Source: Polyangium jinanense (GTDB lineage: Bacteria > Myxococcota > Polyangia > Polyangiales > Polyangiaceae). From it: a stretch of 64,000 nt of DNA. The translations under genes and the position numbers were made by a program. Under the pieces are notes generated by a model. The model searched no databases. It was not told the origin of the DNA and worked only from the letters and a program-made list of their open reading frames with translations. The stretch lies in assembly GCF_028435365.1 (NCBI RefSeq), contig NZ_JAGTJJ010000032.1, positions 62,001-126,000 of the forward strand, written 5' to 3'. Shown in pieces: positions 1 through 64,000 of the stretch (its first letter is position 1; every line of letters begins with the position of its first letter).

Positions 1-204
1 GATCGTCTGGCCGACGACGTCAATCTGGAGGTCCTCGACGCGACGACGAACGAGATCGCCGGCCGCGACGAGGCCGACGACGCGGCGCCCGTCGTCGCGC
101 TCGAACCCACGAAAGGGCACAAGTACAAGGTCTCGGTCGCGAACGTGAAGGCCCGCGGGACCTCGCTCGTGACGATGCTCGTCCTCGACCTCGACGTCCC
201 GTGA
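1..204 (+). CDS. C-terminal end of an unidentified protein (5' truncated by window)
   Basis: An open frame runs from the first base to a TGA at 202-204, giving the last 67 residues of a protein whose start lies outside the window. The tail is acidic (several Asp/Glu pairs) and ends in an alternating hydrophobic stretch (TSLVTMLVLDLDVP) suggestive of a terminal beta-strand. No family is recognised. It lies on the same strand as the SUMF1-like lipoprotein downstream, about 80 bp away. Coding is supported by the strong third-position G/C bias of this frame. Confidence 0.6.
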   Translation, partial: DRLADDVNLEVLDATTNEIAGRDEADDAAPVVALEPTKGHKYKVSVANVKARGTSLVTMLVLDLDVP

Positions 205-285
205 CGAGCGGCGCGGCTCGGGCTATAGCTTGCCCGCTGTGGCGCCGGGGAAGACGACCGCGCCGCCCACGCGTCTTTCGTGACC

Positions 286-1425
286 ATGTCGCCCCTGCTC
301 GATTCCTCGATCCGCCGCGCCGCCCCCGCGCTCCTCGCTCTGGCCCTCGCCGCGTGCTCGTCCCCCGAGACCGGCGAGAACGAAGCCGCTCCGGCCTCGT
401 CCCTCCCCTCCCCGTCCGCGTCCGCTGCCGCCGCGCCCACGCCGTCCGGAAGTGAGCCCGCGCCGCCCGCGCCGAAGGTATTCGCGCCCCTGCCGCCGCT
501 ACCGGAGGAAGAGCTCTATCCGGACACGATCGAGGAGCAACGCGAGGCGCTCTTCCGGCGCATGGTCTCGATGCTCCACGTCACGGACGAGCAAATGGCC
601 GCGGTGCGCGCCATTTTCCAGCGCTCGTCGGTGCTCGGCCAGGGCAACCCCAAGGTCACGAAATACCCGATGACCCGCAAAGAATGCCGCGAGGCGCGGA
701 ACACGGCCGGGGGGTTCGAGCAGGACGAACCCGCGTGCGGCGCGCCGTTCATGACGCCGATCTACGACGCGCTCGCCGGCGAAAAGGAGGCGGACGCGCG
801 CGTCTGCATCGACCGGTACGAATTCCCCGGCATTCCGTGCGAGCACCCGATCACCGGCCCGAGCGCGAAGGAGGCGGCCGAGCTCTGCGCGGCCATCGGA
901 AAGAGGCTCTGCGACGCGCACGAATGGGAGGGCGCGTGCGCCGGCGCCGTGCACGCGCCGGAGGTCGAGTATTCGTTCGGCAAGGCGCGCAAGGAATCGA
1001 AGGACCTGCACAACCGCGATCGAGAGATCGTCTGGGCGTACGGCCGCGAGAAGGACCATTCGAAGTGCGCGACGAAGAGCCGCAAGACGAAGGGGTGCAC
1101 GTCGAGCGGATGGAAGCGCTGCGGGACGAACACGTTCCCGGCCGGATCGTTCCCGGAGTGCAAGAGCTCGTTCGGCGTGTACGATCAGCATGGGAACGTG
1201 GCTGAGCACATGAACTTACCGCTCCGCCCCGAGGAGATGACGAGCCGCGGCGGCACGGGCCAGACCGAGATGAAAGGGAGCTGGTTCATCTTCTCGGACT
1301 TCGAGGCGCACCCGGACGATTGCCGGTGGCGCGCGCCCGACTGGCACGGCACGCGCGTGACCGATCCCAACAGCCACGGCAATTACCACCTCGGATTCCG
1401 TTGCTGCAAATCGACCGGGAAATGA
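286..1425 (+). CDS. SUMF1/formylglycine-generating-enzyme-fold lipoprotein
   Basis: The N-terminus is a lipoprotein signal with lipobox LAAC followed by a Pro/Ser/Ala-rich linker (about residues 20-70), so the protein is probably anchored in an envelope membrane. From about residue 150 it carries SUMF1-domain landmarks: CIDRYEFPG, GKRLCDAHEWEGAC, GNVAEHMN and the closing HLGFRCC. In characterised members this fold makes formylglycine in sulfatases or serves as a binding module; many myxobacterial lipoprotein versions have no known activity. The domain is full length with an even number of Cys, so disulfides are likely. An in-frame GTG at 280 is an alternative start; ATG 286 was preferred because both leave the signal peptide intact. 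No sulfatase gene is adjacent. Confidence 0.82.
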   Translation: MSPLLDSSIRRAAPALLALALAACSSPETGENEAAPASSLPSPSASAAAAPTPSGSEPAPPAPKVFAPLPPLPEEELYPDTIEEQREALFRRMVSMLHVTDEQMAAVRAIFQRSSVLGQGNPKVTKYPMTRKECREARNTAGGFEQDEPACGAPFMTPIYDALAGEKEADARVCIDRYEFPGIPCEHPITGPSAKEAAELCAAIGKRLCDAHEWEGACAGAVHAPEVEYSFGKARKESKDLHNRDREIVWAYGREKDHSKCATKSRKTKGCTSSGWKRCGTNTFPAGSFPECKSSFGVYDQHGNVAEHMNLPLRPEEMTSRGGTGQTEMKGSWFIFSDFEAHPDDCRWRAPDWHGTRVTDPNSHGNYHLGFRCCKSTGK

Positions 1426-1452
1426 CGGAGAAGCCGTGCTAGACCCCACGCC

Positions 1453-2142
1453 ATGCGAGTCGTAATCACTGGAGCGAACCGGGGCATCGGCCTCGAGCTC
1501 GCCCGTAGGTATCTGGAGCGCGGCGACCATGTGGACGCCGGTGTCCGAAACCCTGAATCCGCCCACGATCTCGCCGCGCTCGGCCAGGGCGCGGGCGGGC
1601 GGCTGCGCGTCCTCGCCTGCGACGTCGTGGACGACGCGAGCGTGCGGGCCTTTGCCGCCGCGCTCGGCGATGTGCCCGTGGACGTGCTCATCAACAACGC
1701 GGGCGTCATGGGCAAGTGGCTTTCGCTCGCGGACCTCGATTTCCGGGACGTGACGCAGACCTTCGACACGAATGCGGTGGGGACGCTGCGCGTCACGTCG
1801 GCGCTGCTCCCCCACCTCCGGCGGAGCTCGGTGCGCAAGGTCGTGAACATGTCGAGCCGCATGGGCTCGATCGCCGAGAATACGGACGGCGGTGCGTACG
1901 CCTATCGCATGTCGAAGGCGGGGCTGAACATGGCGACCAAGTCGATGTCGATCGACCTGCGCGGCGAGGATTTCACGGTGGTCTCCCTCCACCCGGACTG
2001 GGTGAAGACCGATATGGGCGGGCCGAACGCGCCGATGTCCGTCGAGGAGTCGGCAGCGGGCATCCTCAAGCTCGTCGATCGCCTCTCCCGCGCCGAATCG
2101 GGCGGGTTTTACCATTTCCGCGGCGATCCCATTCCGTGGTGA
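1453..2142 (+). CDS. SDR-family oxidoreductase
   Basis: This 229-residue classical short-chain dehydrogenase has the nucleotide-binding motif TGANRGIG at about residues 7-14, the NNAG motif, catalytic Ser in the MSSRMGS segment and the active-site YRMSK (Tyr-x-x-x-Lys). The N-terminal glycine motif followed by basic residues suggests NADP(H). Overall it resembles the C-factor/CsgA-like group of SDRs common in myxobacteria, but the substrate cannot be read from sequence. It starts 28 bp after the SUMF1-like gene, so the two may be co-transcribed. Its TGA directly abuts the stop codon of the convergent gene on the other strand, leaving no intergenic terminator space. Confidence 0.88.
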   Translation: MRVVITGANRGIGLELARRYLERGDHVDAGVRNPESAHDLAALGQGAGGRLRVLACDVVDDASVRAFAAALGDVPVDVLINNAGVMGKWLSLADLDFRDVTQTFDTNAVGTLRVTSALLPHLRRSSVRKVVNMSSRMGSIAENTDGGAYAYRMSKAGLNMATKSMSIDLRGEDFTVVSLHPDWVKTDMGGPNAPMSVEESAAGILKLVDRLSRAESGGFYHFRGDPIPW

Positions 2143-5106
2143 TCATTCCGCGGATCGACCTGTAAAGAGATCGAATAGCGTGACGTCCACGCTCGCGGCC
2201 ACGCCGAGCTGCAAGGCGTGCGCGCCCGGCATGCTGAGCCCGGACTCCCACGCGCGGAGCCCGGGCCGAAGCACACCGTATACGCCGATGTTGAAGGGGC
2301 TGTCGAACAGGCCCGCGCGCAGGTACAGGCCGGGCGAAAGCAACGTGAGGACCTGCGCCCCGGGCAGACGGCCGGCCTGCTCGACGTCGTATTGCAGGTA
2401 GGCTGCCGGATCGATCAACGAAATGAATGCGCCGAGGTTGTAATCGCCGCGGCCGGTCGCGAAATCGAGGCCGATCGGCATGGCCAGAGTCGGCGCGACG
2501 ACGTGCGGCACGCCGCCGCGCTCGGTGGTGGTCCCGTAGGTGCCGAAGCGCAGCTCGCCGCCGACGAACATGCCCGGGAATGCGCCGAGCGAAATCGTGG
2601 TGACGCCGGGCGTGTTTTTCCGTCGCCAGCCGCCGATGGGCATGGCGGCCGCGTCGAGGGCCTCGGCGATGCGCGAGGGGTCGGACTCGAAGGCGATCGT
2701 CGCGAAGAGGCCGCTGTGGCGGGCGATGGCGTCGAGGGGGCGGCACGGCCCCTTCCCCGCGGCGCAGAGCTTCTTGCATTCCTCGTCCGTGCACATGCGC
2801 TCGAGCTCGGCGCGCGCGGCCCCGACGACCCGCGCGACGACCCGGCCCCAATCTTCGGCGAGCGCCGCTTCGAGGGTCTCGAGGCTCACCACGAGGCGCG
2901 CGAGCTCGGCCCGCGCCGCGGCGAAGCTCGGGGAGATTTCGCCGGGCGAACAGGTGGCGGCCTTGCAGAGGCCGGGGAACGAGACGGCCTCGGAGAGCTG
3001 CTCGCCGGCCGCGACGAAGGCGAGGGCGAGGTCGAGCGACGCGCGGGCAAGGACGATGGACGCGCGCTGGAGGGCGAAGGAATTCGTTTGGCTTGCCAAC
3101 CGTGAGGTATCGCGGGCGTACGCTTCGAGGGCCCGTACGATCTCGCCGATCTTCTTTCCGTCGACGTCGACGCCGATCTGGAGGGCCGGCGGGTTCACGA
3201 GCTTGGGATCGACCGTGGCCCGGAGCGCCTCGGCGGCGGCGCGATAGGCCTCGAAGGCGGTGAGGACGGCGCTCCAGCGGGCCCCCAGTTCGACCGCGGG
3301 AAGACGCACGTACTTCGACCAGCGCACGATCGTCGAGAGTTTTTCGAGCGGCGCGGCAGCTTCGAGCGCCGAGACGAGGGCCGCGTCCACGTCGCCCGAG
3401 GCGGCCGGGTCTTTCCGGTGACATGCGTGGGATCCGATTGCGTCGGGGCTTTCGGAGAACGCGGGGCAATCCTTCCGGGAAAAACCTCGGCCGACGAGCG
3501 TGAAACACGCGGGCGACGTGGTGAGCGCGGCGAGCAGGAGCGCCTCTGTCTCCTCGGCTCGGCCGGGGCGGGTCTGGCGGACGAGCTCGCCATACTCCTG
3601 GAAGACGTGCGGGAGGGACGCGGCGCACGCCGCGATCTCGAGGCGCTGGCTGAAGAGCTTGCGCGGGGTATTGCGGAAGATGCGATATCCGTTCGCGCGA
3701 TCGAGCTCGTCGCCGAAATGCGAGAGGCTCAGGGCGGCATTCGCGCCGGTCGAGAGGTCCGAGGCGAGCTTCGACGCGGCCCCGCGCACGCGTACTTCCG
3801 CGCCGCACACGAGCTGCCGCTGGGCGCGGGCCTGGCAGGTGACGCGGTCGGGCGCGCCAGCGTCGCAAATCACCGGGGCGGAGGGGTCCTCCGCGCAAGA
3901 AAAAAGGTTCCCGCCGAGCTTCACGTCTGCCCACAACGAGGCGCCGAAGCCGAGGCCGAGGGCGACGCCGGGCCAGTTCTTCACGTCGGAGGCGACGGCG
4001 CCGCGGAGCGCGCCGAGCAGGCTCTCGCCGCCGCCATATTGCGCGAAATCGAGGCGGCGCGTGGAGAGCGCGCAGGTCGTGGGGAGCCAGAAGGACCGGA
4101 TCTCCCGGTACGAATCCCCCGGCGTGCCGGCGGGCGTCATCGCGGGGCCGCAGGCGTCGTCGTGCAATCGCTCGAGGAACCACACGAGCGCCTCGCGCCG
4201 GGCCCGGTCGCCGACGAGGTTCGCGAGCGCGCGCACGCCGACGTCGAGTGTGCCGGCCGTGAAAGCGGCGACCTCGAGGCCGGTGTGCTGGACGGTGAAG
4301 ACACGCGTCGCCGCGGAGGGGATTTCGAGAATGGGGTATCTGCGGGCGAGGAGTGGGTCGGCCTCGCCGATCTCGGCGAGGGAAAACACGCTTCGATCCG
4401 CGAGGACGATCCGGATCGGCTCGAATTTACGCGTCACGTACCGCGCGACCGCCTCGACACCGCGTTGGTCCGCAATGACGGCCGCATTCGCGAGCGTAGG
4501 CGCCGAAAAAGCGCAAAGGTTGACCGGAGACGCGGCCGTGTCCCCGCCGGCGCAAAGTTCGGCGCAGAGCTCGGTCCGCAGGCCCGTGAGATTCCGCGCG
4601 GGCTCGTCGAGCCTCCCCGCGACGTCCCGCCGCGCGGCGTCCTCGAGGGCCTTCCGCTCGCGTTTCGCGGCCTCCAGCGCCGCGATCGTACGAGCATCGA
4701 ACGGTTTCGCAGAGACCTCTTGCTCGAGCTTCTTTTGCCGCGCTTCGACGGCCTCGATGCCCTTTTGCTGGGCCACGAGGCGCGCCGCGGCCTTTTCGAG
4801 CGCGGGTTTCGGATCGTCGGTCGCCGGCGCGGCGCAGGTGGCCCGCAAAGCACGCGCGAACGAGGCAAGGGATTCGACGCGGCCCACGTGAACCTGAATG
4901 GGATCGCCCGCGTCGCCCTGGGGCGCGGTCGCAATCGCCGCGGGGGACGTCACGGGCGGCGCGACGGGCGCCGGGGTCGGGGAAGGCGTGGGCTGATCCG
5001 AGGGGACGACGACGGGCGTGACCTGGGCGCTCGCCTCCGCGAGCGGAAGCAAGGCCGAAAGCGCGAGCCCGAATCCGACGATCGATGGTTGGGTCCTCGT
5101 CCTCAT
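2143..5106 (-). CDS. Large secreted protein of unknown function with coiled coil and barrel-like C-terminus
   Basis: The 987-residue product begins with a clear Sec signal peptide (MRTRTQ..., cleavage near AEASA-Q) and a Pro/Thr-rich linker. Around residues 85-170 is a charged, Ala/Lys/Glu-rich stretch predicted to be helical or coiled coil. The middle is Cys-containing and Ala-rich. The last 160 residues alternate hydrophobic and polar residues with many Gly/Tyr/Phe (for example GGELRFGTYGTTTE, GLYLRAGLFDSPFNIGVYG), resembling outer-membrane beta-strands. No family is recognised. The ATG at 5106 was chosen because longer frames upstream overlap the protease gene and destroy the signal peptide. 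It lies 19 bp downstream of that gene, so the two probably form one transcript. Confidence 0.78.
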   Translation of the reverse strand: MRTRTQPSIVGFGLALSALLPLAEASAQVTPVVVPSDQPTPSPTPAPVAPPVTSPAAIATAPQGDAGDPIQVHVGRVESLASFARALRATCAAPATDDPKPALEKAAARLVAQQKGIEAVEARQKKLEQEVSAKPFDARTIAALEAAKRERKALEDAARRDVAGRLDEPARNLTGLRTELCAELCAGGDTAASPVNLCAFSAPTLANAAVIADQRGVEAVARYVTRKFEPIRIVLADRSVFSLAEIGEADPLLARRYPILEIPSAATRVFTVQHTGLEVAAFTAGTLDVGVRALANLVGDRARREALVWFLERLHDDACGPAMTPAGTPGDSYREIRSFWLPTTCALSTRRLDFAQYGGGESLLGALRGAVASDVKNWPGVALGLGFGASLWADVKLGGNLFSCAEDPSAPVICDAGAPDRVTCQARAQRQLVCGAEVRVRGAASKLASDLSTGANAALSLSHFGDELDRANGYRIFRNTPRKLFSQRLEIAACAASLPHVFQEYGELVRQTRPGRAEETEALLLAALTTSPACFTLVGRGFSRKDCPAFSESPDAIGSHACHRKDPAASGDVDAALVSALEAAAPLEKLSTIVRWSKYVRLPAVELGARWSAVLTAFEAYRAAAEALRATVDPKLVNPPALQIGVDVDGKKIGEIVRALEAYARDTSRLASQTNSFALQRASIVLARASLDLALAFVAAGEQLSEAVSFPGLCKAATCSPGEISPSFAAARAELARLVVSLETLEAALAEDWGRVVARVVGAARAELERMCTDEECKKLCAAGKGPCRPLDAIARHSGLFATIAFESDPSRIAEALDAAAMPIGGWRRKNTPGVTTISLGAFPGMFVGGELRFGTYGTTTERGGVPHVVAPTLAMPIGLDFATGRGDYNLGAFISLIDPAAYLQYDVEQAGRLPGAQVLTLLSPGLYLRAGLFDSPFNIGVYGVLRPGLRAWESGLSMPGAHALQLGVAASVDVTLFDLFTGRSAE

Positions 5107-5125
5107 GGCGTCTCTTTGCAGGCAA

Positions 5126-5767
5126 TCAAGCGCAACCCATCGCGGCTTCCATGCTGGCGAGCACCGACGGGGCGGCGAGGGCCTGAGCCCGTGCGCCTCC
5201 ATTCGGGGCAGGTCCGAGGTAAATGCCGACGACCGCCGTGGGCGGCCCCTCGCCGACGACGGCGACCACGGGCCCGCCGCTCATGCCGATGCGGCCCTGG
5301 CGATCGAGCAGGACCTTCCCCTCGCTCGGCCGCGCCTTCGCCGGCACGACCAGAGGCGCGCGCGGCGCCTCGCTCCCGAGCGGATACCCCCATATCTGGC
5401 CGGCCACGAACGCGTCGAGCGTGGCCATGCGCAGCGCGCTCGTGCACCGCGCGTTCACGCGGACGATGGCCACGTCGTCGGCCGCGACGCCGCCCGACGG
5501 ATACGCGACGGCGACGGCCTCGAGTTCGACCCAGCGTCCGCCGGCGAGGACGCGCACCGAGACCTCCGCGGGCGCCGCGCCGTCCGCCAGCGCGACGACG
5601 TGCCGCGCCGTGACGATCGAGGAGAGCCAGTCCGCGATGAAGAACCCCGTGCCCGAAGCCGCCCAGGTCTTGCCGAAACGCGCGCGGATCCGGACGACCG
5701 GGCCGTCGAGCCGAGGCTCGACTTGCTCGGCGGTCGCAGCCCGGAGCTTCTGCGCGACGAGGCTCAT
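5126..5767 (-). CDS. Trypsin-like (V8/DegP-type) serine protease, no signal peptide
   Basis: This 213-residue protein has the chymotrypsin-fold triad in order: His in TARHV (about residue 55), Asp in ADDVAIVRV and nucleophile Ser in GMSGGPV, the last preceded by an oxyanion-hole glycine. The segment GTGFFIADWLSSIVTARHV is typical of V8/HtrA-like S1 peptidases. There is no PDZ domain and no signal sequence, so it is either cytoplasmic or exported by another route. ATG 5767 is the start that leaves a compact S1 domain; the longer open frame upstream is low-complexity. It is the first gene of a probable pair with the 987-residue secreted protein 19 bp downstream, whose processing it might control (inference). 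Confidence 0.82.
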   Translation of the reverse strand: MSLVAQKLRAATAEQVEPRLDGPVVRIRARFGKTWAASGTGFFIADWLSSIVTARHVVALADGAAPAEVSVRVLAGGRWVELEAVAVAYPSGGVAADDVAIVRVNARCTSALRMATLDAFVAGQIWGYPLGSEAPRAPLVVPAKARPSEGKVLLDRQGRIGMSGGPVVAVVGEGPPTAVVGIYLGPAPNGGARAQALAAPSVLASMEAAMGCA

Positions 5768-5898
5768 GAGCCCCGCCCCTGAACGAGGGTGCCTTCGCGA
5801 TGGGGAGAGCGGGGCGAGGCGTGGAGCACACCTCATCTTAACGCGCCTCGGCCCGGATGGGGCGTTTGCTGCGAACGGTGGAGATGGTGACCGGGCCC

Positions 5899-7464
5899 TC
5901 ATCGCGGCGCCGGAAACGCCACGAGGAGCTCGGGCGGGATCCGGCGCTCCTCGGCGATGATGCCATAGGTCTCGGCCGTCTTGCGCGGCGTGCGGTTCTT
6001 CTGCGGATCGGATGCGTCCACCGCATAGAGCCCGAAGCGCCGGTTCATGCCCTGGTTCCACTCGTAATCGTCGACCAGGCTCCAGAAGAAGTAGCCGCGC
6101 AGATCGACACCTTCCTGCATCGCGCGGTTCGCCCAGGCGAGGTGACGGACGAGGAAGCTCGGGCCCGCGTCCTCGTCGTCGAGAGGGTGATCGAGCCCGT
6201 TGCCCGTCACGTAGAGGGGCAATCCATATTCGCGGTAGGCGAGCGCCAGCATCTCGTGAAGGCCCTCTGGATCGACCTCCCCGCGGCGCACTTCCAGCGG
6301 ATCGAACGTGCCAAGCGGCGTGAGGTCCGGCATGAAGGGTCCGCTCATGCCCCGCACCGTGGCGCGCGCGTCATAATTGATGCCGAGCCAATCCATGCGG
6401 CCCTCGAGATCGGCGCGCCGCGCGCTCTTGCCCGCGAGCTCCTCGTCGAGCTCCCCCTTCGCGACCGCGTCGAGGTACGCAACGTTGTACAGATAAAACA
6501 TGTTCTCGGCCGACTTCACGTCGAGCTCGCTCGTGGGATCGGCCGGGGACGCGGGGGTCATTGCATAGACGAGGCCGATGTCGGAGGGGTTTCCGTCGCC
6601 GTCAGCGTCGGCCACGTCGCTTTCCTTCACCGCGTCGTACATGCGCGCATGCGCCTCGACGAGCGCGACGAACACCTCTTTCACCGCGCCCGACGCGAGC
6701 GCGACGGCCGGCGGATGGCTGCGCTCGGCGCTCGGCGCGAGATACCCGGAAAGGAGGACCGCAAACGGCTCGTCCAGCGTGGCCCAGCGATCGACGTCCG
6801 CGCCGAACTCCCGCGCGACGAACCCCGCGTACTTGGCGATCTCCTCGACCGTTCGCTCCCGATCGAGCCATCCCCGCGGCTTACACGCGGCGAGGTTCAG
6901 GTGGCATCCGACGGCATCATGAATCCATGCTGGGAGCGTACCGTGATTCAGGGTCACGATCGGCGACATTCCACGCACCCGGAGGCCATTCAACATCGCA
7001 TGGTAATGCGCAAGCGCCGCCTCGTTCGCGACGGCGCGCAATGCCTCATACCCCTCGATCCCGTCGGTCGGATCGGGAAAGATGCGACTCCATTCGATGC
7101 TGAAGCGAAATGCGCCATTGTGGAGCTCGCCCCGCGCGCGGTCGAGATCCTGCTCGTGGAGCTCCCAGAAGCCCGGCCCAACGACGGCCGGATCCTGGCC
7201 GGACAGGTATGTCATGGTAGAATGTACCGTTTCAGGCGAGGTGGCGAACGCATACCAATCGGATCCGTCATCGACGCAACCGGCGAGGCCGGGCGTCGGG
7301 CACCCCATCTCGGCCTGGAATCCGCCGATCGCGGTCCCGAAGAGAAATCCCTCGGGAAACGAGAGATCCTCGGCCACCTCGGGGACCTCGGTCACCGGAG
7401 GGTCCTCCCCGCACGCGGCCAGCAAAAGCGTCATCGGTATGGCGAGGCGGAAATCGGTTCTCAT
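5899..7464 (-). CDS. Glycoside hydrolase family 1-like lipoprotein lacking the catalytic nucleophile
   Basis: The 521-residue product has a lipobox (LLLAAC) and then a full GH1 (beta-glucosidase-like) barrel: FPEGFLFGTAIGGFQ near the start, FSIEWSRIFP, the acid/base motif TLDEP (usual form TxNEP, Glu232) and WSLVDDYEWNQG near the end with RFGLYAVD. The strand-7 motif that normally reads (I/V)TENG is here VTGNG, so the nucleophile Glu is Gly421 (codon at 6202-6204). The HWDLP sugar-binding motif is also altered (NHGTLPAW). Hydrolysis by the retaining mechanism should be lost; a sugar-binding, receptor-like or synthase-like role is possible. A start six codons upstream exists, but ATG 7464 gives the better signal peptide. 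Confidence 0.85.
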   Translation of the reverse strand: MRTDFRLAIPMTLLLAACGEDPPVTEVPEVAEDLSFPEGFLFGTAIGGFQAEMGCPTPGLAGCVDDGSDWYAFATSPETVHSTMTYLSGQDPAVVGPGFWELHEQDLDRARGELHNGAFRFSIEWSRIFPDPTDGIEGYEALRAVANEAALAHYHAMLNGLRVRGMSPIVTLNHGTLPAWIHDAVGCHLNLAACKPRGWLDRERTVEEIAKYAGFVAREFGADVDRWATLDEPFAVLLSGYLAPSAERSHPPAVALASGAVKEVFVALVEAHARMYDAVKESDVADADGDGNPSDIGLVYAMTPASPADPTSELDVKSAENMFYLYNVAYLDAVAKGELDEELAGKSARRADLEGRMDWLGINYDARATVRGMSGPFMPDLTPLGTFDPLEVRRGEVDPEGLHEMLALAYREYGLPLYVTGNGLDHPLDDEDAGPSFLVRHLAWANRAMQEGVDLRGYFFWSLVDDYEWNQGMNRRFGLYAVDASDPQKNRTPRKTAETYGIIAEERRIPPELLVAFPAPR

Positions 7465-7548
7465 GAAGGGGAAACCTAACATGGAACGGAAAAACCGCTG
7501 GGTGAGGTAATTCGGAAAATCGATGTATGATCCAGCCTTGACGAACCC

Positions 7549-8286
7549 TCAAACAATCGAACGTCCGCCGTCCACGGCGAGCACCTGTCCCGTCACGAAG
7601 TGGTTTTTCGCAAAAAACAGCACCGCGCGCGCGACATCCCCAGGATCGCCGATCCGCCCGAGTGGGATCTTCCCGCGCAGTCGCTCGCGCACCTCGTCGT
7701 CGACGCCTTCAGGCGGGAGGACCGTGCCCGGTGAAACCACGTTCACGCGTACGTCGGGCGCGAGCGCGAGGGAGAGGCCCTGCATGGCCGAGACGAGCGC
7801 CGCCTTCGAGATCGAATAAGGAATGTAATGCTTGAACAGCCTTTCAGCGCTGACGCAGCCGATCGCCACGACGGACCCGCTCACCGCCCGGAGCTCCGCC
7901 GCGAGCGCGAGCGTGAGCAGATAAGGCGCGGTCGCGTTCAGCGCCATGGCCCGATCCCAGGCGCCCGCATCGAGCTCGTCCGGACGAACACGCTCGAAAT
8001 GGGCAGCGTTGTGCACGAGGAGGTCGAGTTTGCCCGCGCCGAACCGGCGCGCCCGCGCGGCGAGGGCGCTCACGCCCGTTCGATCGGAGAGATCGGCCCG
8101 GCAGAGCTCGACACGCGCGCCACGCGAAAGGAAGTGCTCCCGCGCCTCGCGTGCGCTCTCCTCACTCGCCGCATAATGAATGAGGACTTCGTATCCGTCA
8201 TCGACGAGCGCTTCCACGATCGTCCGCCCCACACGCACCGCGCCGCCCGTGACGAGCGCGATGCGTCCACCCTTCTGATCGCTCAT
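7549..8286 (-). CDS. SDR-family oxidoreductase (pteridine reductase/FabG-like)
   Basis: This 245-residue SDR has the cofactor motif TGGAVRVGR near the N-terminus, HNAAH in place of the usual NNAG, catalytic Tyr-Lys in YSISK and a C-terminal [11 protein letters not shown]. The Gly-x-x-x-Arg-x-Gly variant of the nucleotide motif and HNA are features seen in FolM/PTR1-like pteridine reductases, so dihydropterin reduction is one possibility, though FabG-like 3-oxoacyl reduction cannot be excluded. It stands alone, divergent from the FKBP gene, with about 85 bp to the downstream GH1-like gene. ATG 8286 is followed directly by a short hydrophilic leader and the first beta-strand. Confidence 0.85.
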
Positions 8287-8384
8287 GCCGACGATGTTAC
8301 CGCGCTCGCGCGCCCGCCGCGCACCTGGAATCGAGCAGGGTCGGAAAAAGATACCACGATTCGCAAAGCACGCGCTCGATTCGC

Positions 8385-8413
8385 TTGACGAGCGCCCCGC
8401 CGATCGGTCGAAT
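8385..8413 (+). promoter_or_regulatory. Candidate sigma70-type promoter of the FKBP gene
   Basis: TTGACG at 8385-8390 (5 of 6 to the -35 consensus) is followed after 17 bp by TCGAAT at 8408-8413 (4 of 6 to the -10 consensus). This would place the start of transcription about 20-25 bp before the FKBP start codon, leaving room for the AGAGGAGAA ribosome site at 8430-8439. Found by eye; not tested against background. Confidence 0.4.
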
Positions 8414-8444
8414 ACCGGCCTACTTACGAGAGAGGAGAATCAAC

Positions 8445-8777
8445 ATGGCGACCGAAGAGCTCCAAATCGAGAAGCTCCAAGAAGGGCAGGGCGAAGAGGC
8501 CAAGGTCGGACACAAGGTCCGGGTGCACTACGTGGGCACGCTCACGGATGGCAAGAAGTTCGACAGCTCTCGCGATCGAGGCCAGCCCTTCGAGTTCAAG
8601 CTCGGCGCCAAGCAGGTGATCCAGGGCTGGGACCAGGGCGTGGCCGGGATGAAGGTGGGCGAGATCCGGAAGCTGACGATCCCAGGGCACCTGGCCTACG
8701 GCGAGCGCGGCTTCCCAGGGCTCATCCCGCCGAACGCGACGCTCGTCTTCGAAGTCGAGCTGCTCGGCGTGTCCTGA
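8445..8777 (+). CDS. FKBP-type peptidyl-prolyl cis-trans isomerase
   Basis: This 110-residue, single-domain FKBP accelerates prolyl isomerisation during protein folding. Conserved landmarks are [18 protein letters not shown], the hydrophobic-pocket segment [17 protein letters not shown], the [15 protein letters not shown] loop and the final strand [10 protein letters not shown]. It has no signal peptide, so it should be cytoplasmic, and its length fits the minimal FKBP12-like class. The ATG at 8445 follows a strong purine-rich site (GAGGAG) with good spacing, which decides against the longer frame. It is monocistronic: a hairpin-rich repeat follows 15 bp after the stop and the next gene is convergent. 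Confidence 0.95.
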
Positions 8778-8902
8778 AGGGGTGCTCCACGACGTAGCGC
8801 CGGGGTTTCACCCCGGACCCGACCAGGGGCTCTTCGCCCCTGGACCCGAACCAGGGCGCAGCCCTGGACCGTTGGTGCATCGACCGCGATGCGGTCGATG
8901 CA
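8778..8902 (+). repeat. Hairpin repeat element, short form (copy A)
   Basis: Four hairpins follow one another directly after the FKBP stop: CCGGGG-n5-CCCCGG (8800-8816), CCAGGGGC-n5-GCCCCTGG (8823-8843), CCAGGG-n5-CCCTGG (8851-8867) and TGCATCGACC-n7-GGTCGATGCA (8876-8902). The same chain occurs in inverse orientation at 41967-42093, with similarity reaching the bases right after the stop codon in both (AGGGGTGCT / GGGGGTGCT). The first three hairpins also form the ends of the longer elements elsewhere in the window. No open frame and no T-tract follow it. A role as a transcript 3' end is possible. Confidence 0.75.
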
Positions 8903-8932
8903 AGCAGGTTGCGGCCGTAGGTAAGGCTACGA

Positions 8933-11900
8933 TCACTGCTGGAGGCCGAGCCGCCCGCGATCGACGCGCAGGTTCGAGAGAGTTCGCGCGACCGCATCCG
9001 CGAGCGGCCGACCCCGGGGGATGACCTCGCCTTCCACGCCCCCCGGCCGATCGAACGACCACACGAGCACCGATCCCGCCGCATCCCACGGCACGAACCG
9101 CGTGCGGCCCCGGAGCGGCATGCTGCCCACGATCTCGCGGCGCGCAACGTCGAGCGCCACCACGCGATCCGCCGAGAGGAGGAGCATGGAGCGGCCGTCG
9201 GGCGCGACGGAGACGTCCTCCCAAACGGTGGCGCCCGAAGCTTCGAGGAGGCGTTCGGGGCCGCGCGCGCGGAGGACGACGACCCCCGTGTCGTCAGCAT
9301 AGACGAGCTCGCCCGGCGCAGGACCATCACCAAGCGCCGTCGCGCGCGGGCTCGCATACCCGAGGACCCGAACCTCCGACGTCGCCTCGTCGATCCGCGC
9401 AAGCGCGCCGGAGCTCACCGCGATCCAGAGGCCCGCGCCCATCCCGTCACGCGCCGCGCTCGGGCGCACGTCGTACACGTGGCCGTCCGCCGAGGCGATC
9501 ACGCGGGGCGCAGAGGCCGCGCCGTCGAGAGGCGTCGCCACGATCGCGCCGTCGAGCCGCTGCGTGTAAAGCGTGCGGCAAGTGCTGTCGACGGCGAGGA
9601 CGAGGCCGGGCTCGCGCGGGATCTTTCCGATGCTGGCGCCGCTGCGGGCGTCGAACACGTGCCAGGCCTCGCCCTCGCGCTCCCACGCGGCGACGCGGCC
9701 GTCCTGGCAACGGCGGAGCAGGTTGCCCTTGCGGCCGAGCTCGCGCTTGCCGTCGGCGACGCGATAAAAGCGGACCTCGTCGTCGACCTGGAACGCGACG
9801 ACATCGTTGCTCTCGCGCACCACGGCGCGCACCGAGCTCGTCGGCGAGGGCGCAGGGCCGCCTTCGGCGCGAAAGCGGACGAGCGAGTCGACCGCGCCCG
9901 TCGCGCCGGAGAGGAGGACGAGGTCGCCCGTCACGACATGGCCGTTCTCCAGGCGATGGCCGCCGAGGAGATCCCGCGGGCCGATGGGGACACGCGCGAA
10001 CGCGGGGACCTCGTCGGGCGAGATGATGGGCGCGGGGCGCCTGGAGCGAGGCGCGGGCGAGCAAGGCGCGCCTTTGGGCAGAGCGTCGCCGGGCGCGCGG
10101 CCGCCGAGGCGGAGGTAGTGGAAGCGGCCGACGATCGACTTGTCGGTGCCGGTGGGGTCGGTACCGCAGACCGCGAGATCGAGGCCGCCTTCGTCCCAGC
10201 GCAGGAACGAGGGCGCCTCGACGCTGGGGCCGCGGAAGAGCGGAGTCTCCGGCCGCGCGGGATCGACGATCTCGAAGGCGCCATGCTCGGCGAGGGCGAG
10301 CAAGGGCTCGCGCGGGCCAAAACGCGCGAGGACGACCGCGCTCGTCGGCTTGACCTCGAGGATGCTGCCCACGGCCGGTCGCCAGATCACGAGCTTCGAT
10401 CCGGAGGCGGCCGCGACGAGGGAGCCGTCCGGCGAGACGTCGAGCACGATGCCCTGGAACGGGTGCGTGTCGACCTCGCCCGCGCGGCGGAGATCCCAGC
10501 GGAGAAGGCCGTTCTCCGAGGCGCACGCGAGCACGGGCGCCGCGTCCGCGACCTCGAGCGCGCCCGTGCAACGGCGGGGCGCGATGGCCGCGAGCATGAC
10601 CTCGCCGTCGGGACGAAGCCGGAAGATGCGCACTTCGCCGGTGACACTGCGCGTCGCGAGCGCGGTGTCGAAGGGGAGCGGGACACGCTCCACGAACGGA
10701 GCATCGTGCGGGCGCACGACGAGCGCGCGCGGATGCAGCTCGGCGGCCGCGGCCGGCTCGGCGCTGTCGGGCGGCGTGGCCTGGTAGAAGGGGTCGAAGC
10801 GGAGATCGACGACGACGAGGCGCGTCTGGCCCTGCGTGGCGACGAGCCATCGATCATCCCAGGGGAACGCGGGGTTCGTCGAGGGTTCGAGCGTGAGGAA
10901 CTGCGCGCGTGGCAGGCCCATGGCCGCGCGGAGCAGATCGAGCGGCAGCGCCGGATCCTCCGCGCCGAACTCGATCGCCTCCGCGATCCAGGCAGCACGA
11001 TGGTACGGGTCGTCGACGCGGCGCGATCGGAACAGGACTTCGGCGATGTAGGCGCGCTCTTCAGCCTCGACGCGTGCCCGTTCGGCGTGTGCTTGGCGTT
11101 CATCGATCGCGCGTTTCCCCACGACGGCGGAGGCGAGGAGCGCGAGCAAAAGCGCGATCGACGCGCCCTTCAGCATCGTTCGCCGCCGCGCGAGGCGCCG
11201 GCTCCTCGCGACGAGCTGGCGTTCGAGCGTGGTGAGCAAGCCGCGCGTCCAGGTGGGCTTGCGCTCGACTTCCTCGAAGAGCCAGCCCGTGAGCAGGAAG
11301 TCCGGGTGGTAAGCCGCCCGATCCCAGGCGATCGCCGCGTCGCGGAGCCGTTCGAGCAAGACGAGCCGCTCGGCCTCGCGGCTGCGGACCTGCTCGATCC
11401 GCGGGAGCGCGGCGATCGAGGGGTGCGAGAGCTCGACGCGACCGTCGCGCCGCCGGAGGAGGCCCTCGCGTTCGAGGCGCGTGATCACGCGTCGCACGAG
11501 CGCCGTGTCCTCGCCGAGGACCGACACGAGCTCGTCCTCGTCCCAGCGGATGGGCTTGTGATCGGTCGTGGAGAGGCGCAGCACGGCTTCGATCGCGATC
11601 TCCCGCGAAGCGTCGTCGATCGAGGCCAGAAGCTTCTCGGTGTGCTTGGCGAGCGCGCCGACGAGCCCGCCGAGCGCGCGCCACGTCTCCGCGGAGAGCA
11701 CGCGTTTGTCCCAGAACGCGGCGAGCGTGAGCGCGACGAGGGGCAACCGATCGTCCGCGCCGCGAAGCTCACGCTGCACGTCGGCGACGATCGCGTCGGC
11801 GCCGCTCATCCGCACGCCCGCGAGCCGCGCCGGCCCCGTCACGATGTCGTGCACGGCCGCGGCCGGCGGCGGCCCCACGAAGCGGAGCGCGGCGCGCAGG

Positions 11901-13444
11901 GACGCGAAGGGCGCCGCGGGATCCGCGAGGTTCGCGACGTGTTTTTCGCCGAGCGTCGCGAGCACGCGCAGGCCTGTCCGCTCGCCGCCCTCCGCGAGGT
12001 CCGCGAGGAGCCGCGCGAGCCGCGTGTTCGTGCCTTCCGGCGCGGAGAGCGCGTCTTCGAGCGGATCGACGAGCAGGACGATCCCGACGGACGAGCTCGC
12101 TGCGTGGCGCGCGATCTCCGCGGACGACGCGCCCACGAGCGCCGCGTCGACGCCGCCGAGCGCCACGTCGAGCGCGTGATCCGGATCCTCCCCGGGACGA
12201 ATGGCCACCGCGATCCAGTCGTCCTTGCCGTCCACCGCGGCGCGCGCGAGGTGCGGGACGAGGCCGGCGGACGCGAGGGAAGACTTTCCTGCCCCGCGTG
12301 GCCCGTACAGCACCACGACCGGCTCGAACGCGAGCTCACGGCCGAGCCGCGCGACGTCGTCGTCGCGCCCGAAGAGCTGTCCCTCGGCCTCCTTCGGCAG
12401 CGCCGAAAGCCCGGTGTAGGGCGGATCCATCACGCCGTACGGCCGCTCCCAGGTCGCGTCGAACAGCGCCGCGAGCTTGCCCGGCGTGACCCCTCGTTGC
12501 AGCGGATCCACGGACAGGAGGCGCACGAGCAGCGCTACGAGCCCACGCGGAAGACCGGCCGGATCGGCCGCGAGATCACGCAGGCGGCCGCGAAGCGTCG
12601 CGTCGCGCAGATCCGACCACCACGCGCTCATCGCGGCGGCGCCTTCGAGCTCCATCGGCTCGTCCGCGACGTCCTCGTACGGCATGCGCCCCGTCGCGAG
12701 TTTTACGATGGTCGCCGCCAGGGCATATGCGTCGGCCGCGGGCGTGGGCTCGGCGAGCTCGAGGATCTCGGGCGCCATGTACCCCGGCGTGCCCACGACG
12801 GCGCGCCCCGAGCTCTGCGCGCGGGTCGGTTGGGACGATCGCTCGTCCTGCGCCGCGACGAACGCCGCCGTCTCGAGCCCCGCCACGTCCCCGCCGGCGA
12901 ACGCGGGTGGCGTGATCTCGGGCGCCTTCGAGCCGGCCCGCCGCGAGATGCCGAAGTCGAGCACCTTGAGCGCGCCGTCGTTCGAGACGAACAGGTTCGC
13001 CGGCTTGAGATCCAGGTGCACCACGCCGCGCACGTGGATCACGTCGAGCGCCGCCGCCGTCGCGCGCGCCCAGCCGAGCACGCGCCGCCAGGGCACGCGT
13101 TTTCGCTGGAGCAGCACCTCCGCGAGGTTTTTCCCCTCGAGCAGCTCCATCGCGACGAACGGGACCGCTTCGGGCGCGCGGAGCAGGCCCGCGGCGTAGA
13201 TCGTCACGAGGGAGGGGTGCCGGAACGAGGCGAGCAGCTTCGCTTCCTCGGCCCAGTGGGCGGCGTCGTACGCCGTCCGCTGCAGGAGCTTCAGCGCGAC
13301 CGTGCGCAGCGGCACCCCGTCCGGCAAGAGTTCCTCGGCTCGCCAGACGTCGCCGAATCCGCCACGACCGAGCCGCTCGAGGAGCAAGAACCGGCCGTCG
13401 AGCAGCTCCCCCGGCGCGTGATCCCGCGGCGCTTTGGCGCTCAT
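8933..13444 (-). CDS. Ser/Thr protein kinase - STAND-type NTPase - beta-propeller fusion
   Basis: This 1,503-residue signalling protein combines three modules. Residues about 20-320 are a Hanks-type kinase: glycine loop GRGGFGDVW, Lys in VALKLL, catalytic loop HLDLKPAN, DFG, and APE-like MAPEI. The catalytic loop has HLD in place of HRD, so the kinase is of the non-RD type. From about 350 comes an ATPase with Walker A YGPRGAGKSSLAS, matching STAND/nSTAND1-like kinase fusions. A hydrophobic helix near residue 760-778 (ALLLALLASAVVG) probably crosses the membrane. The rest (about 800-1490) is a run of beta-propeller-like repeats, probably the sensing part. It is the last gene of a three-gene minus-strand run. 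Confidence 0.88.
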   Translation of the reverse strand: MSAKAPRDHAPGELLDGRFLLLERLGRGGFGDVWRAEELLPDGVPLRTVALKLLQRTAYDAAHWAEEAKLLASFRHPSLVTIYAAGLLRAPEAVPFVAMELLEGKNLAEVLLQRKRVPWRRVLGWARATAAALDVIHVRGVVHLDLKPANLFVSNDGALKVLDFGISRRAGSKAPEITPPAFAGGDVAGLETAAFVAAQDERSSQPTRAQSSGRAVVGTPGYMAPEILELAEPTPAADAYALAATIVKLATGRMPYEDVADEPMELEGAAAMSAWWSDLRDATLRGRLRDLAADPAGLPRGLVALLVRLLSVDPLQRGVTPGKLAALFDATWERPYGVMDPPYTGLSALPKEAEGQLFGRDDDVARLGRELAFEPVVVLYGPRGAGKSSLASAGLVPHLARAAVDGKDDWIAVAIRPGEDPDHALDVALGGVDAALVGASSAEIARHAASSSVGIVLLVDPLEDALSAPEGTNTRLARLLADLAEGGERTGLRVLATLGEKHVANLADPAAPFASLRAALRFVGPPPAAAVHDIVTGPARLAGVRMSGADAIVADVQRELRGADDRLPLVALTLAAFWDKRVLSAETWRALGGLVGALAKHTEKLLASIDDASREIAIEAVLRLSTTDHKPIRWDEDELVSVLGEDTALVRRVITRLEREGLLRRRDGRVELSHPSIAALPRIEQVRSREAERLVLLERLRDAAIAWDRAAYHPDFLLTGWLFEEVERKPTWTRGLLTTLERQLVARSRRLARRRTMLKGASIALLLALLASAVVGKRAIDERQAHAERARVEAEERAYIAEVLFRSRRVDDPYHRAAWIAEAIEFGAEDPALPLDLLRAAMGLPRAQFLTLEPSTNPAFPWDDRWLVATQGQTRLVVVDLRFDPFYQATPPDSAEPAAAAELHPRALVVRPHDAPFVERVPLPFDTALATRSVTGEVRIFRLRPDGEVMLAAIAPRRCTGALEVADAAPVLACASENGLLRWDLRRAGEVDTHPFQGIVLDVSPDGSLVAAASGSKLVIWRPAVGSILEVKPTSAVVLARFGPREPLLALAEHGAFEIVDPARPETPLFRGPSVEAPSFLRWDEGGLDLAVCGTDPTGTDKSIVGRFHYLRLGGRAPGDALPKGAPCSPAPRSRRPAPIISPDEVPAFARVPIGPRDLLGGHRLENGHVVTGDLVLLSGATGAVDSLVRFRAEGGPAPSPTSSVRAVVRESNDVVAFQVDDEVRFYRVADGKRELGRKGNLLRRCQDGRVAAWEREGEAWHVFDARSGASIGKIPREPGLVLAVDSTCRTLYTQRLDGAIVATPLDGAASAPRVIASADGHVYDVRPSAARDGMGAGLWIAVSSGALARIDEATSEVRVLGYASPRATALGDGPAPGELVYADDTGVVVLRARGPERLLEASGATVWEDVSVAPDGRSMLLLSADRVVALDVARREIVGSMPLRGRTRFVPWDAAGSVLVWSFDRPGGVEGEVIPRGRPLADAVARTLSNLRVDRGRLGLQQ

Positions 13445-13493
13445 GCGCTAACGAGGCTACCACGACCCGCCGCGAGGGCGGCGAGCCGCGCGG

Positions 13494-13736
13494 CTACGAG
13501 GGGAGCTTCCCCTGCGCAAAAGCCTCGGCTTGCGCCATCGCGATCTCGGCCTCCTCGTGGAGCTCGTCCGATTTGATCGGCTCCTTGCCCTCTTGTTCGG
13601 CCTCCCAACTGAAGCCGCGCCGCTCTCCCGGGGCCTCGGGTTTCCACGTCAGCTTGAGCTTGTAACCGTTCAGCTCGGCCACGTAGGTCCCGTCGTGCTC
13701 CCTCTGCCAGATCGACACATTCGCGTGAAGCCGCAT
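13494..13736 (-). CDS. Small hypothetical protein between two kinase genes
   Basis: This is an 80-residue, acidic soluble protein (starting MRLHANVSIW) with no signal peptide or membrane segment. Its N-terminal half looks beta-rich with Trp and Tyr (GYKLKLTWKPE) and its C-terminal half is a Glu/Ala-rich helix (ELHEEAEIAMAQAEAFAQG). No family is recognised. The ATG at 13736 is the only start that gives a product independent of the upstream kinase frame. It sits 32 bp after the FHA-like kinase gene and 49 bp before the STAND kinase gene, all on the same strand, so it may act with one of those kinases, perhaps as an adaptor or substrate (inference). Confidence 0.65.
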   Translation of the reverse strand: MRLHANVSIWQREHDGTYVAELNGYKLKLTWKPEAPGERRGFSWEAEQEGKEPIKSDELHEEAEIAMAQAEAFAQGKLPS

Positions 13737-13768
13737 CCCTACCTCGTCCTCGTCTTGCCCCGCGCTCC

Positions 13769-16700
13769 TCAGGAAGCTCGTTCCATCACGATCCGCAAGA
13801 GGGGCGGGAGCCTTCGTACGTCGCCCGGCACCTTGATGGAGGGGCCGCCGACCACCGAGCTCATGACGCACGTCCCGGCGCGCGGCAGGTGCTCCATCCA
13901 GTACACGTCGAACTTGTCCTCGTGCGCCACGCGCCGCAAGAACGGTTCGAGCGGCAGCACGAGCCCCTCGCGCCAGCGCGCCAGGTACGTCACGTTCGCG
14001 AGCCGCATGGGGCTGTTCAGCCCGAGCCGCCGCCGCGTCCCCGTGTTGAACGCGCCCGTGTGGTCGATGAACTCGACGGTCTGCAGATCGCCGTAGAGAT
14101 CCGGCTCCGTCTTCTCGACCGTGACGAGCGTCCACGCGCAAAGCGGCCGGAGCGCCCGCAGGAGCGTGCGCGTCATCTGCTCGAACTCGGGCAGATCGGC
14201 CGCCGCGCGGGCCTCGTTGTAGTGACCGTGCGCGAAGCTGTTGCGCTCGACCTGCATCAGGTTCGAGAGCGTCTCGAACGTCTGGTTCTGCGAGAGCCGG
14301 ACGCCGAGCACGTCACGCACGAGCGCGCCGATCGGATCGTCGCGCCCTTCAAACCCCTTCGCCGCGGCCCGCGCGATCTCCCGCCACGTCCCGAGCGCGA
14401 AGCCGTCGCGGCTCCCGTGACGCTTGTAGAGCTCGACCATCGCGTCGAACCCCGGCGCGGCCTCGCCCGAGCCTTCGGCCGGACGCCGCGCGAAGTACGC
14501 CGAGAGCAGCACGGTCGCGATGAACCGCCAGGTGCCTTCGAGCACGTCGAAGAGCATCTTCACGCGCTCGATCGCGCTCGACGCGGCGATCGCCGCGTGC
14601 ACCCGCCCCGAGATCGGATACGGGAGTCCGCCGCTGAGCGCCGAGAGCACCCCGTGCGGATCGGCGCACTCGCGCGCGAGCTCCTGCGCCCGCGTCTGCA
14701 CGTCGCCGTGCAAGACCTCCCACGACAGCGTCCGCGGCAGCTCCACCTTGCCGTCGAGGATCGGCGGCCGCGCGTGCCAGTCGCACTGCACCGCGCTGCC
14801 AAGCGCGACCGCGTCGACCTTCCGTGTCACGCACGCCGCCACCACGCCCGGCGCCATCGGCGCGACGAGCGCGGCTTGCCCCGCATGCGTCGCCGCCACG
14901 GCCGCGAGCTCCTTCTCCAGCGCCGCGATCACGTGCGGACCCACCGCTTCGAGCGCCTTCTGCTCCTCGATCGCGAAGAGCAGCGTCGTACGCTTCGTGT
15001 CGATCGACGCGCCGAGGACCTCCTGCACGCTCGACACCCGCGCGCCCGGCACGCTCGACCGCAGCGCCGCGACCGCTTGCCCCGACGTCTCCGAGAACGC
15101 GGTCATCGCGTGCAGCGCGAGCTCGAGCTCGCGGCCCGCGTCGCTCCCGTCGCCGGACAGCGTCCAGTACCCGCAGGTGAACGATCGCCCCTCCGCCGCC
15201 GCGCGCGCCGACGCGGCCGCCGCGCGCCCCTTCTCCGCGACCTCCGCGGCCTCGCCGGTCACGAGCGCCACGGCCAACTCCTCGACGAGCCCCACCGCGA
15301 CACTCGGCGACGCCCGATGGATCGCCACCGCCGCGATCGCGCCCGGCGGATACTCCGCGCCGCCCGCGCGCACCGCCGACGGCTGCGCCTTCACGAGCAG
15401 GAGCGCGCCGCTGCGCTTGCGCTGCAGGAACGACGCGATCTCCTGCTCGAGCCCCGCGCGCCCGAGCAGACCCGTCGTCGCGTCCACGGTCCCCGCGGGC
15501 ACGGTCGGCGTCACGTAGCGCCGATCCACCACCGTCGCCCGCATGCCTCCGACCTGCACGAACGTCCCGTGCACGAGCGCCGCCTCTTCGCCTCGCGCGA
15601 GCGAATGCGCGCCGACCTGCACGGGCACGCTGCACTCGGTGCGCCGCCGGAGCCACCAGCGCACGCCGTCGTGCCGCAACGTCGCGGCGAGGCGCGAAGC
15701 CACGTCCGGATACACGAGCTCGTTCCGCTCGTCGCCCACCCGCTCGACGCGACCGAGCCGGAGCACGCCCACCGGCGAAAGCCTGAGCTCGAACAAGCCG
15801 CCGTCCCGCGTCTCCACGCGCAGCCGATCCGGCGCGTTCACCTCGCCTCGCCAGAGCGAGAACGCGGGTGACGCGCTGAGCCACAACGTTGCACCTCCCA
15901 CGGTGTACGTGCGTAGCTCCGCGCCCGGTGCCTCCGCGCCGCTGTCGCTCTTCTCGTGGGACGCCTCGACGTCTCCCGGCGCGGTCGGTCCCGGCCGAAC
16001 GTTCATCGGCGTATCCGCGCCCGAGGTCGGCATCGGCGGGCGCGGCGGCGTTGGGTCCGTGGTCCGTGACCCGGGCCCTTGCGAGCGCTCGAGATCCGGC
16101 ACGGCCTCGAGCAGCGCCGTGAGAAACGCCTCGGCCGTCGCAAACCTCGCGCCGCGATCCCGCGCCATGGCGCGCTGCACCACGTGCCGGATCGCCTCGG
16201 GCAGCCCGGGCACGAGCGTCCCGAGCTCCGGCGCATCCCGATGACAGATCGCGATGACGAGCCGCGCGAACGTCGGCTCGGAGAACGGCGGCGCGCCGGC
16301 GAGAGCCTCGTACAGGATCGCGCCCATCGACCAGATGTCCGTGCGCGGATCGATGTCGTCCTGCGCCTCGATCTGCTCGGGCGACATGTAAAACGGCGTC
16401 CCCACCGGCGTCCCGACCCGCGTCAGCGGATCCTGCGCGGACAGGTTCGACGCCGCCACGAGCTCCGCCTCGCTGCCGAGCACCTTCGACAGCCCGAAAT
16501 CGACGATCTTGACCAGCGTCTTCCCGTCATCGGCGTCGACGAGGAACACGTTCTGCGGCTTCAGATCACGATGCACCACGCCCGCCGCGTGCGCGCGCCG
16601 AAGCCCGCGCAGCGCCTGGGCCGCGATCGCCACCGCTTGCGGCACGCTCATGCGCCCGAGGCGCCGGAGCCGCGTCGCGAGATCCTCGCCTTGCAAGAGC

Positions 16701-17077
16701 TCCATCACGAGGAACGGCTCTCCGGCCTCCGTCTCCCCCGTGTCGAAGATCTGCACGATGTGCGCGCTCTCGATCGCCGACACCGCGCGCGCCTCCCTGT
16801 GGAAGCGCGCCCGTACCGAGGCATCCGCGCCTGCCGGCGTGCGGAGGAACTTGAGGGCGACGCGCTTGCCGATCGCGACGTTCTGCGCCTCGTAGACGCT
16901 GCCCATCCCGCCGCGCCCGATCAGACGCAGGACCTTGTATTTCCCGGCGGCAAGCGTACCGATTCGAGGGTCCGTCCCGCTGCTCTCCGCGCCCGTCACA
17001 CGTAGGCCCCGTCCCTGCGCGGCTCCGTGCCGCCACTCTGTATCGGGCCACCATTCGCCCTTCGAGGTCAACGGCAT
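13769..17077 (-). CDS. Ser/Thr protein kinase with FHA-like and degenerate GGDEF-like regions
   Basis: This protein has up to 1,102 residues. Residues about 45-320 are a complete RD kinase: GRGGMGSVYEA, VALKFL, HRDLKPQN, DFGLSK and MSPEQ. After a Pro/Thr linker comes an FHA-like segment (about 430-510: LRLGRVERVGDERNELV ... VASRLAATLRHDG ... HGTFVQVGG), expected to bind phosphothreonine. It is followed at about 520 by DATTGLLGRAGLEQEI, which resembles the entry of a GGDEF domain but lacks the GGDEF signature, so it is probably a degenerate cyclase fold. The C-terminal 270 residues are unrecognised. The start is uncertain: ATG 17077 lies at the edge of a tandem repeat and has no clear ribosome site; GTG 16999 is an alternative. 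Confidence 0.85.
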   Translation of the reverse strand: MPLTSKGEWWPDTEWRHGAAQGRGLRVTGAESSGTDPRIGTLAAGKYKVLRLIGRGGMGSVYEAQNVAIGKRVALKFLRTPAGADASVRARFHREARAVSAIESAHIVQIFDTGETEAGEPFLVMELLQGEDLATRLRRLGRMSVPQAVAIAAQALRGLRRAHAAGVVHRDLKPQNVFLVDADDGKTLVKIVDFGLSKVLGSEAELVAASNLSAQDPLTRVGTPVGTPFYMSPEQIEAQDDIDPRTDIWSMGAILYEALAGAPPFSEPTFARLVIAICHRDAPELGTLVPGLPEAIRHVVQRAMARDRGARFATAEAFLTALLEAVPDLERSQGPGSRTTDPTPPRPPMPTSGADTPMNVRPGPTAPGDVEASHEKSDSGAEAPGAELRTYTVGGATLWLSASPAFSLWRGEVNAPDRLRVETRDGGLFELRLSPVGVLRLGRVERVGDERNELVYPDVASRLAATLRHDGVRWWLRRRTECSVPVQVGAHSLARGEEAALVHGTFVQVGGMRATVVDRRYVTPTVPAGTVDATTGLLGRAGLEQEIASFLQRKRSGALLLVKAQPSAVRAGGAEYPPGAIAAVAIHRASPSVAVGLVEELAVALVTGEAAEVAEKGRAAAASARAAAEGRSFTCGYWTLSGDGSDAGRELELALHAMTAFSETSGQAVAALRSSVPGARVSSVQEVLGASIDTKRTTLLFAIEEQKALEAVGPHVIAALEKELAAVAATHAGQAALVAPMAPGVVAACVTRKVDAVALGSAVQCDWHARPPILDGKVELPRTLSWEVLHGDVQTRAQELARECADPHGVLSALSGGLPYPISGRVHAAIAASSAIERVKMLFDVLEGTWRFIATVLLSAYFARRPAEGSGEAAPGFDAMVELYKRHGSRDGFALGTWREIARAAAKGFEGRDDPIGALVRDVLGVRLSQNQTFETLSNLMQVERNSFAHGHYNEARAAADLPEFEQMTRTLLRALRPLCAWTLVTVEKTEPDLYGDLQTVEFIDHTGAFNTGTRRRLGLNSPMRLANVTYLARWREGLVLPLEPFLRRVAHEDKFDVYWMEHLPRAGTCVMSSVVGGPSIKVPGDVRRLPPLLRIVMERAS

Positions 17078-17079
17078 AG

Positions 17080-17239
17080 TGGGGGGACCGCCGGGACCTC
17101 AACGCGTTGCGGTTCAGGTCGTGGGGGGGACCGCCTGAACCTCAACGCGTTGCGGTTCAGGTCGTGGGGGGGACCATCGGAACCTCAACGCGTTGCGGTT
17201 CGGGTCGTGGGGGGGACCGCCTGAACCTCAACGCGGTGG
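17080..17239. repeat. 43-bp tandem repeat, about four copies
   Basis: The core AACGCGTTGC recurs at 17101, 17144 and 17187, with a diverged AACGCGGTGG at 17230: exactly 43 bp apart each time. Each unit carries a G-run (GGGGGGGACC) and most contain GGTTCAGG followed about 15 bases later by its inverse complement CCTGAACC, so every unit can fold. The array fills the gap between the divergent kinase gene and the small gene at 17327, where both promoters should lie, so it could hold operator sites or have disrupted them. There are no spacers, so it is not a CRISPR array. Confidence 0.9.
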
Positions 17240-17326
17240 ACCAGCGCAAGTGGGAGGGACTTCCGGTATGCTCATCGGCCGGCGGTGGGATGGGAACGCC
17301 CCTGCCGCGACGTTGTCAGGAGCCGT

Positions 17327-17638
17327 ATGGGAGACACGCACAAGGATTTGGTCTTCTTGATCCCCCTGCCCGGCGGCCGTGTCGCGCGGGTGCCGATCGA
17401 CGTGCTCGAGCAATACGTCGACCCGAGCGCCCGGCTCTCGCACGGCGGCGAGCCCGAAGAAGAGGACGTGACGGCGCACTCCATGTCGGTCGATCCCAGG
17501 ACCGGCGCCAGCATCTGGCACACCGAGTGGGAGCTCGGGCAATGCGATTACACGGACGAGAACGGCTTCCCGCAGTCCGCTTACGCCTGGCACCGCCACC
17601 CGCTCGGCAACGAGTACACCGAAATCTACCAAAAGTGA
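17327..17638 (+). CDS. Small hypothetical protein, acidic, Trp/His-rich C-terminus
   Basis: This is a 103-residue soluble protein with no signal peptide. It opens with a beta-hairpin-like stretch (LVFLIPLPGGRVARVPIDVLEQYVD), continues with an acidic segment (GGEPEEEDVTAH) and closes with an aromatic region (IWHTEWELGQCDYTDENGFP, AYAWHRHPLG). No family is recognised. ATG 17327 is preceded by CAGGAG at a suitable distance, which decides against a longer frame running into the tandem repeat. It is the first gene of a plus-strand run and is separated by only about 40 bp from the lipoprotein gene downstream. Confidence 0.65.
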   Translation: MGDTHKDLVFLIPLPGGRVARVPIDVLEQYVDPSARLSHGGEPEEEDVTAHSMSVDPRTGASIWHTEWELGQCDYTDENGFPQSAYAWHRHPLGNEYTEIYQK

Positions 17639-17679
17639 GCTCGCCTCCTCGCTCTTCCGCATCTCGTCGGCCTGGCCGC

Positions 17680-18906
17680 ATGCTGCGTGCGGCGTTCGGC
17701 GCTTCCTTCCTCGTCCCGCTCGCGTTTTCGGCCTGCATCGAGCCGGGGTATCCGCTGGCCCCGAACGGGCAGGTCGACATCCGCGTCCACGTCGCGGGCT
17801 CCCTCTTCGCGGCGGACACACTCGACGAAGCCGGAAAGCCCGTCCTGCCGCGTCAACAACCCTCCGAGACCGGCGTCACCTTGTTCCTCGCGGAGGGCGG
17901 CGCGCCAGCGTACGGCGGGTTCGTCACGGTACGCGTCGACCCGCCGGAAGCCCTCGTCCTCGGGCCCTACCCGGACGAAACCGACCCCTCCTGCCACGAG
18001 GTCGAGGGCGCGTTTCGATGCACCGCGTCGAGCGAGGGCTACGCGCGCTTCATGGTTTCTTCGCAGAGCGACTGGTCCGGCAGCGCGTCGATCCTCGTGA
18101 GCTGGGCCGAACAAACGAAGGAAGAGCCCATCACGATCCTGCCGGCCGGCCTGCCGGACTCCGCCACGAACTTCACGATGCTCGTCGCCGGCCTCGACGA
18201 GTCGCTCGACGGCGCCCGCGTCCTTCCGACCTTCCTCGCGCTCAAGTGCACCGTCGGCCCGCTGCCCGATGATCTGGGCTCCAAGTGGCGGCCCGGCGCC
18301 ATCCGCTCCCGCGAGGCGTTCGTCCGGGCCACACCGCCCTCGAACGCGCCCGGCGTCGTGGAGAACGCGCCCGTCATCGTCGAATCCCTCTTCAGCGAGG
18401 CCGCCCTCTCCACCTCGTCCGATTGCGCCGATCGCAAGACGCGCCTGCGCGTGCTGCTCGGATCGACCGGCGAGAGCGAGCGCTTCTTCCTCTGCTTCAG
18501 CGACATCGGCGGCGAGGCCGACTTCGCGGTCACCTCGGGCCAGAAGCAGATCGATCCCGGCCCGAAGGTCCTCGTCGATCCGGAGCCGCGCCTGCTCCGC
18601 GTCCGCGCGCTGCAGAGCGTCGTCGGCACCGGCACCGGCACCGGCGAAGAGGTCGATCTCTTCGAGGTCAGCGCCTTCGACGTGAACCGCGTCCGGCTCG
18701 CCATGCCCGTCGATCTCCGCGTCGACGACGATCAGCTCCTCACCATCGATCAGGCCAGCGTGACGCTCGACAAGGAGCCGACCCCCGCGACGGTCATCCC
18801 TGCCACGCCGAAATCCCCCGGCCAGGTTCGCCTCCACGTCACGCCGCGGCTCCTCTCGAGCCCCGACTGCGCCTCCGATCCGATCAGCATCGTCGAAGCG
18901 CCCTGA
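17680..18906 (+). CDS. Hypothetical lipoprotein
   Basis: This 408-residue protein starts with a lipoprotein signal peptide ending in FSAC, so it should be lipid-anchored outside the inner membrane. The body is beta-rich and acidic, with segments such as VDIRVHVAGSLFAADTL and AEGGAPAYGGFVTVRVDPP that look like Ig- or invasin-like strands; six or more Cys outside the lipobox could form disulfides. No family is recognised. It lies in a same-strand chain with the secreted 769-residue protein 25 bp downstream and then the membrane kinase, so it may be a surface component regulated with them. Confidence 0.7.
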   Translation: MLRAAFGASFLVPLAFSACIEPGYPLAPNGQVDIRVHVAGSLFAADTLDEAGKPVLPRQQPSETGVTLFLAEGGAPAYGGFVTVRVDPPEALVLGPYPDETDPSCHEVEGAFRCTASSEGYARFMVSSQSDWSGSASILVSWAEQTKEEPITILPAGLPDSATNFTMLVAGLDESLDGARVLPTFLALKCTVGPLPDDLGSKWRPGAIRSREAFVRATPPSNAPGVVENAPVIVESLFSEAALSTSSDCADRKTRLRVLLGSTGESERFFLCFSDIGGEADFAVTSGQKQIDPGPKVLVDPEPRLLRVRALQSVVGTGTGTGEEVDLFEVSAFDVNRVRLAMPVDLRVDDDQLLTIDQASVTLDKEPTPATVIPATPKSPGQVRLHVTPRLLSSPDCASDPISIVEAP

Positions 18907-18931
18907 CCTTCGCCCCGCCTCCACCCGAGCG

Positions 18932-21241
18932 ATGAACCCCATGCGACAAGCCCCCCTCGCCTCCCCTCGCGTCCCCGACGAAAGCGCCCCGCGCGCCCGC
19001 GCCGCGTGCTTCCGCTTCCTCGCGCTCTTCGGCGTCGCAGCATCGCTCTCGCTCTCGCTCGCGGGCCCCGTCGCCGCGCAGGACGAAGACGCCGACACGA
19101 CCAGCGACGACGATACGGACACGGCCGAGCCGACGACCACGCGCGTGAACACGCCGGCCTCGGGCTCGGCCCCGATGCCCGCGGATTTCAGCGGCAGCCT
19201 GCAGATCGTGCGCGGCCCGGCGACGGTGAACGGCGGCGCCACGCCCGGCACCGCGCCCGAGATCTTCCCCGAGGCGAGCCGGGTCTTCATGAGCGTCCGC
19301 GACACCGACCCCGTCCCGATCGAGACCGCGCGCCGCGGCGGCCCGTGGCTCTGCTCCACGGGGCAATGCTCGACCACGCTCGGCGAGGCCGGACAGAGCC
19401 GCATCGGCGACGACATGCTCCGCTCGATCAAGCTGCAGACGCCGACGCTCCCCTTGCCGCTCACGATCTGGGGACGCCTCGACGAGCAGGGGAAACGCAC
19501 GCTCGACTTCGACCCTGTCCTCCTCGGCCGCCGGGACTACCGCCACGTCTGCGCCTACCCGCCCATCGGGCCGAACGACAAAGCCGGCCCGCGCAAGGTC
19601 GAAAAGGCCCCGCTCTGCCGCGACGACATGCCCGTCCCGCCCCTGCCCGACTCGGCCGAGGTCCTGCTCGGCATGCAGTGGCCGAAGCAGTCCGAGATGG
19701 CCGACTTCCGCTACATCGCCATCGTCGACAGCTGCGGCAACGCCCGCGTGCAGCCCTTCCAGCGCACCTTCACCGTGCCCGTCTTCGAGGTCGCCTCGGG
19801 CGGCTGCGGCAAGGCCGACGGCAAGGTGCTGCGCATCTTCCCGAGCGGCGGCTGGCTCCGGGTGACCGCGTTCAACCTCGACAACACCGCCGCCGGCACC
19901 GTCGTCAACGCGACCTACCGCGTGTCGGTCCCGCCGCTCGAAAACCTCGTCGAGTCGAACCCGGCGCGCATGCTCTTCCCCGATCCGCAGCTCGAGGATC
20001 TCAAGGTCGACTGCGGCCCCGCGATGCGTAGGTCCTCGGGTCTGCCGTCCGCGCCGCCCTCGAGCCCGTCCGCGCCCCCGCCGGGCGTGAGGCCGTTGCA
20101 GGCCGCCGCCGCGCCTCCGCCCGACGCCGCGCCAAAAACCGCGCCCCGCGAGCCCGAAGCCTCGGGCCTCACGCCGCGCACGGCCCCGAAGCCCGGGGAC
20201 AAACCCCAGGTCCAGGCCACAAGTAAAAACCCTGCGCCAAAAACCTCGCCTGTCGCGCCGAGGACTTCGCCGATGGGGCCGCCGCGTCCGTCGCTCCCGA
20301 TGAAGGCCACGGCGCCCGCGGGCCCCGGGCCGCAGCCGCTCGCGCACATGTCGCTCGTCATCGCGCCCGAGCCGCTCCGACAAGGCGTTTGTCGCGTCCG
20401 CCTCTCCGGCTCGACCAAGGGACGCCTCGTCGCCCCGCTCGCGCTCTACGTCTCGCTCACGCGCACCGATCGCACCTCGAACGGCGCGCCTATCGAGCTG
20501 CTCACCGACCACAAGTGGATCGTCACGCCGAACTCCGCCGAGTTCCAGCTCCCGCCCCTCTCGGAGAACTTCGACGGCGACTCGCGCCTCCGGCTCGCGG
20601 TCTACAGCGATCCTTTGAACACCGACGGAAAGGTCGTCCTCGTCTCCGACGCGTCGCGCGTCGCGGCATCCTTGCGCTCGGGCGGCGAGGCCACGCCCGA
20701 GGCGGCGCGCAGGCTCATCGGCTCGGCCACCATCCACTCCGTCCCGCTCTGCGGCGAGTCGAACTTCGAGACCCTCGAAGCCGCCGGGAGCTGCCTCCGC
20801 GCCTACCTCACGATCCCGGCCATGCTGGCCACGCTCCAGATCACGCGCGCCCCCTGGCTCGAACGACCCCTCGTCACGCGTAGCGTCCTCAGCGCCGTCG
20901 GCGTCGCCCTCGCCGTCGACAGCTACGACCCCGTCCGCCGCCGCGCCTTCCCCGTCGCCGGCCAGCTCGGCGGCTCCATCCAGCAGCTCGGCGACGGTCG
21001 CGTGGGCCTGCTCGGCTACCTCGGGGTCGCCCCGACCATCCCGGTCCTCGGCGACGGCGGCAATACCACCTCCTTCGGCTTCCTGGCCGGCATCGGCCTG
21101 TCCTACATCACGAACGAAAGCGGCCCCGACGAAGGCCTCAAGCCCGCGGCCTTCCTCTCCGTCGTCGTTCAGGTTGGACAGGCCACACCTCAAGTCTCCA
21201 GTTCCGGAAGGGCTGTGTTCGGCACTTACCAGGGGGAGTGA
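18932..21241 (+). CDS. Large secreted protein with Pro-rich linker, unknown function
   Basis: This 769-residue protein has a signal peptide (hydrophobic core ALFGVAASLSLSLAGPVAA, cleavage before QDED) followed by an acidic Thr-rich stretch. Residues about 40-360 form a Cys-containing globular region, about 365-460 is a Pro/Ala/Lys-rich linker of the kind that spans the periplasm or cell wall, and the C-terminal 300 residues end in Gly-rich strand-like segments (GFLAGIGLSYITNES). No family is recognised. Two nearby ATGs (18932 and 18941) could both be used. Its TGA overlaps the GTG start of the downstream kinase gene, implying translational coupling between the two products. Confidence 0.72.
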   Translation: MNPMRQAPLASPRVPDESAPRARAACFRFLALFGVAASLSLSLAGPVAAQDEDADTTSDDDTDTAEPTTTRVNTPASGSAPMPADFSGSLQIVRGPATVNGGATPGTAPEIFPEASRVFMSVRDTDPVPIETARRGGPWLCSTGQCSTTLGEAGQSRIGDDMLRSIKLQTPTLPLPLTIWGRLDEQGKRTLDFDPVLLGRRDYRHVCAYPPIGPNDKAGPRKVEKAPLCRDDMPVPPLPDSAEVLLGMQWPKQSEMADFRYIAIVDSCGNARVQPFQRTFTVPVFEVASGGCGKADGKVLRIFPSGGWLRVTAFNLDNTAAGTVVNATYRVSVPPLENLVESNPARMLFPDPQLEDLKVDCGPAMRRSSGLPSAPPSSPSAPPPGVRPLQAAAAPPPDAAPKTAPREPEASGLTPRTAPKPGDKPQVQATSKNPAPKTSPVAPRTSPMGPPRPSLPMKATAPAGPGPQPLAHMSLVIAPEPLRQGVCRVRLSGSTKGRLVAPLALYVSLTRTDRTSNGAPIELLTDHKWIVTPNSAEFQLPPLSENFDGDSRLRLAVYSDPLNTDGKVVLVSDASRVAASLRSGGEATPEAARRLIGSATIHSVPLCGESNFETLEAAGSCLRAYLTIPAMLATLQITRAPWLERPLVTRSVLSAVGVALAVDSYDPVRRRAFPVAGQLGGSIQQLGDGRVGLLGYLGVAPTIPVLGDGGNTTSFGFLAGIGLSYITNESGPDEGLKPAAFLSVVVQVGQATPQVSSSGRAVFGTYQGE

Positions 21242-22569
21242 TAAGCTCGTCGACCAGGGCTCCCGCCCGACCCCACACGCCTGCCGAACTTGCCGATCCC
21301 CACGTGAACGAAGGAGACCTCGTCGCCGGACGTTACCGACTCCTGCGCCCCATCGGGCGAGGCGCGATGGGTACGGTCTGGGCCGGCCGGCACGAGCTGC
21401 TCGGGCGTGACTTCGCCCTCAAGTTCGCGAGCCTCCCCCTCCGCGCCGGCCCCGAGGCGCGCGCGCGTTTCCTCCGTGAAGCGCAGGCCATCGGCCGCCT
21501 CCGCCATCCAAACGTCGTCGACGTCGCGGACTTCGGCGAGGTCGCCCCCGGCGGCGGGCTCTACCTCGCGATGGAGCTGCTCGAAGGCCAGTCGCTCGCC
21601 GCGCGCATCGAGGAGCAAGGCGCGCTCCGCCCCGCCGAGGCCGTCGCGATCGCGGCCGAGATCGCGCGAGGCCTCGCCGCCGCGCACGTCGCCGGCATCG
21701 TGCATCGCGACATCAAGCCCGAGAACATCTTCCTCTCCCGTGGAATGCGCGGCGGCCTCGTTCCGAAGCTGCTCGACTTCGGCATCAGCAAGCAGCAACA
21801 AGCCGACGAGACCCTCGCCACGATGAACGGCGTGCCCTTCGGCACCCCCGCGTACATGAGCCCCGAGCAGGCCCTCGGCGAGCTCGACGTCGATCACCGC
21901 ACCGACGTGTGGTCGCTGGGCGTCGTGCTGCACGAGATGCTCGCGGGCAAACATCCGTTCGTCGCGCCAAACTACCAGGCGCTCATGACGAAGATCGCCG
22001 AATCGCCTGCCGCGTCGCTCGATGTGTCGGTGCCCGAGGTCGTTCGCAACATCGTGACGAGGTGCCTGCAGAAGAACCCCGCGGACAGGTTCGCCGACGC
22101 CGACGCGCTCGCGACGGCGCTCGAAGATGCGCTCGCGAGGATCGGTCCGGGTGAGGTCGCGATAGAGCGCCCGCGCGCCTTGCCTTCGTTGCGCCCGCCC
22201 ACGAGCGCCGACGCGGCGCAGCCTGCCTCCTCGCCCAAACGTGGACCCGCGCTCGCCGCCGCCGTCGTCGCGACGGGTCTGCTCGCGGGCCTCGCCGTGG
22301 TCGCCCTCGCCGGCAAGCGCGACGCAGATCCCGCGACGCCCGCGCCTGTCCCGAGCGCGCCGGTGGCCGAAGCTCTCCCGACACCACGCGAAACTTCGCT
22401 CCCCGCGACGCCTCCGAGCGCTACGCCCACGGCCACGACGACGCAGGCTCCTGTCGCGCCACGCAGCGCCAATCCCGTGACGCATGGGCCTTCGGGATCG
22501 GCCTCGGGAAAGGCCTCGGGCCCGACGGGGAAGCGCCCCACGACGAACGTCAACGACCCTGGTTTCTGA
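21238..22569 (+). CDS. Membrane-anchored Ser/Thr protein kinase
   Basis: This 443-residue product has a Hanks-type kinase domain at about residues 27-295: GRGAMGTVWAGRH, Lys in FALKFA, catalytic HRDIKPEN, DFGIS and activation segment GTPAYMSPEQ, all intact, so activity is expected. A single hydrophobic segment at about 340-360 (AAAVVATGLLAGLAVVALAG) is followed by a short Pro/Thr/Ala-rich tail outside the membrane with no sensor domain. The GTG start at 21238 overlaps the preceding stop as GTGA and is served by GGGGAG just upstream inside the previous gene. It probably transmits or receives a signal linked to the surrounding secreted proteins. Confidence 0.9.
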   Translation: MISSSTRAPARPHTPAELADPHVNEGDLVAGRYRLLRPIGRGAMGTVWAGRHELLGRDFALKFASLPLRAGPEARARFLREAQAIGRLRHPNVVDVADFGEVAPGGGLYLAMELLEGQSLAARIEEQGALRPAEAVAIAAEIARGLAAAHVAGIVHRDIKPENIFLSRGMRGGLVPKLLDFGISKQQQADETLATMNGVPFGTPAYMSPEQALGELDVDHRTDVWSLGVVLHEMLAGKHPFVAPNYQALMTKIAESPAASLDVSVPEVVRNIVTRCLQKNPADRFADADALATALEDALARIGPGEVAIERPRALPSLRPPTSADAAQPASSPKRGPALAAAVVATGLLAGLAVVALAGKRDADPATPAPVPSAPVAEALPTPRETSLPATPPSATPTATTTQAPVAPRSANPVTHGPSGSASGKASGPTGKRPTTNVNDPGF

Positions 22570-22627
22570 GGCCCACGTGCACCCAGCCCATGGAGAAGCG
22601 TGGTACCATCTTTCCCGAGGGTTCGTT

Positions 22628-23584
22628 TTGCGTCGGTTTCACTCTCAGGCAGCCTGCATGGGGATCACCTTGCTCGCTGGCACCTCGTGGCCGGCGAGTG
22701 TGTGGGCTAACGAACCTCCCACAGCCGCAGAGCTGAAGGAGGCGCGGGAGCAGTTCACGCGGGGGCGAAAGCTCGAAGACGAGGGCAAGTTCGCCGAGGC
22801 ACTCGCGCTGTTCCAGAGCGTAGGTCAGGTGAAGATGACCCCGCAGGTGCGCTTCCACATCGCACTCTGCCTGGAGCACACCGGGAAGCTGGTCGACGCC
22901 CTGGAGACGTTCCGGATCGCCGCGCGCGAGGCAACGTCCACCGCGCCGAACGTGGTGGCCGAGGCAAACCAGCACATCGACGCGCTCGAAAAACGTGTGC
23001 CGACGCTGACGGTCCTGGTCGCGAAGGGTCACCCAGGCGACGCGATCTCCCTGGACGGGCGGCCGGTCACCGCAGGGTCCGCGCTTCGTGTGGATCCAGG
23101 GGGATACGCGGTGACGTTGCGGCGGGACGGCGCGGTCGTGAGCGAGCAACGCGTGACGCTGGAAGAGGGCAAGAGCCTGCGGGTAGAGCTCGCGGCGACA
23201 CCAGGCGGCGAGGGCAGCGGCCCGTCCGCGCCCTTCTCACTTCAGCGAACACTCGGCTGGACGGCAGTCGGCGTGTCGGCGGCCTCGCTCGTGACCATGG
23301 GCGTGTTCATCGGGCTGCGCTCGGATCGGCTCTCGAAGGTCGAGGCCGCTTGCCCGACGCTCACGAACTGCGATCCGTCGGTCGCGCCGATCGCGAACGA
23401 GGGCGCGACCTACGCGACGCTCGTCAACGTGTTCGCCGGGCTCTCGGGGGCAGCGGCCGTCGCAGGCGTCGCGCTGTTGCTCACGGCGCCCGCGCCCGCC
23501 CCGAGCGCCCCGAGTGCAGGCTTGCGTTTGAACCCCGTGTTCGCTCCCGGGGTCGGATTCGTATCGGTCGAAGGGAGGTTCTGA
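22628..23584 (+). CDS. Periplasmic TPR-like/PEGA-like protein with C-terminal membrane segments
   Basis: A signal-like leader (core ITLLAGTSWPASVWA) is followed by helical TPR-like repeats (about residues 35-110: AREQFTRGRKLEDEGKFAEALALFQ, FHIALCLEHTGKLVDALETF). Next comes a PEGA-like beta-domain (TLTVLVAKGHPGDAISLDG ... GYAVTLRRDGAVV) and then two hydrophobic helices near residues 220-245 and 275-300. PEGA-TPR proteins are frequent beside kinases in myxobacteria; their roles are mostly unknown. The start is uncertain: TTG 22628 gives an Arg-Arg leader after CGAGGG, ATG 22658 and GTG 22577 are alternatives. It follows the kinase gene closely and overlaps the next gene by one base. Confidence 0.7.
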   Translation: MRRFHSQAACMGITLLAGTSWPASVWANEPPTAAELKEAREQFTRGRKLEDEGKFAEALALFQSVGQVKMTPQVRFHIALCLEHTGKLVDALETFRIAAREATSTAPNVVAEANQHIDALEKRVPTLTVLVAKGHPGDAISLDGRPVTAGSALRVDPGGYAVTLRRDGAVVSEQRVTLEEGKSLRVELAATPGGEGSGPSAPFSLQRTLGWTAVGVSAASLVTMGVFIGLRSDRLSKVEAACPTLTNCDPSVAPIANEGATYATLVNVFAGLSGAAAVAGVALLLTAPAPAPSAPSAGLRLNPVFAPGVGFVSVEGRF

Positions 23585-23961
23585 TGCTGCAAACGAGCCG
23601 CGAGCGCTCTCCGCTTTCGTTCTTCTGCTGTCTGCTCCTCGGCGTCTCTGCGTGCACGTTCCCGGCGATCGATTACGTCGAGCCGGGCGAGGCCGACATC
23701 GAGGCCGTCGCGTGCGCGGCCACGCCCCAATGCGCGAACGAAGTCGACACCTGCGCGAAGCAGGCCTACGGGCAGCGGAGCGCGTGCGTCTCCCAGTGCG
23801 AGAAATCCGGGCCCATGAGCTTGAACCCGGATTGCTCGTCGTGCGACTCCGCGCTCGAGACGAACCTGAACATCTGCGTCGCGAAATGCGAGTCGTGCAA
23901 CGCGGCCGACGGCTGCTCGAACGCCACCGACAGTTGCCGCGCCCTGCTCGGTCTCCCCTGA
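23584..23961 (+). CDS. Small Cys-rich lipoprotein
   Basis: This 125-residue protein has a lipoprotein signal (LLLGVSAC) and then 14 Cys in about 100 residues, arranged in repeated C-x3-C and C-x2-C pairs (CVSQCEKSG, CSSCDSALE, CVAKCESCN), so it should be a disulfide-stabilised extracytoplasmic domain or, less likely, a metal-binding one. No family is recognised. The start overlaps the preceding stop as TGATG, so translation is coupled to the PEGA-like gene. It ends the plus-strand run; repeat copy B begins 40 bp after its stop. Confidence 0.72.
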   Translation: MLQTSRERSPLSFFCCLLLGVSACTFPAIDYVEPGEADIEAVACAATPQCANEVDTCAKQAYGQRSACVSQCEKSGPMSLNPDCSSCDSALETNLNICVAKCESCNAADGCSNATDSCRALLGLP

Positions 23962-24000
23962 CGCGCGCCGCGCGCGCCTTCCGTCGGAGGGTGGTTGGCA

Positions 24001-24374
24001 GCGTTTCGCTGGGGCTTTGCCCCAGGCCCCACCGGGGCTATCCGCCCCTGGACCCGGACCAGCGCAAGCGCTGGACCCGGGGTCGATGAACTGCGCGATG
24101 CGCAGTTCATCGAACAGGCCAAGGCAAGACCAGCGAAGGCCCTGCCAATCGAGACAGCCGCGCTGACGGTTCTGCCGGCAACGTGCCCGTCGCCAGCGGG
24201 CAACGCACCTTCCTGGTCTTGCCACCGGCCCGTGGAAGAACTGCGCATCGCGCAGTTCTTCCAACACGAGTCCAGGGCTTGCCCTGGTTCGGGTCGAGGG
24301 GCGAACAGCCCCCGCGGGGTCCGGGGCAGCGCCCCGGCGCGGCGGCGCCAAGAAGAGACCAATGCTCCGTCTCA
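24001..24374 (+). repeat. Hairpin repeat element, full form (copy B)
   Basis: Order of parts: CTGGGGC-n3-GCCCCAG; GGGGC-n5-GCCCC; CCAGCGCAAGCGCTGG; a 31-base palindrome at 24083-24113 with perfect 14-base arms (TCGATGAACTGCGC); AACAGGCC and AAGACCAG; a central stretch; then the mirrored CTGGTCTTG and GGCC; a second palindrome with arms GGAAGAACTGCGC (24233-24261); CCAGGGCTTGCCCTGG; and a GC-rich end GCGCCCCGGCGCGGCGG followed by AAGAAGAGACC. The element has no open frame of its own. It lies between convergent genes and its right edge reaches the 3' end of the AraC gene. Confidence 0.85.
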
Positions 24375-25289
24375 GGCCCCGGTGCGGCGACGCTGATCGC
24401 GAAAGGCCCGGGGGGTCATCCCCTGGGCGCGCCGGAAGGTGCGGATGAAATGGGTGACGTCGGCATAGCCCACCTGGTCTGCGATGCTCTCGATGCTCGC
24501 GTCCGTCTCCAGGAGCCGCCGCCGGGCCTCGGCCATTCGATGTTCGCGCAGCCAGTCCCCCACCGTCAGCCCTGTCTCCCGGCGGATGGCGTTGGCCAGG
24601 TGGGAAGGCGTGCGCCCGACCGCCGACGCGACGTCCTGCAGCGAGAGGGACTCCAGACAGTGCGCCTCGATGAAACTGAGCGCGTCGTGCACGAGCCCGC
24701 TGAGCATGGGCGGAGCCAGAGGCGCGTGCTCTGAAAGCTCGCGCATGAGCTCCGTGATCAGGATGGTAAACCATGCGAGCGCGGCGTTGTCCGCGCCCCA
24801 CTGGGCCTCTCGCAGCTCGGTATCCATTTCGGCCACCAGGCGCTCGATTCGCTGCCGCCGGGGCTCTCCGGGTCGCAGCCGGAGCAGTCCCCGGAGAAAG
24901 AGACTGCGCACCGGCGCGTCCTTCGCATCGCCCCGGATTCGTGGTCGTCCCGGCAGCCGCTCCGGAGCGCTCAGCAGCGTCGGATCAAAGCCCACGATCC
25001 ATCCCTCCAGGTCGCCGACATCGAGGGGCTGATGCTCCACGCCCGCGGGGACGAGGTGGATATCCCCGGCATGGAGATCGACCTGCTCCAGATGACGGCC
25101 TCGCCCCCTTCCCGCAGTCAGCACGAAAACCATGAAGAAGGTCGAGACGAGCGGCCCGGGCGGCAGCGTGGACCGCTTTTGCCCTGGGATGCGAACGACA
25201 CGCAAAGGCAAGCCCCCGGCGCCGAACCCGTCCAGCGTGAGAACGTGGGGAGGGGGGTGCTGAGGCGTGCGGCGCATGTCCTTTAGCAT
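24372..25289 (-). CDS. AraC-family transcriptional regulator
   Basis: This 305-residue protein has a cupin-like N-terminal sensing part (about 1-110; VSTFFMVFVLTAGRG ... HAGDIHLVPAGVEHQPL). A C-terminal AraC/XylS DNA-binding domain (about 205-300) carries both helix-turn-helix units: LQDVASAVGRTPSHLANAIR and the signature IESIADQVGYADVTHFIRTF followed by GMTPRAFR. ATG 25289 gives the natural start; ATG 25277 is a second option. It points toward repeat copy B and away from the DUF3943-like gene. A target is not evident; the divergently placed or neighbouring glycan cluster is a guess only. Confidence 0.92.
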   Translation of the reverse strand: MLKDMRRTPQHPPPHVLTLDGFGAGGLPLRVVRIPGQKRSTLPPGPLVSTFFMVFVLTAGRGRGRHLEQVDLHAGDIHLVPAGVEHQPLDVGDLEGWIVGFDPTLLSAPERLPGRPRIRGDAKDAPVRSLFLRGLLRLRPGEPRRQRIERLVAEMDTELREAQWGADNAALAWFTILITELMRELSEHAPLAPPMLSGLVHDALSFIEAHCLESLSLQDVASAVGRTPSHLANAIRRETGLTVGDWLREHRMAEARRRLLETDASIESIADQVGYADVTHFIRTFRRAQGMTPRAFRDQRRRTGA

Positions 25290-25329
25290 CGCATACTCCG
25301 GCGTGCGCGCGTTCCCGGGAAGCGCTGAC

Positions 25330-27135
25330 TCAGAACCGAAACGTGATCCCCGCGCGGAACTTCGTGCTCTCGTGTGACGCGCGGAACGAGCCCATCCGAC
25401 CCCACCGATCGAGGTGCTCGACCTCGACCCACGCGAGCCGCTGCTTTTCGCTCGGCAGCATATACGACAGCCAGACGCGCTCACCCGAGCGTTGATCCCG
25501 CAGGTGCACGTCGTTCGTGACTCGCTCCTGGAATCGATCGAGCCCCTCGATCGATTCGAAGAAATCGTACGTGAGCTGCGCACCGAGCTCGAAGCGCTGG
25601 TACGAAAGCGAGAGCGTCGGGCGAACGGTCGCGCCGAGCGCGAAGTAGTAGCGTTTGTCCGCGACCACGGTCTTTAACCCCTTGTCGCCGCGCGTACCGA
25701 TGTACGCGGACGCGGCCATCGAATGCACGGCTCCGAAGTCGCCGTAGGCGTCCACGCTGGCGCGGGCGCGGGCCTTTCCGTGGTGGAGCGTGAGATCGAC
25801 GGTCAGGCCGAGCGCGTTGGCGACGCCCAGTTTGTCCTCCTCCATGCCGTCCTGACGGTGCTTTGCGTAGTTGAAGGCCGTCGAGGGGCCGGCGAAGATT
25901 GCGTATCCGCGCCGGCCGCCGTAACCGTCGGGCACGATCTTCTGATCGTAGACGCCGCCGAGCAAAACCCGCGTGATGAAATCGAGCTGCTCGACGCCTT
26001 GATCGTCGACGGATCCCACGAGCCGGATGCTCGTCACGTCGCCGGGATCGAGGCTCTTCGTGACCTCGCCGAAATGATCGAACTCCGGGATATCGATGAT
26101 CTCGGTGCTCACGCCGATACGGCGCTGCGACAGGCGCAGGCCGTCCTTCCCGGTCTCCGCGCTCACGCCGACGAGCACGTCGAAGCGATGCCAGGCGTCC
26201 GCGGGCAAGCCGAGATCGTCGAGCGCCTTCGCCCGCGTGACGTGCCCATGATCGAGGCGCCGACGGAGGTAATGGAACGGCGAGAAGACGAGGGAGAGAA
26301 CGTTGTTCGCCGTGTTGTCCTCGCCGCGCTCGAAGAACAAACCGAGCTGGTGCAGCGCCTCGCCGACGGCGAAGCCGCCTTGCGGCGTGAGGACGATGTC
26401 GTTCAGGCTGACTTTTTCGCGGTACTCGCCGAGGTACTCCCACAAGAGCGAGCCCCCGAACGAGAACAGGAACGACTCGCCCGCGCCGAGCCCGGCGCCA
26501 CGTGCGGCGAGGTACGTCATCGTGCCGGCGGCGGGGTGCGAGTACGTGTTCGTCTCGAACTTGTTCGTGTCGAACCGCACGGCTTCGAGGGTCCAGACTT
26601 TTTTGTAAAAGCTCGGCGCCGACCACGAGAGCTCCCAGTCGACGCTGTTGTCGTTCATGTGGACCCAGTAGTCCGCGAGGCCGTAGCTCATCAGGCCGAC
26701 GATCGTGGCGCCCGCTGCCAGGCGATAGCGGAAGCGGGGCTCGCGGAGCACGCGCCACGGGTGCGGATCGAGGTCCCAGGAAAAACCCGCGCCCGCGAGC
26801 ACGAGCGGCGGCGCGTTCCCCGGGCCCGGAAACACCCGCGCGCCGATCGGAGCGTCCGGCGAGAGCCAGAGCCGCAGCGGCGGAAGGCCGAGCGCAGGCG
26901 CTCCGTCGACCTCGACGGCATTCGCGAAGGGATCGAGCACGGGATCCGGGATCGGATCGAGCGGGACCGGCGGCGGAGGCTCGGGGTCGGCCGCCTGCGC
27001 GATCGACGCGGGCAAGAGCCCGACCGAACAGACGAGCACGCGCGCGAAGGCGCGGCGAATGCGCCTCGTGCTCGTCTGTTTGCTCTCGTGCGTCGCTCGC
27101 GCGTCGGTCGCCAAGACGCCTCGCACGGGAGGCAA
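25330..27135 (-). CDS. DUF3943-like outer-membrane beta-barrel protein
   Basis: This product of about 600 residues has an Arg-rich leader and signal peptide (VLVCSVGLLPASIAQA-A) and then a Pro-rich linker. The middle holds landmarks I associate with DUF3943: FETNTYSHPAAGTMTYLAARG and a Gly-rich SLLWEYLGEYREKVSLNDIVLTP (split here from a longer block), with FAVGEALHQL. The last third alternates polar and hydrophobic residues, ends in Phe (AGITFRF) and looks like an outer-membrane barrel. The start codon is unclear: the farthest is TTG 27135, with GTG 27126 also possible. It is the last gene of a five-gene minus-strand run with two methyltransferases, a deacetylase and a glycosyltransferase. 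Confidence 0.68.
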   Translation of the reverse strand: MPPVRGVLATDARATHESKQTSTRRIRRAFARVLVCSVGLLPASIAQAADPEPPPPVPLDPIPDPVLDPFANAVEVDGAPALGLPPLRLWLSPDAPIGARVFPGPGNAPPLVLAGAGFSWDLDPHPWRVLREPRFRYRLAAGATIVGLMSYGLADYWVHMNDNSVDWELSWSAPSFYKKVWTLEAVRFDTNKFETNTYSHPAAGTMTYLAARGAGLGAGESFLFSFGGSLLWEYLGEYREKVSLNDIVLTPQGGFAVGEALHQLGLFFERGEDNTANNVLSLVFSPFHYLRRRLDHGHVTRAKALDDLGLPADAWHRFDVLVGVSAETGKDGLRLSQRRIGVSTEIIDIPEFDHFGEVTKSLDPGDVTSIRLVGSVDDQGVEQLDFITRVLLGGVYDQKIVPDGYGGRRGYAIFAGPSTAFNYAKHRQDGMEEDKLGVANALGLTVDLTLHHGKARARASVDAYGDFGAVHSMAASAYIGTRGDKGLKTVVADKRYYFALGATVRPTLSLSYQRFELGAQLTYDFFESIEGLDRFQERVTNDVHLRDQRSGERVWLSYMLPSEKQRLAWVEVEHLDRWGRMGSFRASHESTKFRAGITFRF

Positions 27136-27168
27136 GCAAGACGCGCGCCCGTCAGCGGAGTCCGCTCG

Positions 27169-28326
27169 TCAGGGGATCCAGGGGGCGATCTCGCGGTAGG
27201 CGTCGAGCGTGCGCTTGGCGGTGTCTTCCCAGCGGAAACGAGCCGCGCGCGTGAGACCACGGGCCCGGAGGTCCTGCCGGAGGGCCTCGTCCTTGGCGAC
27301 GGCGCGGAGCGCATCGGCGAGCGCGGACAGGTCACGCGGATCGCGGACGAGCGCGGCGTCGCCGGCGACCTCGGGCACGGAGGTGAGGCTCGAACAAACG
27401 ACGGGGCAGCCGCACGCCATGGCTTCGAGCACGGGCAAACCGAAGCCCTCGTAGAGCGAAGGGAAGATCAGCGCCTCGGCGCGGGCGTAGAGCCCGACGA
27501 GGGCCGCGAGGCCGACGCGGCTCTGGACGTGCACGCGCGAGAGCAGGCCCGTCTCGCGCAGGGCGGACTCGAGCTCCTTCGGGAAGGTGCGCTCGCGCTG
27601 GATGATGACGAGGTGCAGATCGTCGGCCGTGGTGAAGGCGCGGGCGAACGCGAGGACCGCGGCGGCGTGGTTCTTGTTGGGGTAGCCGCCGCCGAGGACC
27701 AGGAAAAACCGGCGGCCTTCGGGGACGAGATCTTTCGTGCGGGAGAGCGCTTCCGATGCGTCGAGCGGCGCGAAGACGGGATCGACGCCGAGGGGCGTGA
27801 CGCGGACGCGCGGCGCGGTGGAAGGATCGATGCGGATGGTGTCGTCGGCGCTGTGCTGGCTGACGGCGAGGATGAGGCCGGCGCGGCGGATCGAGGAGCG
27901 GATCGTGGTGGACCAGTACGGCGCGAGGATCCTGCGAAGGACGGGGTTCGGGAAGACGAGCTCGGGACACGCGATCTGCATGATGTCGTGCATCGTGAGC
28001 ACGCTCTTCGCAGGCGCGCCGAACGGCAGGACACGGTACGGCGCGTGGAAGAGGTCGTCCGGTCCCAGGCGCTTGCGCAGCCACACGCCGAGGCGGAGTA
28101 GCGAGTCCGGGTGGTTCGGGTCGCCGGAGACGAGCCACTCGGTGACGTTGGGGGCGCGCGAGAGCGGGCCACGCGCGTCGGGATGGCGGAGCAGGACGAA
28201 CGGGACGTCGGGCGCGAGCGCGGGAAGGTGAGTGACGAGCGCGGCAACGACGGTCGCGACGCCGCCGGGCGCGCCGCGCAGGACGCGGGCGTCGAGGACG
28301 ATGCGGGGAGGCGCCTTTCGGTTCAT
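27169..28326 (-). CDS. Glycosyltransferase family 4 (GT-B fold)
   Basis: This 385-residue protein has the GT-B layout: an N-terminal Rossmann half with a Gly-rich acceptor loop (GAPGGVATVVAAL), HDIMQIACP and AVSQHSADD, and a C-terminal donor-binding half with GGYPNKNH and the GT4 signature SLYEGFGLPVLEAMACGCPVV. This holds the E-x7-E pair that binds the nucleotide-sugar. It should transfer a sugar to a lipid- or polymer-linked acceptor at the cytoplasmic face. ATG 28326 is used; the frame is also open upstream but there it overlaps the deacetylase gene. The spacing of 7 bp to that gene supports one operon. Confidence 0.92.
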   Translation of the reverse strand: MNRKAPPRIVLDARVLRGAPGGVATVVAALVTHLPALAPDVPFVLLRHPDARGPLSRAPNVTEWLVSGDPNHPDSLLRLGVWLRKRLGPDDLFHAPYRVLPFGAPAKSVLTMHDIMQIACPELVFPNPVLRRILAPYWSTTIRSSIRRAGLILAVSQHSADDTIRIDPSTAPRVRVTPLGVDPVFAPLDASEALSRTKDLVPEGRRFFLVLGGGYPNKNHAAAVLAFARAFTTADDLHLVIIQRERTFPKELESALRETGLLSRVHVQSRVGLAALVGLYARAEALIFPSLYEGFGLPVLEAMACGCPVVCSSLTSVPEVAGDAALVRDPRDLSALADALRAVAKDEALRQDLRARGLTRAARFRWEDTAKRTLDAYREIAPWIP

Positions 28327-28333
28327 GGCGATT

Positions 28334-29029
28334 TCATCCGGCCGAGAGCAGCTCGCCGACGGTGACAGAGCGGAGCCCGCGGGCTTCGAGGGCGTCGAGG
28401 ATGCGTGGCAAAGCGCGAACGGTGGGCTCGCGGGAGCCCGCGTACACGGAGCCGGGCGCGCAGCCGTCGTGGAGCAGGAGGATCGCGCCGGGCTCGAGCG
28501 CGTCCTCGATGTTGCGGACGATGGCCTCCGTGTCGGAGCGTTCGTCGAAACCGCCGCCGGACCAGTGGACGCAGACCATGCCGAAGCGGCGCTCGACATC
28601 GCGCGGGGCGATGCGGCCGGGGTTTCCCCAGGGAAAACGGTAGTGGCGGGGGCGCGCGCGGACGGTGCGATCGAAGAGGTCGAGAGCTTTTTCCGTGTCG
28701 ACACGGAACGCCTCGGGATCGTTCACGGCCGAACGATCGTGGGCATACGAGTGGCAGCCGATCTCCTGCTCGGCGTGGACGCGGCGGGTGAGCTCGGGCG
28801 ATCGCTCGACGGAGCTGCCGAGCAAGAAAAACGTGGCGCGGGCGTGGCGCGAGGCGAGGATGTCGAGGATCGCCGGGGTGTGCTCGGGGCTCGGGCCGTC
28901 GTCGAACGTGAGGGCGACCTCGGGCCGCGCGGGGCCGTGCATGACGAGGCCGCTCACGGCGGCGCGGGCGGCGCGGACGCCGCGCCGAAAGGCGCGCAAG
29001 GGGCGATGCGTGAACGAGAAGGGGCGCAC
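28334..29029 (-). CDS. Polysaccharide deacetylase (NodB/CE4 family)
   Basis: This 231-residue protein has CE4 motifs in order: motif 1 TFDDGPS (catalytic base and metal Asp), motif 2 HSYAHD (metal His pair), motif 3 around YRFPWG (usually RxPY/RFPWG type) and a C-terminal ILLLHDG (motif 5). It should remove acetyl groups from an N-acetylated glycan. There is no clear signal peptide with the GTG start at 29029, so it may act on a cytoplasmic or lipid-linked intermediate. The GTG lies one base after the stop of the upstream methyltransferase gene (TGA-C-GTG), which is strong evidence for coupled translation and fixes the start. Confidence 0.9.
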   Translation of the reverse strand: MRPFSFTHRPLRAFRRGVRAARAAVSGLVMHGPARPEVALTFDDGPSPEHTPAILDILASRHARATFFLLGSSVERSPELTRRVHAEQEIGCHSYAHDRSAVNDPEAFRVDTEKALDLFDRTVRARPRHYRFPWGNPGRIAPRDVERRFGMVCVHWSGGGFDERSDTEAIVRNIEDALEPGAILLLHDGCAPGSVYAGSREPTVRALPRILDALEARGLRSVTVGELLSAG

Positions 29030-29030
29030 G

Positions 29031-29984
29031 TCAGCGAGCCCGGGCGATGACGACGAGCGTGGCGCGGCGTCCCTCCTTGGGAACCACGGCGCCGAGGTCG
29101 TAGGTGATGTACCCGTCCACGAGGACCTCGAGCGTCTGGAGGAACCGACGAGACGGGACCTCGTTCGGCACGACGAACGGCTCGGCCATTTCCCGCTTGG
29201 TAGATGCGGGTTTGCCGTTCGTCTGGAAGAACGACTGCAAGCGGAGCAGGGCCGCGCGTGGGGCGGGCTCGTGCAGGAGCAGGGCGTAACGCTGCACGTC
29301 GAGGATCTCGAAGCCGGTGCGCTCGGCGAGCAAGCGGAGCTGCTTCTCGCCGAAGTGGTAGAGGTGATCGGGCAGATCGAGCTCGTTCGTGCCGGCCCAG
29401 CGTTCGCCCGGGAGCTCGGCAACGTTGCCAGTCTGGAAGACCATGCAGCCGCCCGGCCGGAGGAGCCCGTGCATCTGGCGGAACGCGTCGAGCGGGTAGG
29501 CGAGGTGCGAGAGGACGTTCCGGTGGTAGACGACGTCGAAGCTCCGCGGCGCGAGCTCGACCGACGCGAGCGTGCCCTCGCGCGCGTCGACGCCGAGGAC
29601 CTCGGTCGCATACCGGACGAACGGCCCGGTGATGTCGATGCCGGTGGGCGAAAAGCCGCGGAGGCTCGCCTCGCGGAGGAAGTAACCGGCGGCGCAGCCG
29701 ATCTCGAGGAGGCGGCCTTTGGAGACGTGGCGGCCGATGAGGTCGAGGGCGCGGCGGGCCTCGTAGACGGCGCGCTCGACGTTGCGGATCTGGAGGCCGA
29801 GGTTGACCTTCGTCTCCTGGCCCTCGTAGAGGCGCTTCATCTCGCCTTCGGTGGGCCGCGGGGTGACGAAGACGAGGCCGCAGTCGTTACACGCGACGGC
29901 CTGATGACCGTTCTCGGCGTGGTACGGGCGCGTCCCTCGGTCACCGCAGAAGATGCAGGAAACGGCCTCCATGCGGGCGGGCAC
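29031..29984 (-). CDS. SAM-dependent methyltransferase with N-terminal zinc ribbon
   Basis: This product of up to 317 residues has two CxxC knuckles at the N-terminus (CIFCG and CNDCG about 22 residues apart), predicted to bind zinc. A class I methyltransferase fold follows, with motif I LLEIGCAAGYFLRE, an acidic GIDITG strand and a DVVYHRNVLSHL post-motif. This architecture is common in O-/C-methyltransferases acting on sugars in glycan clusters. The first possible start is GTG 29984, with ATG 29972 (MEAVSCIFCG) as a likely alternative. The neighbours are a second methyltransferase 31 bp upstream and the deacetylase directly downstream. Confidence 0.88.
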   Translation of the reverse strand: MPARMEAVSCIFCGDRGTRPYHAENGHQAVACNDCGLVFVTPRPTEGEMKRLYEGQETKVNLGLQIRNVERAVYEARRALDLIGRHVSKGRLLEIGCAAGYFLREASLRGFSPTGIDITGPFVRYATEVLGVDAREGTLASVELAPRSFDVVYHRNVLSHLAYPLDAFRQMHGLLRPGGCMVFQTGNVAELPGERWAGTNELDLPDHLYHFGEKQLRLLAERTGFEILDVQRYALLLHEPAPRAALLRLQSFFQTNGKPASTKREMAEPFVVPNEVPSRRFLQTLEVLVDGYITYDLGAVVPKEGRRATLVVIARAR

Positions 29985-30015
29985 GTATCACCCGCGCGGA
30001 GGCGCGTCAAAGACC

Positions 30016-30744
30016 TCAGGCGAAGAAGTTCTGGGGCGTGGTGTTGGCGGTCTGCGAGAACGACCAAGAGAGGGAAGGGGCGTCGCCGTCCGTCTTCTCG
30101 ACGACGGCAAAACCCAGGAAATACTTGGGCTGGAGGCCGTGATCCCGGACGAAGTCGAGGTAGCCCACGTCGGCCCCCACCCACGACGTGTTGGCCTTGC
30201 AATCATCGACCAGGATGACCCCGCCTTTGGCGAGCTTGGGCGTGAGCTTCTTCAGCCCGACGTAGATCGGGTCGCGCAGGTCCACGTCCAGCAGCGCGAC
30301 GGAGATGTTCTCGGGGATCTCGGCGTCGTCGATCTTGCAGATATCCCCCTTCACGAAATGAATGTTCCGACGAATGCTCCACCGCGCCAGGTTGGCCCGC
30401 ACCCGCTCCAGGGAAAGCCCCCGGAAACTGTGGTCGTGCCTCGGCGTGAGGCCAAGCTTGTGATCGGTGTCGAGATGCTCCTCGACGAAGCCGTCGAAGG
30501 TATCGAAGCAGTAATACTCCTTTTTGCATCCGATCCGTGAAAGCAGGTCGCACGCGTACGCGGTCGTCCCGCCGCTGGCGACGCCGATCTCGACGACAGG
30601 GCCTTCGACGTTCCGCTTCTGGTAGAGGGCGTCCAGATAAGCATAGAGGTTGTCGGCGCTCATGGCCGGACGCGGGGGGAAGCGGAGCAGGCTCTTGACC
30701 CGCTCCCTGGCCCGTACCAGCTCGCTCACGACTCGTGCCTTCAT
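30016..30744 (-). CDS. TylF/MycF-like SAM-dependent O-methyltransferase
   Basis: This 242-residue protein has a SAM-binding motif VVEIGVASGGTTAYA, the segment CFDTFDGFVEE and the paired acidic motifs ALLDVDLRDPIYVGL and GGVILVDDC. In the macrocin/mycinamicin O-methyltransferases and related sugar methyltransferases these correspond to metal-binding Asp residues. It probably methylates a sugar hydroxyl or similar group on a glycan or secondary metabolite. ATG 30744 begins the basic N-terminal helix; a frame 14 codons longer exists but has no ribosome site. It is the first gene of the five-gene minus-strand operon and is divergent from the M20 peptidase gene. Confidence 0.82.
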   Translation of the reverse strand: MKARVVSELVRARERVKSLLRFPPRPAMSADNLYAYLDALYQKRNVEGPVVEIGVASGGTTAYACDLLSRIGCKKEYYCFDTFDGFVEEHLDTDHKLGLTPRHDHSFRGLSLERVRANLARWSIRRNIHFVKGDICKIDDAEIPENISVALLDVDLRDPIYVGLKKLTPKLAKGGVILVDDCKANTSWVGADVGYLDFVRDHGLQPKYFLGFAVVEKTDGDAPSLSWSFSQTANTTPQNFFA

Positions 30745-30893
30745 GTGCTCGGATCTACCCCCTCGAGCACCGGGGCCTGACGCCATGCCACAGCGGGTGC
30801 TCTCGTCTCGCGCGCGAGCCTAGCATCCCTCCCGGAGCGCCTGGAAGCTTTCGCCGGTTGTCCGAAAGGACCGGCGAGGTAGGATGCTCGGCC

Positions 30894-31979
30894 ATGGATC
30901 CCGCCGCCCTGCTCGCCGAGCTCATCCGACACCGCACCGACAACCCCGGGGGCGACGAGCCGTCGATCTGCCGCATGCTCTCGCGCGCGCTCGCCGAGCT
31001 CGGCGCGGACGAGGTCAGCGTCGTGGAAGTGCCGCGCGCCGAAGGAACGGGCGCCTACGTGGCCGCGCGCTGGGGCGAGCCTCGCACGATCATCAACGCG
31101 CACGTCGACACGGTGCCCGCGAACAGCGGGTGGACCGTGGATCCGTGGGAAGGCGTGGTCACCGCAGATCGGGTGATCGGGCTCGGCGCGGCGGACACGA
31201 AGGGCGCGATCGCCGCGACGCTCGTCGCGCTCGAAGGCAAGAAGCCGCGCAACGTGGGCGTGGTCTTCTCCGGCGACGAGGAAAGGACGGGCACGTGCAT
31301 CCGGCATTTCCTGGCGAGCCCGTGGGCCCAGGTCGTGCGGCGCGCCGTGGTCTGCGAGCCGACGGGACGCACGGTGGGCGTACGGCATCGCGGCTGCGTG
31401 GCGCTGTCGGCCGAGGTGATGGGCCGCGGCGGGCACTCGTCGGGCGCCGATCACATGCCGAAGCCGATCGTCACGATGGCGCGGCTCGCGGTCGGGCTCG
31501 ACGAGATCGGCCGGCGCTGGCTCGATCGCGGGCCCGCCGACATGAAGGGGCTTTGCCTGAACGTCGCGGCGATCGAGGGCGGCGTCGCGTTCAACGTGGT
31601 GCCGAACCGGGCCGCGCTCTCGTTCTCGGTGCGCCCGCCGCCCGGGTTCGACGCGGCCGCCTTCGAGGCCGAGGTCGAGGCGAGCGCACGCGCGGCGGGC
31701 GAGGGGATCGTGACGCGGACGGAGCTCTCGATGTCGCCGTTCGAAACCCGCGACGTCGAGCCGTTCCGCGCGCTGCTCGGCTCGCTCCCGCGCGCCGAAG
31801 CGACGCTGCCGTTCTGGACCGAAGCCGCGCTCTTCTCGGTCGCGGGCATCGACGCGGTGGTGATCGGCCCCGGCGACATCGCGCAGGCGCATGCCCCGGA
31901 CGAATTCGTGATGAAGAGTGACCTCGATTGGGCCGTCGAGGTATTCAGTCAGGTGATCGCGCGGGCCTCCGCAGCGTAG
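30894..31979 (+). CDS. M20-family metallopeptidase/deacylase (ArgE/DapE-like)
   Basis: This 361-residue protein has the M20 landmarks: NAHVDTVP (metal His and catalytic Asp), GAADTKGA (bridging Asp), FSGDEERTG (catalytic Glu and metal Glu) and the final QAHAPDEFV (metal His). The dimerisation 'lid' domain lies between about 170 and 280 (GRGGHSSGADH). The family hydrolyses acyl or peptide bonds of N-acyl amino acids such as acetylornithine or succinyl-diaminopimelate; the exact substrate cannot be told here. It is a lone gene. The TAG stop lies in a CGTAGCGCCGGGG sequence shared with repeat copy A, so the adjoining repeat appears to supply the last codons. Confidence 0.9.
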   Translation: MDPAALLAELIRHRTDNPGGDEPSICRMLSRALAELGADEVSVVEVPRAEGTGAYVAARWGEPRTIINAHVDTVPANSGWTVDPWEGVVTADRVIGLGAADTKGAIAATLVALEGKKPRNVGVVFSGDEERTGTCIRHFLASPWAQVVRRAVVCEPTGRTVGVRHRGCVALSAEVMGRGGHSSGADHMPKPIVTMARLAVGLDEIGRRWLDRGPADMKGLCLNVAAIEGGVAFNVVPNRAALSFSVRPPPGFDAAAFEAEVEASARAAGEGIVTRTELSMSPFETRDVEPFRALLGSLPRAEATLPFWTEAALFSVAGIDAVVIGPGDIAQAHAPDEFVMKSDLDWAVEVFSQVIARASAA

Positions 31980-32323
31980 CGCCGGGGTTTCACCCCGGAC
32001 CCCAGCAGGGGCTATCCGCCCCTGCACCCGGACCAGCGCAAGCGCTGGACCCGGGGTCGATGAACTGCGCGATGCGCAGTTCATCGAACAGGCCGAATCA
32101 AGACCAGCTACGATCCTGCCGACCAAAACAGCCGCGCTGCCCTTTCGATCGACAACGCTGTTCCTGGTCTTCCAACGGGCCCGATGGAAGAACTGCGCAC
32201 CGCGCAGTTCTTCCATCACGAGTCCAGCGCTTGCGCTGGTTCGGGTCGAGGGGCGAACAGCCCCCGCGGGGCCCGGGGCAGCGCCCCGGCGCGGCGGCCC
32301 CAAGAAGAGACCAGTGCCCCCTC
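31973..32323 (+). repeat. Hairpin repeat element, full form (copy C)
   Basis: The left end matches short copy A (GTAGCGCCGGGGTTTCACCC) while the remainder matches full copies: CCAGCGCAAGCGCTGG, the palindrome TCGATGAACTGCGC-n3-inverse at 32057-32087, AACAGGCC and AAGACCAG, a centre with CCAAAACAGCCGCGCTGC, then CTGGTCTTCC, the second palindrome GGAAGAACTGCGC-n3-inverse (32185-32213), CCAGCGCTTGCGCTGG and GCGCCCCGGCGCGGCGG-CCCCAAGAAGAGACC. It therefore looks like a chimera of the two end types. It fills the gap between convergent genes. Confidence 0.85.
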
Positions 32324-32590
32324 TCAACCGCCTTGCCGAACATCGACGCGCCGCACGCGCGCGCCCTGCTTGACGCGGATTCCGCTCTCGGGGACGGGCT
32401 CCTCGACGTCCTCGTCCCGGCCGCGCGCGTTCGCCGCGGGAGAAACCCCGTCTCCCCGGCGCGAGCTCCGCAGGCTCGTCGCTTCCTCGGGCGTCTCCCC
32501 ACCTGCGCGACCCGCGAGCCATAACATCCCCGCGATACCCGCGAGGACCACGGTGCCGAGGACAACGAATTCGCCGTGCGGGAAGCCCAT
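32324..32590 (-). CDS. Small single-pass membrane protein
   Basis: This 88-residue protein has one transmembrane helix near the N-terminus (about residues 8-28, VVLGTVVLAGIAGMLWLAG) followed by a charged cytoplasmic tail rich in Arg, Glu and Asp. No family is recognised. The ATG at 32590 follows GGGAGGAG at ideal spacing, which supports a genuine small gene in spite of its size. It runs toward repeat copy C, whose edge coincides with its 3' end, and stands alone between the M20 gene and the PfpI gene. Confidence 0.6.
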   Translation of the reverse strand: MGFPHGEFVVLGTVVLAGIAGMLWLAGRAGGETPEEATSLRSSRRGDGVSPAANARGRDEDVEEPVPESGIRVKQGARVRRVDVRQGG

Positions 32591-32757
32591 GGAAACACTC
32601 CTCCCGTCGCGCGGGGAGAGCACACGCGCGTCAAGAATAGGACTCCGCCCAACCCGATCAGAGGTGATCAGGGGCATTGTGCGGGGAATGTCCACTCTAC
32701 GAGATTCCGCCGCTCTTTGCTACACATTTCTTGACGATTCGATCGCGTCACGATGCG

Positions 32758-33321
32758 TCACGAAATGAGCATCATCGGCGCGCGGACTTCGTCGCGGGTG
32801 GTAACACCCGAGAGCATCTCGACGAGGGTGAGGGCGAACAAAAAGGTCGTCCCCGGGCCCTGGCTCGTCACGAGAGACCCGTCGATCACCACGGGTTCGG
32901 TCTCGTGTTTGCCGTGACGCGCGACGACCTCGCGCACGGAGGGATGGCACGTCATGCGGCGTCCCGCGAAGACGCCGTGCGCCGCGAGCGCGATCGGCGC
33001 CGCGCAGATCGCCGCGACCAGGCGGCCCGCTTCGGCCTGCGCGCGGAGGAGCGCGCCCACGGCGGGCGAAGCAGCGAGCCGCTCGGCGCCGCCCTTGCCG
33101 CCCGGCAAAACGATGACGTCAAACGAGCCCGTCACCTCGGCGAGGGCCACGTCGGGCACGATACGGACGCCGCGGCTGCAACGGACCGGCGACGCACCGT
33201 CGACGCCGGCCAGGACGACCTCGACCGAGGCGCGGCGAAGGACGTCGACGCTGATGGTGGCTTCCATTTCCTCAGCCCCTTCGGCGAGGAGGACGAGGGC
33301 GCGGGGAGGGGTTGTGGTCAT
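32758..33321 (-). CDS. DJ-1/PfpI-family protein
   Basis: This 187-residue flavodoxin-like fold carries the DJ-1 family landmarks: an N-terminal strand LVLLAEGAEEME with the conserved Glu, the loop VLPGGKGGAERLA, and the nucleophilic-elbow Cys in AAICAAP followed by GRRMTCHPS. In characterised members this Cys supports chaperone, deglycase-like or glyoxalase III activity and senses oxidation. The layout is closest to the YajL/DJ-1 branch by length and motif. The gene is 32 bp downstream of the EthD gene on the same strand, so the two are probably co-transcribed, consistent with a stress or detoxification role (inference). Confidence 0.92.
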   Translation of the reverse strand: MTTTPPRALVLLAEGAEEMEATISVDVLRRASVEVVLAGVDGASPVRCSRGVRIVPDVALAEVTGSFDVIVLPGGKGGAERLAASPAVGALLRAQAEAGRLVAAICAAPIALAAHGVFAGRRMTCHPSVREVVARHGKHETEPVVIDGSLVTSQGPGTTFLFALTLVEMLSGVTTRDEVRAPMMLIS

Positions 33322-33353
33322 GGTGTGAGAATGGTGCCGCGAGGCGCCTCGCG

Positions 33354-33659
33354 TCAGCGGATCCGGCTGATCTGCACGGTGGGTTTCAGGTCCGTGTAAT
33401 TGGGCAGATCGGCGTTGATCTCGCGGCCGTGCTGGGCCATGCCGCGCTGAAAATCCTCGATGGCGTCGAACGTCATGCTCGCCATGACGACGAACAGAGG
33501 AGGCGCGCCATTGCGAGGCAGGCCCTCGGCGACCTCGGCGCTCTTCAAGCCGAACGGCCCGAGCAAGGACTTCACCAGCGGCATGTGCTTTTGCACGTAG
33601 TAGTCGAGGTCGAAGCGCTTGCCCTCTTCATGCGGGTACAGGATCGTGACGCGATACAT
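33354..33659 (-). CDS. EthD-family protein
   Basis: This 101-residue protein matches the small dimeric alpha/beta-barrel EthD family: MYRVTILYPHEEGKRFDLDYYVQKHMPL with the conserved central HMPL-type motif and a C-terminal strand after FQRGMAQHGREI. EthD was named from ether-degradation loci but homologues occur widely and mostly lack an assigned reaction. A near-consensus ribosome site (GAGGAGG, seven bases before ATG) fixes the start. It precedes the DJ-1/PfpI gene in what looks like a two-gene operon. Confidence 0.88.
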   Translation of the reverse strand: MYRVTILYPHEEGKRFDLDYYVQKHMPLVKSLLGPFGLKSAEVAEGLPRNGAPPLFVVMASMTFDAIEDFQRGMAQHGREINADLPNYTDLKPTVQISRIR

Positions 33660-33727
33660 ACGGCGGCCTCCTCGGGTGGTCAGAATTCATACCACGGACG
33701 AGGGCGGCGCGCGGCTGTCGCGATGCG

Positions 33728-33755
33728 TTGACATGAGTCCGTCCGGCCGGATACG
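33728..33755 (+). promoter_or_regulatory. Candidate sigma70-type promoter of the Gly-rich lipoprotein gene
   Basis: A perfect -35 hexamer TTGACA (33728-33733) is followed after 16 bp by GATACG (33750-33755), which keeps the central ATA of the -10 consensus. The start codon at 33803 lies about 47 bp further on, behind the ribosome site AAGGAG at 33788-33793. Identified by eye. Confidence 0.45.
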
Positions 33756-33802
33756 TTCCGGACTTCCCTGTGAGGGCACTCTCAGCGGAAGGAGCAAATA
33801 GA

Positions 33803-34627
33803 ATGAATCTTCATCTGCGACGAATTTCGATGGTGGCCCCGATGCTCGTGATGCTCGCGTGCTTTGGGGGTTGCAGCGACGACACCGGGGGTTCCGGCGG
33901 CAACGGCGGGACCGCTGGCAGCGGCGGCAGTGGCGCGGCCGGTGGCATGGGCGGCACCGGCGGCACCGGCGGCACCGGCGGCACCGGCGGCACCGGTGGC
34001 ACCGGTGGCACCGGTGGCACGGGCGGTACGGGCGGACAGGGCGGCACCGGCGGGCAGGGCGGGCAGGGCGGCGGCAGCATGGCGCTCTGCAACGACGGCG
34101 AGGTCGTCGACGAGGTGGACGACACGAAGCGTTGCGTCAACGTGACCAATCTCGTGAACGAGATCCAGGCCCCGGCCAGCGTGGTGTGGGCCGACATGGA
34201 GGTCGCCGTCTCGACCGAATACTCTCCCGCGGGAGGGTATTCGGCGGAGCAGGCTCTCGGCGCGCCGAATGTCTATCCCGATGCAGCCGACGAGTCCAAG
34301 GCTTGGGCCACGTTGACCGAAGACGCTGACGGCGAGTTCTTGACCGTTGGGTTCTCGACTGCCATGACGGGCGAAGCGGTCTGGATCTACGAGACGTACA
34401 ACCCGGGCGCCGTGAAGAAAGTCACGATCACCACCACCGACGGTGACAAGGTGATTTACGACAATCCGGCGCCCAAGTCGATTGGGGCCTGCGCGCACAT
34501 CCTCTCGGTGCCGACCCTGACCTGCGCAAAGATCTCCGCCGTGCGCATCGACCTCGACTCCAAGGCCGTGCCCGGCTACAACGAGATCGACGCCGTCGGC
34601 ATCCTGCCGCCGCCTTCCATGCCCTGA
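33803..34627 (+). CDS. Lipoprotein with long Gly/Thr linker and discoidin-like domain
   Basis: This 274-residue protein has a lipoprotein signal (MLACFGGC) and then about 70 residues made almost only of Gly, Thr, Ala and Ser (GGTGGTGG repeats), a flexible tether. The C-terminal 190 residues contain SAEQALGAPNVYPD and IYETYNPGAVKKVTITTTDG, a pattern seen in galactose-binding/discoidin-like domains, so it may bind a carbohydrate or other cell-surface ligand. The start at 33803 follows AAGGAG. It is monocistronic, behind a good promoter candidate, and its stop is 10 bp from the end of the convergent metallopeptidase gene. Confidence 0.82.
   Translation: MNLHLRRISMVAPMLVMLACFGGCSDDTGGSGGNGGTAGSGGSGAAGGMGGTGGTGGTGGTGGTGGTGGTGGTGGTGGQGGTGGQGGQGGGSMALCNDGEVVDEVDDTKRCVNVTNLVNEIQAPASVVWADMEVAVSTEYSPAGGYSAEQALGAPNVYPDAADESKAWATLTEDADGEFLTVGFSTAMTGEAVWIYETYNPGAVKKVTITTTDGDKVIYDNPAPKSIGACAHILSVPTLTCAKISAVRIDLDSKAVPGYNEIDAVGILPPPSMP
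33951..34071 (+). repeat. Coding microsatellite, 9-bp units (GGCGGCACC / GGTGGCACC)
   Basis: About a dozen tandem 9-bp units encode the Gly-Gly-Thr linker of the lipoprotein. Blocks of identical units switch from GGCGGCACC to GGTGGCACC, the pattern expected from recent slippage or unit duplication. Length variation would change the linker in multiples of three residues and keep the frame. Confidence 0.85.
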
Positions 34628-34636
34628 CCGAAGCCG

Positions 34637-36790
34637 CTACGGCTTCCCCGCGAGGGCCTTCTCCGTCGCTCGGAGCAACGGTCCCGCGCTGATCGGCTCC
34701 CCCGTCGCGTGTTTCATCCACAGGTCCGGCAGGACCGACCCGTATTTCGCCATTCGCTCGAACGCGGGACCGAGCTTGCCTTGCTTCCGGACAGCCTCCT
34801 CGATCTGGAATGCAATGAGGTGGCCGAGCGGATAATCCGGCAAGTAGAGCGGCGTCGAGATCGCGTGCGAATAAATCGCAAGCAGCGTCGAATCCGGCGA
34901 CCCGAGCAGCGGCGCATAATACTGGTTCCAGTACTTCTTCGCGATCGTGACCGTGGCCTTCCCGAGCTCCTCGGCCGTCGCCTCCGGGTGCTCGTAGAGC
35001 CAGTGCCAGACGTCCGTCTCGACGAGCGCGACGCCCGCGATCTCCCACGCCGACCAGAGCTCGCCGAGCACCCGATCCCGATCGGACTCGCCCGTCGTCT
35101 TCTGCAAGCCCAAGAGCTCGAGATCCCGCGCCTGGAACGTGAACGCGAGCGCCTCCGTGAAGGCATTGTTCGGCACGCCCGCGAGCAGCGTGTGGTCGAC
35201 GTCGTACAGCGACAGGACCTGCTCGACGTTGTGCCCGAGCTCGTGGACGGCGATGTTGTATCCCTTGTAGTTCATCCCGTCCTTCTCGATACGCGTCCGG
35301 AGCCGCGCCTTGTCCCCGCGGCGCCGTGGCTCCATCGCGTGCCCGGCGCCGCGCGAAGGATCCACCGCGATTCGCTCGGCGATCGTCTTCGCGCGATCCT
35401 TGGGAAAACCGAGATCCACGAGGATCCGCGGGATGTCGGCCGCGAACGCCTTCGCGTCGGGATACTTTTTGCGCGTGATCGCGTCGAGCTCGGCCTCCGT
35501 CTTGCCGCCGCGCGCCTTGAAGCCCGCATACCAGAGATCCTGCGGCCCGAGCTTGCGGCCGAGCCGACGCTCGATCTCGGCGGCGACCTTCGGGATCGTG
35601 CTCGATCCGAGGATCTCCAGGAACAGCGCGCGCACGCGATCCTCGCCGATCTCGCGGCCGAGCTCGAAGCGACGTTTGATGGCGGTATTCGCGATCGGCG
35701 AATACGGATCGGCCCGCCGCGAGGCCCGGAACGAGGCGAGGAGTTTTCCATATCGCACGAAGGGCTCGGGGCTCGCCGACGCCGTCGTGATCGGGGCGCG
35801 TTTCGGCGCGGAAGGCTCGATCTCCGCGGCCGGCGCGAGGCGAACCTCGTTCGTGAACGGATTCCAGTCGACCCGCGGATCGTCGATCACCGCGGCCGGG
35901 ATCGTCTGCGTGACGATCCGCTCCATCACCTGCACGATCATCCTCTGTTTTTCGAGACCGCGCGGATCGCCGTAATTGGCCTTGAGCTCGTCGCGCAGGT
36001 TCCAGTGGCTGATGAGCCGGAGCCCCGCGGGGAAGGGGCGCTCGCCCTTCTCGTTCACGAGGTGATGCATCCAGATGTTGTAATCGGAGATGTAAAGGTC
36101 GCCCTCGGTGTTCGCGCGCGCGATGTCCTGGGCGATCTCACCGGGGATGCGGATCGCGAAGCGCCCCGTGAGCCGGTCCTCGGCCCAGCGGCGCCGGCTC
36201 CAGCGTTCGCCCTCGGCGTTTTTCGTGGCGAGGTCCGAGAGCGGGAAATTCAGCAATGCGACGAACGCGATCCGCGCCTTGAAGAGATCCTCGTAGAGGT
36301 GCGCCGCGGGCTCGTAGCCGGCGAGCAGCGGATCGAGCGGGAAGAGCGGCCCAGTGTCCGTGTCCGTGGAGAAACGCAGCGCGCGCCCCATTTCGTGCAG
36401 GTGGCCTTCGAGCTGCTCCATCAAGCCCTCGAGGCGGGCGAACGAGGCGTCGATCGCCGCCGGATCCGAGAGGAACTGCTCGCGCGCGAACGCGGCGAGA
36501 TCCCCGTCCTCCGCCCGCCAGAGCGACGCGATCTGCGCGAGCCCCCGCTTGATCCGAGGCCGCGCTGCCTCGCCATGCTTGCCGACGAGCTCCGCTTCGA
36601 GGGCCGCGAGGTCCACGGGGACGGGCGCCGGCAGGGCAGCGGCGGGGGCCAAAGGCTCGGCGGAGGGGCGCGCCACCGCGGCGGGCGGCTCGGGGGCACA
36701 CTGCGGCGGCGGCTCGGCCGGCATCGGGGGTTCTCCGGCGCAACCGGCAAGAAGGGCGAGCGGGACGAGGTGGGCGAGAGCGGAGCGCAT
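34637..36790 (-). CDS. M3-like zinc metallopeptidase lipoprotein
   Basis: This 717-residue protein has a lipobox (ALLAGC) and a Pro-rich linker. The body is helical, with the zinc motif HELGH (in IAVHELGHNVEQVL, near residue 515) and a downstream Glu in FTEALAFTFQ that fits the third ligand of a gluzincin. The length and the long helical N-terminal part resemble the thimet-oligopeptidase/M3 clan, although the closest family cannot be named with certainty. It should digest peptides in the periplasm or at the surface. ATG 36790 is the only start that leaves the lipoprotein signal. It is transcribed alone, 64 bp beyond the next minus-strand gene. Confidence 0.78.
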   Translation of the reverse strand: MRSALAHLVPLALLAGCAGEPPMPAEPPPQCAPEPPAAVARPSAEPLAPAAALPAPVPVDLAALEAELVGKHGEAARPRIKRGLAQIASLWRAEDGDLAAFAREQFLSDPAAIDASFARLEGLMEQLEGHLHEMGRALRFSTDTDTGPLFPLDPLLAGYEPAAHLYEDLFKARIAFVALLNFPLSDLATKNAEGERWSRRRWAEDRLTGRFAIRIPGEIAQDIARANTEGDLYISDYNIWMHHLVNEKGERPFPAGLRLISHWNLRDELKANYGDPRGLEKQRMIVQVMERIVTQTIPAAVIDDPRVDWNPFTNEVRLAPAAEIEPSAPKRAPITTASASPEPFVRYGKLLASFRASRRADPYSPIANTAIKRRFELGREIGEDRVRALFLEILGSSTIPKVAAEIERRLGRKLGPQDLWYAGFKARGGKTEAELDAITRKKYPDAKAFAADIPRILVDLGFPKDRAKTIAERIAVDPSRGAGHAMEPRRRGDKARLRTRIEKDGMNYKGYNIAVHELGHNVEQVLSLYDVDHTLLAGVPNNAFTEALAFTFQARDLELLGLQKTTGESDRDRVLGELWSAWEIAGVALVETDVWHWLYEHPEATAEELGKATVTIAKKYWNQYYAPLLGSPDSTLLAIYSHAISTPLYLPDYPLGHLIAFQIEEAVRKQGKLGPAFERMAKYGSVLPDLWMKHATGEPISAGPLLRATEKALAGKP

Positions 36791-36854
36791 GCGTACGCTC
36801 CAGACCAGAGGTCGACGGCGGCGTCAACCGGCGTTCGTCGTCGGTCGGATCAAT

Positions 36855-37457
36855 TCAGGGAATGCAGGCCGAGCTGCCGCCCGGGTCGAAGACGGGACAG
36901 TACGTATCCGTCGTTTCGCAGACCCCCGCGCAGGTCTTGCAATGAATGCAATTGTCGAGCGCCCGGAAACGCGTGATCCCCTCCATGTCGAGGCCCATCT
37001 CCTGGCAAAACCACGTGCAACAGGCCCCGGCCTGGGTGGTGTCGCAAGGGCCAGGGCCGTTCGGGGTGGCGGTATGCTGGCAGTGGTAGATGCTGACACA
37101 CGTCTTCCAGGCCATGCAGGCGTCGAACTCGGCCTGACACTCGTTCGCGGGTGCGCCCGTGTCGGCCGTGCATTCTTCACAGCTCGCATAATTGCCGCCG
37201 CCCGCGCCGCCCATTCCCCCGCCGGCGCCTCCCGAGCCCGCCATCATGCCGCCGCCCGCGCCGCCGGAGCCGCCCGCGCCGCCCATTCCTCCGCCCGTGC
37301 CGCCCGTGCCCCCGGAGCCGCCGCTCGACGCGGTGCTGCCCGCGCCGGAGCCGCCGGAGCCGCCACCGCCGCCGCCGTTTACCTCACTGCCGCAGCCGGC
37401 GATCCCGACCGACACGCTCAAAACGACGAACCCCCCCAAAGACCACGACGATTTCAT
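36855..37457 (-). CDS. Lipoprotein with Gly-rich linker and Cys-rich domain
   Basis: This 200-residue protein has a lipoprotein signal (VSVGIAGC) and about 65 residues of Gly/Ser/Ala/Met-rich repeats as a tether, then a compact C-terminal domain with about 15 Cys (CEECTADTG, CQAEFDACMAWKTC, CIHCKTCAGVC). The domain resembles in spacing the small Cys-rich modules of other myxobacterial surface lipoproteins, including the one at 23584 in this window. A metal- or disulfide-stabilised fold is likely; the function is unknown. GGGAGG precedes the ATG at 37457, supporting that start. Confidence 0.75.
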   Translation of the reverse strand: MKSSWSLGGFVVLSVSVGIAGCGSEVNGGGGGGSGGSGAGSTASSGGSGGTGGTGGGMGGAGGSGGAGGGMMAGSGGAGGGMGGAGGGNYASCEECTADTGAPANECQAEFDACMAWKTCVSIYHCQHTATPNGPGPCDTTQAGACCTWFCQEMGLDMEGITRFRALDNCIHCKTCAGVCETTDTYCPVFDPGGSSACIP

Positions 37458-37582
37458 CCGAATGCCTCCCTTCACCTTCGCATGGTTGGTACGCAAACGA
37501 AGCGCACGGGGAGGAGCGTACACGGTTTTTCGCGCGGAGAGCCGGCATGGCCCCGCCCGGGGAATGGCGAATCGGCTCGAGG

Positions 37583-38542
37583 TCAGCCGCCGAGAGAGGC
37601 CCCCGCGGGCTCGCGGGCTTCGTCGGCGCGCAGGAAGGGCAGGACGGTCTCGACCATCCGATCGGGCGAGTCGACGTGGGAGAAATGCGACGTGCCGTCG
37701 AGGTAACGAAGCTCGGAGCCCCGCGCGAGGCGGTGGAGGGCTTCCCCGACGCGCGGCGGCACCACCGGATCCTTGCGGGCATAAACGAAGAGCAGCGGCA
37801 CGGGGAAGGGCTCGCGGCCGAGTTCGTCGACGAAGGCGTGGAAGCCCGCGGGCGCGAGGGTCTCGTGCAGCGATTTCGTGAAGCAGGCAAGCCCCGCGTC
37901 CGTGGCGAGCGGCGCGCCGTACTCGTCGAGCTCCTCGCGCGATTTGAGCCGTTCGTCGTGGTAATGGACGTTCCGGTACACCCAGCGACGCGGGTCGCGT
38001 TGCACGAGGTAACGCAGAAGCGCGCGTCCCGCGGCGGTCGAGAGCAGGGCTCTGAGCGCCACGTAGCGCCGATCTGGCGTGCCCGGCGCGTGGTTCACCA
38101 CGAGGCGCGAGACGGCGGCCGGATCCTGGAGCGCGAGGTGCATCGCGACGTACCCGCCGAGGGAGTTGCCCATGATGGCCGAGCCACGGATGCCGAGCGC
38201 TTGCTGCAGCTCGGCGAGGAACGTCCCGAAGCTCCGCGGCGAAAAATCCGCGCGGGTCGGCTTGTCCGAGCGGCCAGAGCCGGGCAGATCGGGCGCGAAG
38301 ACACGGAAGTGCCGGCCGAGTGGCTCGAGCACGTACCGGAACGAGTAGCTCGACGTCATGAGCCCGTGCACGAGCAGGAGCGGCGGTCCCTGTCCCACGA
38401 CGCGGACATGCACGCCGACGTCGCCGAAGATACGCGACGAGACCAGCACGCGGCGCGCCTCGGCGCGGTGGTAGCCGTGCGGGATGCGCGGCAGCGCGGG
38501 GAGCTCTTCGTACGGCAGCCGTTCGAAAGGACGAAGCGCCAT
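37583..38542 (-). CDS. Alpha/beta-hydrolase-fold hydrolase
   Basis: This 319-residue protein has the alpha/beta hydrolase core: the oxyanion-hole motif LLLVHGLM, the segment FAPDLPGSGRSD, the nucleophile elbow GNSLGG (Ser), acid Asp after VYARKDPVVP and catalytic His in GTSHFSH. The triad is complete, so an esterase, epoxide hydrolase-like or C-C hydrolase activity is expected. The N-terminal 45 residues are an extra leader without a signal sequence. The start ATG overlaps the stop of the upstream isomerase gene by one base (TGATG), so the pair is coupled and could act in one aromatic-compound route. Confidence 0.88.
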   Translation of the reverse strand: MALRPFERLPYEELPALPRIPHGYHRAEARRVLVSSRIFGDVGVHVRVVGQGPPLLLVHGLMTSSYSFRYVLEPLGRHFRVFAPDLPGSGRSDKPTRADFSPRSFGTFLAELQQALGIRGSAIMGNSLGGYVAMHLALQDPAAVSRLVVNHAPGTPDRRYVALRALLSTAAGRALLRYLVQRDPRRWVYRNVHYHDERLKSREELDEYGAPLATDAGLACFTKSLHETLAPAGFHAFVDELGREPFPVPLLFVYARKDPVVPPRVGEALHRLARGSELRYLDGTSHFSHVDSPDRMVETVLPFLRADEAREPAGASLGG

Positions 38543-39126
38543 CAGCCCTTCAGCGCTTCCTCGACGAAGTGGAGCCGATCGTTGCCCCAGAAGAGCTCGT
38601 CCCCGACGAAGATCGCGGGCGCGCCGAACGCGCCGCGCGCGATCGCCTCGTCGGTGCCCGTCCGGAGGCGATCCTTGATCGCGGGCGTTTCGATCGCGGC
38701 GAGCGCGGCCTCGGGATCGAGGCCCGCGCCGCGCGCGAGATCGGCGAGCGTCTCGGGGCTCGCGATGTCCCGATCCTCGGCCCACATCGCGCGGAAGGCG
38801 GCCTGCGCGAAAGCCTCGGCCTTGCCTTGATCCGCGGCGACGTGGACCAAACGCATGGCCTTGATCGTGTTCGAGGGAAAGTGGCTGGAGAAGCGGAAGG
38901 GCACGCCGTAGTGCCGCGCCCAGCGCTCGAGGTCCTTGAAGAGGTACGCGCCCTTCGTGGGGATCTTGGCGGGCATGTCGTTACCCGCAGCCTTGAAGAC
39001 GGCGAAGAGCACGAAGGGGCGATACACGAGCGTCGCGCCGGTGCGCGCCGCGATCGCCGGGAGCTGCGTGGCGGCGAGGTAGCTGTAGGGGGACGAGAAG
39101 TCGAAAAAGAACTCGACGGTCTTCAA
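38542..39126 (-). CDS. 2-hydroxychromene-2-carboxylate isomerase-like (DsbA/GST-kappa fold)
   Basis: This 194-residue protein has the thioredoxin-like kappa-class fold: FFFDFSSPYSYLAA (Ser replacing the thioredoxin Cys, binding glutathione), FKAAGNDMPAKIPTKG and the C-terminal GAFGAPAIFVGDELFWGNDR. Known members isomerise 2-hydroxychromene-2-carboxylate in naphthalene breakdown, but many homologues are not in such pathways, and no ring-cleaving enzyme is near here. The start is a TTG at 39126 preceded by GGAGG; no ATG fits. It overlaps the alpha/beta hydrolase gene by one base and probably forms an operon with it. Confidence 0.88.
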   Translation of the reverse strand: MKTVEFFFDFSSPYSYLAATQLPAIAARTGATLVYRPFVLFAVFKAAGNDMPAKIPTKGAYLFKDLERWARHYGVPFRFSSHFPSNTIKAMRLVHVAADQGKAEAFAQAAFRAMWAEDRDIASPETLADLARGAGLDPEAALAAIETPAIKDRLRTGTDEAIARGAFGAPAIFVGDELFWGNDRLHFVEEALKG

Positions 39127-39184
39127 GGGGCGGCCTCCGGAAGGAACGAGTGTAGGGGCGATGGAGCGCGCGGAGAAGGGCCGT

Positions 39185-40180
39185 TCAAGGCCCCGCGTCG
39201 TGCTCGAGCTCGACGTCTTCGTCGAAAGGGAACTCCGCCGCGCGTGCACGGAGACGCTCGGTTTCCTCGAGGATCCGCCGGATCCCACCGTCCTCGGGCG
39301 CGAGCGCGACGGCCTGCGTATAAGCGCGCGCGGCGTCGTCGAGCTCGCCCTTTCGCCCGTGCGCGAGGCCGAGATTGTACCAGGCGATCTCACTCTTCGG
39401 GCTCAGCTCGACCGCCCTTCGGTATCGGGCGATGGCCTCGTCGTAGTTCTCCGCGTCGAAGGCCTCGTTGCCGAGGCGCACGCTCTCCGCACCTGCGTCC
39501 TTCGAGAAGTTGACGCGCGGCCGGAGCACGGTCGCGCCCGCGCCCGATGCCGCGAGGACGAGCAAGATCGCGACCCCCGCCGATGCGCGCACCGGAGCGC
39601 TGCGTTGCGCGACGCGCAAGCCCCCCGTGATCACGAGCCCCGTGAGCACGCCGAGCAGTGCGCCCACGCCGTGCGCCACGTTCGCGACGCGCCAGACGTC
39701 GAAGACGGTCGTTGCAATACAAAGGAAAAACCAGCCAACGAAGAGCTGCGTCGCGCGCGCGTTCACGGTGCCACGCATGCGTGCGTCCGCGCGATCGAGC
39801 ACCCACGCGAGGCCAAAGAGCCCGTACACCACGCCGGACAGGCCGATCCCGCCGATGAACGTCGCGTACTCGGCCGCCGCGGATCCCGCGGCGAAGAGCA
39901 GCACGAGGCCGAGCAGGCGGAACGATCCGAAGCGCTCCTCGAGCATCGTCCCGAGCGTCCAGAGCCAGGCGACGTTGAAGATGAGGTGCAGCGCGTCGGC
40001 ATGCGGCAAGGCGCTCGTGACGAGCCGCCACGGCTCGCCCTCGAACGCGCGCACGCTCATCACGAGCTGCTGGATCGATCGACCCGCCGCGTCGAGGACC
40101 GTGACGAACATGGCGAGCATCGCCACGCCGGCGGTGATGGGAAATCGCACGAACTCGGTGACGGGCGGCGGCTTCTTCAA
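39185..40180 (-). CDS. Rhomboid-family intramembrane serine protease with C-terminal TPR
   Basis: This 331-residue protein has about six to seven hydrophobic helices with rhomboid landmarks: HLIFNVAWLWTLG, the catalytic serine motif GLSGVVYG and the catalytic His in ANVAHGVGALLGVLTG. Rhomboids cleave transmembrane segments of other proteins. After the membrane domain, residues about 235-310 form a TPR pair (AFDAENYDEAIARYRRAVEL, WYNLGLAHGRKGELDDAARA), which may recruit partners, and an acidic tail ends the chain. The start appears to be TTG 40180; no ATG or GTG precedes the first helix in frame. The WD40-like gene ends 16 bp upstream, suggesting one transcript. Confidence 0.9.
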   Translation of the reverse strand: MKKPPPVTEFVRFPITAGVAMLAMFVTVLDAAGRSIQQLVMSVRAFEGEPWRLVTSALPHADALHLIFNVAWLWTLGTMLEERFGSFRLLGLVLLFAAGSAAAEYATFIGGIGLSGVVYGLFGLAWVLDRADARMRGTVNARATQLFVGWFFLCIATTVFDVWRVANVAHGVGALLGVLTGLVITGGLRVAQRSAPVRASAGVAILLVLAASGAGATVLRPRVNFSKDAGAESVRLGNEAFDAENYDEAIARYRRAVELSPKSEIAWYNLGLAHGRKGELDDAARAYTQAVALAPEDGGIRRILEETERLRARAAEFPFDEDVELEHDAGP

Positions 40181-40195
40181 CGCGCGGCTTTCGGC

Positions 40196-41767
40196 TCAGG
40201 GCTCGAGCTTCAGCTCGGCCGCGTGGATCAAGGCCTCGAGATCATCGAGCGAGGGCAGGGGCACGTGATCGAGCGTGATGGTGAGCGAGCCAGGACCACG
40301 CTCGACCTGGACGTCCCCCTCGCCCGCGCCCGGCGCGATCTCCGCGACCCACTCGCGATCGGCCGCGGCGACCCGGCGCGCCTCCGCGCTCAGGCGATCG
40401 CGAATCCAGCGCGAGAGGCGCGCGAGGCTCGACGAGGGCGGGGGATCTTGATCGGGCTCGTCCGCGGTGACGCTCACGAGGATACGATACCGCTCCTCGT
40501 TCGTCCGGATCTGCACGTACGCATATCCGCCGCGCAGCGGCAGGCGCACGCCGAGGCCATCGGCATCACGCGCGAGCAGGTGCGCCGCCGTGCGGTAACT
40601 CGACTCGACCCAGCCCGTCGACAGCCGCGCGAGGAGCGCCGCCGCCGCGCTCGACGCCGCGACCTCCGCGCCGCTCTGCGCCGAGGGCACGACCCGCAGC
40701 GTCTGCGGGGGCGTCGGGATCCGACCCTCGAACTCGCGGCTGCGCAGCGTCACCGTGCGGCTCACCGGACCACCGTTCGTGGGCGTGTCGTCGCCGGCGT
40801 CGTCGGCCGTGGACACGCGCAGATCACCGCTCTCGGCGTCACGCAGCCACACGGCGCCGCACCACCACGCGGCCACGGTTTTGCCGTTCGGCAAAAACGC
40901 CATCGGGCCCGGGCTCGCCGTCCAGAGCGGGCGCGCGAGCGGCACGCTGAAGACCTGCGTGGCGCGCGTTCGACCGAGCGCGGTGACGAGCGCGCCGTCC
41001 GGCGAGAACTCGAGCGCCGCGACGCCGCGCAGCAAGTTGAGGCCATTCTTCACCGAGAGCACCGCGCGCGGCTCGCCCTCGTGGCCCGGCTCGAACAGGC
41101 GAATCCGGCTGTCCGGCCCCGCCACCGCGACGAGCTTTCCATCGGGCGAGAACGCCACCGCCGCGTCGTTCTCACGCACGCCCTCGGGCCGCACTTCCTG
41201 AAAATCATCCACCGACCAGTGCACGACCGGCGTCACGCCCGTGGCCGCCGTGAGCAGGCGACCGTCGGGGCTCCACGCGAGGCTGCGCAGCCTGCGCCGA
41301 TGCGGATACGCGAGCTCGTACAGAAGCGCGCCGTCGGCGAGGCGGTAGACGAGCACCGCGCTCGTGAGGCGATCGGCCGTGACCGCGAGCAGCTTGCCGT
41401 CTGGCGAGAGTGCGATCGGCGCTTCGCCGCGCCACGGCTCGGGCGTCAACCGTCGACCGGAGACGAGCTCGAAGACCTGCACCGTGTGCGCCGGCTCGTC
41501 GGCCTCCACGCGCGCGTCGAGGGCGGAACGGGCTGCGCTCGGCGGCACGCGCGCGTCGTCCGACCACGCCGTGACGAGGCGCCCGCCGTCGGGCGAGAGA
41601 GCGAGCCCCGTCGCGCCCACGCCGAACCGGAAGAGCGCTCGGCCGACACGCAGATCGTAGACGACCGTGCGTCCGTTGCCGATCGCCGACGCCGCGAGTC
41701 GCTTGCCGTCGGCGGAGACGGCGAGGGCCGTGGCCTCGTGCGAGAGGGGGAGTTGACTTGCCTGCAC
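40196..41767 (-). CDS. WD40-like beta-propeller protein
   Basis: This 523-residue soluble protein has about seven repeats in the first 350 residues with recurring (L/V)A(F/L)SPDGxxL(V/A) motifs (VSADGKRLAA, LSPDGGRLVT, SPDGKLLAVT, WSPDGRLLTA, FSPDGKLVAV, FSPDGALVTA), so a single propeller is likely. The C-terminal 160 residues are a separate, unrecognised domain. No signal peptide is visible. The start is GTG at 41767. It precedes the rhomboid-TPR gene by 16 bp; both could serve a membrane quality-control or signalling process as scaffold and protease (inference). Confidence 0.85.
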   Translation of the reverse strand: MQASQLPLSHEATALAVSADGKRLAASAIGNGRTVVYDLRVGRALFRFGVGATGLALSPDGGRLVTAWSDDARVPPSAARSALDARVEADEPAHTVQVFELVSGRRLTPEPWRGEAPIALSPDGKLLAVTADRLTSAVLVYRLADGALLYELAYPHRRRLRSLAWSPDGRLLTAATGVTPVVHWSVDDFQEVRPEGVRENDAAVAFSPDGKLVAVAGPDSRIRLFEPGHEGEPRAVLSVKNGLNLLRGVAALEFSPDGALVTALGRTRATQVFSVPLARPLWTASPGPMAFLPNGKTVAAWWCGAVWLRDAESGDLRVSTADDAGDDTPTNGGPVSRTVTLRSREFEGRIPTPPQTLRVVPSAQSGAEVAASSAAAALLARLSTGWVESSYRTAAHLLARDADGLGVRLPLRGGYAYVQIRTNEERYRILVSVTADEPDQDPPPSSSLARLSRWIRDRLSAEARRVAAADREWVAEIAPGAGEGDVQVERGPGSLTITLDHVPLPSLDDLEALIHAAELKLEP

Positions 41768-41966
41768 GCGGCACGAGTCTAGCGCCCCCGCGCCCGCGAG
41801 ACGATGCCCGGACAGAGGCCCCGAGGTCCTTTTTGGACGATCGTTTGCCCGAGGCTCCGGTCCCGCGCCCTACGCCCCGTAGCCTAAAACTGTAAACGAC
41901 GTCACAAGCTCCGCCGCGACGCCCCCTACCGTGACTTCGTCCGGGCACGCCGAAGGCGCCCACCCC
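41768..41966. other. Non-coding gap upstream of the WD40-like gene
   Basis: About 200 bp without a convincing gene. On the minus strand, TTGTGA followed about 15 bp later by TAGGCT (in the area 41880-41915) could be a weak promoter for the WD40-like gene. Nothing else stands out before the hairpin repeat begins. Confidence 0.35.
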
Positions 41967-42093
41967 TTGCATCGACCGCACCGCGGCCTTTGCACCCTAG
42001 GTCCAGGGCTGCGCCCTGGTTCGGGTCCAGGGGCGAAGAGCCCCTGGTCGGGCCCGGGGTGAAACCCCGGCGCGACGCTGTGGCAGCACCCCC
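41967..42093 (-). repeat. Hairpin repeat element, short form (copy D)
   Basis: This is the inverse-orientation relative of copy A. It contains CCAGGG-n5-CCCTGG (42003-42019), CCAGGGGC-n5-GCCCCTGG and CCGGGG-n5-CCCCGG (to 42070), preceded by a degraded form of copy A's last hairpin (TGCATCGACCGCACCGCGGC). It starts immediately after the stop codon of the penicillin-binding-protein gene (minus strand), and the first bases after that stop (GGGGGTGCT) match those after the FKBP stop in copy A. Confidence 0.75.
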
Positions 42094-43215
42094 TCAGCGC
42101 GCGCGTCGTTCGTCGCGGCTGCCCGCGAAGTAGGCTTCGAGCAGATCACGGCCGACGACGTTCGCCTTGGTACGCCAGGTGATGTCGTTCGCCAGCATGA
42201 CGGCCACGGCGATCTCGGGTTTGTCGGCGGGCGCGAAGGAGGCGAACCACGAGAACATGCGCGCAGGCTTCTTGCCGACGAGCGTGCCGGTCTTCGCGGC
42301 CACGGCCATGCCGGGCAAAGCGCGCGTCCCATCGGCGTGACGGAACGCCTTTACGCACGTGCCGCGCTTCGTGGTGACCTGGAGCATGCGATTGAGCGTG
42401 CGCGCGACGCGCGGATCGAGGGCGCGGCGCTCGACGACGCGGGCGACGGGCACGCCGGGATCCTTGAGCACGAGCCGCACGCGCTCGCCGCCGTTGGCGA
42501 TGGTCTGCATCGCGAAGAGGGCGCCGAGCGGCGAGAGTTTTCCATTCCAGAACCCGGCCGCGGCGCGGGCCATGCCAAACGGATCGGCGGGGATGTCGAC
42601 GCGCCCGGTTTGGGCGGGGACGTCGATCGGCACGTCGCCGGCAAACCCGAGCGCAGAGGCCATGCGACGCAGATCGTCCGGGTCGAGGTGCCGCTTCGCC
42701 ATACGCGCGAAGACCATGTTGATGCTCTTGCCGAGGGCCTCGCCGAACGGCGTACAAGCGCTGCCACCGCGCCGATCGAGGTCGGCCGCCGTGATGTCGT
42801 GCTCGCCGCCCGACCAGCACGCCTCCGTGCCTTCGTTCGCGTGGCCGCCGTCGAGTAGCGCGGCCGCCGTGACGATCTTGAAGAGGCTCGCGCTCGGAGC
42901 GTACGGCTCGGCCACGAAGTCGCGGTCGCCGCGGCTCGCCCATACGAGGATGCGCCCGGTGCGCACGTCCGAGGCGACGATCGCGGCCTCGGGGGCGCCC
43001 GAGCGCGCGAGCAGCCGCTCGGCCTCGCGTTGCAGGCGTGGATCGAGCGTCAGGCGCACGGGTTTGGCCTGACCACCCACGGCGCCGTAGGCGGCCTCGG
43101 GCGTGACACGGATGCGGTGGAGGCCGAGCGACGCGGCCTCGGCGTCGGGCGAGCCGACGAGGAGGACGGACGCGAGCGCGGCCGGGGCGAGGAGTGCGCG
43201 GATCGGAAACACCAC
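42094..43215 (-). CDS. Penicillin-binding-protein transpeptidase
   Basis: This 373-residue protein has a signal peptide (LLAPAALASVLLVGSPDAEA) and a transpeptidase domain carrying the three penicilloyl-serine transferase motifs: SLFK (nucleophile Ser), SIN (S-x-N, in GKSINMVF) and KTG (in AAKTGTLVG). It should cross-link peptidoglycan stem peptides or bind beta-lactams in the periplasm. It lacks a glycosyltransferase domain and a PASTA or dimerisation module, so it is a short class B-like or stand-alone transpeptidase. GTG 43215 and GTG 43212 are alternative starts. It is divergent from the riboflavin gene. Confidence 0.9.
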   Translation of the reverse strand: MVFPIRALLAPAALASVLLVGSPDAEAASLGLHRIRVTPEAAYGAVGGQAKPVRLTLDPRLQREAERLLARSGAPEAAIVASDVRTGRILVWASRGDRDFVAEPYAPSASLFKIVTAAALLDGGHANEGTEACWSGGEHDITAADLDRRGGSACTPFGEALGKSINMVFARMAKRHLDPDDLRRMASALGFAGDVPIDVPAQTGRVDIPADPFGMARAAAGFWNGKLSPLGALFAMQTIANGGERVRLVLKDPGVPVARVVERRALDPRVARTLNRMLQVTTKRGTCVKAFRHADGTRALPGMAVAAKTGTLVGKKPARMFSWFASFAPADKPEIAVAVMLANDITWRTKANVVGRDLLEAYFAGSRDERRAR

Positions 43216-43315
43216 GGGTGGCTATCGATCGAGCGGCGCCCTTCGGCCAAGATTTTTGGCATCGGCCCCTGGGCCTGCTACTCGCAAGGCGGATGGCGGG
43301 AGGAGAGAAAGGTCG

Positions 43316-44107
43316 ATGACGAACGCCGGACGCGGTGGCTTGCTCGATCTCGTCGAGCGGGACAGGGTCCACGAGTGCGACGGCTACGGCCCTGCGGGGG
43401 TCTGCGTGCGGGTAGTGGGCGTCGCGGATCTGCCGACGCGGGTCGGTCGCTTCAAGATCGTGGCCTTCTGGAACAACCGCGACGCCAAGGAGCACGTGGC
43501 CATGGTGCACGGCGACGTGATGGGCGGCGAGGAGGTGCCCACGCGCCTGCACTCGGAGTGCCTGACGGGCGACGTGCTCGGCTCGCTCCGTTGTGATTGT
43601 CGTGATCAGCTCCTCGAAGGCCTGCGGCGCATCCAGTCGATGGAGCGCGGCATCTTGCTGTACCTGCGCCAGGAGGGACGCGGGATCGGGCTCATCAACA
43701 AGATCCGGGCGTACGGCCTGCAGGATCAGGGCCTCGACACGGTGGAGGCGAACATCGCGCTCGGCTTCCGCGACGACGAGCGCGACTACGCGGTGGCGGC
43801 GCACATGCTGCGGAGCCTCACGGTGAAGTCGGTCCGGCTCATCACGAACAACCCGAACAAGATAAGCCAGCTCGAGCAGTACGGCGTGAAGGTGGCAGGT
43901 AGGATCCCGCACGTGATTCCGCCGAACGAGTACAACAAGTTTTACCTCGAAACGAAGGCGAAGCGCAGCGGCCACTACATCGACATGGAGGGCAAGCCGC
44001 ACCTCGCCGAGCAGAGCGATCCGGTGATGGTCGACGGAATGGCAGGGCCGGCCGAGGAGGACCCGGCCGAGACGGACGCGAGGGGAAAACCTACAGCGTC
44101 CGCATGA
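43316..44107 (+). CDS. ribA: GTP cyclohydrolase II (riboflavin biosynthesis)
   Basis: This 263-residue enzyme opens the imidazole ring of GTP in the first committed step of riboflavin synthesis. It has the zinc-binding signature SECLTGDVLGSLRCDC, the catalytic RQEGRGIGLINKIRAY, QDQGLDTVEAN and the GTP-recognising RLITNNPNK. The DHBP synthase domain found in many fused RibBA proteins is missing, so this is the stand-alone form, with a short N-terminal extension and an acidic C-terminal tail of about 35 residues. ATG 43316 follows GGGAGGAGAG. It stands alone; its 3' end overlaps a convergent gene remnant. Confidence 0.93.
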   Translation: MTNAGRGGLLDLVERDRVHECDGYGPAGVCVRVVGVADLPTRVGRFKIVAFWNNRDAKEHVAMVHGDVMGGEEVPTRLHSECLTGDVLGSLRCDCRDQLLEGLRRIQSMERGILLYLRQEGRGIGLINKIRAYGLQDQGLDTVEANIALGFRDDERDYAVAAHMLRSLTVKSVRLITNNPNKISQLEQYGVKVAGRIPHVIPPNEYNKFYLETKAKRSGHYIDMEGKPHLAEQSDPVMVDGMAGPAEEDPAETDARGKPTASA

Positions 44108-44199
44108 ACGCGACGAGATCGCTCTTCTTCTTCTGGGCGGCGACGATATCGGCATCGAAATACGCAGCGCGCTGCCAGGGCGTGTGAATGCGCGGCGTC
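44091..44199 (-). pseudogene. Possible 3' remnant of a c-type cytochrome/cytochrome c peroxidase gene
   Basis: On the minus strand a frame ending at TAG 44091-44093 reads ...TPWQRAAYFDADIVAAQKK and then KSDLVAFMRTL. The last part resembles the closing helix (KADLVAFLRTL type) of many cytochrome c and diheme peroxidase proteins. It cannot start on its own: the frame upstream enters repeat copy E after about 35 codons, and the heme-binding CxxCH parts are absent. The simplest reading is a gene end left after the repeat or an associated deletion removed the rest. The remnant overlaps the last 17 bases of the ribA gene. Confidence 0.4.
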
Positions 44200-44536
44200 G
44201 TCTCCTCTGGGCGGCGTTTCGCTGGGGCGTTGCCCCAGGCCCCAGCAGGGGCTATCCGCCCCTGCACCCGGGGCCTGCGCAAGCGCTGGACCCGGGTTCG
44301 ATGAACTGCGCGATGCGCAGTTCATCGAACAGGCCGAGGAACGCCCTCGCCAACCAAAACAGCCGCGCTGCCATTTCGATGGTCAACGCCGGCCATGGTC
44401 TTGCCACCGGCCCGTGGAAGAACTGCGCACCGCGCAGTTCTTCCCTGAAGGTCCAGCGCTTGCGCTGGTTCGGGTCGAGGGGCGAACAGCCCCCGCGGGG
44501 TCCGGGGCCGCGCCCCGGCGCGGCGCCAATGCTCAG
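44200..44536 (+). repeat. Hairpin repeat element, full form (copy E)
   Basis: Starts near GTCTCCTCTGGGCGGCGTTTCG, shortened here to the key parts GTCTC and TTCGCTGGGGC, followed by CTGGGGC-n3-GCCCCAG, the palindrome TCGATGAACTGCGC-n3-inverse (44298-44328), AACAGGCC, a centre containing CCAAAACAGCCGCGCTGCC, CTTGCCACCGGCC, the second palindrome GGAAGAACTGCGC-n3-inverse (44415-44443), CCAGCGCTTGCGCTGG, and an end GCGCCCCGGCGCGGCG then CCAATGCTCAG. It lacks the AAGAAGAGACC segment near the right edge present in copies B and C. It lies 93 bp after the ribA stop, beside the cytochrome-like remnant. Confidence 0.85.
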
Positions 44537-44735
44537 CCGAGATGAGCGTTCGGTTCCTCCACGAGAACCCAGCAGAGCAGGCGCTCTTGGGGTGCGTCGG
44601 CGGCGGGGAGGCAGGTTCGTCACGCCACGCTGGTTTCACCGGATAGGGATGACCGTCAACGATGGATCGTGGCCTCGGCCCTGTGGCATAAACGGATCGC
44701 TCGCGCCCGCGCCTGGCAGTCGAGCGAGGTTTTCC

Positions 44736-47700
44736 ATGATGGCCGATACAGGCTACGCGCTCGCCGAGAAGACCGAGGAAACCGACTACTTCACCCTCTA
44801 TCGCGCGCGGCGCGAAGGCGACACGGCCGTCCTGCTCAAGGTCCTGCGCCCCGAGGGTGCGCGCACGGTCGAAATCGCGCGTTTCAAGCAGCAGTACGAG
44901 CGCCTCGCCCGCATCACCTCGTCGCGCCTCGTCGCGATCCGAGGCGTCGAGGAGCGCGCCGGCGCGCTGATCGTCGTGCTCGAAGACGTCCCGGGCCGCG
45001 ACCTCGCCCAGACCCTCGCCGCGCGCCCCTCGCGCAAAATGCCCGTGGGCGAGGCGCTCGATCTCGCGGTCGCGCTCGCCGAAGGCCTCGCCGCGATGCA
45101 CGCCGCGGGGCTCGTCCACCGCGATCTCCGCCCGCGGAACGTGCTCGTCGGCGAGGGCTGTGCGGTCAAGATCACCGGTCTCGGCGCCGACGCCGAGATC
45201 ACCCGCGCGCACGAGCTTCTCTACGCACCCGTGGTGCTCGTCGAGGTGCTGCCCTACGTCTCCCCCGAGCAGACGGGCCGGATGAACCGAGGCGTCGATT
45301 ACCGGACCGACCTCTATGCGCTCGGGACCATTCTCTATCAGGCGCTCACCGGTCGCCCGCCCTTCGAAGGCGTCGATCCGATGCAGATCATCCACGCGCA
45401 CCTCGCCGTCGCGCCCGCGCCGCCCTCGGTCCTCGATCCGGCCATCCCCGAGGCGGTCTCCGGTGTCGTGCTCAAGCTGCTCGAGAAAAACGCCGAGGAC
45501 CGCTACCAGAGCGCCGAAGGCTTGCTCTTCGACCTCCATCACTGCCGCGAGGCTCTGCAGAGCGGCGGCGAGCTCGCGCCTTTCGTGCCAGGGCAACACG
45601 ACCGCGCCGACCTCCTCCGGATCCACCAGAAGCTCTACGGCCGCGAGCACGACATCCAGGCGCTCACCTCCGCATTCGAACGCGCGCTCGCGGGGAGCCG
45701 GGAAATCGTGCTCGTGTCCGGCTACTCCGGGATCGGCAAGTCCTCGCTCGTGCAGGAGATCCTGAAACCGCTCGCGCGGAAGAAGGGCTACTTCACGAGC
45801 GGCAAACACGACCCGTTCCACCGCGCAACGCCCTATAGCGGGTTCATCCAGGCATTCGACGCCCTCGTGCGGCAGATCCTCGTCGAAAGCGAGGCGCGCA
45901 TCCGGACGTGGCGGACCGCGCTGCTCGATGCGCTCGGACAGAACGGGCAGGTCATCTGCGACGTCATCCCTTCCTTGTCCCATGTGATCGGCCCGCAGCC
46001 CGAGGTCCCGACGCTCGGCCCCCTCGAAGCGCAGAACCGCCTGAACCGGTGTTTTTCGTTGTTCGTGTCGGTGTTCGCGCGGCACGAGCACCCGCTCGTT
46101 CTTTTCCTCGACGACCTGCAGTGGATCGATGGCGCGAGCCTCGGCCTGCTCCGCACGCTCCTCGCCGACGACTCGCTCGAGGCGCTCTTCTTCTGCGGCG
46201 CCTATCGCGACAACGAGATATCGCCCGCGCACCCGTTCATGATGGAGCTCGGGGAGCTCGAGCGCGGAGGGCTCTCGGTGCAGCGCATCGTCCTCGCCCC
46301 GCTCGGGCGGCGCCATCTGCTCGCCATGCTGGGCGATTGCCTCGGGCGCGAGGACACCGGCCCGCTCGCCGACGTGGTGCTCAAGAAAACCGGAGGCAAC
46401 CCGTTCTTCGTCAAACGTTTGGTTCAATCCCTCCACGACCACGGCGTGCTCACGTACACGTTCGACGCGGGCTGGCGGTGGGATCTCGCGAAGATCGAAG
46501 CGCTCGCGTACTCGGAAAACGTCGTCGACCTCATGGTGCGCACCATCGAGCGGCTGCCGGCGCGGACCCAGGAGGCGCTGCGAATCGCCGCGGCGATTGG
46601 GAGTCGCTTCGACCTCGACGTGCTCGCCTCCTTGCTCGCTTGCTCGCCGGAGGAGGCGGTTTTCCGCCTCGAATGCGCGGTCGAGGAAGGGTTGCTCCTC
46701 GCCGATCGGAGCGGCTACCGCTTCGCCCACGACAAGATCCAGGAGAGCGCGTACGCGATGATCCCCGAGGGGGATCGGGCTGCTTACCGCCTCCGCATCG
46801 GCCGGCATCTCGCGGGGCACATCGATCTCGCGGACAGCCAGAACCTCTTCGACGTCGTCGGCCACTTGAACGCCGCGGGCGACCTCCTCACGGACGGCGC
46901 CGAACGCCTGCGCCTCGCGCGCATGAACCTCGACGCCGCGATCCGCGCCGAGGAATCGGCCGCGTTCTGCTCGGCCCTGCATTACCTCGAGCAGGGCCTC
47001 CCGCGCCTGCCGCCCGACGCTTGGACGTCAAACCATGCCCTGCGCCTCGCGTACGCGAAAAAGCGGGGCCTCATGCTCGCGCTTTGCGGCCGGCACGACG
47101 AGGGCCTCGCCGAGCTGGAGCGTTGCGTCGAGCACACGGAGGGGAGGCTCGATCGCACCGAGGTGCTCAGGCTCAAGATGAACGTGCAGGTGCTGAAAAA
47201 CGACCTGCCGGCCGTGCTCACGGAGGGGCTCTCGGCCCTTCGTGGCTTCGGGATCGACCTGCCTCCATTCCCCGACGACGCGACGCTCGACGCGCAGCTC
47301 CGCACGACCATGGCCCTCGTCCGGGAGCGCTCGCTGGAGGCGCTGCCCGACCTCCCGCCGCTCGTGGATCCCGAGATCCGCGCGCTGCAGGACGTGCTCC
47401 AGGAGCTCTTCGCGCCGTGCTGGTTCTTGAGCCTCAACCAGCTCGGCATCACCGTCGCCAAGAGCCTCGAGACCACCTTTCGCCACGGCTTGTCGTCACA
47501 CGCGATCTACGGCTGCATCAACTTGGGGGCGTTTCTCTGCGGCCGCGGCGACATCGAGCTCGGCTACCGCTTCGGCCGCGTCGCCCGCGACCTCGTCCGG
47601 CGCTCCCGCGACAAACAGAGCGAGGCCATGTTCTGCAACATGTGGGGCGCGTGCGTCCAGCACTGGCGCGAGAGCTACGTGGCCTGCCGGGAGACGCTCC

Positions 47701-50654
47701 TCGCGGGGATCCATGCGGGGCTTGAGACCGGCCATTACATCTGGTCGTTCTACAACACGATCGACCTCCTCACGAACAGCTTCCTCCGAGGCCTCCCGCT
47801 CCCCGATCTCCTCGCCGAGGTGGACAGCTTCCATCGGGTGCGCAAGCTCGATCAGTTCAACGCCATCACGTGGATCGGCGGAGCGGTGGGGCAACTCGCG
47901 CACAACCTCTCGGTCGAGACCGAGCGACCCACGACGCTCGTGGGCCCCTTCGTGGACATCGACGAGGTCATCTCGGAGGCGCGCCGCATCGGCAACCAGG
48001 CCTCGCTCTACATCGCCCATTTTTACGCTGTGGTCCTTTGCGTCTTTCAGGGCGCGTTCGAGGAGGCCGCGCGCATCGCGCTTCGGACGAACCCCGCGCT
48101 CTCGGGCGTCGAGAGCTGGCACGGCAACCCGGCCTTGCATTTTTATGGTGGCCTCGCGCTCGCGCGAGCGTCGGATGTCGTCTCCAGCGACGAGCGCGCG
48201 CACTTCCTCGCAACCGCCGAGGCCTACGCGAGCAAGCTCTCCCGCTGGGCCGACCTATGCCCGGAGAACCTCGCGCATCGGTGCGTCCTCCTGCTCGCCG
48301 AGCTCACGCGCGCCCGCGGCGACGCGCGCGGCGCCGGCGATCGATACGACGAGGCCATCGCCCTCGCGCAGCGCGGCGGCTACCTCCAGGACGAGGCGCT
48401 CGCCAACGAGCTCGCGGGCTTCTCGTTCCATGCGCTCGGCAAGACCACCATCGCCCGCGCCTACTTTACCGAGGCGCACAGGGTCTACGGCCAATGGGGC
48501 GCGACCGAGGTGATGCGGCGCCTCGAACGTTCCTACCCGGACCTCGTCCCTGGCGAGATCCTCCGCGGTGCGAGGGGCCCGGGGGCCGCCGTACCTGCAG
48601 GCGCCGTGCTCGACATCGCCTCGGTGCTCAAGGCTTCCCAGGCCATTTCGGGCGAGATCGTCCTCGACCGACTGCTCGACGCGCTCATGCGCATCCTGAT
48701 CGAGAACACCGGCGCGCGGCGCTGCGTCCTTTTGCTCCTGCGCGACGGACGGCTCGTCGTCGAGGCCGAGCACCGCATCGGGGAGGCGCCCGTCCACGCG
48801 CTCGGCGCGACGCCCCTCGAGGGCCGCGCGGACCTGCCCGCCGGCGTCGTGACGTACGTGGCGCGCACGGGGGAGACCATCGTTCTCGACGACCGCCCGA
48901 GCGACGGGCCGTTCGCGCGTGAGCCTTGGCTCACGAGTGGACGGCCTCGCTCCTTGCTCGCCGCGCCCATTGTCTACAAGGGCCGCCTCGCCGGCGTGAT
49001 CTACCTCGAGAACGATCTCACCCGCTCGGCGTTCACCCCCGCGCGCGTCGAGGTGATCCGGCTGCTCTCGGCCCAGGCGGCCATTTCCATCGAAAATGCG
49101 CGCCTCTATGCGGATCTGCAGCAGGAGAACGCGGTGCGACGGCGCGCGGAGGAATCCGTTCGAGAGAGCCAGGAGCTCCTCCAGTCCATCGTGGACAATA
49201 CGAGCGCCCTCATCTTCGCCAAGGACCTGGAGGGCCGCTTCGTATTCGCCAACCGCTGCCTCGAGGAGCTCCTCCACATGCGCCACGAGGACATCCTCGG
49301 CAAGACCAACCACGAGCTCTTCCCGCGCGAGTTCGCCGATCAGTATCGCGCCCATGATCTCCTCGTCGTGCGGGAGAACCGGGCCATCGAGTTCGACGAG
49401 TCGGCGCTGGACCAAGGCGAGATGCGCACCTATATGTGCATCAAGTTCCCGCTCCGCGATCTCGCCGGGAAAACGTACGGCATTTGCGGCATCGCGACCG
49501 ATGTCACCTCCCGCAAGCGCGCCGAGGAGGGGCTGCGCCATTCTTACTCGCTCCTCGAGGCCACGCTCGAATCGACGGCGGACGGCATCCTCGTCGTCGA
49601 CTGCGGGCGGCACGTCGTGCGCCACAACCGCAGGTTCGTGGAAATGTGGCGCCTCCCCGACGACGTCCTCGCCAGCGGGTCGGACGACGTGTTCCGTTCG
49701 TTCGTCCGCCATGAGCTCCTCGAACCCGGACCGTTCGAGCAAAAGGTCCACGCCCTCTATTCCTCGCCCGAGGAGAGCAGCGTCGATGTGCTTCCTTTCG
49801 CGGACGGTCGGGTCTTCGAGCGTTATTCGCAGCCGCAGCGCCTCGGCGAGCGCGTGGTCGGGCGTGTCTGGAGCTTCCGCGACGTCACCGCGCGCGTGCA
49901 CGCCGAATTGCAGCGTGATCGCCTCCTGCTCGACGAGCGGGGCGCGCGCGCCGCGGCGGAGGAGGCGGTCCGCGTGCGGGACGAATTCCTTTCCATCGCC
50001 TCCCACGAGCTCCGCACCCCGCTCACCAGCCTGCAGCTCGCCATTCAATCGCTGGAGCAACGGCTCTCGCGGGGCATGGACGTCGAGCGCGTGCGCTCCG
50101 CGGTCACCCTCTCCGGGCGCCAGATCAAGCGCCTCGCCAGCCTCGTCGATGCGCTGCTCGACGTCACTCGGATCCAGGCGGGAAGGCTCGAGCTAAACCC
50201 GACGCTCGTCGATCTGCGCGCGCTCGTGCAGGAGGTCGCCGCCCACCTTGGCGATCAGATCGCGCAATCCGGCAGCACGCTCACCGTGCGCGCGGATCAG
50301 CCGGTCGTCGGCCCATGGGACCCGTACCGGCTGGAGCAGGTCGTGACGAACCTGCTCACGAATGCCATCAAGTTCGGGAAAGAAAAACCCATCGAAATCA
50401 CGATCGGCATCGATGGGCAGCTCGCGCGACTCTCGGTGACGGACCACGGGATCGGGATTCCGGACGAGGTGCAGGCGCACCTCTTCCAGCGATTTCACCG
50501 CGGCGTATCTTCGCGCCACTACGGGGGGCTCGGGCTCGGCCTCTACATCACCCGCACCATCGTCGAGGCGCACGGCGGGCGAATTTCCGTGTCGAGCGAG
50601 GTCGGCCAGGGCTCGACGTTCCAGGTCGAGCTGCCGCTCTTGCCCACCGCCTGA
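44736..50654 (+). CDS. Kinase-like/AAA-ATPase/GAF/PAS-PAS/histidine-kinase fusion protein
   Basis: This 1,972-residue sensor has, in order: a Ser/Thr-kinase-like domain (about 10-270); an AAA-type ATPase (Walker A GYSGIGKSS near 330, Walker B LVLFLDDLQW); a long helical region of tetratricopeptide-like character (about 700-1270); a GAF domain (about 1290-1460); two PAS domains (about 1481-1595 and 1603-1718); HisKA with phospho-acceptor His in SHELRTPL (about 1757); and HATPase with NAIKFG, DHGIGIP and GLGLGLY boxes. The kinase-like part reads HRDLRPRN and has GLG where DFG should be, so it is probably a pseudokinase. ATG 44736 was chosen because longer frames run into repeat copy E. No response regulator is adjacent. 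Confidence 0.92.
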   Translation: MMADTGYALAEKTEETDYFTLYRARREGDTAVLLKVLRPEGARTVEIARFKQQYERLARITSSRLVAIRGVEERAGALIVVLEDVPGRDLAQTLAARPSRKMPVGEALDLAVALAEGLAAMHAAGLVHRDLRPRNVLVGEGCAVKITGLGADAEITRAHELLYAPVVLVEVLPYVSPEQTGRMNRGVDYRTDLYALGTILYQALTGRPPFEGVDPMQIIHAHLAVAPAPPSVLDPAIPEAVSGVVLKLLEKNAEDRYQSAEGLLFDLHHCREALQSGGELAPFVPGQHDRADLLRIHQKLYGREHDIQALTSAFERALAGSREIVLVSGYSGIGKSSLVQEILKPLARKKGYFTSGKHDPFHRATPYSGFIQAFDALVRQILVESEARIRTWRTALLDALGQNGQVICDVIPSLSHVIGPQPEVPTLGPLEAQNRLNRCFSLFVSVFARHEHPLVLFLDDLQWIDGASLGLLRTLLADDSLEALFFCGAYRDNEISPAHPFMMELGELERGGLSVQRIVLAPLGRRHLLAMLGDCLGREDTGPLADVVLKKTGGNPFFVKRLVQSLHDHGVLTYTFDAGWRWDLAKIEALAYSENVVDLMVRTIERLPARTQEALRIAAAIGSRFDLDVLASLLACSPEEAVFRLECAVEEGLLLADRSGYRFAHDKIQESAYAMIPEGDRAAYRLRIGRHLAGHIDLADSQNLFDVVGHLNAAGDLLTDGAERLRLARMNLDAAIRAEESAAFCSALHYLEQGLPRLPPDAWTSNHALRLAYAKKRGLMLALCGRHDEGLAELERCVEHTEGRLDRTEVLRLKMNVQVLKNDLPAVLTEGLSALRGFGIDLPPFPDDATLDAQLRTTMALVRERSLEALPDLPPLVDPEIRALQDVLQELFAPCWFLSLNQLGITVAKSLETTFRHGLSSHAIYGCINLGAFLCGRGDIELGYRFGRVARDLVRRSRDKQSEAMFCNMWGACVQHWRESYVACRETLLAGIHAGLETGHYIWSFYNTIDLLTNSFLRGLPLPDLLAEVDSFHRVRKLDQFNAITWIGGAVGQLAHNLSVETERPTTLVGPFVDIDEVISEARRIGNQASLYIAHFYAVVLCVFQGAFEEAARIALRTNPALSGVESWHGNPALHFYGGLALARASDVVSSDERAHFLATAEAYASKLSRWADLCPENLAHRCVLLLAELTRARGDARGAGDRYDEAIALAQRGGYLQDEALANELAGFSFHALGKTTIARAYFTEAHRVYGQWGATEVMRRLERSYPDLVPGEILRGARGPGAAVPAGAVLDIASVLKASQAISGEIVLDRLLDALMRILIENTGARRCVLLLLRDGRLVVEAEHRIGEAPVHALGATPLEGRADLPAGVVTYVARTGETIVLDDRPSDGPFAREPWLTSGRPRSLLAAPIVYKGRLAGVIYLENDLTRSAFTPARVEVIRLLSAQAAISIENARLYADLQQENAVRRRAEESVRESQELLQSIVDNTSALIFAKDLEGRFVFANRCLEELLHMRHEDILGKTNHELFPREFADQYRAHDLLVVRENRAIEFDESALDQGEMRTYMCIKFPLRDLAGKTYGICGIATDVTSRKRAEEGLRHSYSLLEATLESTADGILVVDCGRHVVRHNRRFVEMWRLPDDVLASGSDDVFRSFVRHELLEPGPFEQKVHALYSSPEESSVDVLPFADGRVFERYSQPQRLGERVVGRVWSFRDVTARVHAELQRDRLLLDERGARAAAEEAVRVRDEFLSIASHELRTPLTSLQLAIQSLEQRLSRGMDVERVRSAVTLSGRQIKRLASLVDALLDVTRIQAGRLELNPTLVDLRALVQEVAAHLGDQIAQSGSTLTVRADQPVVGPWDPYRLEQVVTNLLTNAIKFGKEKPIEITIGIDGQLARLSVTDHGIGIPDEVQAHLFQRFHRGVSSRHYGGLGLGLYITRTIVEAHGGRISVSSEVGQGSTFQVELPLLPTA

Positions 50655-50726
50655 CCGTATCGTCTGCTGGACATTCGCCATCGCAGCCCCAGGCCCATCT
50701 CGGGTACCGCGCGAATGGAGGAATGA

Positions 50727-51860
50727 ATGGAGCGGGCGAACCACCCCTACCGCATCGGGATCTCCGGCTCGTACGGAGGCATGAACCTCGGCGACGAAGC
50801 CATCCTCGATGGTATCATCACGCAATTACGAGCGTCGGTTCCCGCGGAGATCACCGTATTCTCCCTCAATCCCCAGGACACGGAACGGAGGCACGATGTC
50901 GACCGCGCCGTACCCGTCCGCAGCCTCACGCGCAAGGAATCCGCTGCCGAGGTCGGACGGCTCGACCTCTTCATCCTCGGCGGCGGCGGCATTCTCTACG
51001 ATCGTGATGCCGCGACGTACCTGAGAGAGGTGCTCATCGCGAAAGAGCTCGGCGTCCCCGTCGTCGTTTATGCCGTGAGCGCCGGACCGCTCGTGGATCC
51101 GAGCGCACGACAAGCCGTGCGGACGGCCCTGAACGCGGCGACGGTCGTCACCGTCCGTGACAAGCAAGCGCGCCGCCTGCTCGAGGACGTCGGCGTGGAT
51201 CGCGAGATTCACCTCACCGCCGATCCAGCGCTGCTCCTGCGCGAGGAGCCCTTGCCCATCGAGGCCATCAAGGCGGAGGGCGTCGAGTTCGAACGGCACC
51301 TGGTCGGCTTCTCCGTCCGGGAGCCGGGGCCCGCGGCGCCCGACATCGACCCCGACGAATATTATTCGCTGCTCGCGAACGCGGCCGACTTCGTCATCGA
51401 GCGGCTCGACGCGGACGTCGTGTTCGTGTCGATGGAAAGGACGGACGTGCAGCACAGCCACGCCGTCGTCGCCCACATGAAAAACGCCGAGCGCGCCGAG
51501 GTCCTGCGGCGCTCGTACACGCCGCAGCAGATCCTCAATTTCGTCGGCCACCTCGAGTTCACGGTGGGGATGCGCCTCCACTTCTTGATCTTCTCGGCGC
51601 TCCGCGAGATCCCTTTCGTCGCGCTGCCTTATGCCTCCAAGGTGAAGGGGTTCATCGAGGACCTCGAAATGGAGACCCCGCCGCTCGGCAGCATCAGCGC
51701 CGGCCAGCTCATCGCGAGGCTCGACCGTTCGTGGGATACGCGTAACGAGACGCGCGCCAAGATCCGCCGCTTGCTCCCGGCCCTCAAGGATCGCGCGAGG
51801 GAGACGAATCGGATGGTCGTCGACATCCTCACGGCGCAACGCGAACGCGAGGCGGCGTGA
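50727..51860 (+). CDS. Polysaccharide pyruvyl-transferase family protein
   Basis: This 377-residue protein has the family layout of WcaK/CsaB-like proteins: an N-terminal GSYGGMNLGDEAILDGI (nucleotide/acceptor loop), LDLFILGGGGILYD, YAVSAGPLVD, and a C-terminal TVGMRLHFLIFSALREIPF. The His of the MRLH motif is conserved in members that add pyruvate ketals to cell-wall glycans; the pyruvyl donor would be phosphoenolpyruvate. The ATG at 50727 is preceded by GGAGG. It ends two bases before the FAD oxidoreductase gene, so the two are co-transcribed. Its place beside a sugar-acid pathway rather than a glycan cluster is unexpected. Confidence 0.87.
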   Translation: MERANHPYRIGISGSYGGMNLGDEAILDGIITQLRASVPAEITVFSLNPQDTERRHDVDRAVPVRSLTRKESAAEVGRLDLFILGGGGILYDRDAATYLREVLIAKELGVPVVVYAVSAGPLVDPSARQAVRTALNAATVVTVRDKQARRLLEDVGVDREIHLTADPALLLREEPLPIEAIKAEGVEFERHLVGFSVREPGPAAPDIDPDEYYSLLANAADFVIERLDADVVFVSMERTDVQHSHAVVAHMKNAERAEVLRRSYTPQQILNFVGHLEFTVGMRLHFLIFSALREIPFVALPYASKVKGFIEDLEMETPPLGSISAGQLIARLDRSWDTRNETRAKIRRLLPALKDRARETNRMVVDILTAQREREAA

Positions 51861-51861
51861 C

Positions 51862-53430
51862 ATGGACGTGATCCGGACCGACGTGGCCATCATCGGCGGA
51901 GGACTCGGCGCCTGCGCCGCGGCGCTCGCGGCGGCTCGAATGGGCCTCCGTGTCGTGCTGACCGAGGAGACGCGCTGGCTCGGCGGTCAATTGACGAACC
52001 AGGCCGTTCCTCCCGACGAACACCCGTGGATCGAGGAACATGGGGCAAACCGGAGCTACCGCGCGCTGCGCGACGGGATCCGGCAATATTATCGCAGGAA
52101 TGTACCACTCTCCGCGGCGGCCAAGGCCCTTCCCACCCTGAACCCGGGGAATGGATGGGTCAGCCGCCTCTGCCACGATCCGCGCATCGCGGTCGCCGTG
52201 CTGCACGAGATGATCGCGCCGTACCGGCTCAACGGCAGCCTCTTCGAGCTTCGCCTCCACCGGCCGATCTCGGCGTGGACGCATGGCGACCGGGTGACCG
52301 GCGTCGTGGTCCGAGGGCGGGAGTCGGGGCGCGACGTCCTCCTCGAGGCCGATTACTTCATCGACGCCACGCCCCACGGCGAGCTCTTGGCCCTCGCGGG
52401 CGTGGAACACGTCCTCGGGCAAGAGTCCCGCGGGGAGACGGGGGAGCCGCACGCCGCCGAGGCGGCGGACCCGAGGGCCCAGCAAGCGATCACGGTGTGC
52501 TTCGCGATGGAGCACCTCCCCGGGGAAGACCATACCATCGACAAACCCCGTCAATACGATTTCTGGCGCGCGTACGAGCCACAGAGCTGGCCAGGCCGCC
52601 TGCTCGATTGGACGACCGTTCGCCCCGAGACCCTCGAGCCGCTGAGGCGGGGCCTGTTCGCCGCGGACGACGGTCACCCGTGGTGGACCTTCCGGCGTAT
52701 CCTCGACAAGGACATCTTCGAGCCGGGCTTCGCGCGGAGCGACGTCACCATCGTGAACTGGCCCCAGAACGATTACTGGCTCGGGCCCGTCTGCGGCGTC
52801 GACGCGGCGGAAGCCGCGCGGAACGAGGACGCCGCGCGGCAGCTCAGCTTGAGCCTCCTCTACTGGCTACAGACCGAGGCCCCCCGACCCGATGGCGGCG
52901 TCGGATACCGCGGGTTGCGCCTCCGCGCGGACGTGGTCGGCGGCACCGCGGACGGCCTCGCGCCGGCGCCGTACATTCGCGAATCCCGCCGGATCCGCGC
53001 GGAGTTCACGGTGCTCGAGCAGCACATCGCGTATCCGCTTCGCCCCGATGGCCCCGCGATCTTCGACGACAGCGTCGGGATTGGTTGCTACCGCATCGAT
53101 TTGCACCCGCGCGTCGGAGGCGCGGGTTACCTCGACCTTGGCTGCTGGCCGTTTCAGATTCCGCTGGGCGCGCTCATTCCGGTGCGTATGGAAAACTTGT
53201 TGCCAGGAGGCAAGAACCTGGGGACGACCCATATCACCAACGGTGCCTTCCGTGTCCACCCGGTCGAGTGGAGCGTGGGCGAGGCAGCGGGGCTCCTCGC
53301 GACGTTTTGCCTCGAGCGCCGCGTGCTCCCGCGAGAGGTGCACGCCCGGAAATCGCTGCGCGAGGAGCTCCAGACGTTGCTGCTCCGAAATGGCGTCGAG
53401 CTCGCCTGGCCAAAGGTGAGCCCGTTATGA
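51862..53430 (+). CDS. FAD-dependent oxidoreductase
   Basis: This 522-residue flavoprotein has the N-terminal dinucleotide motif DVAIIGGGLGACAAALAAAR (Gly-x-Gly-x-x-Gly), followed by GGQLTNQAVPPDEH and, near the C-terminus, LLPGGKNLGTTHITNGAFR. This matches the FAD_oxidored group of uncharacterised dehydrogenases often linked to carbohydrate use. There is no signal peptide. The start at 51862 lies one base after the stop of the pyruvyl-transferase-like gene. Downstream is repeat copy F and then uxaC on the same strand, so it may oxidise or reduce a sugar derivative of that pathway (inference only). Confidence 0.85.
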   Translation: MDVIRTDVAIIGGGLGACAAALAAARMGLRVVLTEETRWLGGQLTNQAVPPDEHPWIEEHGANRSYRALRDGIRQYYRRNVPLSAAAKALPTLNPGNGWVSRLCHDPRIAVAVLHEMIAPYRLNGSLFELRLHRPISAWTHGDRVTGVVVRGRESGRDVLLEADYFIDATPHGELLALAGVEHVLGQESRGETGEPHAAEAADPRAQQAITVCFAMEHLPGEDHTIDKPRQYDFWRAYEPQSWPGRLLDWTTVRPETLEPLRRGLFAADDGHPWWTFRRILDKDIFEPGFARSDVTIVNWPQNDYWLGPVCGVDAAEAARNEDAARQLSLSLLYWLQTEAPRPDGGVGYRGLRLRADVVGGTADGLAPAPYIRESRRIRAEFTVLEQHIAYPLRPDGPAIFDDSVGIGCYRIDLHPRVGGAGYLDLGCWPFQIPLGALIPVRMENLLPGGKNLGTTHITNGAFRVHPVEWSVGEAAGLLATFCLERRVLPREVHARKSLREELQTLLLRNGVELAWPKVSPL

Positions 53431-53463
53431 GTGAGCCGCGGCGGTGCACCTTATGGCATGGCG

Positions 53464-53858
53464 CTGAGCCTGGGTCTCTTCTTGGGGCCGCCGCGCCGGG
53501 GCGCCGCCCCGGGCCCCGCGGGGGCTGTTCGCCCCTCGACCCGAACCAGGGCAAGCCCTGGACCGTTCGTGGAAGAACTGCGCGATGCGCAGTTCTTCCA
53601 ACAGGCCGGTGGCAAGACCAGGAAGGTGCGTTTCACGCTGGTGACGGGCACGTTGCCCGTTGAGCCGTCAGCGCCGCGGTCTTGGCAGGCAGGGTCGTCG
53701 CCAGTCTTGACCTGGCCTGTTCGATGAACTGCGCATCGCGCAGTTCATCGACCCCGGGTCCAGCGCTTGCGCTGGTCCGGGTCCAGGGGCGGATAGCCCC
53801 TGGTGGGGCCTGGGGCAACGCCCCAGCGCAGCGCCTTCCAGATGAGACCCATGCTCAG
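53464..53858 (-). repeat. Hairpin repeat element, most complete copy with terminal inverted repeats (copy F)
   Basis: The 395-bp element lies in inverse orientation relative to B, C and E. Its outer ends are inverted repeats: CTGAGCCTGGGTCTCTTCT (53464-53482) and the complement of CTGAGCATGGGTCTCATCT (53840-53858), 17 of 19 identical. Inside are CGCCGGGGCG-n-CCCCGG, the palindromes with arms GGAAGAACTGCGC (about 53573-53601) and TCGATGAACTGCGC (about 53721-53751), and CCAGCGCTTGCGCTGG. TTATGGC occurs on both flanks (53451-53457 and 53860-53866), a possible target-site duplication. No transposase frame is present. Confidence 0.88.
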
Positions 53859-53914
53859 GTTATGGCGGGGGACCGTCGCTGGGCGTTGCCCTAGCATTCC
53901 CTATACTGCCAGGG

Positions 53915-55351
53915 ATGCCGCCCCGATGGACGCTCGACCCTGATCGCCTCTTTTCCGCGGAACCCTCCCAGCGAGCGGCCGCCCGGGAGCTTTATGCCCT
54001 GGTGCGTGATCTGCCCATCGTGAGCCCGCACGGCCACGTGGATCCGGCGCTGCTTGCGGATCCTTCGGCCCGCTTCGGCTCGCCCGCCGACCTGTTCGTC
54101 CTTCCCGACCATTACGTCTGCCGCCTGCTCCACAGCCGCGGCGTGCCCATGGAAGACCTCGGCATCGCCACCCGCGACGGGAGCCCGCACGAGCGCGACC
54201 ACCGCCGCATCTGGCAACGCTTCGCCGACCATTTTTACGTCTTCAGATCCACGCCGAGCGGACTGTGGCTCTCTGACGTCCTCATTTCCGTGTTTGGCGT
54301 GACCGAGCGGCTCGACGGGAACACCGCCCAGCGCATCTACGATCACCTCGCCGAGCGCCTCGAACGGCCGGAGTTTTCCCCGCGCGCTCTCTACGAGAGG
54401 TTCAACATCCGCGTTCTCTGCACCACGGACGGCGCCGCGGATTCGCTCGAACATCACCGCCGCCTCCGTTCCGAGGGCCGGCTCGACGTTCGCCCGACCT
54501 TCCGGCCCGACGCGGTCGTCCACCCGGGCACGCCCGGCTTCCGCGATCACATCGAGCGGCTCGGCGCGGCCGCCGGCATCGAGATCACGACCTACGCCGA
54601 TTACATCCGGGCCCTCGAAGAGCGCCGCGCCACGTTCAAGGCGCTCGGCGCCACCGCCACCGACCATGGCGCCGTCACCCCGCACGCCGAGCGGCTCGGC
54701 GCTGCGGAGGCCGAGCGAATCTTTTCGCACGCGCTTCGCGGCGAGGCGGGCGCAAACGATGCGGCGCGGTTCTCCGCCCACATGCTCATGGAAATGGCGC
54801 GCATGAGCGTCGAGGATGGCCTCGTCATGCAGCTCCACGCCGGCAGCCTGCGCAACCACCACGGGGCGCTGCTCGCGCGCTTCGGGCCCGATCGCGGCGC
54901 CGACATCCCCGTCGCCACCGAATGGACGAGAAACCTGCGGCCGCTGCTCGAAGCGTACGGCGACGATCCACGCTTCCAGCTCCTGCTCTTCACGCTCGAC
55001 GAGAGCACCTACGGGCGCGAGCTCGCCCCGCTCGCCGGGTATTATCCGGCCGTCTTGCTGGGGCCGCCCTGGTGGTTCTTCGATAGTCCGAATGGAATGG
55101 TCCGGTTTCTCGATCAAGTCACGGAGACGGCCGGCCTCTACAACACCGCGGGTTTCACCGATGATACGCGCGCGTTTTGCTCGATCCCCGCGCGGCACGA
55201 CGTCTGGCGCCGGGTGAGCAGCAACTGGCTCGCGGGGCTCGTGGTGACGGGCAGGCTCGACGCCGAAGAGGCGGCGGAGCTCGCCCCGGAATGCGCGGTG
55301 GGCCTGGCCGAGCGTGCTTATCGGCTCGGGGCGGGGGATCGGTCCACATGA
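53915..55351 (+). CDS. uxaC: Uronate (glucuronate) isomerase
   Basis: This 478-residue enzyme of the amidohydrolase-like UxaC family converts D-glucuronate to D-fructuronate (and galacturonate to tagaturonate). It shows the metal/active-site motif SPHGHVDP near residue 30, FNIRVLCTTDGAAD, HAGSLRNHHG, FTLDESTYGRELAPLAGYYP and LGPPWWFFDS, and has the usual family length. ATG 53915 follows TATACT (53902-53907) and AGGG closely. Its stop overlaps the start of the mannonate oxidoreductase gene (ATGA), so translation is coupled. In this locus the glucuronate would come from the myo-inositol oxygenase encoded at 60278. Confidence 0.95.
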   Translation: MPPRWTLDPDRLFSAEPSQRAAARELYALVRDLPIVSPHGHVDPALLADPSARFGSPADLFVLPDHYVCRLLHSRGVPMEDLGIATRDGSPHERDHRRIWQRFADHFYVFRSTPSGLWLSDVLISVFGVTERLDGNTAQRIYDHLAERLERPEFSPRALYERFNIRVLCTTDGAADSLEHHRRLRSEGRLDVRPTFRPDAVVHPGTPGFRDHIERLGAAAGIEITTYADYIRALEERRATFKALGATATDHGAVTPHAERLGAAEAERIFSHALRGEAGANDAARFSAHMLMEMARMSVEDGLVMQLHAGSLRNHHGALLARFGPDRGADIPVATEWTRNLRPLLEAYGDDPRFQLLLFTLDESTYGRELAPLAGYYPAVLLGPPWWFFDSPNGMVRFLDQVTETAGLYNTAGFTDDTRAFCSIPARHDVWRRVSSNWLAGLVVTGRLDAEEAAELAPECAVGLAERAYRLGAGDRST

Positions 55352-56172
55352 ATCCGGCGACGTTGTTCGACATTCGCGGCGAAGTGGCGGTCATCACGGG
55401 CGGCAGCGGCGTGCTCGGGTCCACGTTTTGCCGCACGCTCGCCGCGGCGGGCGCGTTCGTGGCCGTGATGGGGCGGCGGCGCGAGCCGTGCGAGGCCGTG
55501 GTGGAGTCGATCCGCGCGGAAGGGGGCGAGGCGCTCGCCGTGCCCTGTGACGTGCTCGATGGCGAGGCGCTCGACGCGGCGGCGCGGCACATCGAGGCCA
55601 CGCTCGGGCCGGTGACCATTCTCGTGAACGGGGCCGGAGGCAATCATCCGAAGGCCACGATCGGGCCGGATCGTAGCCTGTTCGAGCTGGATCCGGCGGG
55701 GTTCGGCGCGGTCTTCGATCTGAACGTGCAAGGCACGCTGCGGCCCTGCCAGGTCTTCGGACGCGGCATGGCCGCGCGGGGGCGTGGAAGCATCGTGAAC
55801 ATCACGTCCATGAGCGCCGATCGCCCGCTCACGCGTGTGGCCGCCTATGGCGCGGCGAAGGCCGCCGTCGTCAACCTGACTCGCTGGCTCGCGGTGCACA
55901 TGGCCCAGACCTACGGCCCCCACATCCGCGTCAACGCGCTCGCGCCTGGGTTTTTCCTCACGGAACAAAACCGATTTTTGCTCACCGATCCCGCGACGAA
56001 CACGCTCACCGAGCGGGGGAGGGCGATCGTCTCGCACACGCCCATGGCGCGGATGGGCGCGCCGGAGGATCTTTCCGGCGCGCTGCTTTTCCTGGTCAGC
56101 CCGGCGTCGACCTTCGTGACGGGGGTGGTCTTGCCGGTGGACGGCGGGTTCTCCGCCCAGAGTGGGGTATGA
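55348..56172 (+). CDS. uxuB: D-mannonate oxidoreductase (fructuronate reductase), SDR type
   Basis: This 274-residue SDR has the cofactor motif TGGSGVLG, NGAGGNHPKA, catalytic Ser in NITSMSAD, Tyr-Lys in YGAAKAA and the C-terminal pair APGFFLTEQNRFLLTD and VLPVDGGFSA. These signatures mark the SDR-type mannonate oxidoreductases (as in Bacillus and Thermotoga uronate operons) that reduce D-fructuronate to D-mannonate with NAD(P)H, distinct from the longer E. coli-type enzyme. The ATG overlaps the uxaC stop by four bases. The next gene begins one base after its TGA, so uxaC, this gene and the LarA-like gene form one coupled operon. Confidence 0.92.
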   Translation: MNPATLFDIRGEVAVITGGSGVLGSTFCRTLAAAGAFVAVMGRRREPCEAVVESIRAEGGEALAVPCDVLDGEALDAAARHIEATLGPVTILVNGAGGNHPKATIGPDRSLFELDPAGFGAVFDLNVQGTLRPCQVFGRGMAARGRGSIVNITSMSADRPLTRVAAYGAAKAAVVNLTRWLAVHMAQTYGPHIRVNALAPGFFLTEQNRFLLTDPATNTLTERGRAIVSHTPMARMGAPEDLSGALLFLVSPASTFVTGVVLPVDGGFSAQSGV

Positions 56173-56173
56173 G

Positions 56174-57415
56174 ATGTTGATCGGCCAGGGTTCTCCCGGG
56201 CAAACCCTCACGGACGAGGCCGTCCACCGGATCCTCGACGAGGCGCTCGCCGCGCTCCCGCTCACGGGCAAACGGCTCCTCGTCATCATCCCCGACGCGA
56301 CCCGCACCGCGCCGATCCCGCTCATGTTTCGGCTCCTCCACACGCTCCTCGCCGGACGTGTCGCGCGTCTCGATTATTTGATTGCGCTCGGCACACATCC
56401 GCCAATGGATGAAACCGCCATCGAAAAACTCGTCGGGAAAGATGGGCCGGGGCGCGGCGACGGGCGAACGTCGATCTTCAATCACGCGTGGGACGATCCG
56501 GGCGCGCTGGCAACCATCGGCGTGATCGGCGAGGACGAGATGGCGCGCCTGACCGGCGGGCTGCTCGCGGTCGCGACAGAGGTGCGGCTCAATCGCAGGA
56601 TCTTCGAGTATGATCAAATCCTCATCTGCGGCCCGGTGTTCCCGCACGAGGTGGTGGGTTTTTCCGGGGGCGCCAAGTACCTGTTCCCGGGCATCGCGGG
56701 GCGCGAGATCATCGACACGACCCACTGGCTCGGGGCGCTCTCGACGAGCATGTCGACGATCGGCGTCAAGGATACGATCGTCCGGCGGGTGATCCATCGC
56801 GCGGCCGAATTCGTGCCGGTGCCCGTCCTCTGCGCGGCCCTCGTGCTCCGCGGCGCGGATCTGCACGGGTTTTACGTAGGCCCGCACGTGGAGGCGTGGA
56901 GCGTGGCGGCCGATCTCTCCAATGAGCTCAACATCATCCACACGAAGCGGCGCTACCAGCGCGTGCTCTCGCTCCCCTCGACGAAATACGCCGACCTCTG
57001 GACCGCGGCCAAGGCCATGTACAAGACGGAGCCCGTGATCGAGGATGGCGGCGAGGTGATCATTTACGCGCCGCACCTCGGGGAAGTCTCGTTCACCCAC
57101 GGCGCGCTCATCGATCGGGTGGGCTACCACGTGCGGGATTATTTTCTCGCGCAATGGGACCATTTCCGCACGGTCCCCCTGTCCATCCTCGCGCACAGCA
57201 CCCACGTGAAAGGCGCGGGCCGCTACGACGCAGAGCAAGGAGAACGGCCGCGCATCCAGGTGACGCTCGCGACGGGCATCCCGGAAGAGCGCTGCCGGCG
57301 GATCAACCTGGGGTTCACCGATCCCCGAGGGATCGATCCGGCTGCGTGGGAGGGGCGGGAAGACGAGGGGATCCTGATCGTGCGGAACGCGGGCGAAGTG
57401 CTTTATCGGTCATGA
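56174..57415 (+). CDS. LarA-like nickel-pincer racemase/epimerase, probable sugar-acid epimerase
   Basis: This 413-residue protein matches the lactate racemase (DUF2088/LarA) family: DATRTAP, GTHPPM (catalytic His75) and [20 protein letters not shown] with His158 and Lys168, ten residues apart as in the lactate racemase pair that binds the nickel-pincer nucleotide. LarA interconverts 2-hydroxy acids at C2 by hydride transfer. The operon position right after uxuB suggests a sugar-acid substrate; C2 epimerisation of D-mannonate would give D-gluconate (inference). An in-frame GTG at 56162 could extend it by four residues. LarB, C and E, needed to make the cofactor, are not in the window. The stop overlaps the convergent ABC gene by six bases. 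Confidence 0.88.
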
Positions 57416-58204
57416 AGCTCGAAGCTCGTGCTGGAGTTGCTCGAGCTCCTCGCCGCCCGCCATGCGTCGCACCAGCTCGTCGCGCGAGATCTCCGCCTTG
57501 GTAAAGGTCCCCTCGCAGCGGCCCCGGCTCAAAATGGTGAATCGGTCCCCGACCATGTGCGCGTGGTGCGGGTTGTGCGTGATGAGAATGACGCCGCATC
57601 CCCGTGTTCGCGCCTCCATCACGTACCGGAGGACGATCCCCGCCTGCTTCACGCCGAGCGCGGACGTCGGCTCGTCGAGCACGAGCACCCGGGCGCCGAA
57701 ATGGATCGCCCGCGCAATCGCGAGCGCCTGGCGTTGTCCGCCCGAAAGCGCCGAGACCGGCGCCGACATGTCGCGCAGCTCGATCCCCATTCGCTTGAGC
57801 TCGGCGCGCACCACCTCCTCGGCCTCGCGCAAATCGAGGCGCCTGAGGGGCCACACGCCCCGCGTGGGCTCGGCGCCGAGGAAAAAATTGCGCACGACCG
57901 AGAGCATCGGGACCATCGCGAGGTCCTGGTACACGGTGGCAATGCCGCGGGCGAGGGCGTCCCGCGGCGAGGAGAATCGCACGGGCTCGCCGTCCACGAG
58001 CAGGCGCCCCTCGTCCGGCGGATGGACGCCCGAGAGCGTCTTGATGAGCGTCGATTTGCCGGCGCCGTTGTCCCCGAGGACACACAGGATCTCGCTCGCA
58101 TACACGCGCATCGAGACGTCCTCGAGCGCGGTGATGCGACCGAATCGCTTGGTGATGTGATCCGCTTCGAGGATCGGTGCCGTACCGTTCGTCTCGTGGC
58201 TCAT
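57410..58204 (-). CDS. Sugar ABC transporter ATPase (single-domain, carbohydrate uptake type)
   Basis: This 264-residue ABC ATPase has Walker [11 protein letters not shown]-loop [10 protein letters not shown], signature [15 protein letters not shown], Walker [13 protein letters not shown] and H-loop ITHNPHH. It resembles the first half of RbsA-type proteins but has one nucleotide-binding domain, as in FrcA-like systems, and should act as a homodimer. It powers the permease encoded upstream in the operon, overlapping it by four bases (ATGA). The C-terminus ends against the convergent LarA-like gene. The cargo is probably a polyol or sugar; myo-inositol fits the adjacent MIOX gene (inference). 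Confidence 0.93.
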
Positions 58205-59190
58205 CGCCGCGCCTCCGCCGCCCGCATCTGGACGGAGCTGTTGAGGAGCACCGCCAGGATCAGGACCGCGCCGAGAAACACCTTGTACCAGTCCGAATCC
58301 ACGCCCGAAAAGACGATGCCCTGCTGCACCATGCCGAAGAGGAGCGCTCCGCAGGCCGCGCCCACGACGGATCCGCGTCCGCCCGTGAGCAGCGTGCCGC
58401 CGAGGACCGCGGCGAGAATGGCTTCGAGCTCCTTGCCCGTGCCACGCAAAACGTCGGTGCCGCGGAATTGCACGGTCTGAAACGTGGCGACCAGGCACGC
58501 GGCAAGCGCCGTGGTCATGAAAAGAAGAATCTTGACGCGGTCGACCGGAATCCCGAGGCGGCGCGCGGCATCCGGGGCGCCGCCAACCGCAAAAATCCAG
58601 TTTCCTGGGCGCGTGCGCACGAGGACCCACGTGGCGAGCGCGGTGAGGCCCAACCACCAGAGCAGGGTGATCGAAAAAGGCCCGATCTGCCCGGCGAAGA
58701 GCTTTTGCGCCGTGCCGAATCCGCCCGCCTCCTCGAGGCCGCCCACCTGGGTTCGTCCGGTGATGAGGCGTGTCGTGCCAATCGTGCCGCCGGCCAGGAT
58801 GAAGAGCGTGCCGAGCGTGACGATGAACGAGGGCAGGCGCGTGCGGGTCACGATGAAGCCATTGGCGAGGCCCACGCACGCCGCGAGCGCCGCGGCCGCC
58901 GCGATCCCGGCCCATAACGGCCAGCCGAGCTCGGTCGTGCAAAGCGCGATGGTCATCCCGCTCGCGGCCATGGTCGAGCCAATGGAGAGGTCGAACTCGC
59001 CCGCGATCATGAGCAGCGCGACGGGCGCGGCCAGGATGCCGAGCTCGGCGGCGATCGCGAGGTAACTCGCCGTGCCGGAGAGGGTCAAAAACCCGGAGTC
59101 ACCGGCGGTGACGGCGAAAAAGAGCCAGGCGGCCACCACGGCGGCGACGACGCCGAGCTCGGGGCGGGCGAGCCATTTGCGCGCGGACAC
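58201..59190 (-). CDS. Sugar ABC transporter permease (RbsC type)
   Basis: This 329-residue membrane protein has about nine to ten hydrophobic helices and the RbsC/BPD_transp_2 signatures: [36 protein letters not shown], and the coupling-loop region [19 protein letters not shown]. It forms the channel of the carbohydrate uptake system (CUT2 class). The start is taken as GTG 59190, two bases after the stop of the binding-protein gene, because no ATG precedes the first helix. The overlap with the ATPase gene and the two-base gap to the binding-protein gene show a tight three-gene operon. Confidence 0.92.
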
Positions 59191-59192
59191 GG

Positions 59193-60200
59193 CTAACGAA
59201 TGCCTTTCTTGCTCGCGTCGATCACGGCCGCCGCGTTCTCCTTCGTGACGAACGAGGGCCCCGTGGGGATCGCCTCCGCCGCGGGGAGCAGGCCGTGCCG
59301 CGTGTATTGCGCGAGCAGGACGACGGAGAGATATCCCTGCAAATATTGCTGCTGGTCGATGGCGAACGTGATCTGCCCGTCGCGGACCGCCGCGAGGACG
59401 TCGGGCGAAAGATCGAACGTCGCGACCTTGACCGTGCCGAGCCGGTTCGCTTGCCGGAGGCCGGCGAGGGCCGGGTGCACGCCCGGCGGGCCCAGCGTGA
59501 AAATGCCATCCACGTCGGGCGTCAATGCGGCCATGATCTTTTGTTGTGTGTCGGTGGGGCTCGTGGCGTTCACCGCCAGCACGCGACCCTTGCCCCCCAC
59601 CTTTTCGAGCGCGTCGAGGAAGCCGCGGCAACGCTCGTCCTGGGAGATGTTGCCGACCTCGTGGTTCACGCAGATCGCGTGGCGCACGCCCTCCTTCGCC
59701 ATACGCTCACCGCCGGCCTTCCCGGCGTCGTATTCGCTCTGGCCGATATGCAAGAGCGCGCCCATCTTGCGCGCCTCTGCGCCGCCGGCGTTGATGCTGA
59801 TGACGGGAATGCCGGCGTCTCGGGCAGCCAAAAGCGAACGCGCGAGGGCGCTGGGATCCGGGACGGAGACGATGAGGCCGCTCGGCTTGCGGGCGACCTC
59901 GGCGTCGATGAGGCGGCTCATCGCGACCATGTCGAAGGTCTGGGGCGCCTGGTACGTGACCTTGACGCCCATGTCCTTCGCCGCCTGGTCGATTCCGTTT
60001 TTCACCACGGACCAGAATGGATCGGAGGCCTGGCCGTGGGTGACGACCGCGAAATGCGCCCTTACGCTCGAATCGCGCGTGGTCGCGCTCGCGCGCTCGC
60101 CCCTGCCGCATGCGATGGCGGCGAAGAGGGCGACGAGGCAGCCGAGGACCATCCACAACGCGCGGCGGCGGGCGGAGAGCTCTCTTTTCATGTTCCCCAT
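59193..60200 (-). CDS. Sugar ABC transporter substrate-binding lipoprotein
   Basis: This 335-residue protein has a lipoprotein signal (LFAAIAC) and a periplasmic-binding-protein fold of the RbsB class: [20 protein letters not shown] at the first lobe, [36 protein letters not shown] and [17 protein letters not shown]. Ligand-contact residues of known inositol binders could not be assigned from sequence, so cargo identity is inferred from context. It is the first gene of the importer operon and is divergent from the MIOX gene with a 77-bp shared upstream region. MGN at 60200 and MKR at 60191 are alternative starts. Confidence 0.92.
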
Positions 60201-60277
60201 TTCCTCGCGGAGCCCCCTGCGCCGCGACCTTCGAGAATCCTAGCGCCGCCCGGACCTTCGCGCTATTGCCCTGGACA

Positions 60278-61117
60278 ATGAGCGTGACCGAGCACCTTGG
60301 GCAGATCCAGGATGGGAAACGAGCAGCCGCCACGACAGCAAAGAAGGAAACCTCGGAGTTTCGCGATTACCGCGCCGAGGCGAGGCCCAGCGTCAAGGAG
60401 CTTTACCGGCTGAACCACGAGCACCAGACGCTCTCGTTCGTAGAGGACAAGAAGCGGCAATACCTGAGCCTGGATCGGCGCCGGGCGGGTATGTGGGAGG
60501 TGCTCGAGCTGCTCGATCGGCTGGTCGACGACAGCGATCCGGACACGGAGCAGTCGCAGATCGCGCACGCGCTGCAGTCCGCGGAGGCGGCGCGACGCGA
60601 CGATCAGCCGCCGTGGTTCGTCCTGACGGCGCTCATCCACGACGCCGGCAAGATGCTTTGCCTGTCGGGCGAGCCGCAATGGGCCGTCGTGGGCGATACG
60701 TTCCCCGTGGGCTGCGCGTTTTCGGACCGCATCGTCTTCCCCGAGCTCTTCGCGAACAACCCGGATCGGCAAAACCCGCGTTATCAGACGCCGTGCGGGG
60801 TGTACGAGGAGGGATGTGGGCTCTCGAAGGTCCACATGTCGTGGGGGCACGACGAATACCTTTACCACGTGGTGAAGGAGTACCTGCCGCTCGAGGCCCA
60901 GTACATGATCCGGTATCACTCGTTTTACGCGGCCCACCGCGAAGGCGCCTATGGGCACCTGATGAACGAGCAGGACCGGCAGATGATGGAGTGGGTGCGG
61001 CGGTTCAACCCGTACGATCTCTACTCGAAGGCCGACGCGCCGCCGGACGTGGCGAAGCTCCGGCCCTATTACCAGGACCTCATCGCGAAGTATCTTCCCG
61101 CCGAGCTCCGCTGGTGA
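60278..61117 (+). CDS. miox: myo-Inositol oxygenase (MIOX)
   Basis: This 279-residue enzyme matches the diiron HD-fold myo-inositol oxygenases that cleave myo-inositol with O2 to D-glucuronate. Landmarks are LNHEHQTLSFV, the metal pair LIHDAGK, HMSWGHDEYLYHV, RYHSFYAAHREGAY and NPYDLYSKAD at the end, so all expected His/Asp iron ligands are visible. The length equals the eukaryotic enzymes. Bacterial MIOX is uncommon; here it sits beside an importer and glucuronate enzymes, making the assignment secure. No ribosome site precedes ATG 60278; the message may be leaderless or nearly so. Repeat copy G starts directly after its TGA. Confidence 0.94.
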   Translation: MSVTEHLGQIQDGKRAAATTAKKETSEFRDYRAEARPSVKELYRLNHEHQTLSFVEDKKRQYLSLDRRRAGMWEVLELLDRLVDDSDPDTEQSQIAHALQSAEAARRDDQPPWFVLTALIHDAGKMLCLSGEPQWAVVGDTFPVGCAFSDRIVFPELFANNPDRQNPRYQTPCGVYEEGCGLSKVHMSWGHDEYLYHVVKEYLPLEAQYMIRYHSFYAAHREGAYGHLMNEQDRQMMEWVRRFNPYDLYSKADAPPDVAKLRPYYQDLIAKYLPAELRW

Positions 61118-61451
61118 TTCGCTGGGGCCGCCGCGCCGGGGCGCTGCCCCGGTCCCCGCGGGGGCTATTCGCCCCTCGACCCGAACCAGGGCAAGCCCTG
61201 GACCTCAGGGGGAAGAACTGCGCGATGCGCAGTTCTTCCCACAGGCCGGTGGCAAGACCAGGGACAGCGTTGCCAGTCACGGCGGTCTTGGTTGGCAGGG
61301 TCGTACCTGGTCTTGACTCGACCTGTTCGATGAACTGCGCATCGCGCAGTTCATCGACCCCGGGTCCAGCGCTTGCGCTGGTCCGGGTCCAGGGGCGGAT
61401 AGCCCCGGTGGGGCCTGGGGCACAGCCCCAGCGCAGCGGCTCCCAGATGAG
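61118..61451 (-). repeat. Hairpin repeat element, full form (copy G)
   Basis: Inverse orientation, like copy F, and starting right after the MIOX TGA (TTCGCTGGGGCC). It has the GC-rich arm GCCGCCGCGCCGGGGCGC, CCAGGGC-n2-GCCCTGG, the palindrome GGAAGAACTGCGC-n3-inverse (about 61212-61240), GTGGCAAGACCAG, a centre, then the palindrome TCGATGAACTGCGC-n3-inverse (about 61327-61357), CCAGCGCTTGCGCTGG and CTGGGGC-n-GCCCCAGCGCAG, ending at AGATGAG. The terminal inverted repeats seen in copy F are incomplete here. It fills the gap between the MIOX gene and the convergent FGGY kinase gene. Confidence 0.85.
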
Positions 61452-61466
61452 CTCGTTCGCCATCGC

Positions 61467-62879
61467 CTACGAATAAAGCCTTCGATAAAGCTCGATCTGC
61501 CGCTCCTTCGCGGCGCGATACACTTCGGCGACCTCCGGCCGCGGCTCGAAGATTCGCGACGCGGACGGGGCGAGGGATGCGAGGGATCCCAGGCCCCGCG
61601 CCGTGAGCGCCAGCATGGCCGCGCCGCGCATCGTGGCCTCGTCGCCCATGAGATGAACGGGCGTCTGCATCGCGTCCGCGAACATCTGGGCCCAGGCGGG
61701 GGAAGCGGAGAGCGCGCCGCCTCCGGCGTACAGGGCGTCGCTGCCGCCGAGCGCGTCGTGAATCTGCGCGAGCCGCAAAGCGATCGATTCGTACAAGGCC
61801 TGCACGATGTCGCGCGGGGTCGTGGACAGCCGCAAGCCGTGCAGGGTGGCCGTGGCATCCGGCCGATAACCGGGGCTACGTTCTCCCGCGAACATGGGCA
61901 AAACGGTGAGACCGTGCGCGAAGGGCTCGCCAAACACGAGCGGCTCGTCGTCGAGCCTCAGATGCGCGCGCGCCCAGGCGTGGGCATTGCCCCCTTCGCT
62001 CGTGGCCCCTCCGATGAGCTCGCGTGTTTCGTCGATGCGATAGGCCCAGAGCCCCTTCGGCACAGGGCACGGCGGGGTTTCCGCAACACGCATTTGCCGC
62101 AAGGCCGCGGTCGTCCCGACGGTCAGCGACGTGCTTCGAGGCGAAATCGCGCCGCTGCCGACATGCGCCGCCGCGCCGTCCCCGATGGCCGGAAAAAACG
62201 GCGCGTCGCGGAGCGCGGGCCAGCGCTGGGCATGAGCGGGCATGAGGCCCATCTCGGCATGCCGAGAGCCGACCACGGGCGGAAGGTAATCCGGCGTGAG
62301 CCCGAGAATGTTCAGCCATTCAGCCGACCAGCTCCGCGAAGCACGGTCGAGCAGGCCACTCCACGAGGCCACGGAAGAGCTGCACGGGATCTCCCGGCCG
62401 AACCAAGCACGATAGAGATACGTGCCGAAATCGAGCCACGTCGCAGGCATGATCCGCCCGTTCCGAGCATACCAGCGCAGGCGCGCCGGATGATACGCGG
62501 TATGCAACGGGCAGCCCGTCGCCTGATAGAGACGGGCGCCATCGACCTCGGTCCGCAATGCCTCGACATCCGCGGACGGGCGGGTGTCGGCATACGTGAA
62601 CACGGGCGTCACGGGCTGGTTCTCGGCGTCCACGCCGAGCAAATTCCCCACGAACGTCGCCACCGCGACCGCCTCGATCGGCGGAGCGTTCGCCAGGATT
62701 CGATCGACGCACCCTTCGACGGACGCGCGGAGCTTGCGCGCATCCACCTCCGCGGTGCCGTCCGCGGCCACCGTGAAGGCATACGGTTCGGCCGTTTCGC
62801 GGCAGATACGCGCGCTCCCGTCACAAATGGCGGCGCGCACCGACGAGCTGCCGACATCGATCACGAGGACGTGCGCCAT
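61467..62879 (-). CDS. FGGY-family carbohydrate kinase (gluconokinase candidate)
   Basis: This 470-residue protein has the FGGY/actin-fold landmarks: phosphate-1 loop VIDVGSSSVRAAICD, substrate-side TYADTRPSADV, hinge region TSLTVGTTAALR, and adenosine motif LYAGGGALSASPAWAQMFAD. It should phosphorylate a sugar or sugar acid with ATP. FGGY gluconokinases share this size and the DVGSSS-type loop, but xylulo- and other kinases cannot be excluded from motifs alone. In this locus a gluconokinase would finish the route to 6-phosphogluconate (inference). It is convergent with the MIOX gene across repeat copy G, and no FGGY-linked regulator is nearby. Confidence 0.88.
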   Translation of the reverse strand: MAHVLVIDVGSSSVRAAICDGSARICRETAEPYAFTVAADGTAEVDARKLRASVEGCVDRILANAPPIEAVAVATFVGNLLGVDAENQPVTPVFTYADTRPSADVEALRTEVDGARLYQATGCPLHTAYHPARLRWYARNGRIMPATWLDFGTYLYRAWFGREIPCSSSVASWSGLLDRASRSWSAEWLNILGLTPDYLPPVVGSRHAEMGLMPAHAQRWPALRDAPFFPAIGDGAAAHVGSGAISPRSTSLTVGTTAALRQMRVAETPPCPVPKGLWAYRIDETRELIGGATSEGGNAHAWARAHLRLDDEPLVFGEPFAHGLTVLPMFAGERSPGYRPDATATLHGLRLSTTPRDIVQALYESIALRLAQIHDALGGSDALYAGGGALSASPAWAQMFADAMQTPVHLMGDEATMRGAAMLALTARGLGSLASLAPSASRIFEPRPEVAEVYRAAKERQIELYRRLYS

Positions 62880-62958
62880 GGTGCTTTCCTAGCCCGAATC
62901 GCGCCCCGCGGCATCCCGGACCCTTGCCACGGGCGCGACACGCCTGGCAAGCTGAGGC

Positions 62959-63543
62959 ATGGCGTTCGTGGACCTCGTGCCCTTTCCTCGGCGCATGCTC
63001 GTCGCGGCAACGAGCGGGCTCCTCCTGCTGCTCGGTTGCAAAGACCTGGCGCCGGAGAAGCCGAAAAGCGCGGTCGCGGGCATCGGCGCGGCCGCGGCGC
63101 CCCTTCGTCCCCCGCCTCCGTGGCTACCGCCCAATTACACCGAGATTCCCTGGTCCGAAGCGGCCACGCTCATCCAGCGCCAGGAGGTCGACCGCGTGTT
63201 CGGCACCCGGACCCGCCGCGTGTACGTGGTCAAGAGGGAGGGCCAGAAACACTACACCACCGCGCCCAGGCGAGGCGACCTGGCCAAGCTGTTGGCGCAG
63301 ATCCCCCGCGAGGAGCTCAAGTTCCTCTACCGCGACGACATCGAGGAGATCTCCTGGGCAGAGGCCGAGTCCCGCATTCGAAACAAACAGGTGATCTCGG
63401 TCTCGACCTCCCATTTCAACATGGTGTCCCTGAGCATGAAGGGGGGAGCGTATCCCCTCGCCGTCGCGCCCTCGGAGCGCGACGTGCGAAAGCTCATCGA
63501 GGAGGTCGACCCTTCGGGCAACCTCCTCGGCGCGGTCGAGTAG
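62959..63543 (+). CDS. Lipoprotein with an internal duplicated domain, unknown function
   Basis: This 194-residue protein has a lipoprotein signal (LLLLLGC) and a Pro/Ala linker, then two related copies of about 65 residues. Copy 1 begins EIPWSEAATLIQRQEV and copy 2 begins EISWAEAESRIRNKQV; both continue into a beta-stretch with a basic loop and end in a (K/R)LxxxI/V-type helix. The repeat unit is loosely reminiscent of the small periplasmic domain of FtsH-like proteins, but this is weak. The start could be 62959 or 62995. It is divergent from the FGGY kinase gene and has no evident link to sugar metabolism. Confidence 0.7.
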   Translation: MAFVDLVPFPRRMLVAATSGLLLLLGCKDLAPEKPKSAVAGIGAAAAPLRPPPPWLPPNYTEIPWSEAATLIQRQEVDRVFGTRTRRVYVVKREGQKHYTTAPRRGDLAKLLAQIPREELKFLYRDDIEEISWAEAESRIRNKQVISVSTSHFNMVSLSMKGGAYPLAVAPSERDVRKLIEEVDPSGNLLGAVE

Positions 63544-63564
63544 GGCGCCGAACCGTTCGGCGCT

Positions 63565-64000
63565 CTACGCGAAGAGCCCCCGCACGATCGGGACCTCGCG
63601 GATTCGTTTGCCCGTCAAGGCGAACACCGCATTCGCCAGCGCCGGGCCCACCGGCGGCACGCCCGGTTCGCCCACGCCGCACGGAGGCCCGTCGCTCGGC
63701 ACGAGGTCCACGTGGATCTTCCGTGGCACCTCGCCGATCCGCGCGATCCGCGCGTCCCGGAAGTTCGACTGCTCCGTCGCGCCGCCCTTCATGGTGATCC
63801 CGCCGAAAAACGCATTGCTGATCCCCATGACCACCGAGCCCTCCATCTGTGCGCGGGCGCGGTCCTGGTTGACCACCGAGCCGGCATCCATGCAGATCCA
63901 GGCCTCGTCCACGCGGACCTTGTTCCGCTCGTCGGGCACGACGGCCAGCACCACGGCCGTGTACGTGACGAAACTCCGATGCGCGGCGAGCCCGTAGCCG
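63565..64000 (-). CDS. C-terminal part of a molybdopterin-binding oxidoreductase large subunit (isoquinoline 1-oxidoreductase/xanthine dehydrogenase type)
   Basis: The frame enters from beyond the right window edge and ends at 63565, giving the last 144 residues. GYGLAAHRSFVTYTA, the strand VDEAWICMDAGSVVNQD, the loop GSVVMGISNAFFGGIT and the closing CGVGEPGVPPVGPALANA are typical of the catalytic Mo-binding subunit of the xanthine dehydrogenase family, closest in style to the isoquinoline 1-oxidoreductase beta subunit. The Glu in GVGEPG is the conserved catalytic general base of the family. The N-terminal part and any Fe-S subunit lie outside the window. Confidence 0.9.
   Translation of the reverse strand, partial: GYGLAAHRSFVTYTAVVLAVVPDERNKVRVDEAWICMDAGSVVNQDRARAQMEGSVVMGISNAFFGGITMKGGATEQSNFRDARIARIGEVPRKIHVDLVPSDGPPCGVGEPGVPPVGPALANAVFALTGKRIREVPIVRGLFA

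Follow-up and report, generated by a model that had tools for sequence, protein, structure and literature searches.

A bypass of mannonate dehydratase by way of a nickel-dependent C2-epimerase was first put forward in 2012, for Thermotoga, and assays of its enzyme followed in 2020. The hexuronate to gluconate route of Thermotoga maritima was proposed to end in the pentose-phosphate pathway. GntE2 (PDB: 4NAR, Q9WYS3) is the assayed D-mannonate/D-gluconate 2-epimerase of Thermotoga; enzymatic demonstration of the bypass is limited to a few proteins and the authors of the LarA superfamily study themselves caution that genomic context does not always predict activity. According to the published survey, the superfamily is most prevalent in mainly anaerobic taxa. 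Since Myxococcota is also in the high-prevalence list, the occurrence of LarA in Polyangium is no surprise on its own.

Gene content and conservation of the Polyangium locus

The window analyzed here is a 64-kb stretch of DNA from Polyangium jinanense. The features of interest are as follows.

53915..55351, + strand: uxaC, predicted glucuronate isomerase (D-glucuronate to D-fructuronate; NF002794, PF02614)
55348..56172, + strand: uxuB, predicted SDR-type D-mannonate oxidoreductase (D-fructuronate to D-mannonate; NF006132/PRK08277)
56174..57415, + strand: LarA-superfamily protein, probable D-mannonate/D-gluconate 2-epimerase of the GntE type (Lar_N, PF09861)
57410..58204, - strand: sugar ABC importer ATPase (PF00005; AraG/YtfR-like; start at the methionine of MSHETNG)
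~58201..59190 (start approximate), - strand: sugar ABC importer permease (PF02653, 148.6 bits)
59193..60200, - strand: periplasmic sugar/cyclitol-binding lipoprotein of the importer (PF13407)
60278..61117, + strand: MIOX, predicted myo-inositol oxygenase (myo-inositol and O2 to D-glucuronate; PF05153)
61124..61469, no strand: palindromic repeat element, with palindromes at 61215 and 61332, where the L178, L179 and L180 alignment blocks break
61467..62879, - strand: FGGY-family kinase, probable gluconokinase (D-gluconate to 6-phosphogluconate; PF00370/PF02782)

The uxaC, uxuB and LarA homologue genes form a tightly packed + strand operon (53915-57415) in which the first two overlap by 4 bases and the last two are separated by a single base. 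The importer genes on the - strand are convergent with this operon, and MIOX and the FGGY kinase lie beyond the importer. Profile searches recovered every gene named in the first-pass annotation (uxaC, uxuB, the LarA homologue, the importer, MIOX and the FGGY kinase). Its statement that the window lacks uxuA was confirmed: three UxuA queries from myxobacteria, searched by tblastn, gave no match in the 64 kb at E values up to 1e-4.

Scores above cut-off place UxaC (500.6 bits against NF002794, cut-off 387), UxuB (351.2 bits against NF006132/PRK08277, curated cut-off 281) and MIOX (355.3 bits against PF05153, cut-off 25) in their respective families, as judged from sequence. The MIOX start was set at 60278 to give a protein of 279 aa, the same length as the database copy P0124. 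The oxygenase is animal-like: when aligned with mouse MIOX (PDB: 2huo, 262.7 bits), 129 of 257 aligned residues were identical. The di-iron ligands of the mouse enzyme (H98, H123, D124, H194, H220 and D253) are all identical in the window protein.

The ligand of the importer and the substrate of the kinase may be approached through their nearest families. The binding lipoprotein is nearest to the rhizopine-type family NF052284, scoring 362.2 bits (cut-off 420) in an alignment that spans positions 3-289 of the 289-position profile, and its best PDB sequence match is 4ru1 (165.6 bits). The importer may carry myo-inositol or a close cyclitol. The kinase scored almost equally against the gluconokinase family gntK_FGGY (TIGR01314, 143.5 bits, far below the cut-off of 648.55) and the xylulokinase XylB (142.9 bits, also far below cut-off). 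Its best PDB match is 3gbt, a "Gluconate kinase" (101.5 bits), and it is 45% identical to the kinase downstream of a LarA-Gnd pair in locus L070. D-gluconate is its presumed substrate.

The eight-gene set is co-located and in the same order in all six Polyangium genomes compared, with MIOX and LarA about 3 kb apart in each. The region from ~53.87 to 62.88 kb aligns with loci L178, L179 and L180 (from Polyangium genomes G001, G002 and G006) at 80-95% DNA identity, whereas the flank upstream of ~53.4 kb aligns in L178 only. Given the conservation of this block across Polyangium loci, the grouping of the genes is not due to chance. The alignments are interrupted by an insert of ~345 bases in the window, and L179 has an additional gap of ~70 bases. 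The repeat element between MIOX and the kinase is an insertion that lies outside the pathway.

The LarA homologue and its genomic neighbourhoods

The LarA homologue matches the Lar_N domain (PF09861) with 78.7 bits against a cut-off of 23.3. Its nearest relative in both sequence and fold is GntE2; the similarity is full-length, but the identity is only 28%. It retains the catalytic, cofactor and loop residues of GntE2. The catalytic and cofactor residues D72, R75, H108, H174, K184, H200 and K298 of LarA correspond to D41, R44, H75, H158, K168, H184 and K280 in the window protein. Signature positions of LarA groups 18-20 are also kept, with E159-V160 at the E-V/S loop and W276 as the helix 11 tryptophan. 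GntE2 N348 is aligned with S337, and the helix-14 A/V position of these groups could not be placed. The nearest curated family is LarA group 18 (NF052594), for which the score of 168.5 bits is below the cut-off of 500. Against the lactate and malate racemase families, scores are below cut-off for NF033504 (62.5 bits, cut-off 460), NF052593 (90.8 bits, cut-off 500) and NF052595 (67.9 bits, cut-off 462). The nickel-type C2-epimerase predicted in the first-pass annotation is thus supported at the level of sequence by the retention of the published GntE residues and the proximity to GntE2, and the protein is probably a D-mannonate/D-gluconate 2-epimerase of the GntE type.

A survey of 80 LarA loci, some of them with short flanks, was made for five partner families within a range of 6 kb. 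LarA lies downstream of UxuB in 42 of 74 loci and directly after it in 31, and it directly precedes 6-phosphogluconate dehydrogenase (Gnd) in 8 of 72. GntE-type LarA adjoins UxuB in Chloroflexota, Acidobacteriota, Deinococcota and Planctomycetota, in some cases together with Gnd or a kinase. Outside of Polyangium, UxaC, Gnd or a kinase is sometimes also found beside LarA. UxuA was near LarA in none of the 80 loci. For 27 of the 80, many from Ktedonobacteria, the chosen thresholds revealed none of the five partners inside the 6-kb range. Association of LarA with UxuB, UxaC or a kinase recurs in other phyla; the only loci with MIOX adjacent (3 of 80) were from Polyangium. From the LarA-UxuB adjacency across phyla, the name "lactate racemase" that sources give these proteins is probably misleading.

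The proposed route and its alternatives

Taken together, the block is likely to encode an oxidative myo-inositol catabolic route that passes through the LarA epimerase, gluconate and 6-phosphogluconate. The ABC importer would take up myo-inositol or a close cyclitol, and MIOX would cleave the ring with O2 to yield D-glucuronate. UxaC would convert D-glucuronate to D-fructuronate, which UxuB would reduce to D-mannonate. The LarA homologue, with the nickel-pincer nucleotide produced by LarB, LarC and LarE as its predicted cofactor, would remove a hydride from C2 of D-mannonate and return it on the opposite face to give D-gluconate. Phosphorylation by the FGGY kinase would yield 6-phosphogluconate, and a chromosomal Gnd would decarboxylate it to ribulose 5-phosphate. 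Because it combines one reduction (UxuB) with one oxidation (Gnd), the path from glucuronate to ribulose 5-phosphate would be redox neutral. Both the substrate of the epimerase and the physiological direction of the route are inferred.

Six Polyangium congeners stood in for the source genome in genome-wide counts. LarB, LarC and LarE, on which the prediction of a nickel enzyme depended, are each present in all six; since relatives that lack this LarA often have them too, they merely permit the reading. A uxuA gene elsewhere in the genome had been a concern, and UxuA was found in none of the six. The canonical, Ashwell-type glucuronate route was not found in these congeners, as UxuA and KDPG aldolase (PF01081) are each absent from all six. 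A canonical iol route was likewise not found, as judged by the IolB family. Of the two exits first suggested, the pentose-phosphate pathway is favored, since Gnd is present in 6/6 and KDPG aldolase in 0/6, and Entner-Doudoroff entry is unlikely.

The last two steps may occur in reverse, with the FGGY kinase phosphorylating D-mannonate and the LarA homologue epimerizing 6-phosphomannonate to 6-phosphogluconate. This order was demonstrated in Lactobacillus suebicus cell extracts, the genes being unidentified (PMC6978723), and profile scores do not clearly mark the window kinase as a gluconokinase. It is nonetheless unlikely here: GntE2, the closest assayed relative, uses free D-mannonate, and a hexonate epimerase of the neighbouring group 18 from a Saccharobesus plasmid is fused to a GntK/IdnK-type gluconokinase, for which gluconate is the named substrate. 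A still less probable reading is that the substrate of the LarA homologue is a different 2-hydroxy acid of uronate metabolism, such as an aldarate or other hexonate, and that mannonate exits through an unrecognized dehydratase. The 2020 authors suspected a uronic or aldaric substrate for GntE1, and enolase-superfamily matches do occur in Polyangium. However, these reach at most 39.2 bits against a ManD cut-off of 430, which leaves ManD above cut-off in 0/6 congeners; without KDPG aldolase, absent from all six, the product of a dehydratase could not leave by the usual step; and LarA stands directly after UxuB in 31 of 74 loci and directly before Gnd in 8 of 72.

It is very improbable that the neighbourhood is coincidental, with MIOX serving another purpose (e.g. 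polysaccharide glucuronate) and the uronate operon using imported glucuronate. In a Sorangium-type genus, two of the six genomes do have MIOX without other pathway genes nearby, and it is within 6 kb of LarA in none of the 77 non-Polyangium loci. Against this, the gene order is kept in all six Polyangium loci, MIOX is above cut-off in 6/6 Polyangium and 0/91 other relatives, and the importer belongs to the rhizopine/ribose type.

Comparison with known systems

The inositol-fed route favored above resembles the GntE2 route of Thermotoga maritima, for which the source gives a uronate isomerase step, an SDR mannonate oxidoreductase, a LarA-type gluconate 2-epimerase and a gluconate kinase. Thermotoga is described there as an anaerobic pectin degrader, whereas the Polyangium route would be fed by the O2-dependent MIOX. 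The Thermotoga genome also has matches to UxuA and KDPG aldolase, both of which the Polyangium congeners lack. The dehydratase bypass was already known; its MIOX-fed version appears to be new. If correct, an aerobic soil myxobacterium would have a full route for inositol that avoids KDG, in which an O2-dependent oxygenase is joined to a nickel-pincer enzyme.

Group 18 "putative hexonate epimerases" (NF052594) share the larger clade, the loop and the helix 11 tryptophan with the window protein, and their neighbours are similar (UxuB and Gnd in L176; gluconokinase and LarB in L142 and L143), but their members are only 27-29% identical to it. The galacturonate pathway of L. suebicus also converts mannonate to 6-phosphogluconate without dehydration; it differs in that phosphorylation precedes a 6-phosphomannonate 2-epimerase (PMC6978723). 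The MIOX-UxaC-UxuB-UxuA-KdgK-KdgA operon of Francisella similarly joins an inositol oxygenase to a uronate isomerase and a mannonate oxidoreductase, but it continues through mannonate dehydratase, KDG kinase and KDPG aldolase, and its gene table contains no LarA step (PMC3479022).

The symbiosis-controlling hrm locus of Nostoc includes an inositol oxygenase (HrmE), a glucuronate isomerase (HrmI), a mannonate oxidoreductase (HrmU) and a gluconate kinase (HrmK), and the gene list in the figure legend has no mannonate dehydratase (PMC5987646). In contrast to the Polyangium locus, it is discussed there as regulating hormogonia rather than as a carbon route, and HrmA has no assigned function there. 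It is a doubtful proposal that MIOX, UxaC, UxuB, a mannonate C2-epimerase and a gluconate kinase make up a recurring O2-dependent pathway from inositol to the pentose-phosphate pathway that arose or was assembled more than once, and that the hrm locus encodes the same pathway, with the orphan protein HrmA, as an unrecognized LarA relative or a non-homologous replacement, serving as the C2-epimerase in Nostoc. For the unexplained hrm genes, the Polyangium route would thereby provide a hypothesis that can be tested.

Organization of the gene block

The eight genes of the block occupy the interval assigned to them by the first-pass annotation, whose coordinates are correct.

53915–55351, +, uxaC (profile score 500.6 against a cut-off of 387)
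55348–56172, +, SDR-type uxuB (D-mannonate oxidoreductase profile, 351.2 against 281)
56174–57415, +, LarA-superfamily gene (larA)
57410–58204, −, sugar ABC importer ATPase
about 58201–59190, −, sugar ABC importer permease
59193–60200, −, sugar ABC importer binding protein
60278–61117, +, MIOX (355.3 against 25)
61467–62879, −, FGGY kinase

The uxaC and uxuB genes overlap by 4 bases and a 1-base gap separates uxuB from larA, bearing out the proposed operon of overlapping or abutting genes. As was also proposed, the importer is convergent with this operon, ending against larA, and MIOX and the FGGY kinase lie next to it. The binding protein and MIOX genes are divergent, with starts 77 bases apart, and the FGGY kinase is convergent with MIOX. 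Mouse and window MIOX are identical at 129 of 257 aligned residues, and all six di-iron ligands of the mouse enzyme are kept.

The window also contains five copies of a palindromic repeat of approximately 340 bases that is MITE- or BIME-like. Each copy carries two perfect palindromes GAACTGCGCNNNGCGCAGTTC; counted strand-wise, these give 20 matches where 0 would be expected. One copy, spanning about 61124–61469, is absent at the same site in the Polyangium loci L178, L179 and L180, and no repeat palindrome was found in the MIOX–kinase gaps of L036, L037 and L038, also from Polyangium. A 2156-residue open frame (44184–50654, +) encodes Ser/Thr kinase, AAA_16, GAF, PAS and histidine kinase domains.

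24088–24258, palindromic repeat copy
32062–32210, palindromic repeat copy
44303–44440, palindromic repeat copy
53575–53746, palindromic repeat copy
61215–61352, palindromic repeat copy
50727–51860, +, polysaccharide pyruvyl transferase-like gene
51862–53430, +, FAD-dependent oxidoreductase, following the pyruvyl transferase-like gene

A predicted route from inositol to ribulose 5-phosphate

The pathway would begin with uptake of inositol through the sugar ABC importer, whose binding protein resembles the rhizopine family most closely but scores below that family's cut-off. MIOX would then convert inositol to glucuronate, UxaC glucuronate to fructuronate, and UxuB fructuronate to mannonate. LarA is predicted to epimerize mannonate to gluconate, with the C2 hydride taken and returned by a nickel-pincer cofactor as described for LarA. 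The FGGY kinase may phosphorylate gluconate to 6-phosphogluconate, from which 6-phosphogluconate dehydrogenase (Gnd) would produce ribulose 5-phosphate. For this kinase the gluconokinase and xylulokinase profiles tie, and the best solved-structure match is 3gbt, named Gluconate kinase. Phosphorylation could instead precede epimerization, an order reported in Lactobacillus suebicus extracts; epimerization before phosphorylation is preferred.

Genome-wide tests were performed on six Polyangium congeners, together with further relatives of one related genome (G001), standing in for the genome of the window. Three of the congeners (G003, G004 and G005) match Polyangium sp. 6x1, P. fumosum and Polyangium sp. 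y55x31, respectively, in contig coordinates. The eight genes occur together in all six congeners (L036, L037, L038, L178, L179 and L180), with MIOX and LarA present in each about 3 kb apart. The window LarA has counterparts in three Polyangium species, with identities of 92%, 90% and 86%. When compared with L178, L179 and L180, the DNA forms a single conserved block at about 53.87–62.88 kb, the upstream flank aligning with L178 only. Among 97 relatives, MIOX exceeded its cut-off in the six Polyangium genomes alone, a seventh containing a sub-cut-off fragment. Two genomes, probably of Sorangium type, encode MIOX proteins 80–82% identical to that of the window (L172, 8636–9436; L173, 3396–4217); no UxaC, UxuB, LarA or FGGY relatives were found in the stretches examined around them.

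The cofactor genes larB, larC and larE, which the first-pass annotation had proposed as a check, are each present in 6/6 congeners. Among the relatives searched, LarB exceeded its cut-off in 23 of 30 genomes, LarC in 48 of 59 and LarE in 26 of 30. Since they are common in relatives without this LarA, they permit the epimerase step and do not point to it. The anticipated lack of uxuA held for the congeners (0/6; 3 of 97 relatives positive), and ManD was not found over its cut-off in these six or in any of the 13 genomes searched. The IolB/KduI family (5 of 13 genomes positive) and KDPG aldolase (4 of 13) were likewise not detected in the six congeners. The lack of KDPG aldolase makes a KDG route and an Entner-Doudoroff exit both less likely. 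Thus, of the two exits first suggested, only the pentose-phosphate pathway is retained, with Gnd present in all six congeners.

LarA neighbourhoods across bacteria

GTDB genomes were searched using two peptide patterns that surround the catalytic His and Lys. This gave 515 relatives, and the analysis covered the 80 best loci, a set that is biased to close relatives and includes many metagenome bins and some short flanks. UxuB was required to have at least 45% identity and to lie on the same strand within 2.5 kb; other partners were counted within 6 kb. In this best 80 of 515, 74 loci have a sufficiently long flank; UxuB lies upstream of LarA in 42 of these, 31 of them with a gap below 200 bases (39 and 28, respectively, without the three Polyangium loci). 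MIOX was found in three of the 80 loci, all Polyangium. Counting those three, UxaC accompanies LarA in 13 of the best 80 and an FGGY kinase in nine. UxaE is present in 12 and Gnd in nine (11 by looser clustering), directly following LarA in 8 of 72 loci. UxuA was near LarA in none of the 80, and 27 had none of UxuB, UxaC, Gnd, FGGY or UxaE at the thresholds used. Close LarA relatives in Ktedonobacteria (L043, L044, L056, L057, L058 and L063) adjoin another gene cluster, identified as polyphosphate kinase in L043, and not uronate genes.

A Chloroflexi locus (L070) encodes consecutive UxaC, UxuB, LarA, Gnd (464.7 against a cut-off of 271) and a gluconokinase-like FGGY protein; upstream of them, at a distance of about 0.9 kb, lies a beta-glucuronidase gene (568.7 against 544). 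Its kinase is 45% identical to that of the window and scores 217.1 bits with the gluconokinase profile, under the cut-off, and 193.9 with XylB. This locus encodes the same predicted pathway with glucuronidase replacing MIOX. L176, a myxobacterial locus, has four adjacent genes: a UxaE-like one, UxuB, a LarA of group 18 (NF052594, putative hexonate epimerase) and Gnd. A Saccharobesus litoralis plasmid (L143, 7488–9257) encodes a natural 589-residue fusion of a GntK/IdnK gluconokinase (184.8 against 113.75) and a group 18 epimerase (618.9 against 500); larB, gnd and a tagaturonate-epimerase-family gene are close by. In Catenovulum, the gluconokinase and group 18 epimerase are encoded side by side by two genes that overlap, with larB, larC and uxaC nearby.

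Relation to known pathways

The mannonate–gluconate bypass is credited to Rodionova and colleagues, whose 2012 proposal concerned Thermotoga. An assay of the enzyme came in 2020, and more gluconate epimerases followed in 2024. MIOX proteins are widespread among bacteria, so MIOX alone is not new. Among the listed papers of the open-access literature, no title or abstract opening joins it to a LarA-type epimerase. Francisella carries MIOX in a uronate operon (PMC3479022); unlike the Polyangium block, that operon includes UxuA, KdgK and KdgA. The Nostoc hrm locus (PMC5987646) resembles the predicted pathway in its inositol oxygenase, glucuronate isomerase, mannonate oxidoreductase and gluconate kinase, but differs in having HrmA, a protein of unassigned function, and no recognised epimerase. 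HrmA might fill the epimerase step in Nostoc.
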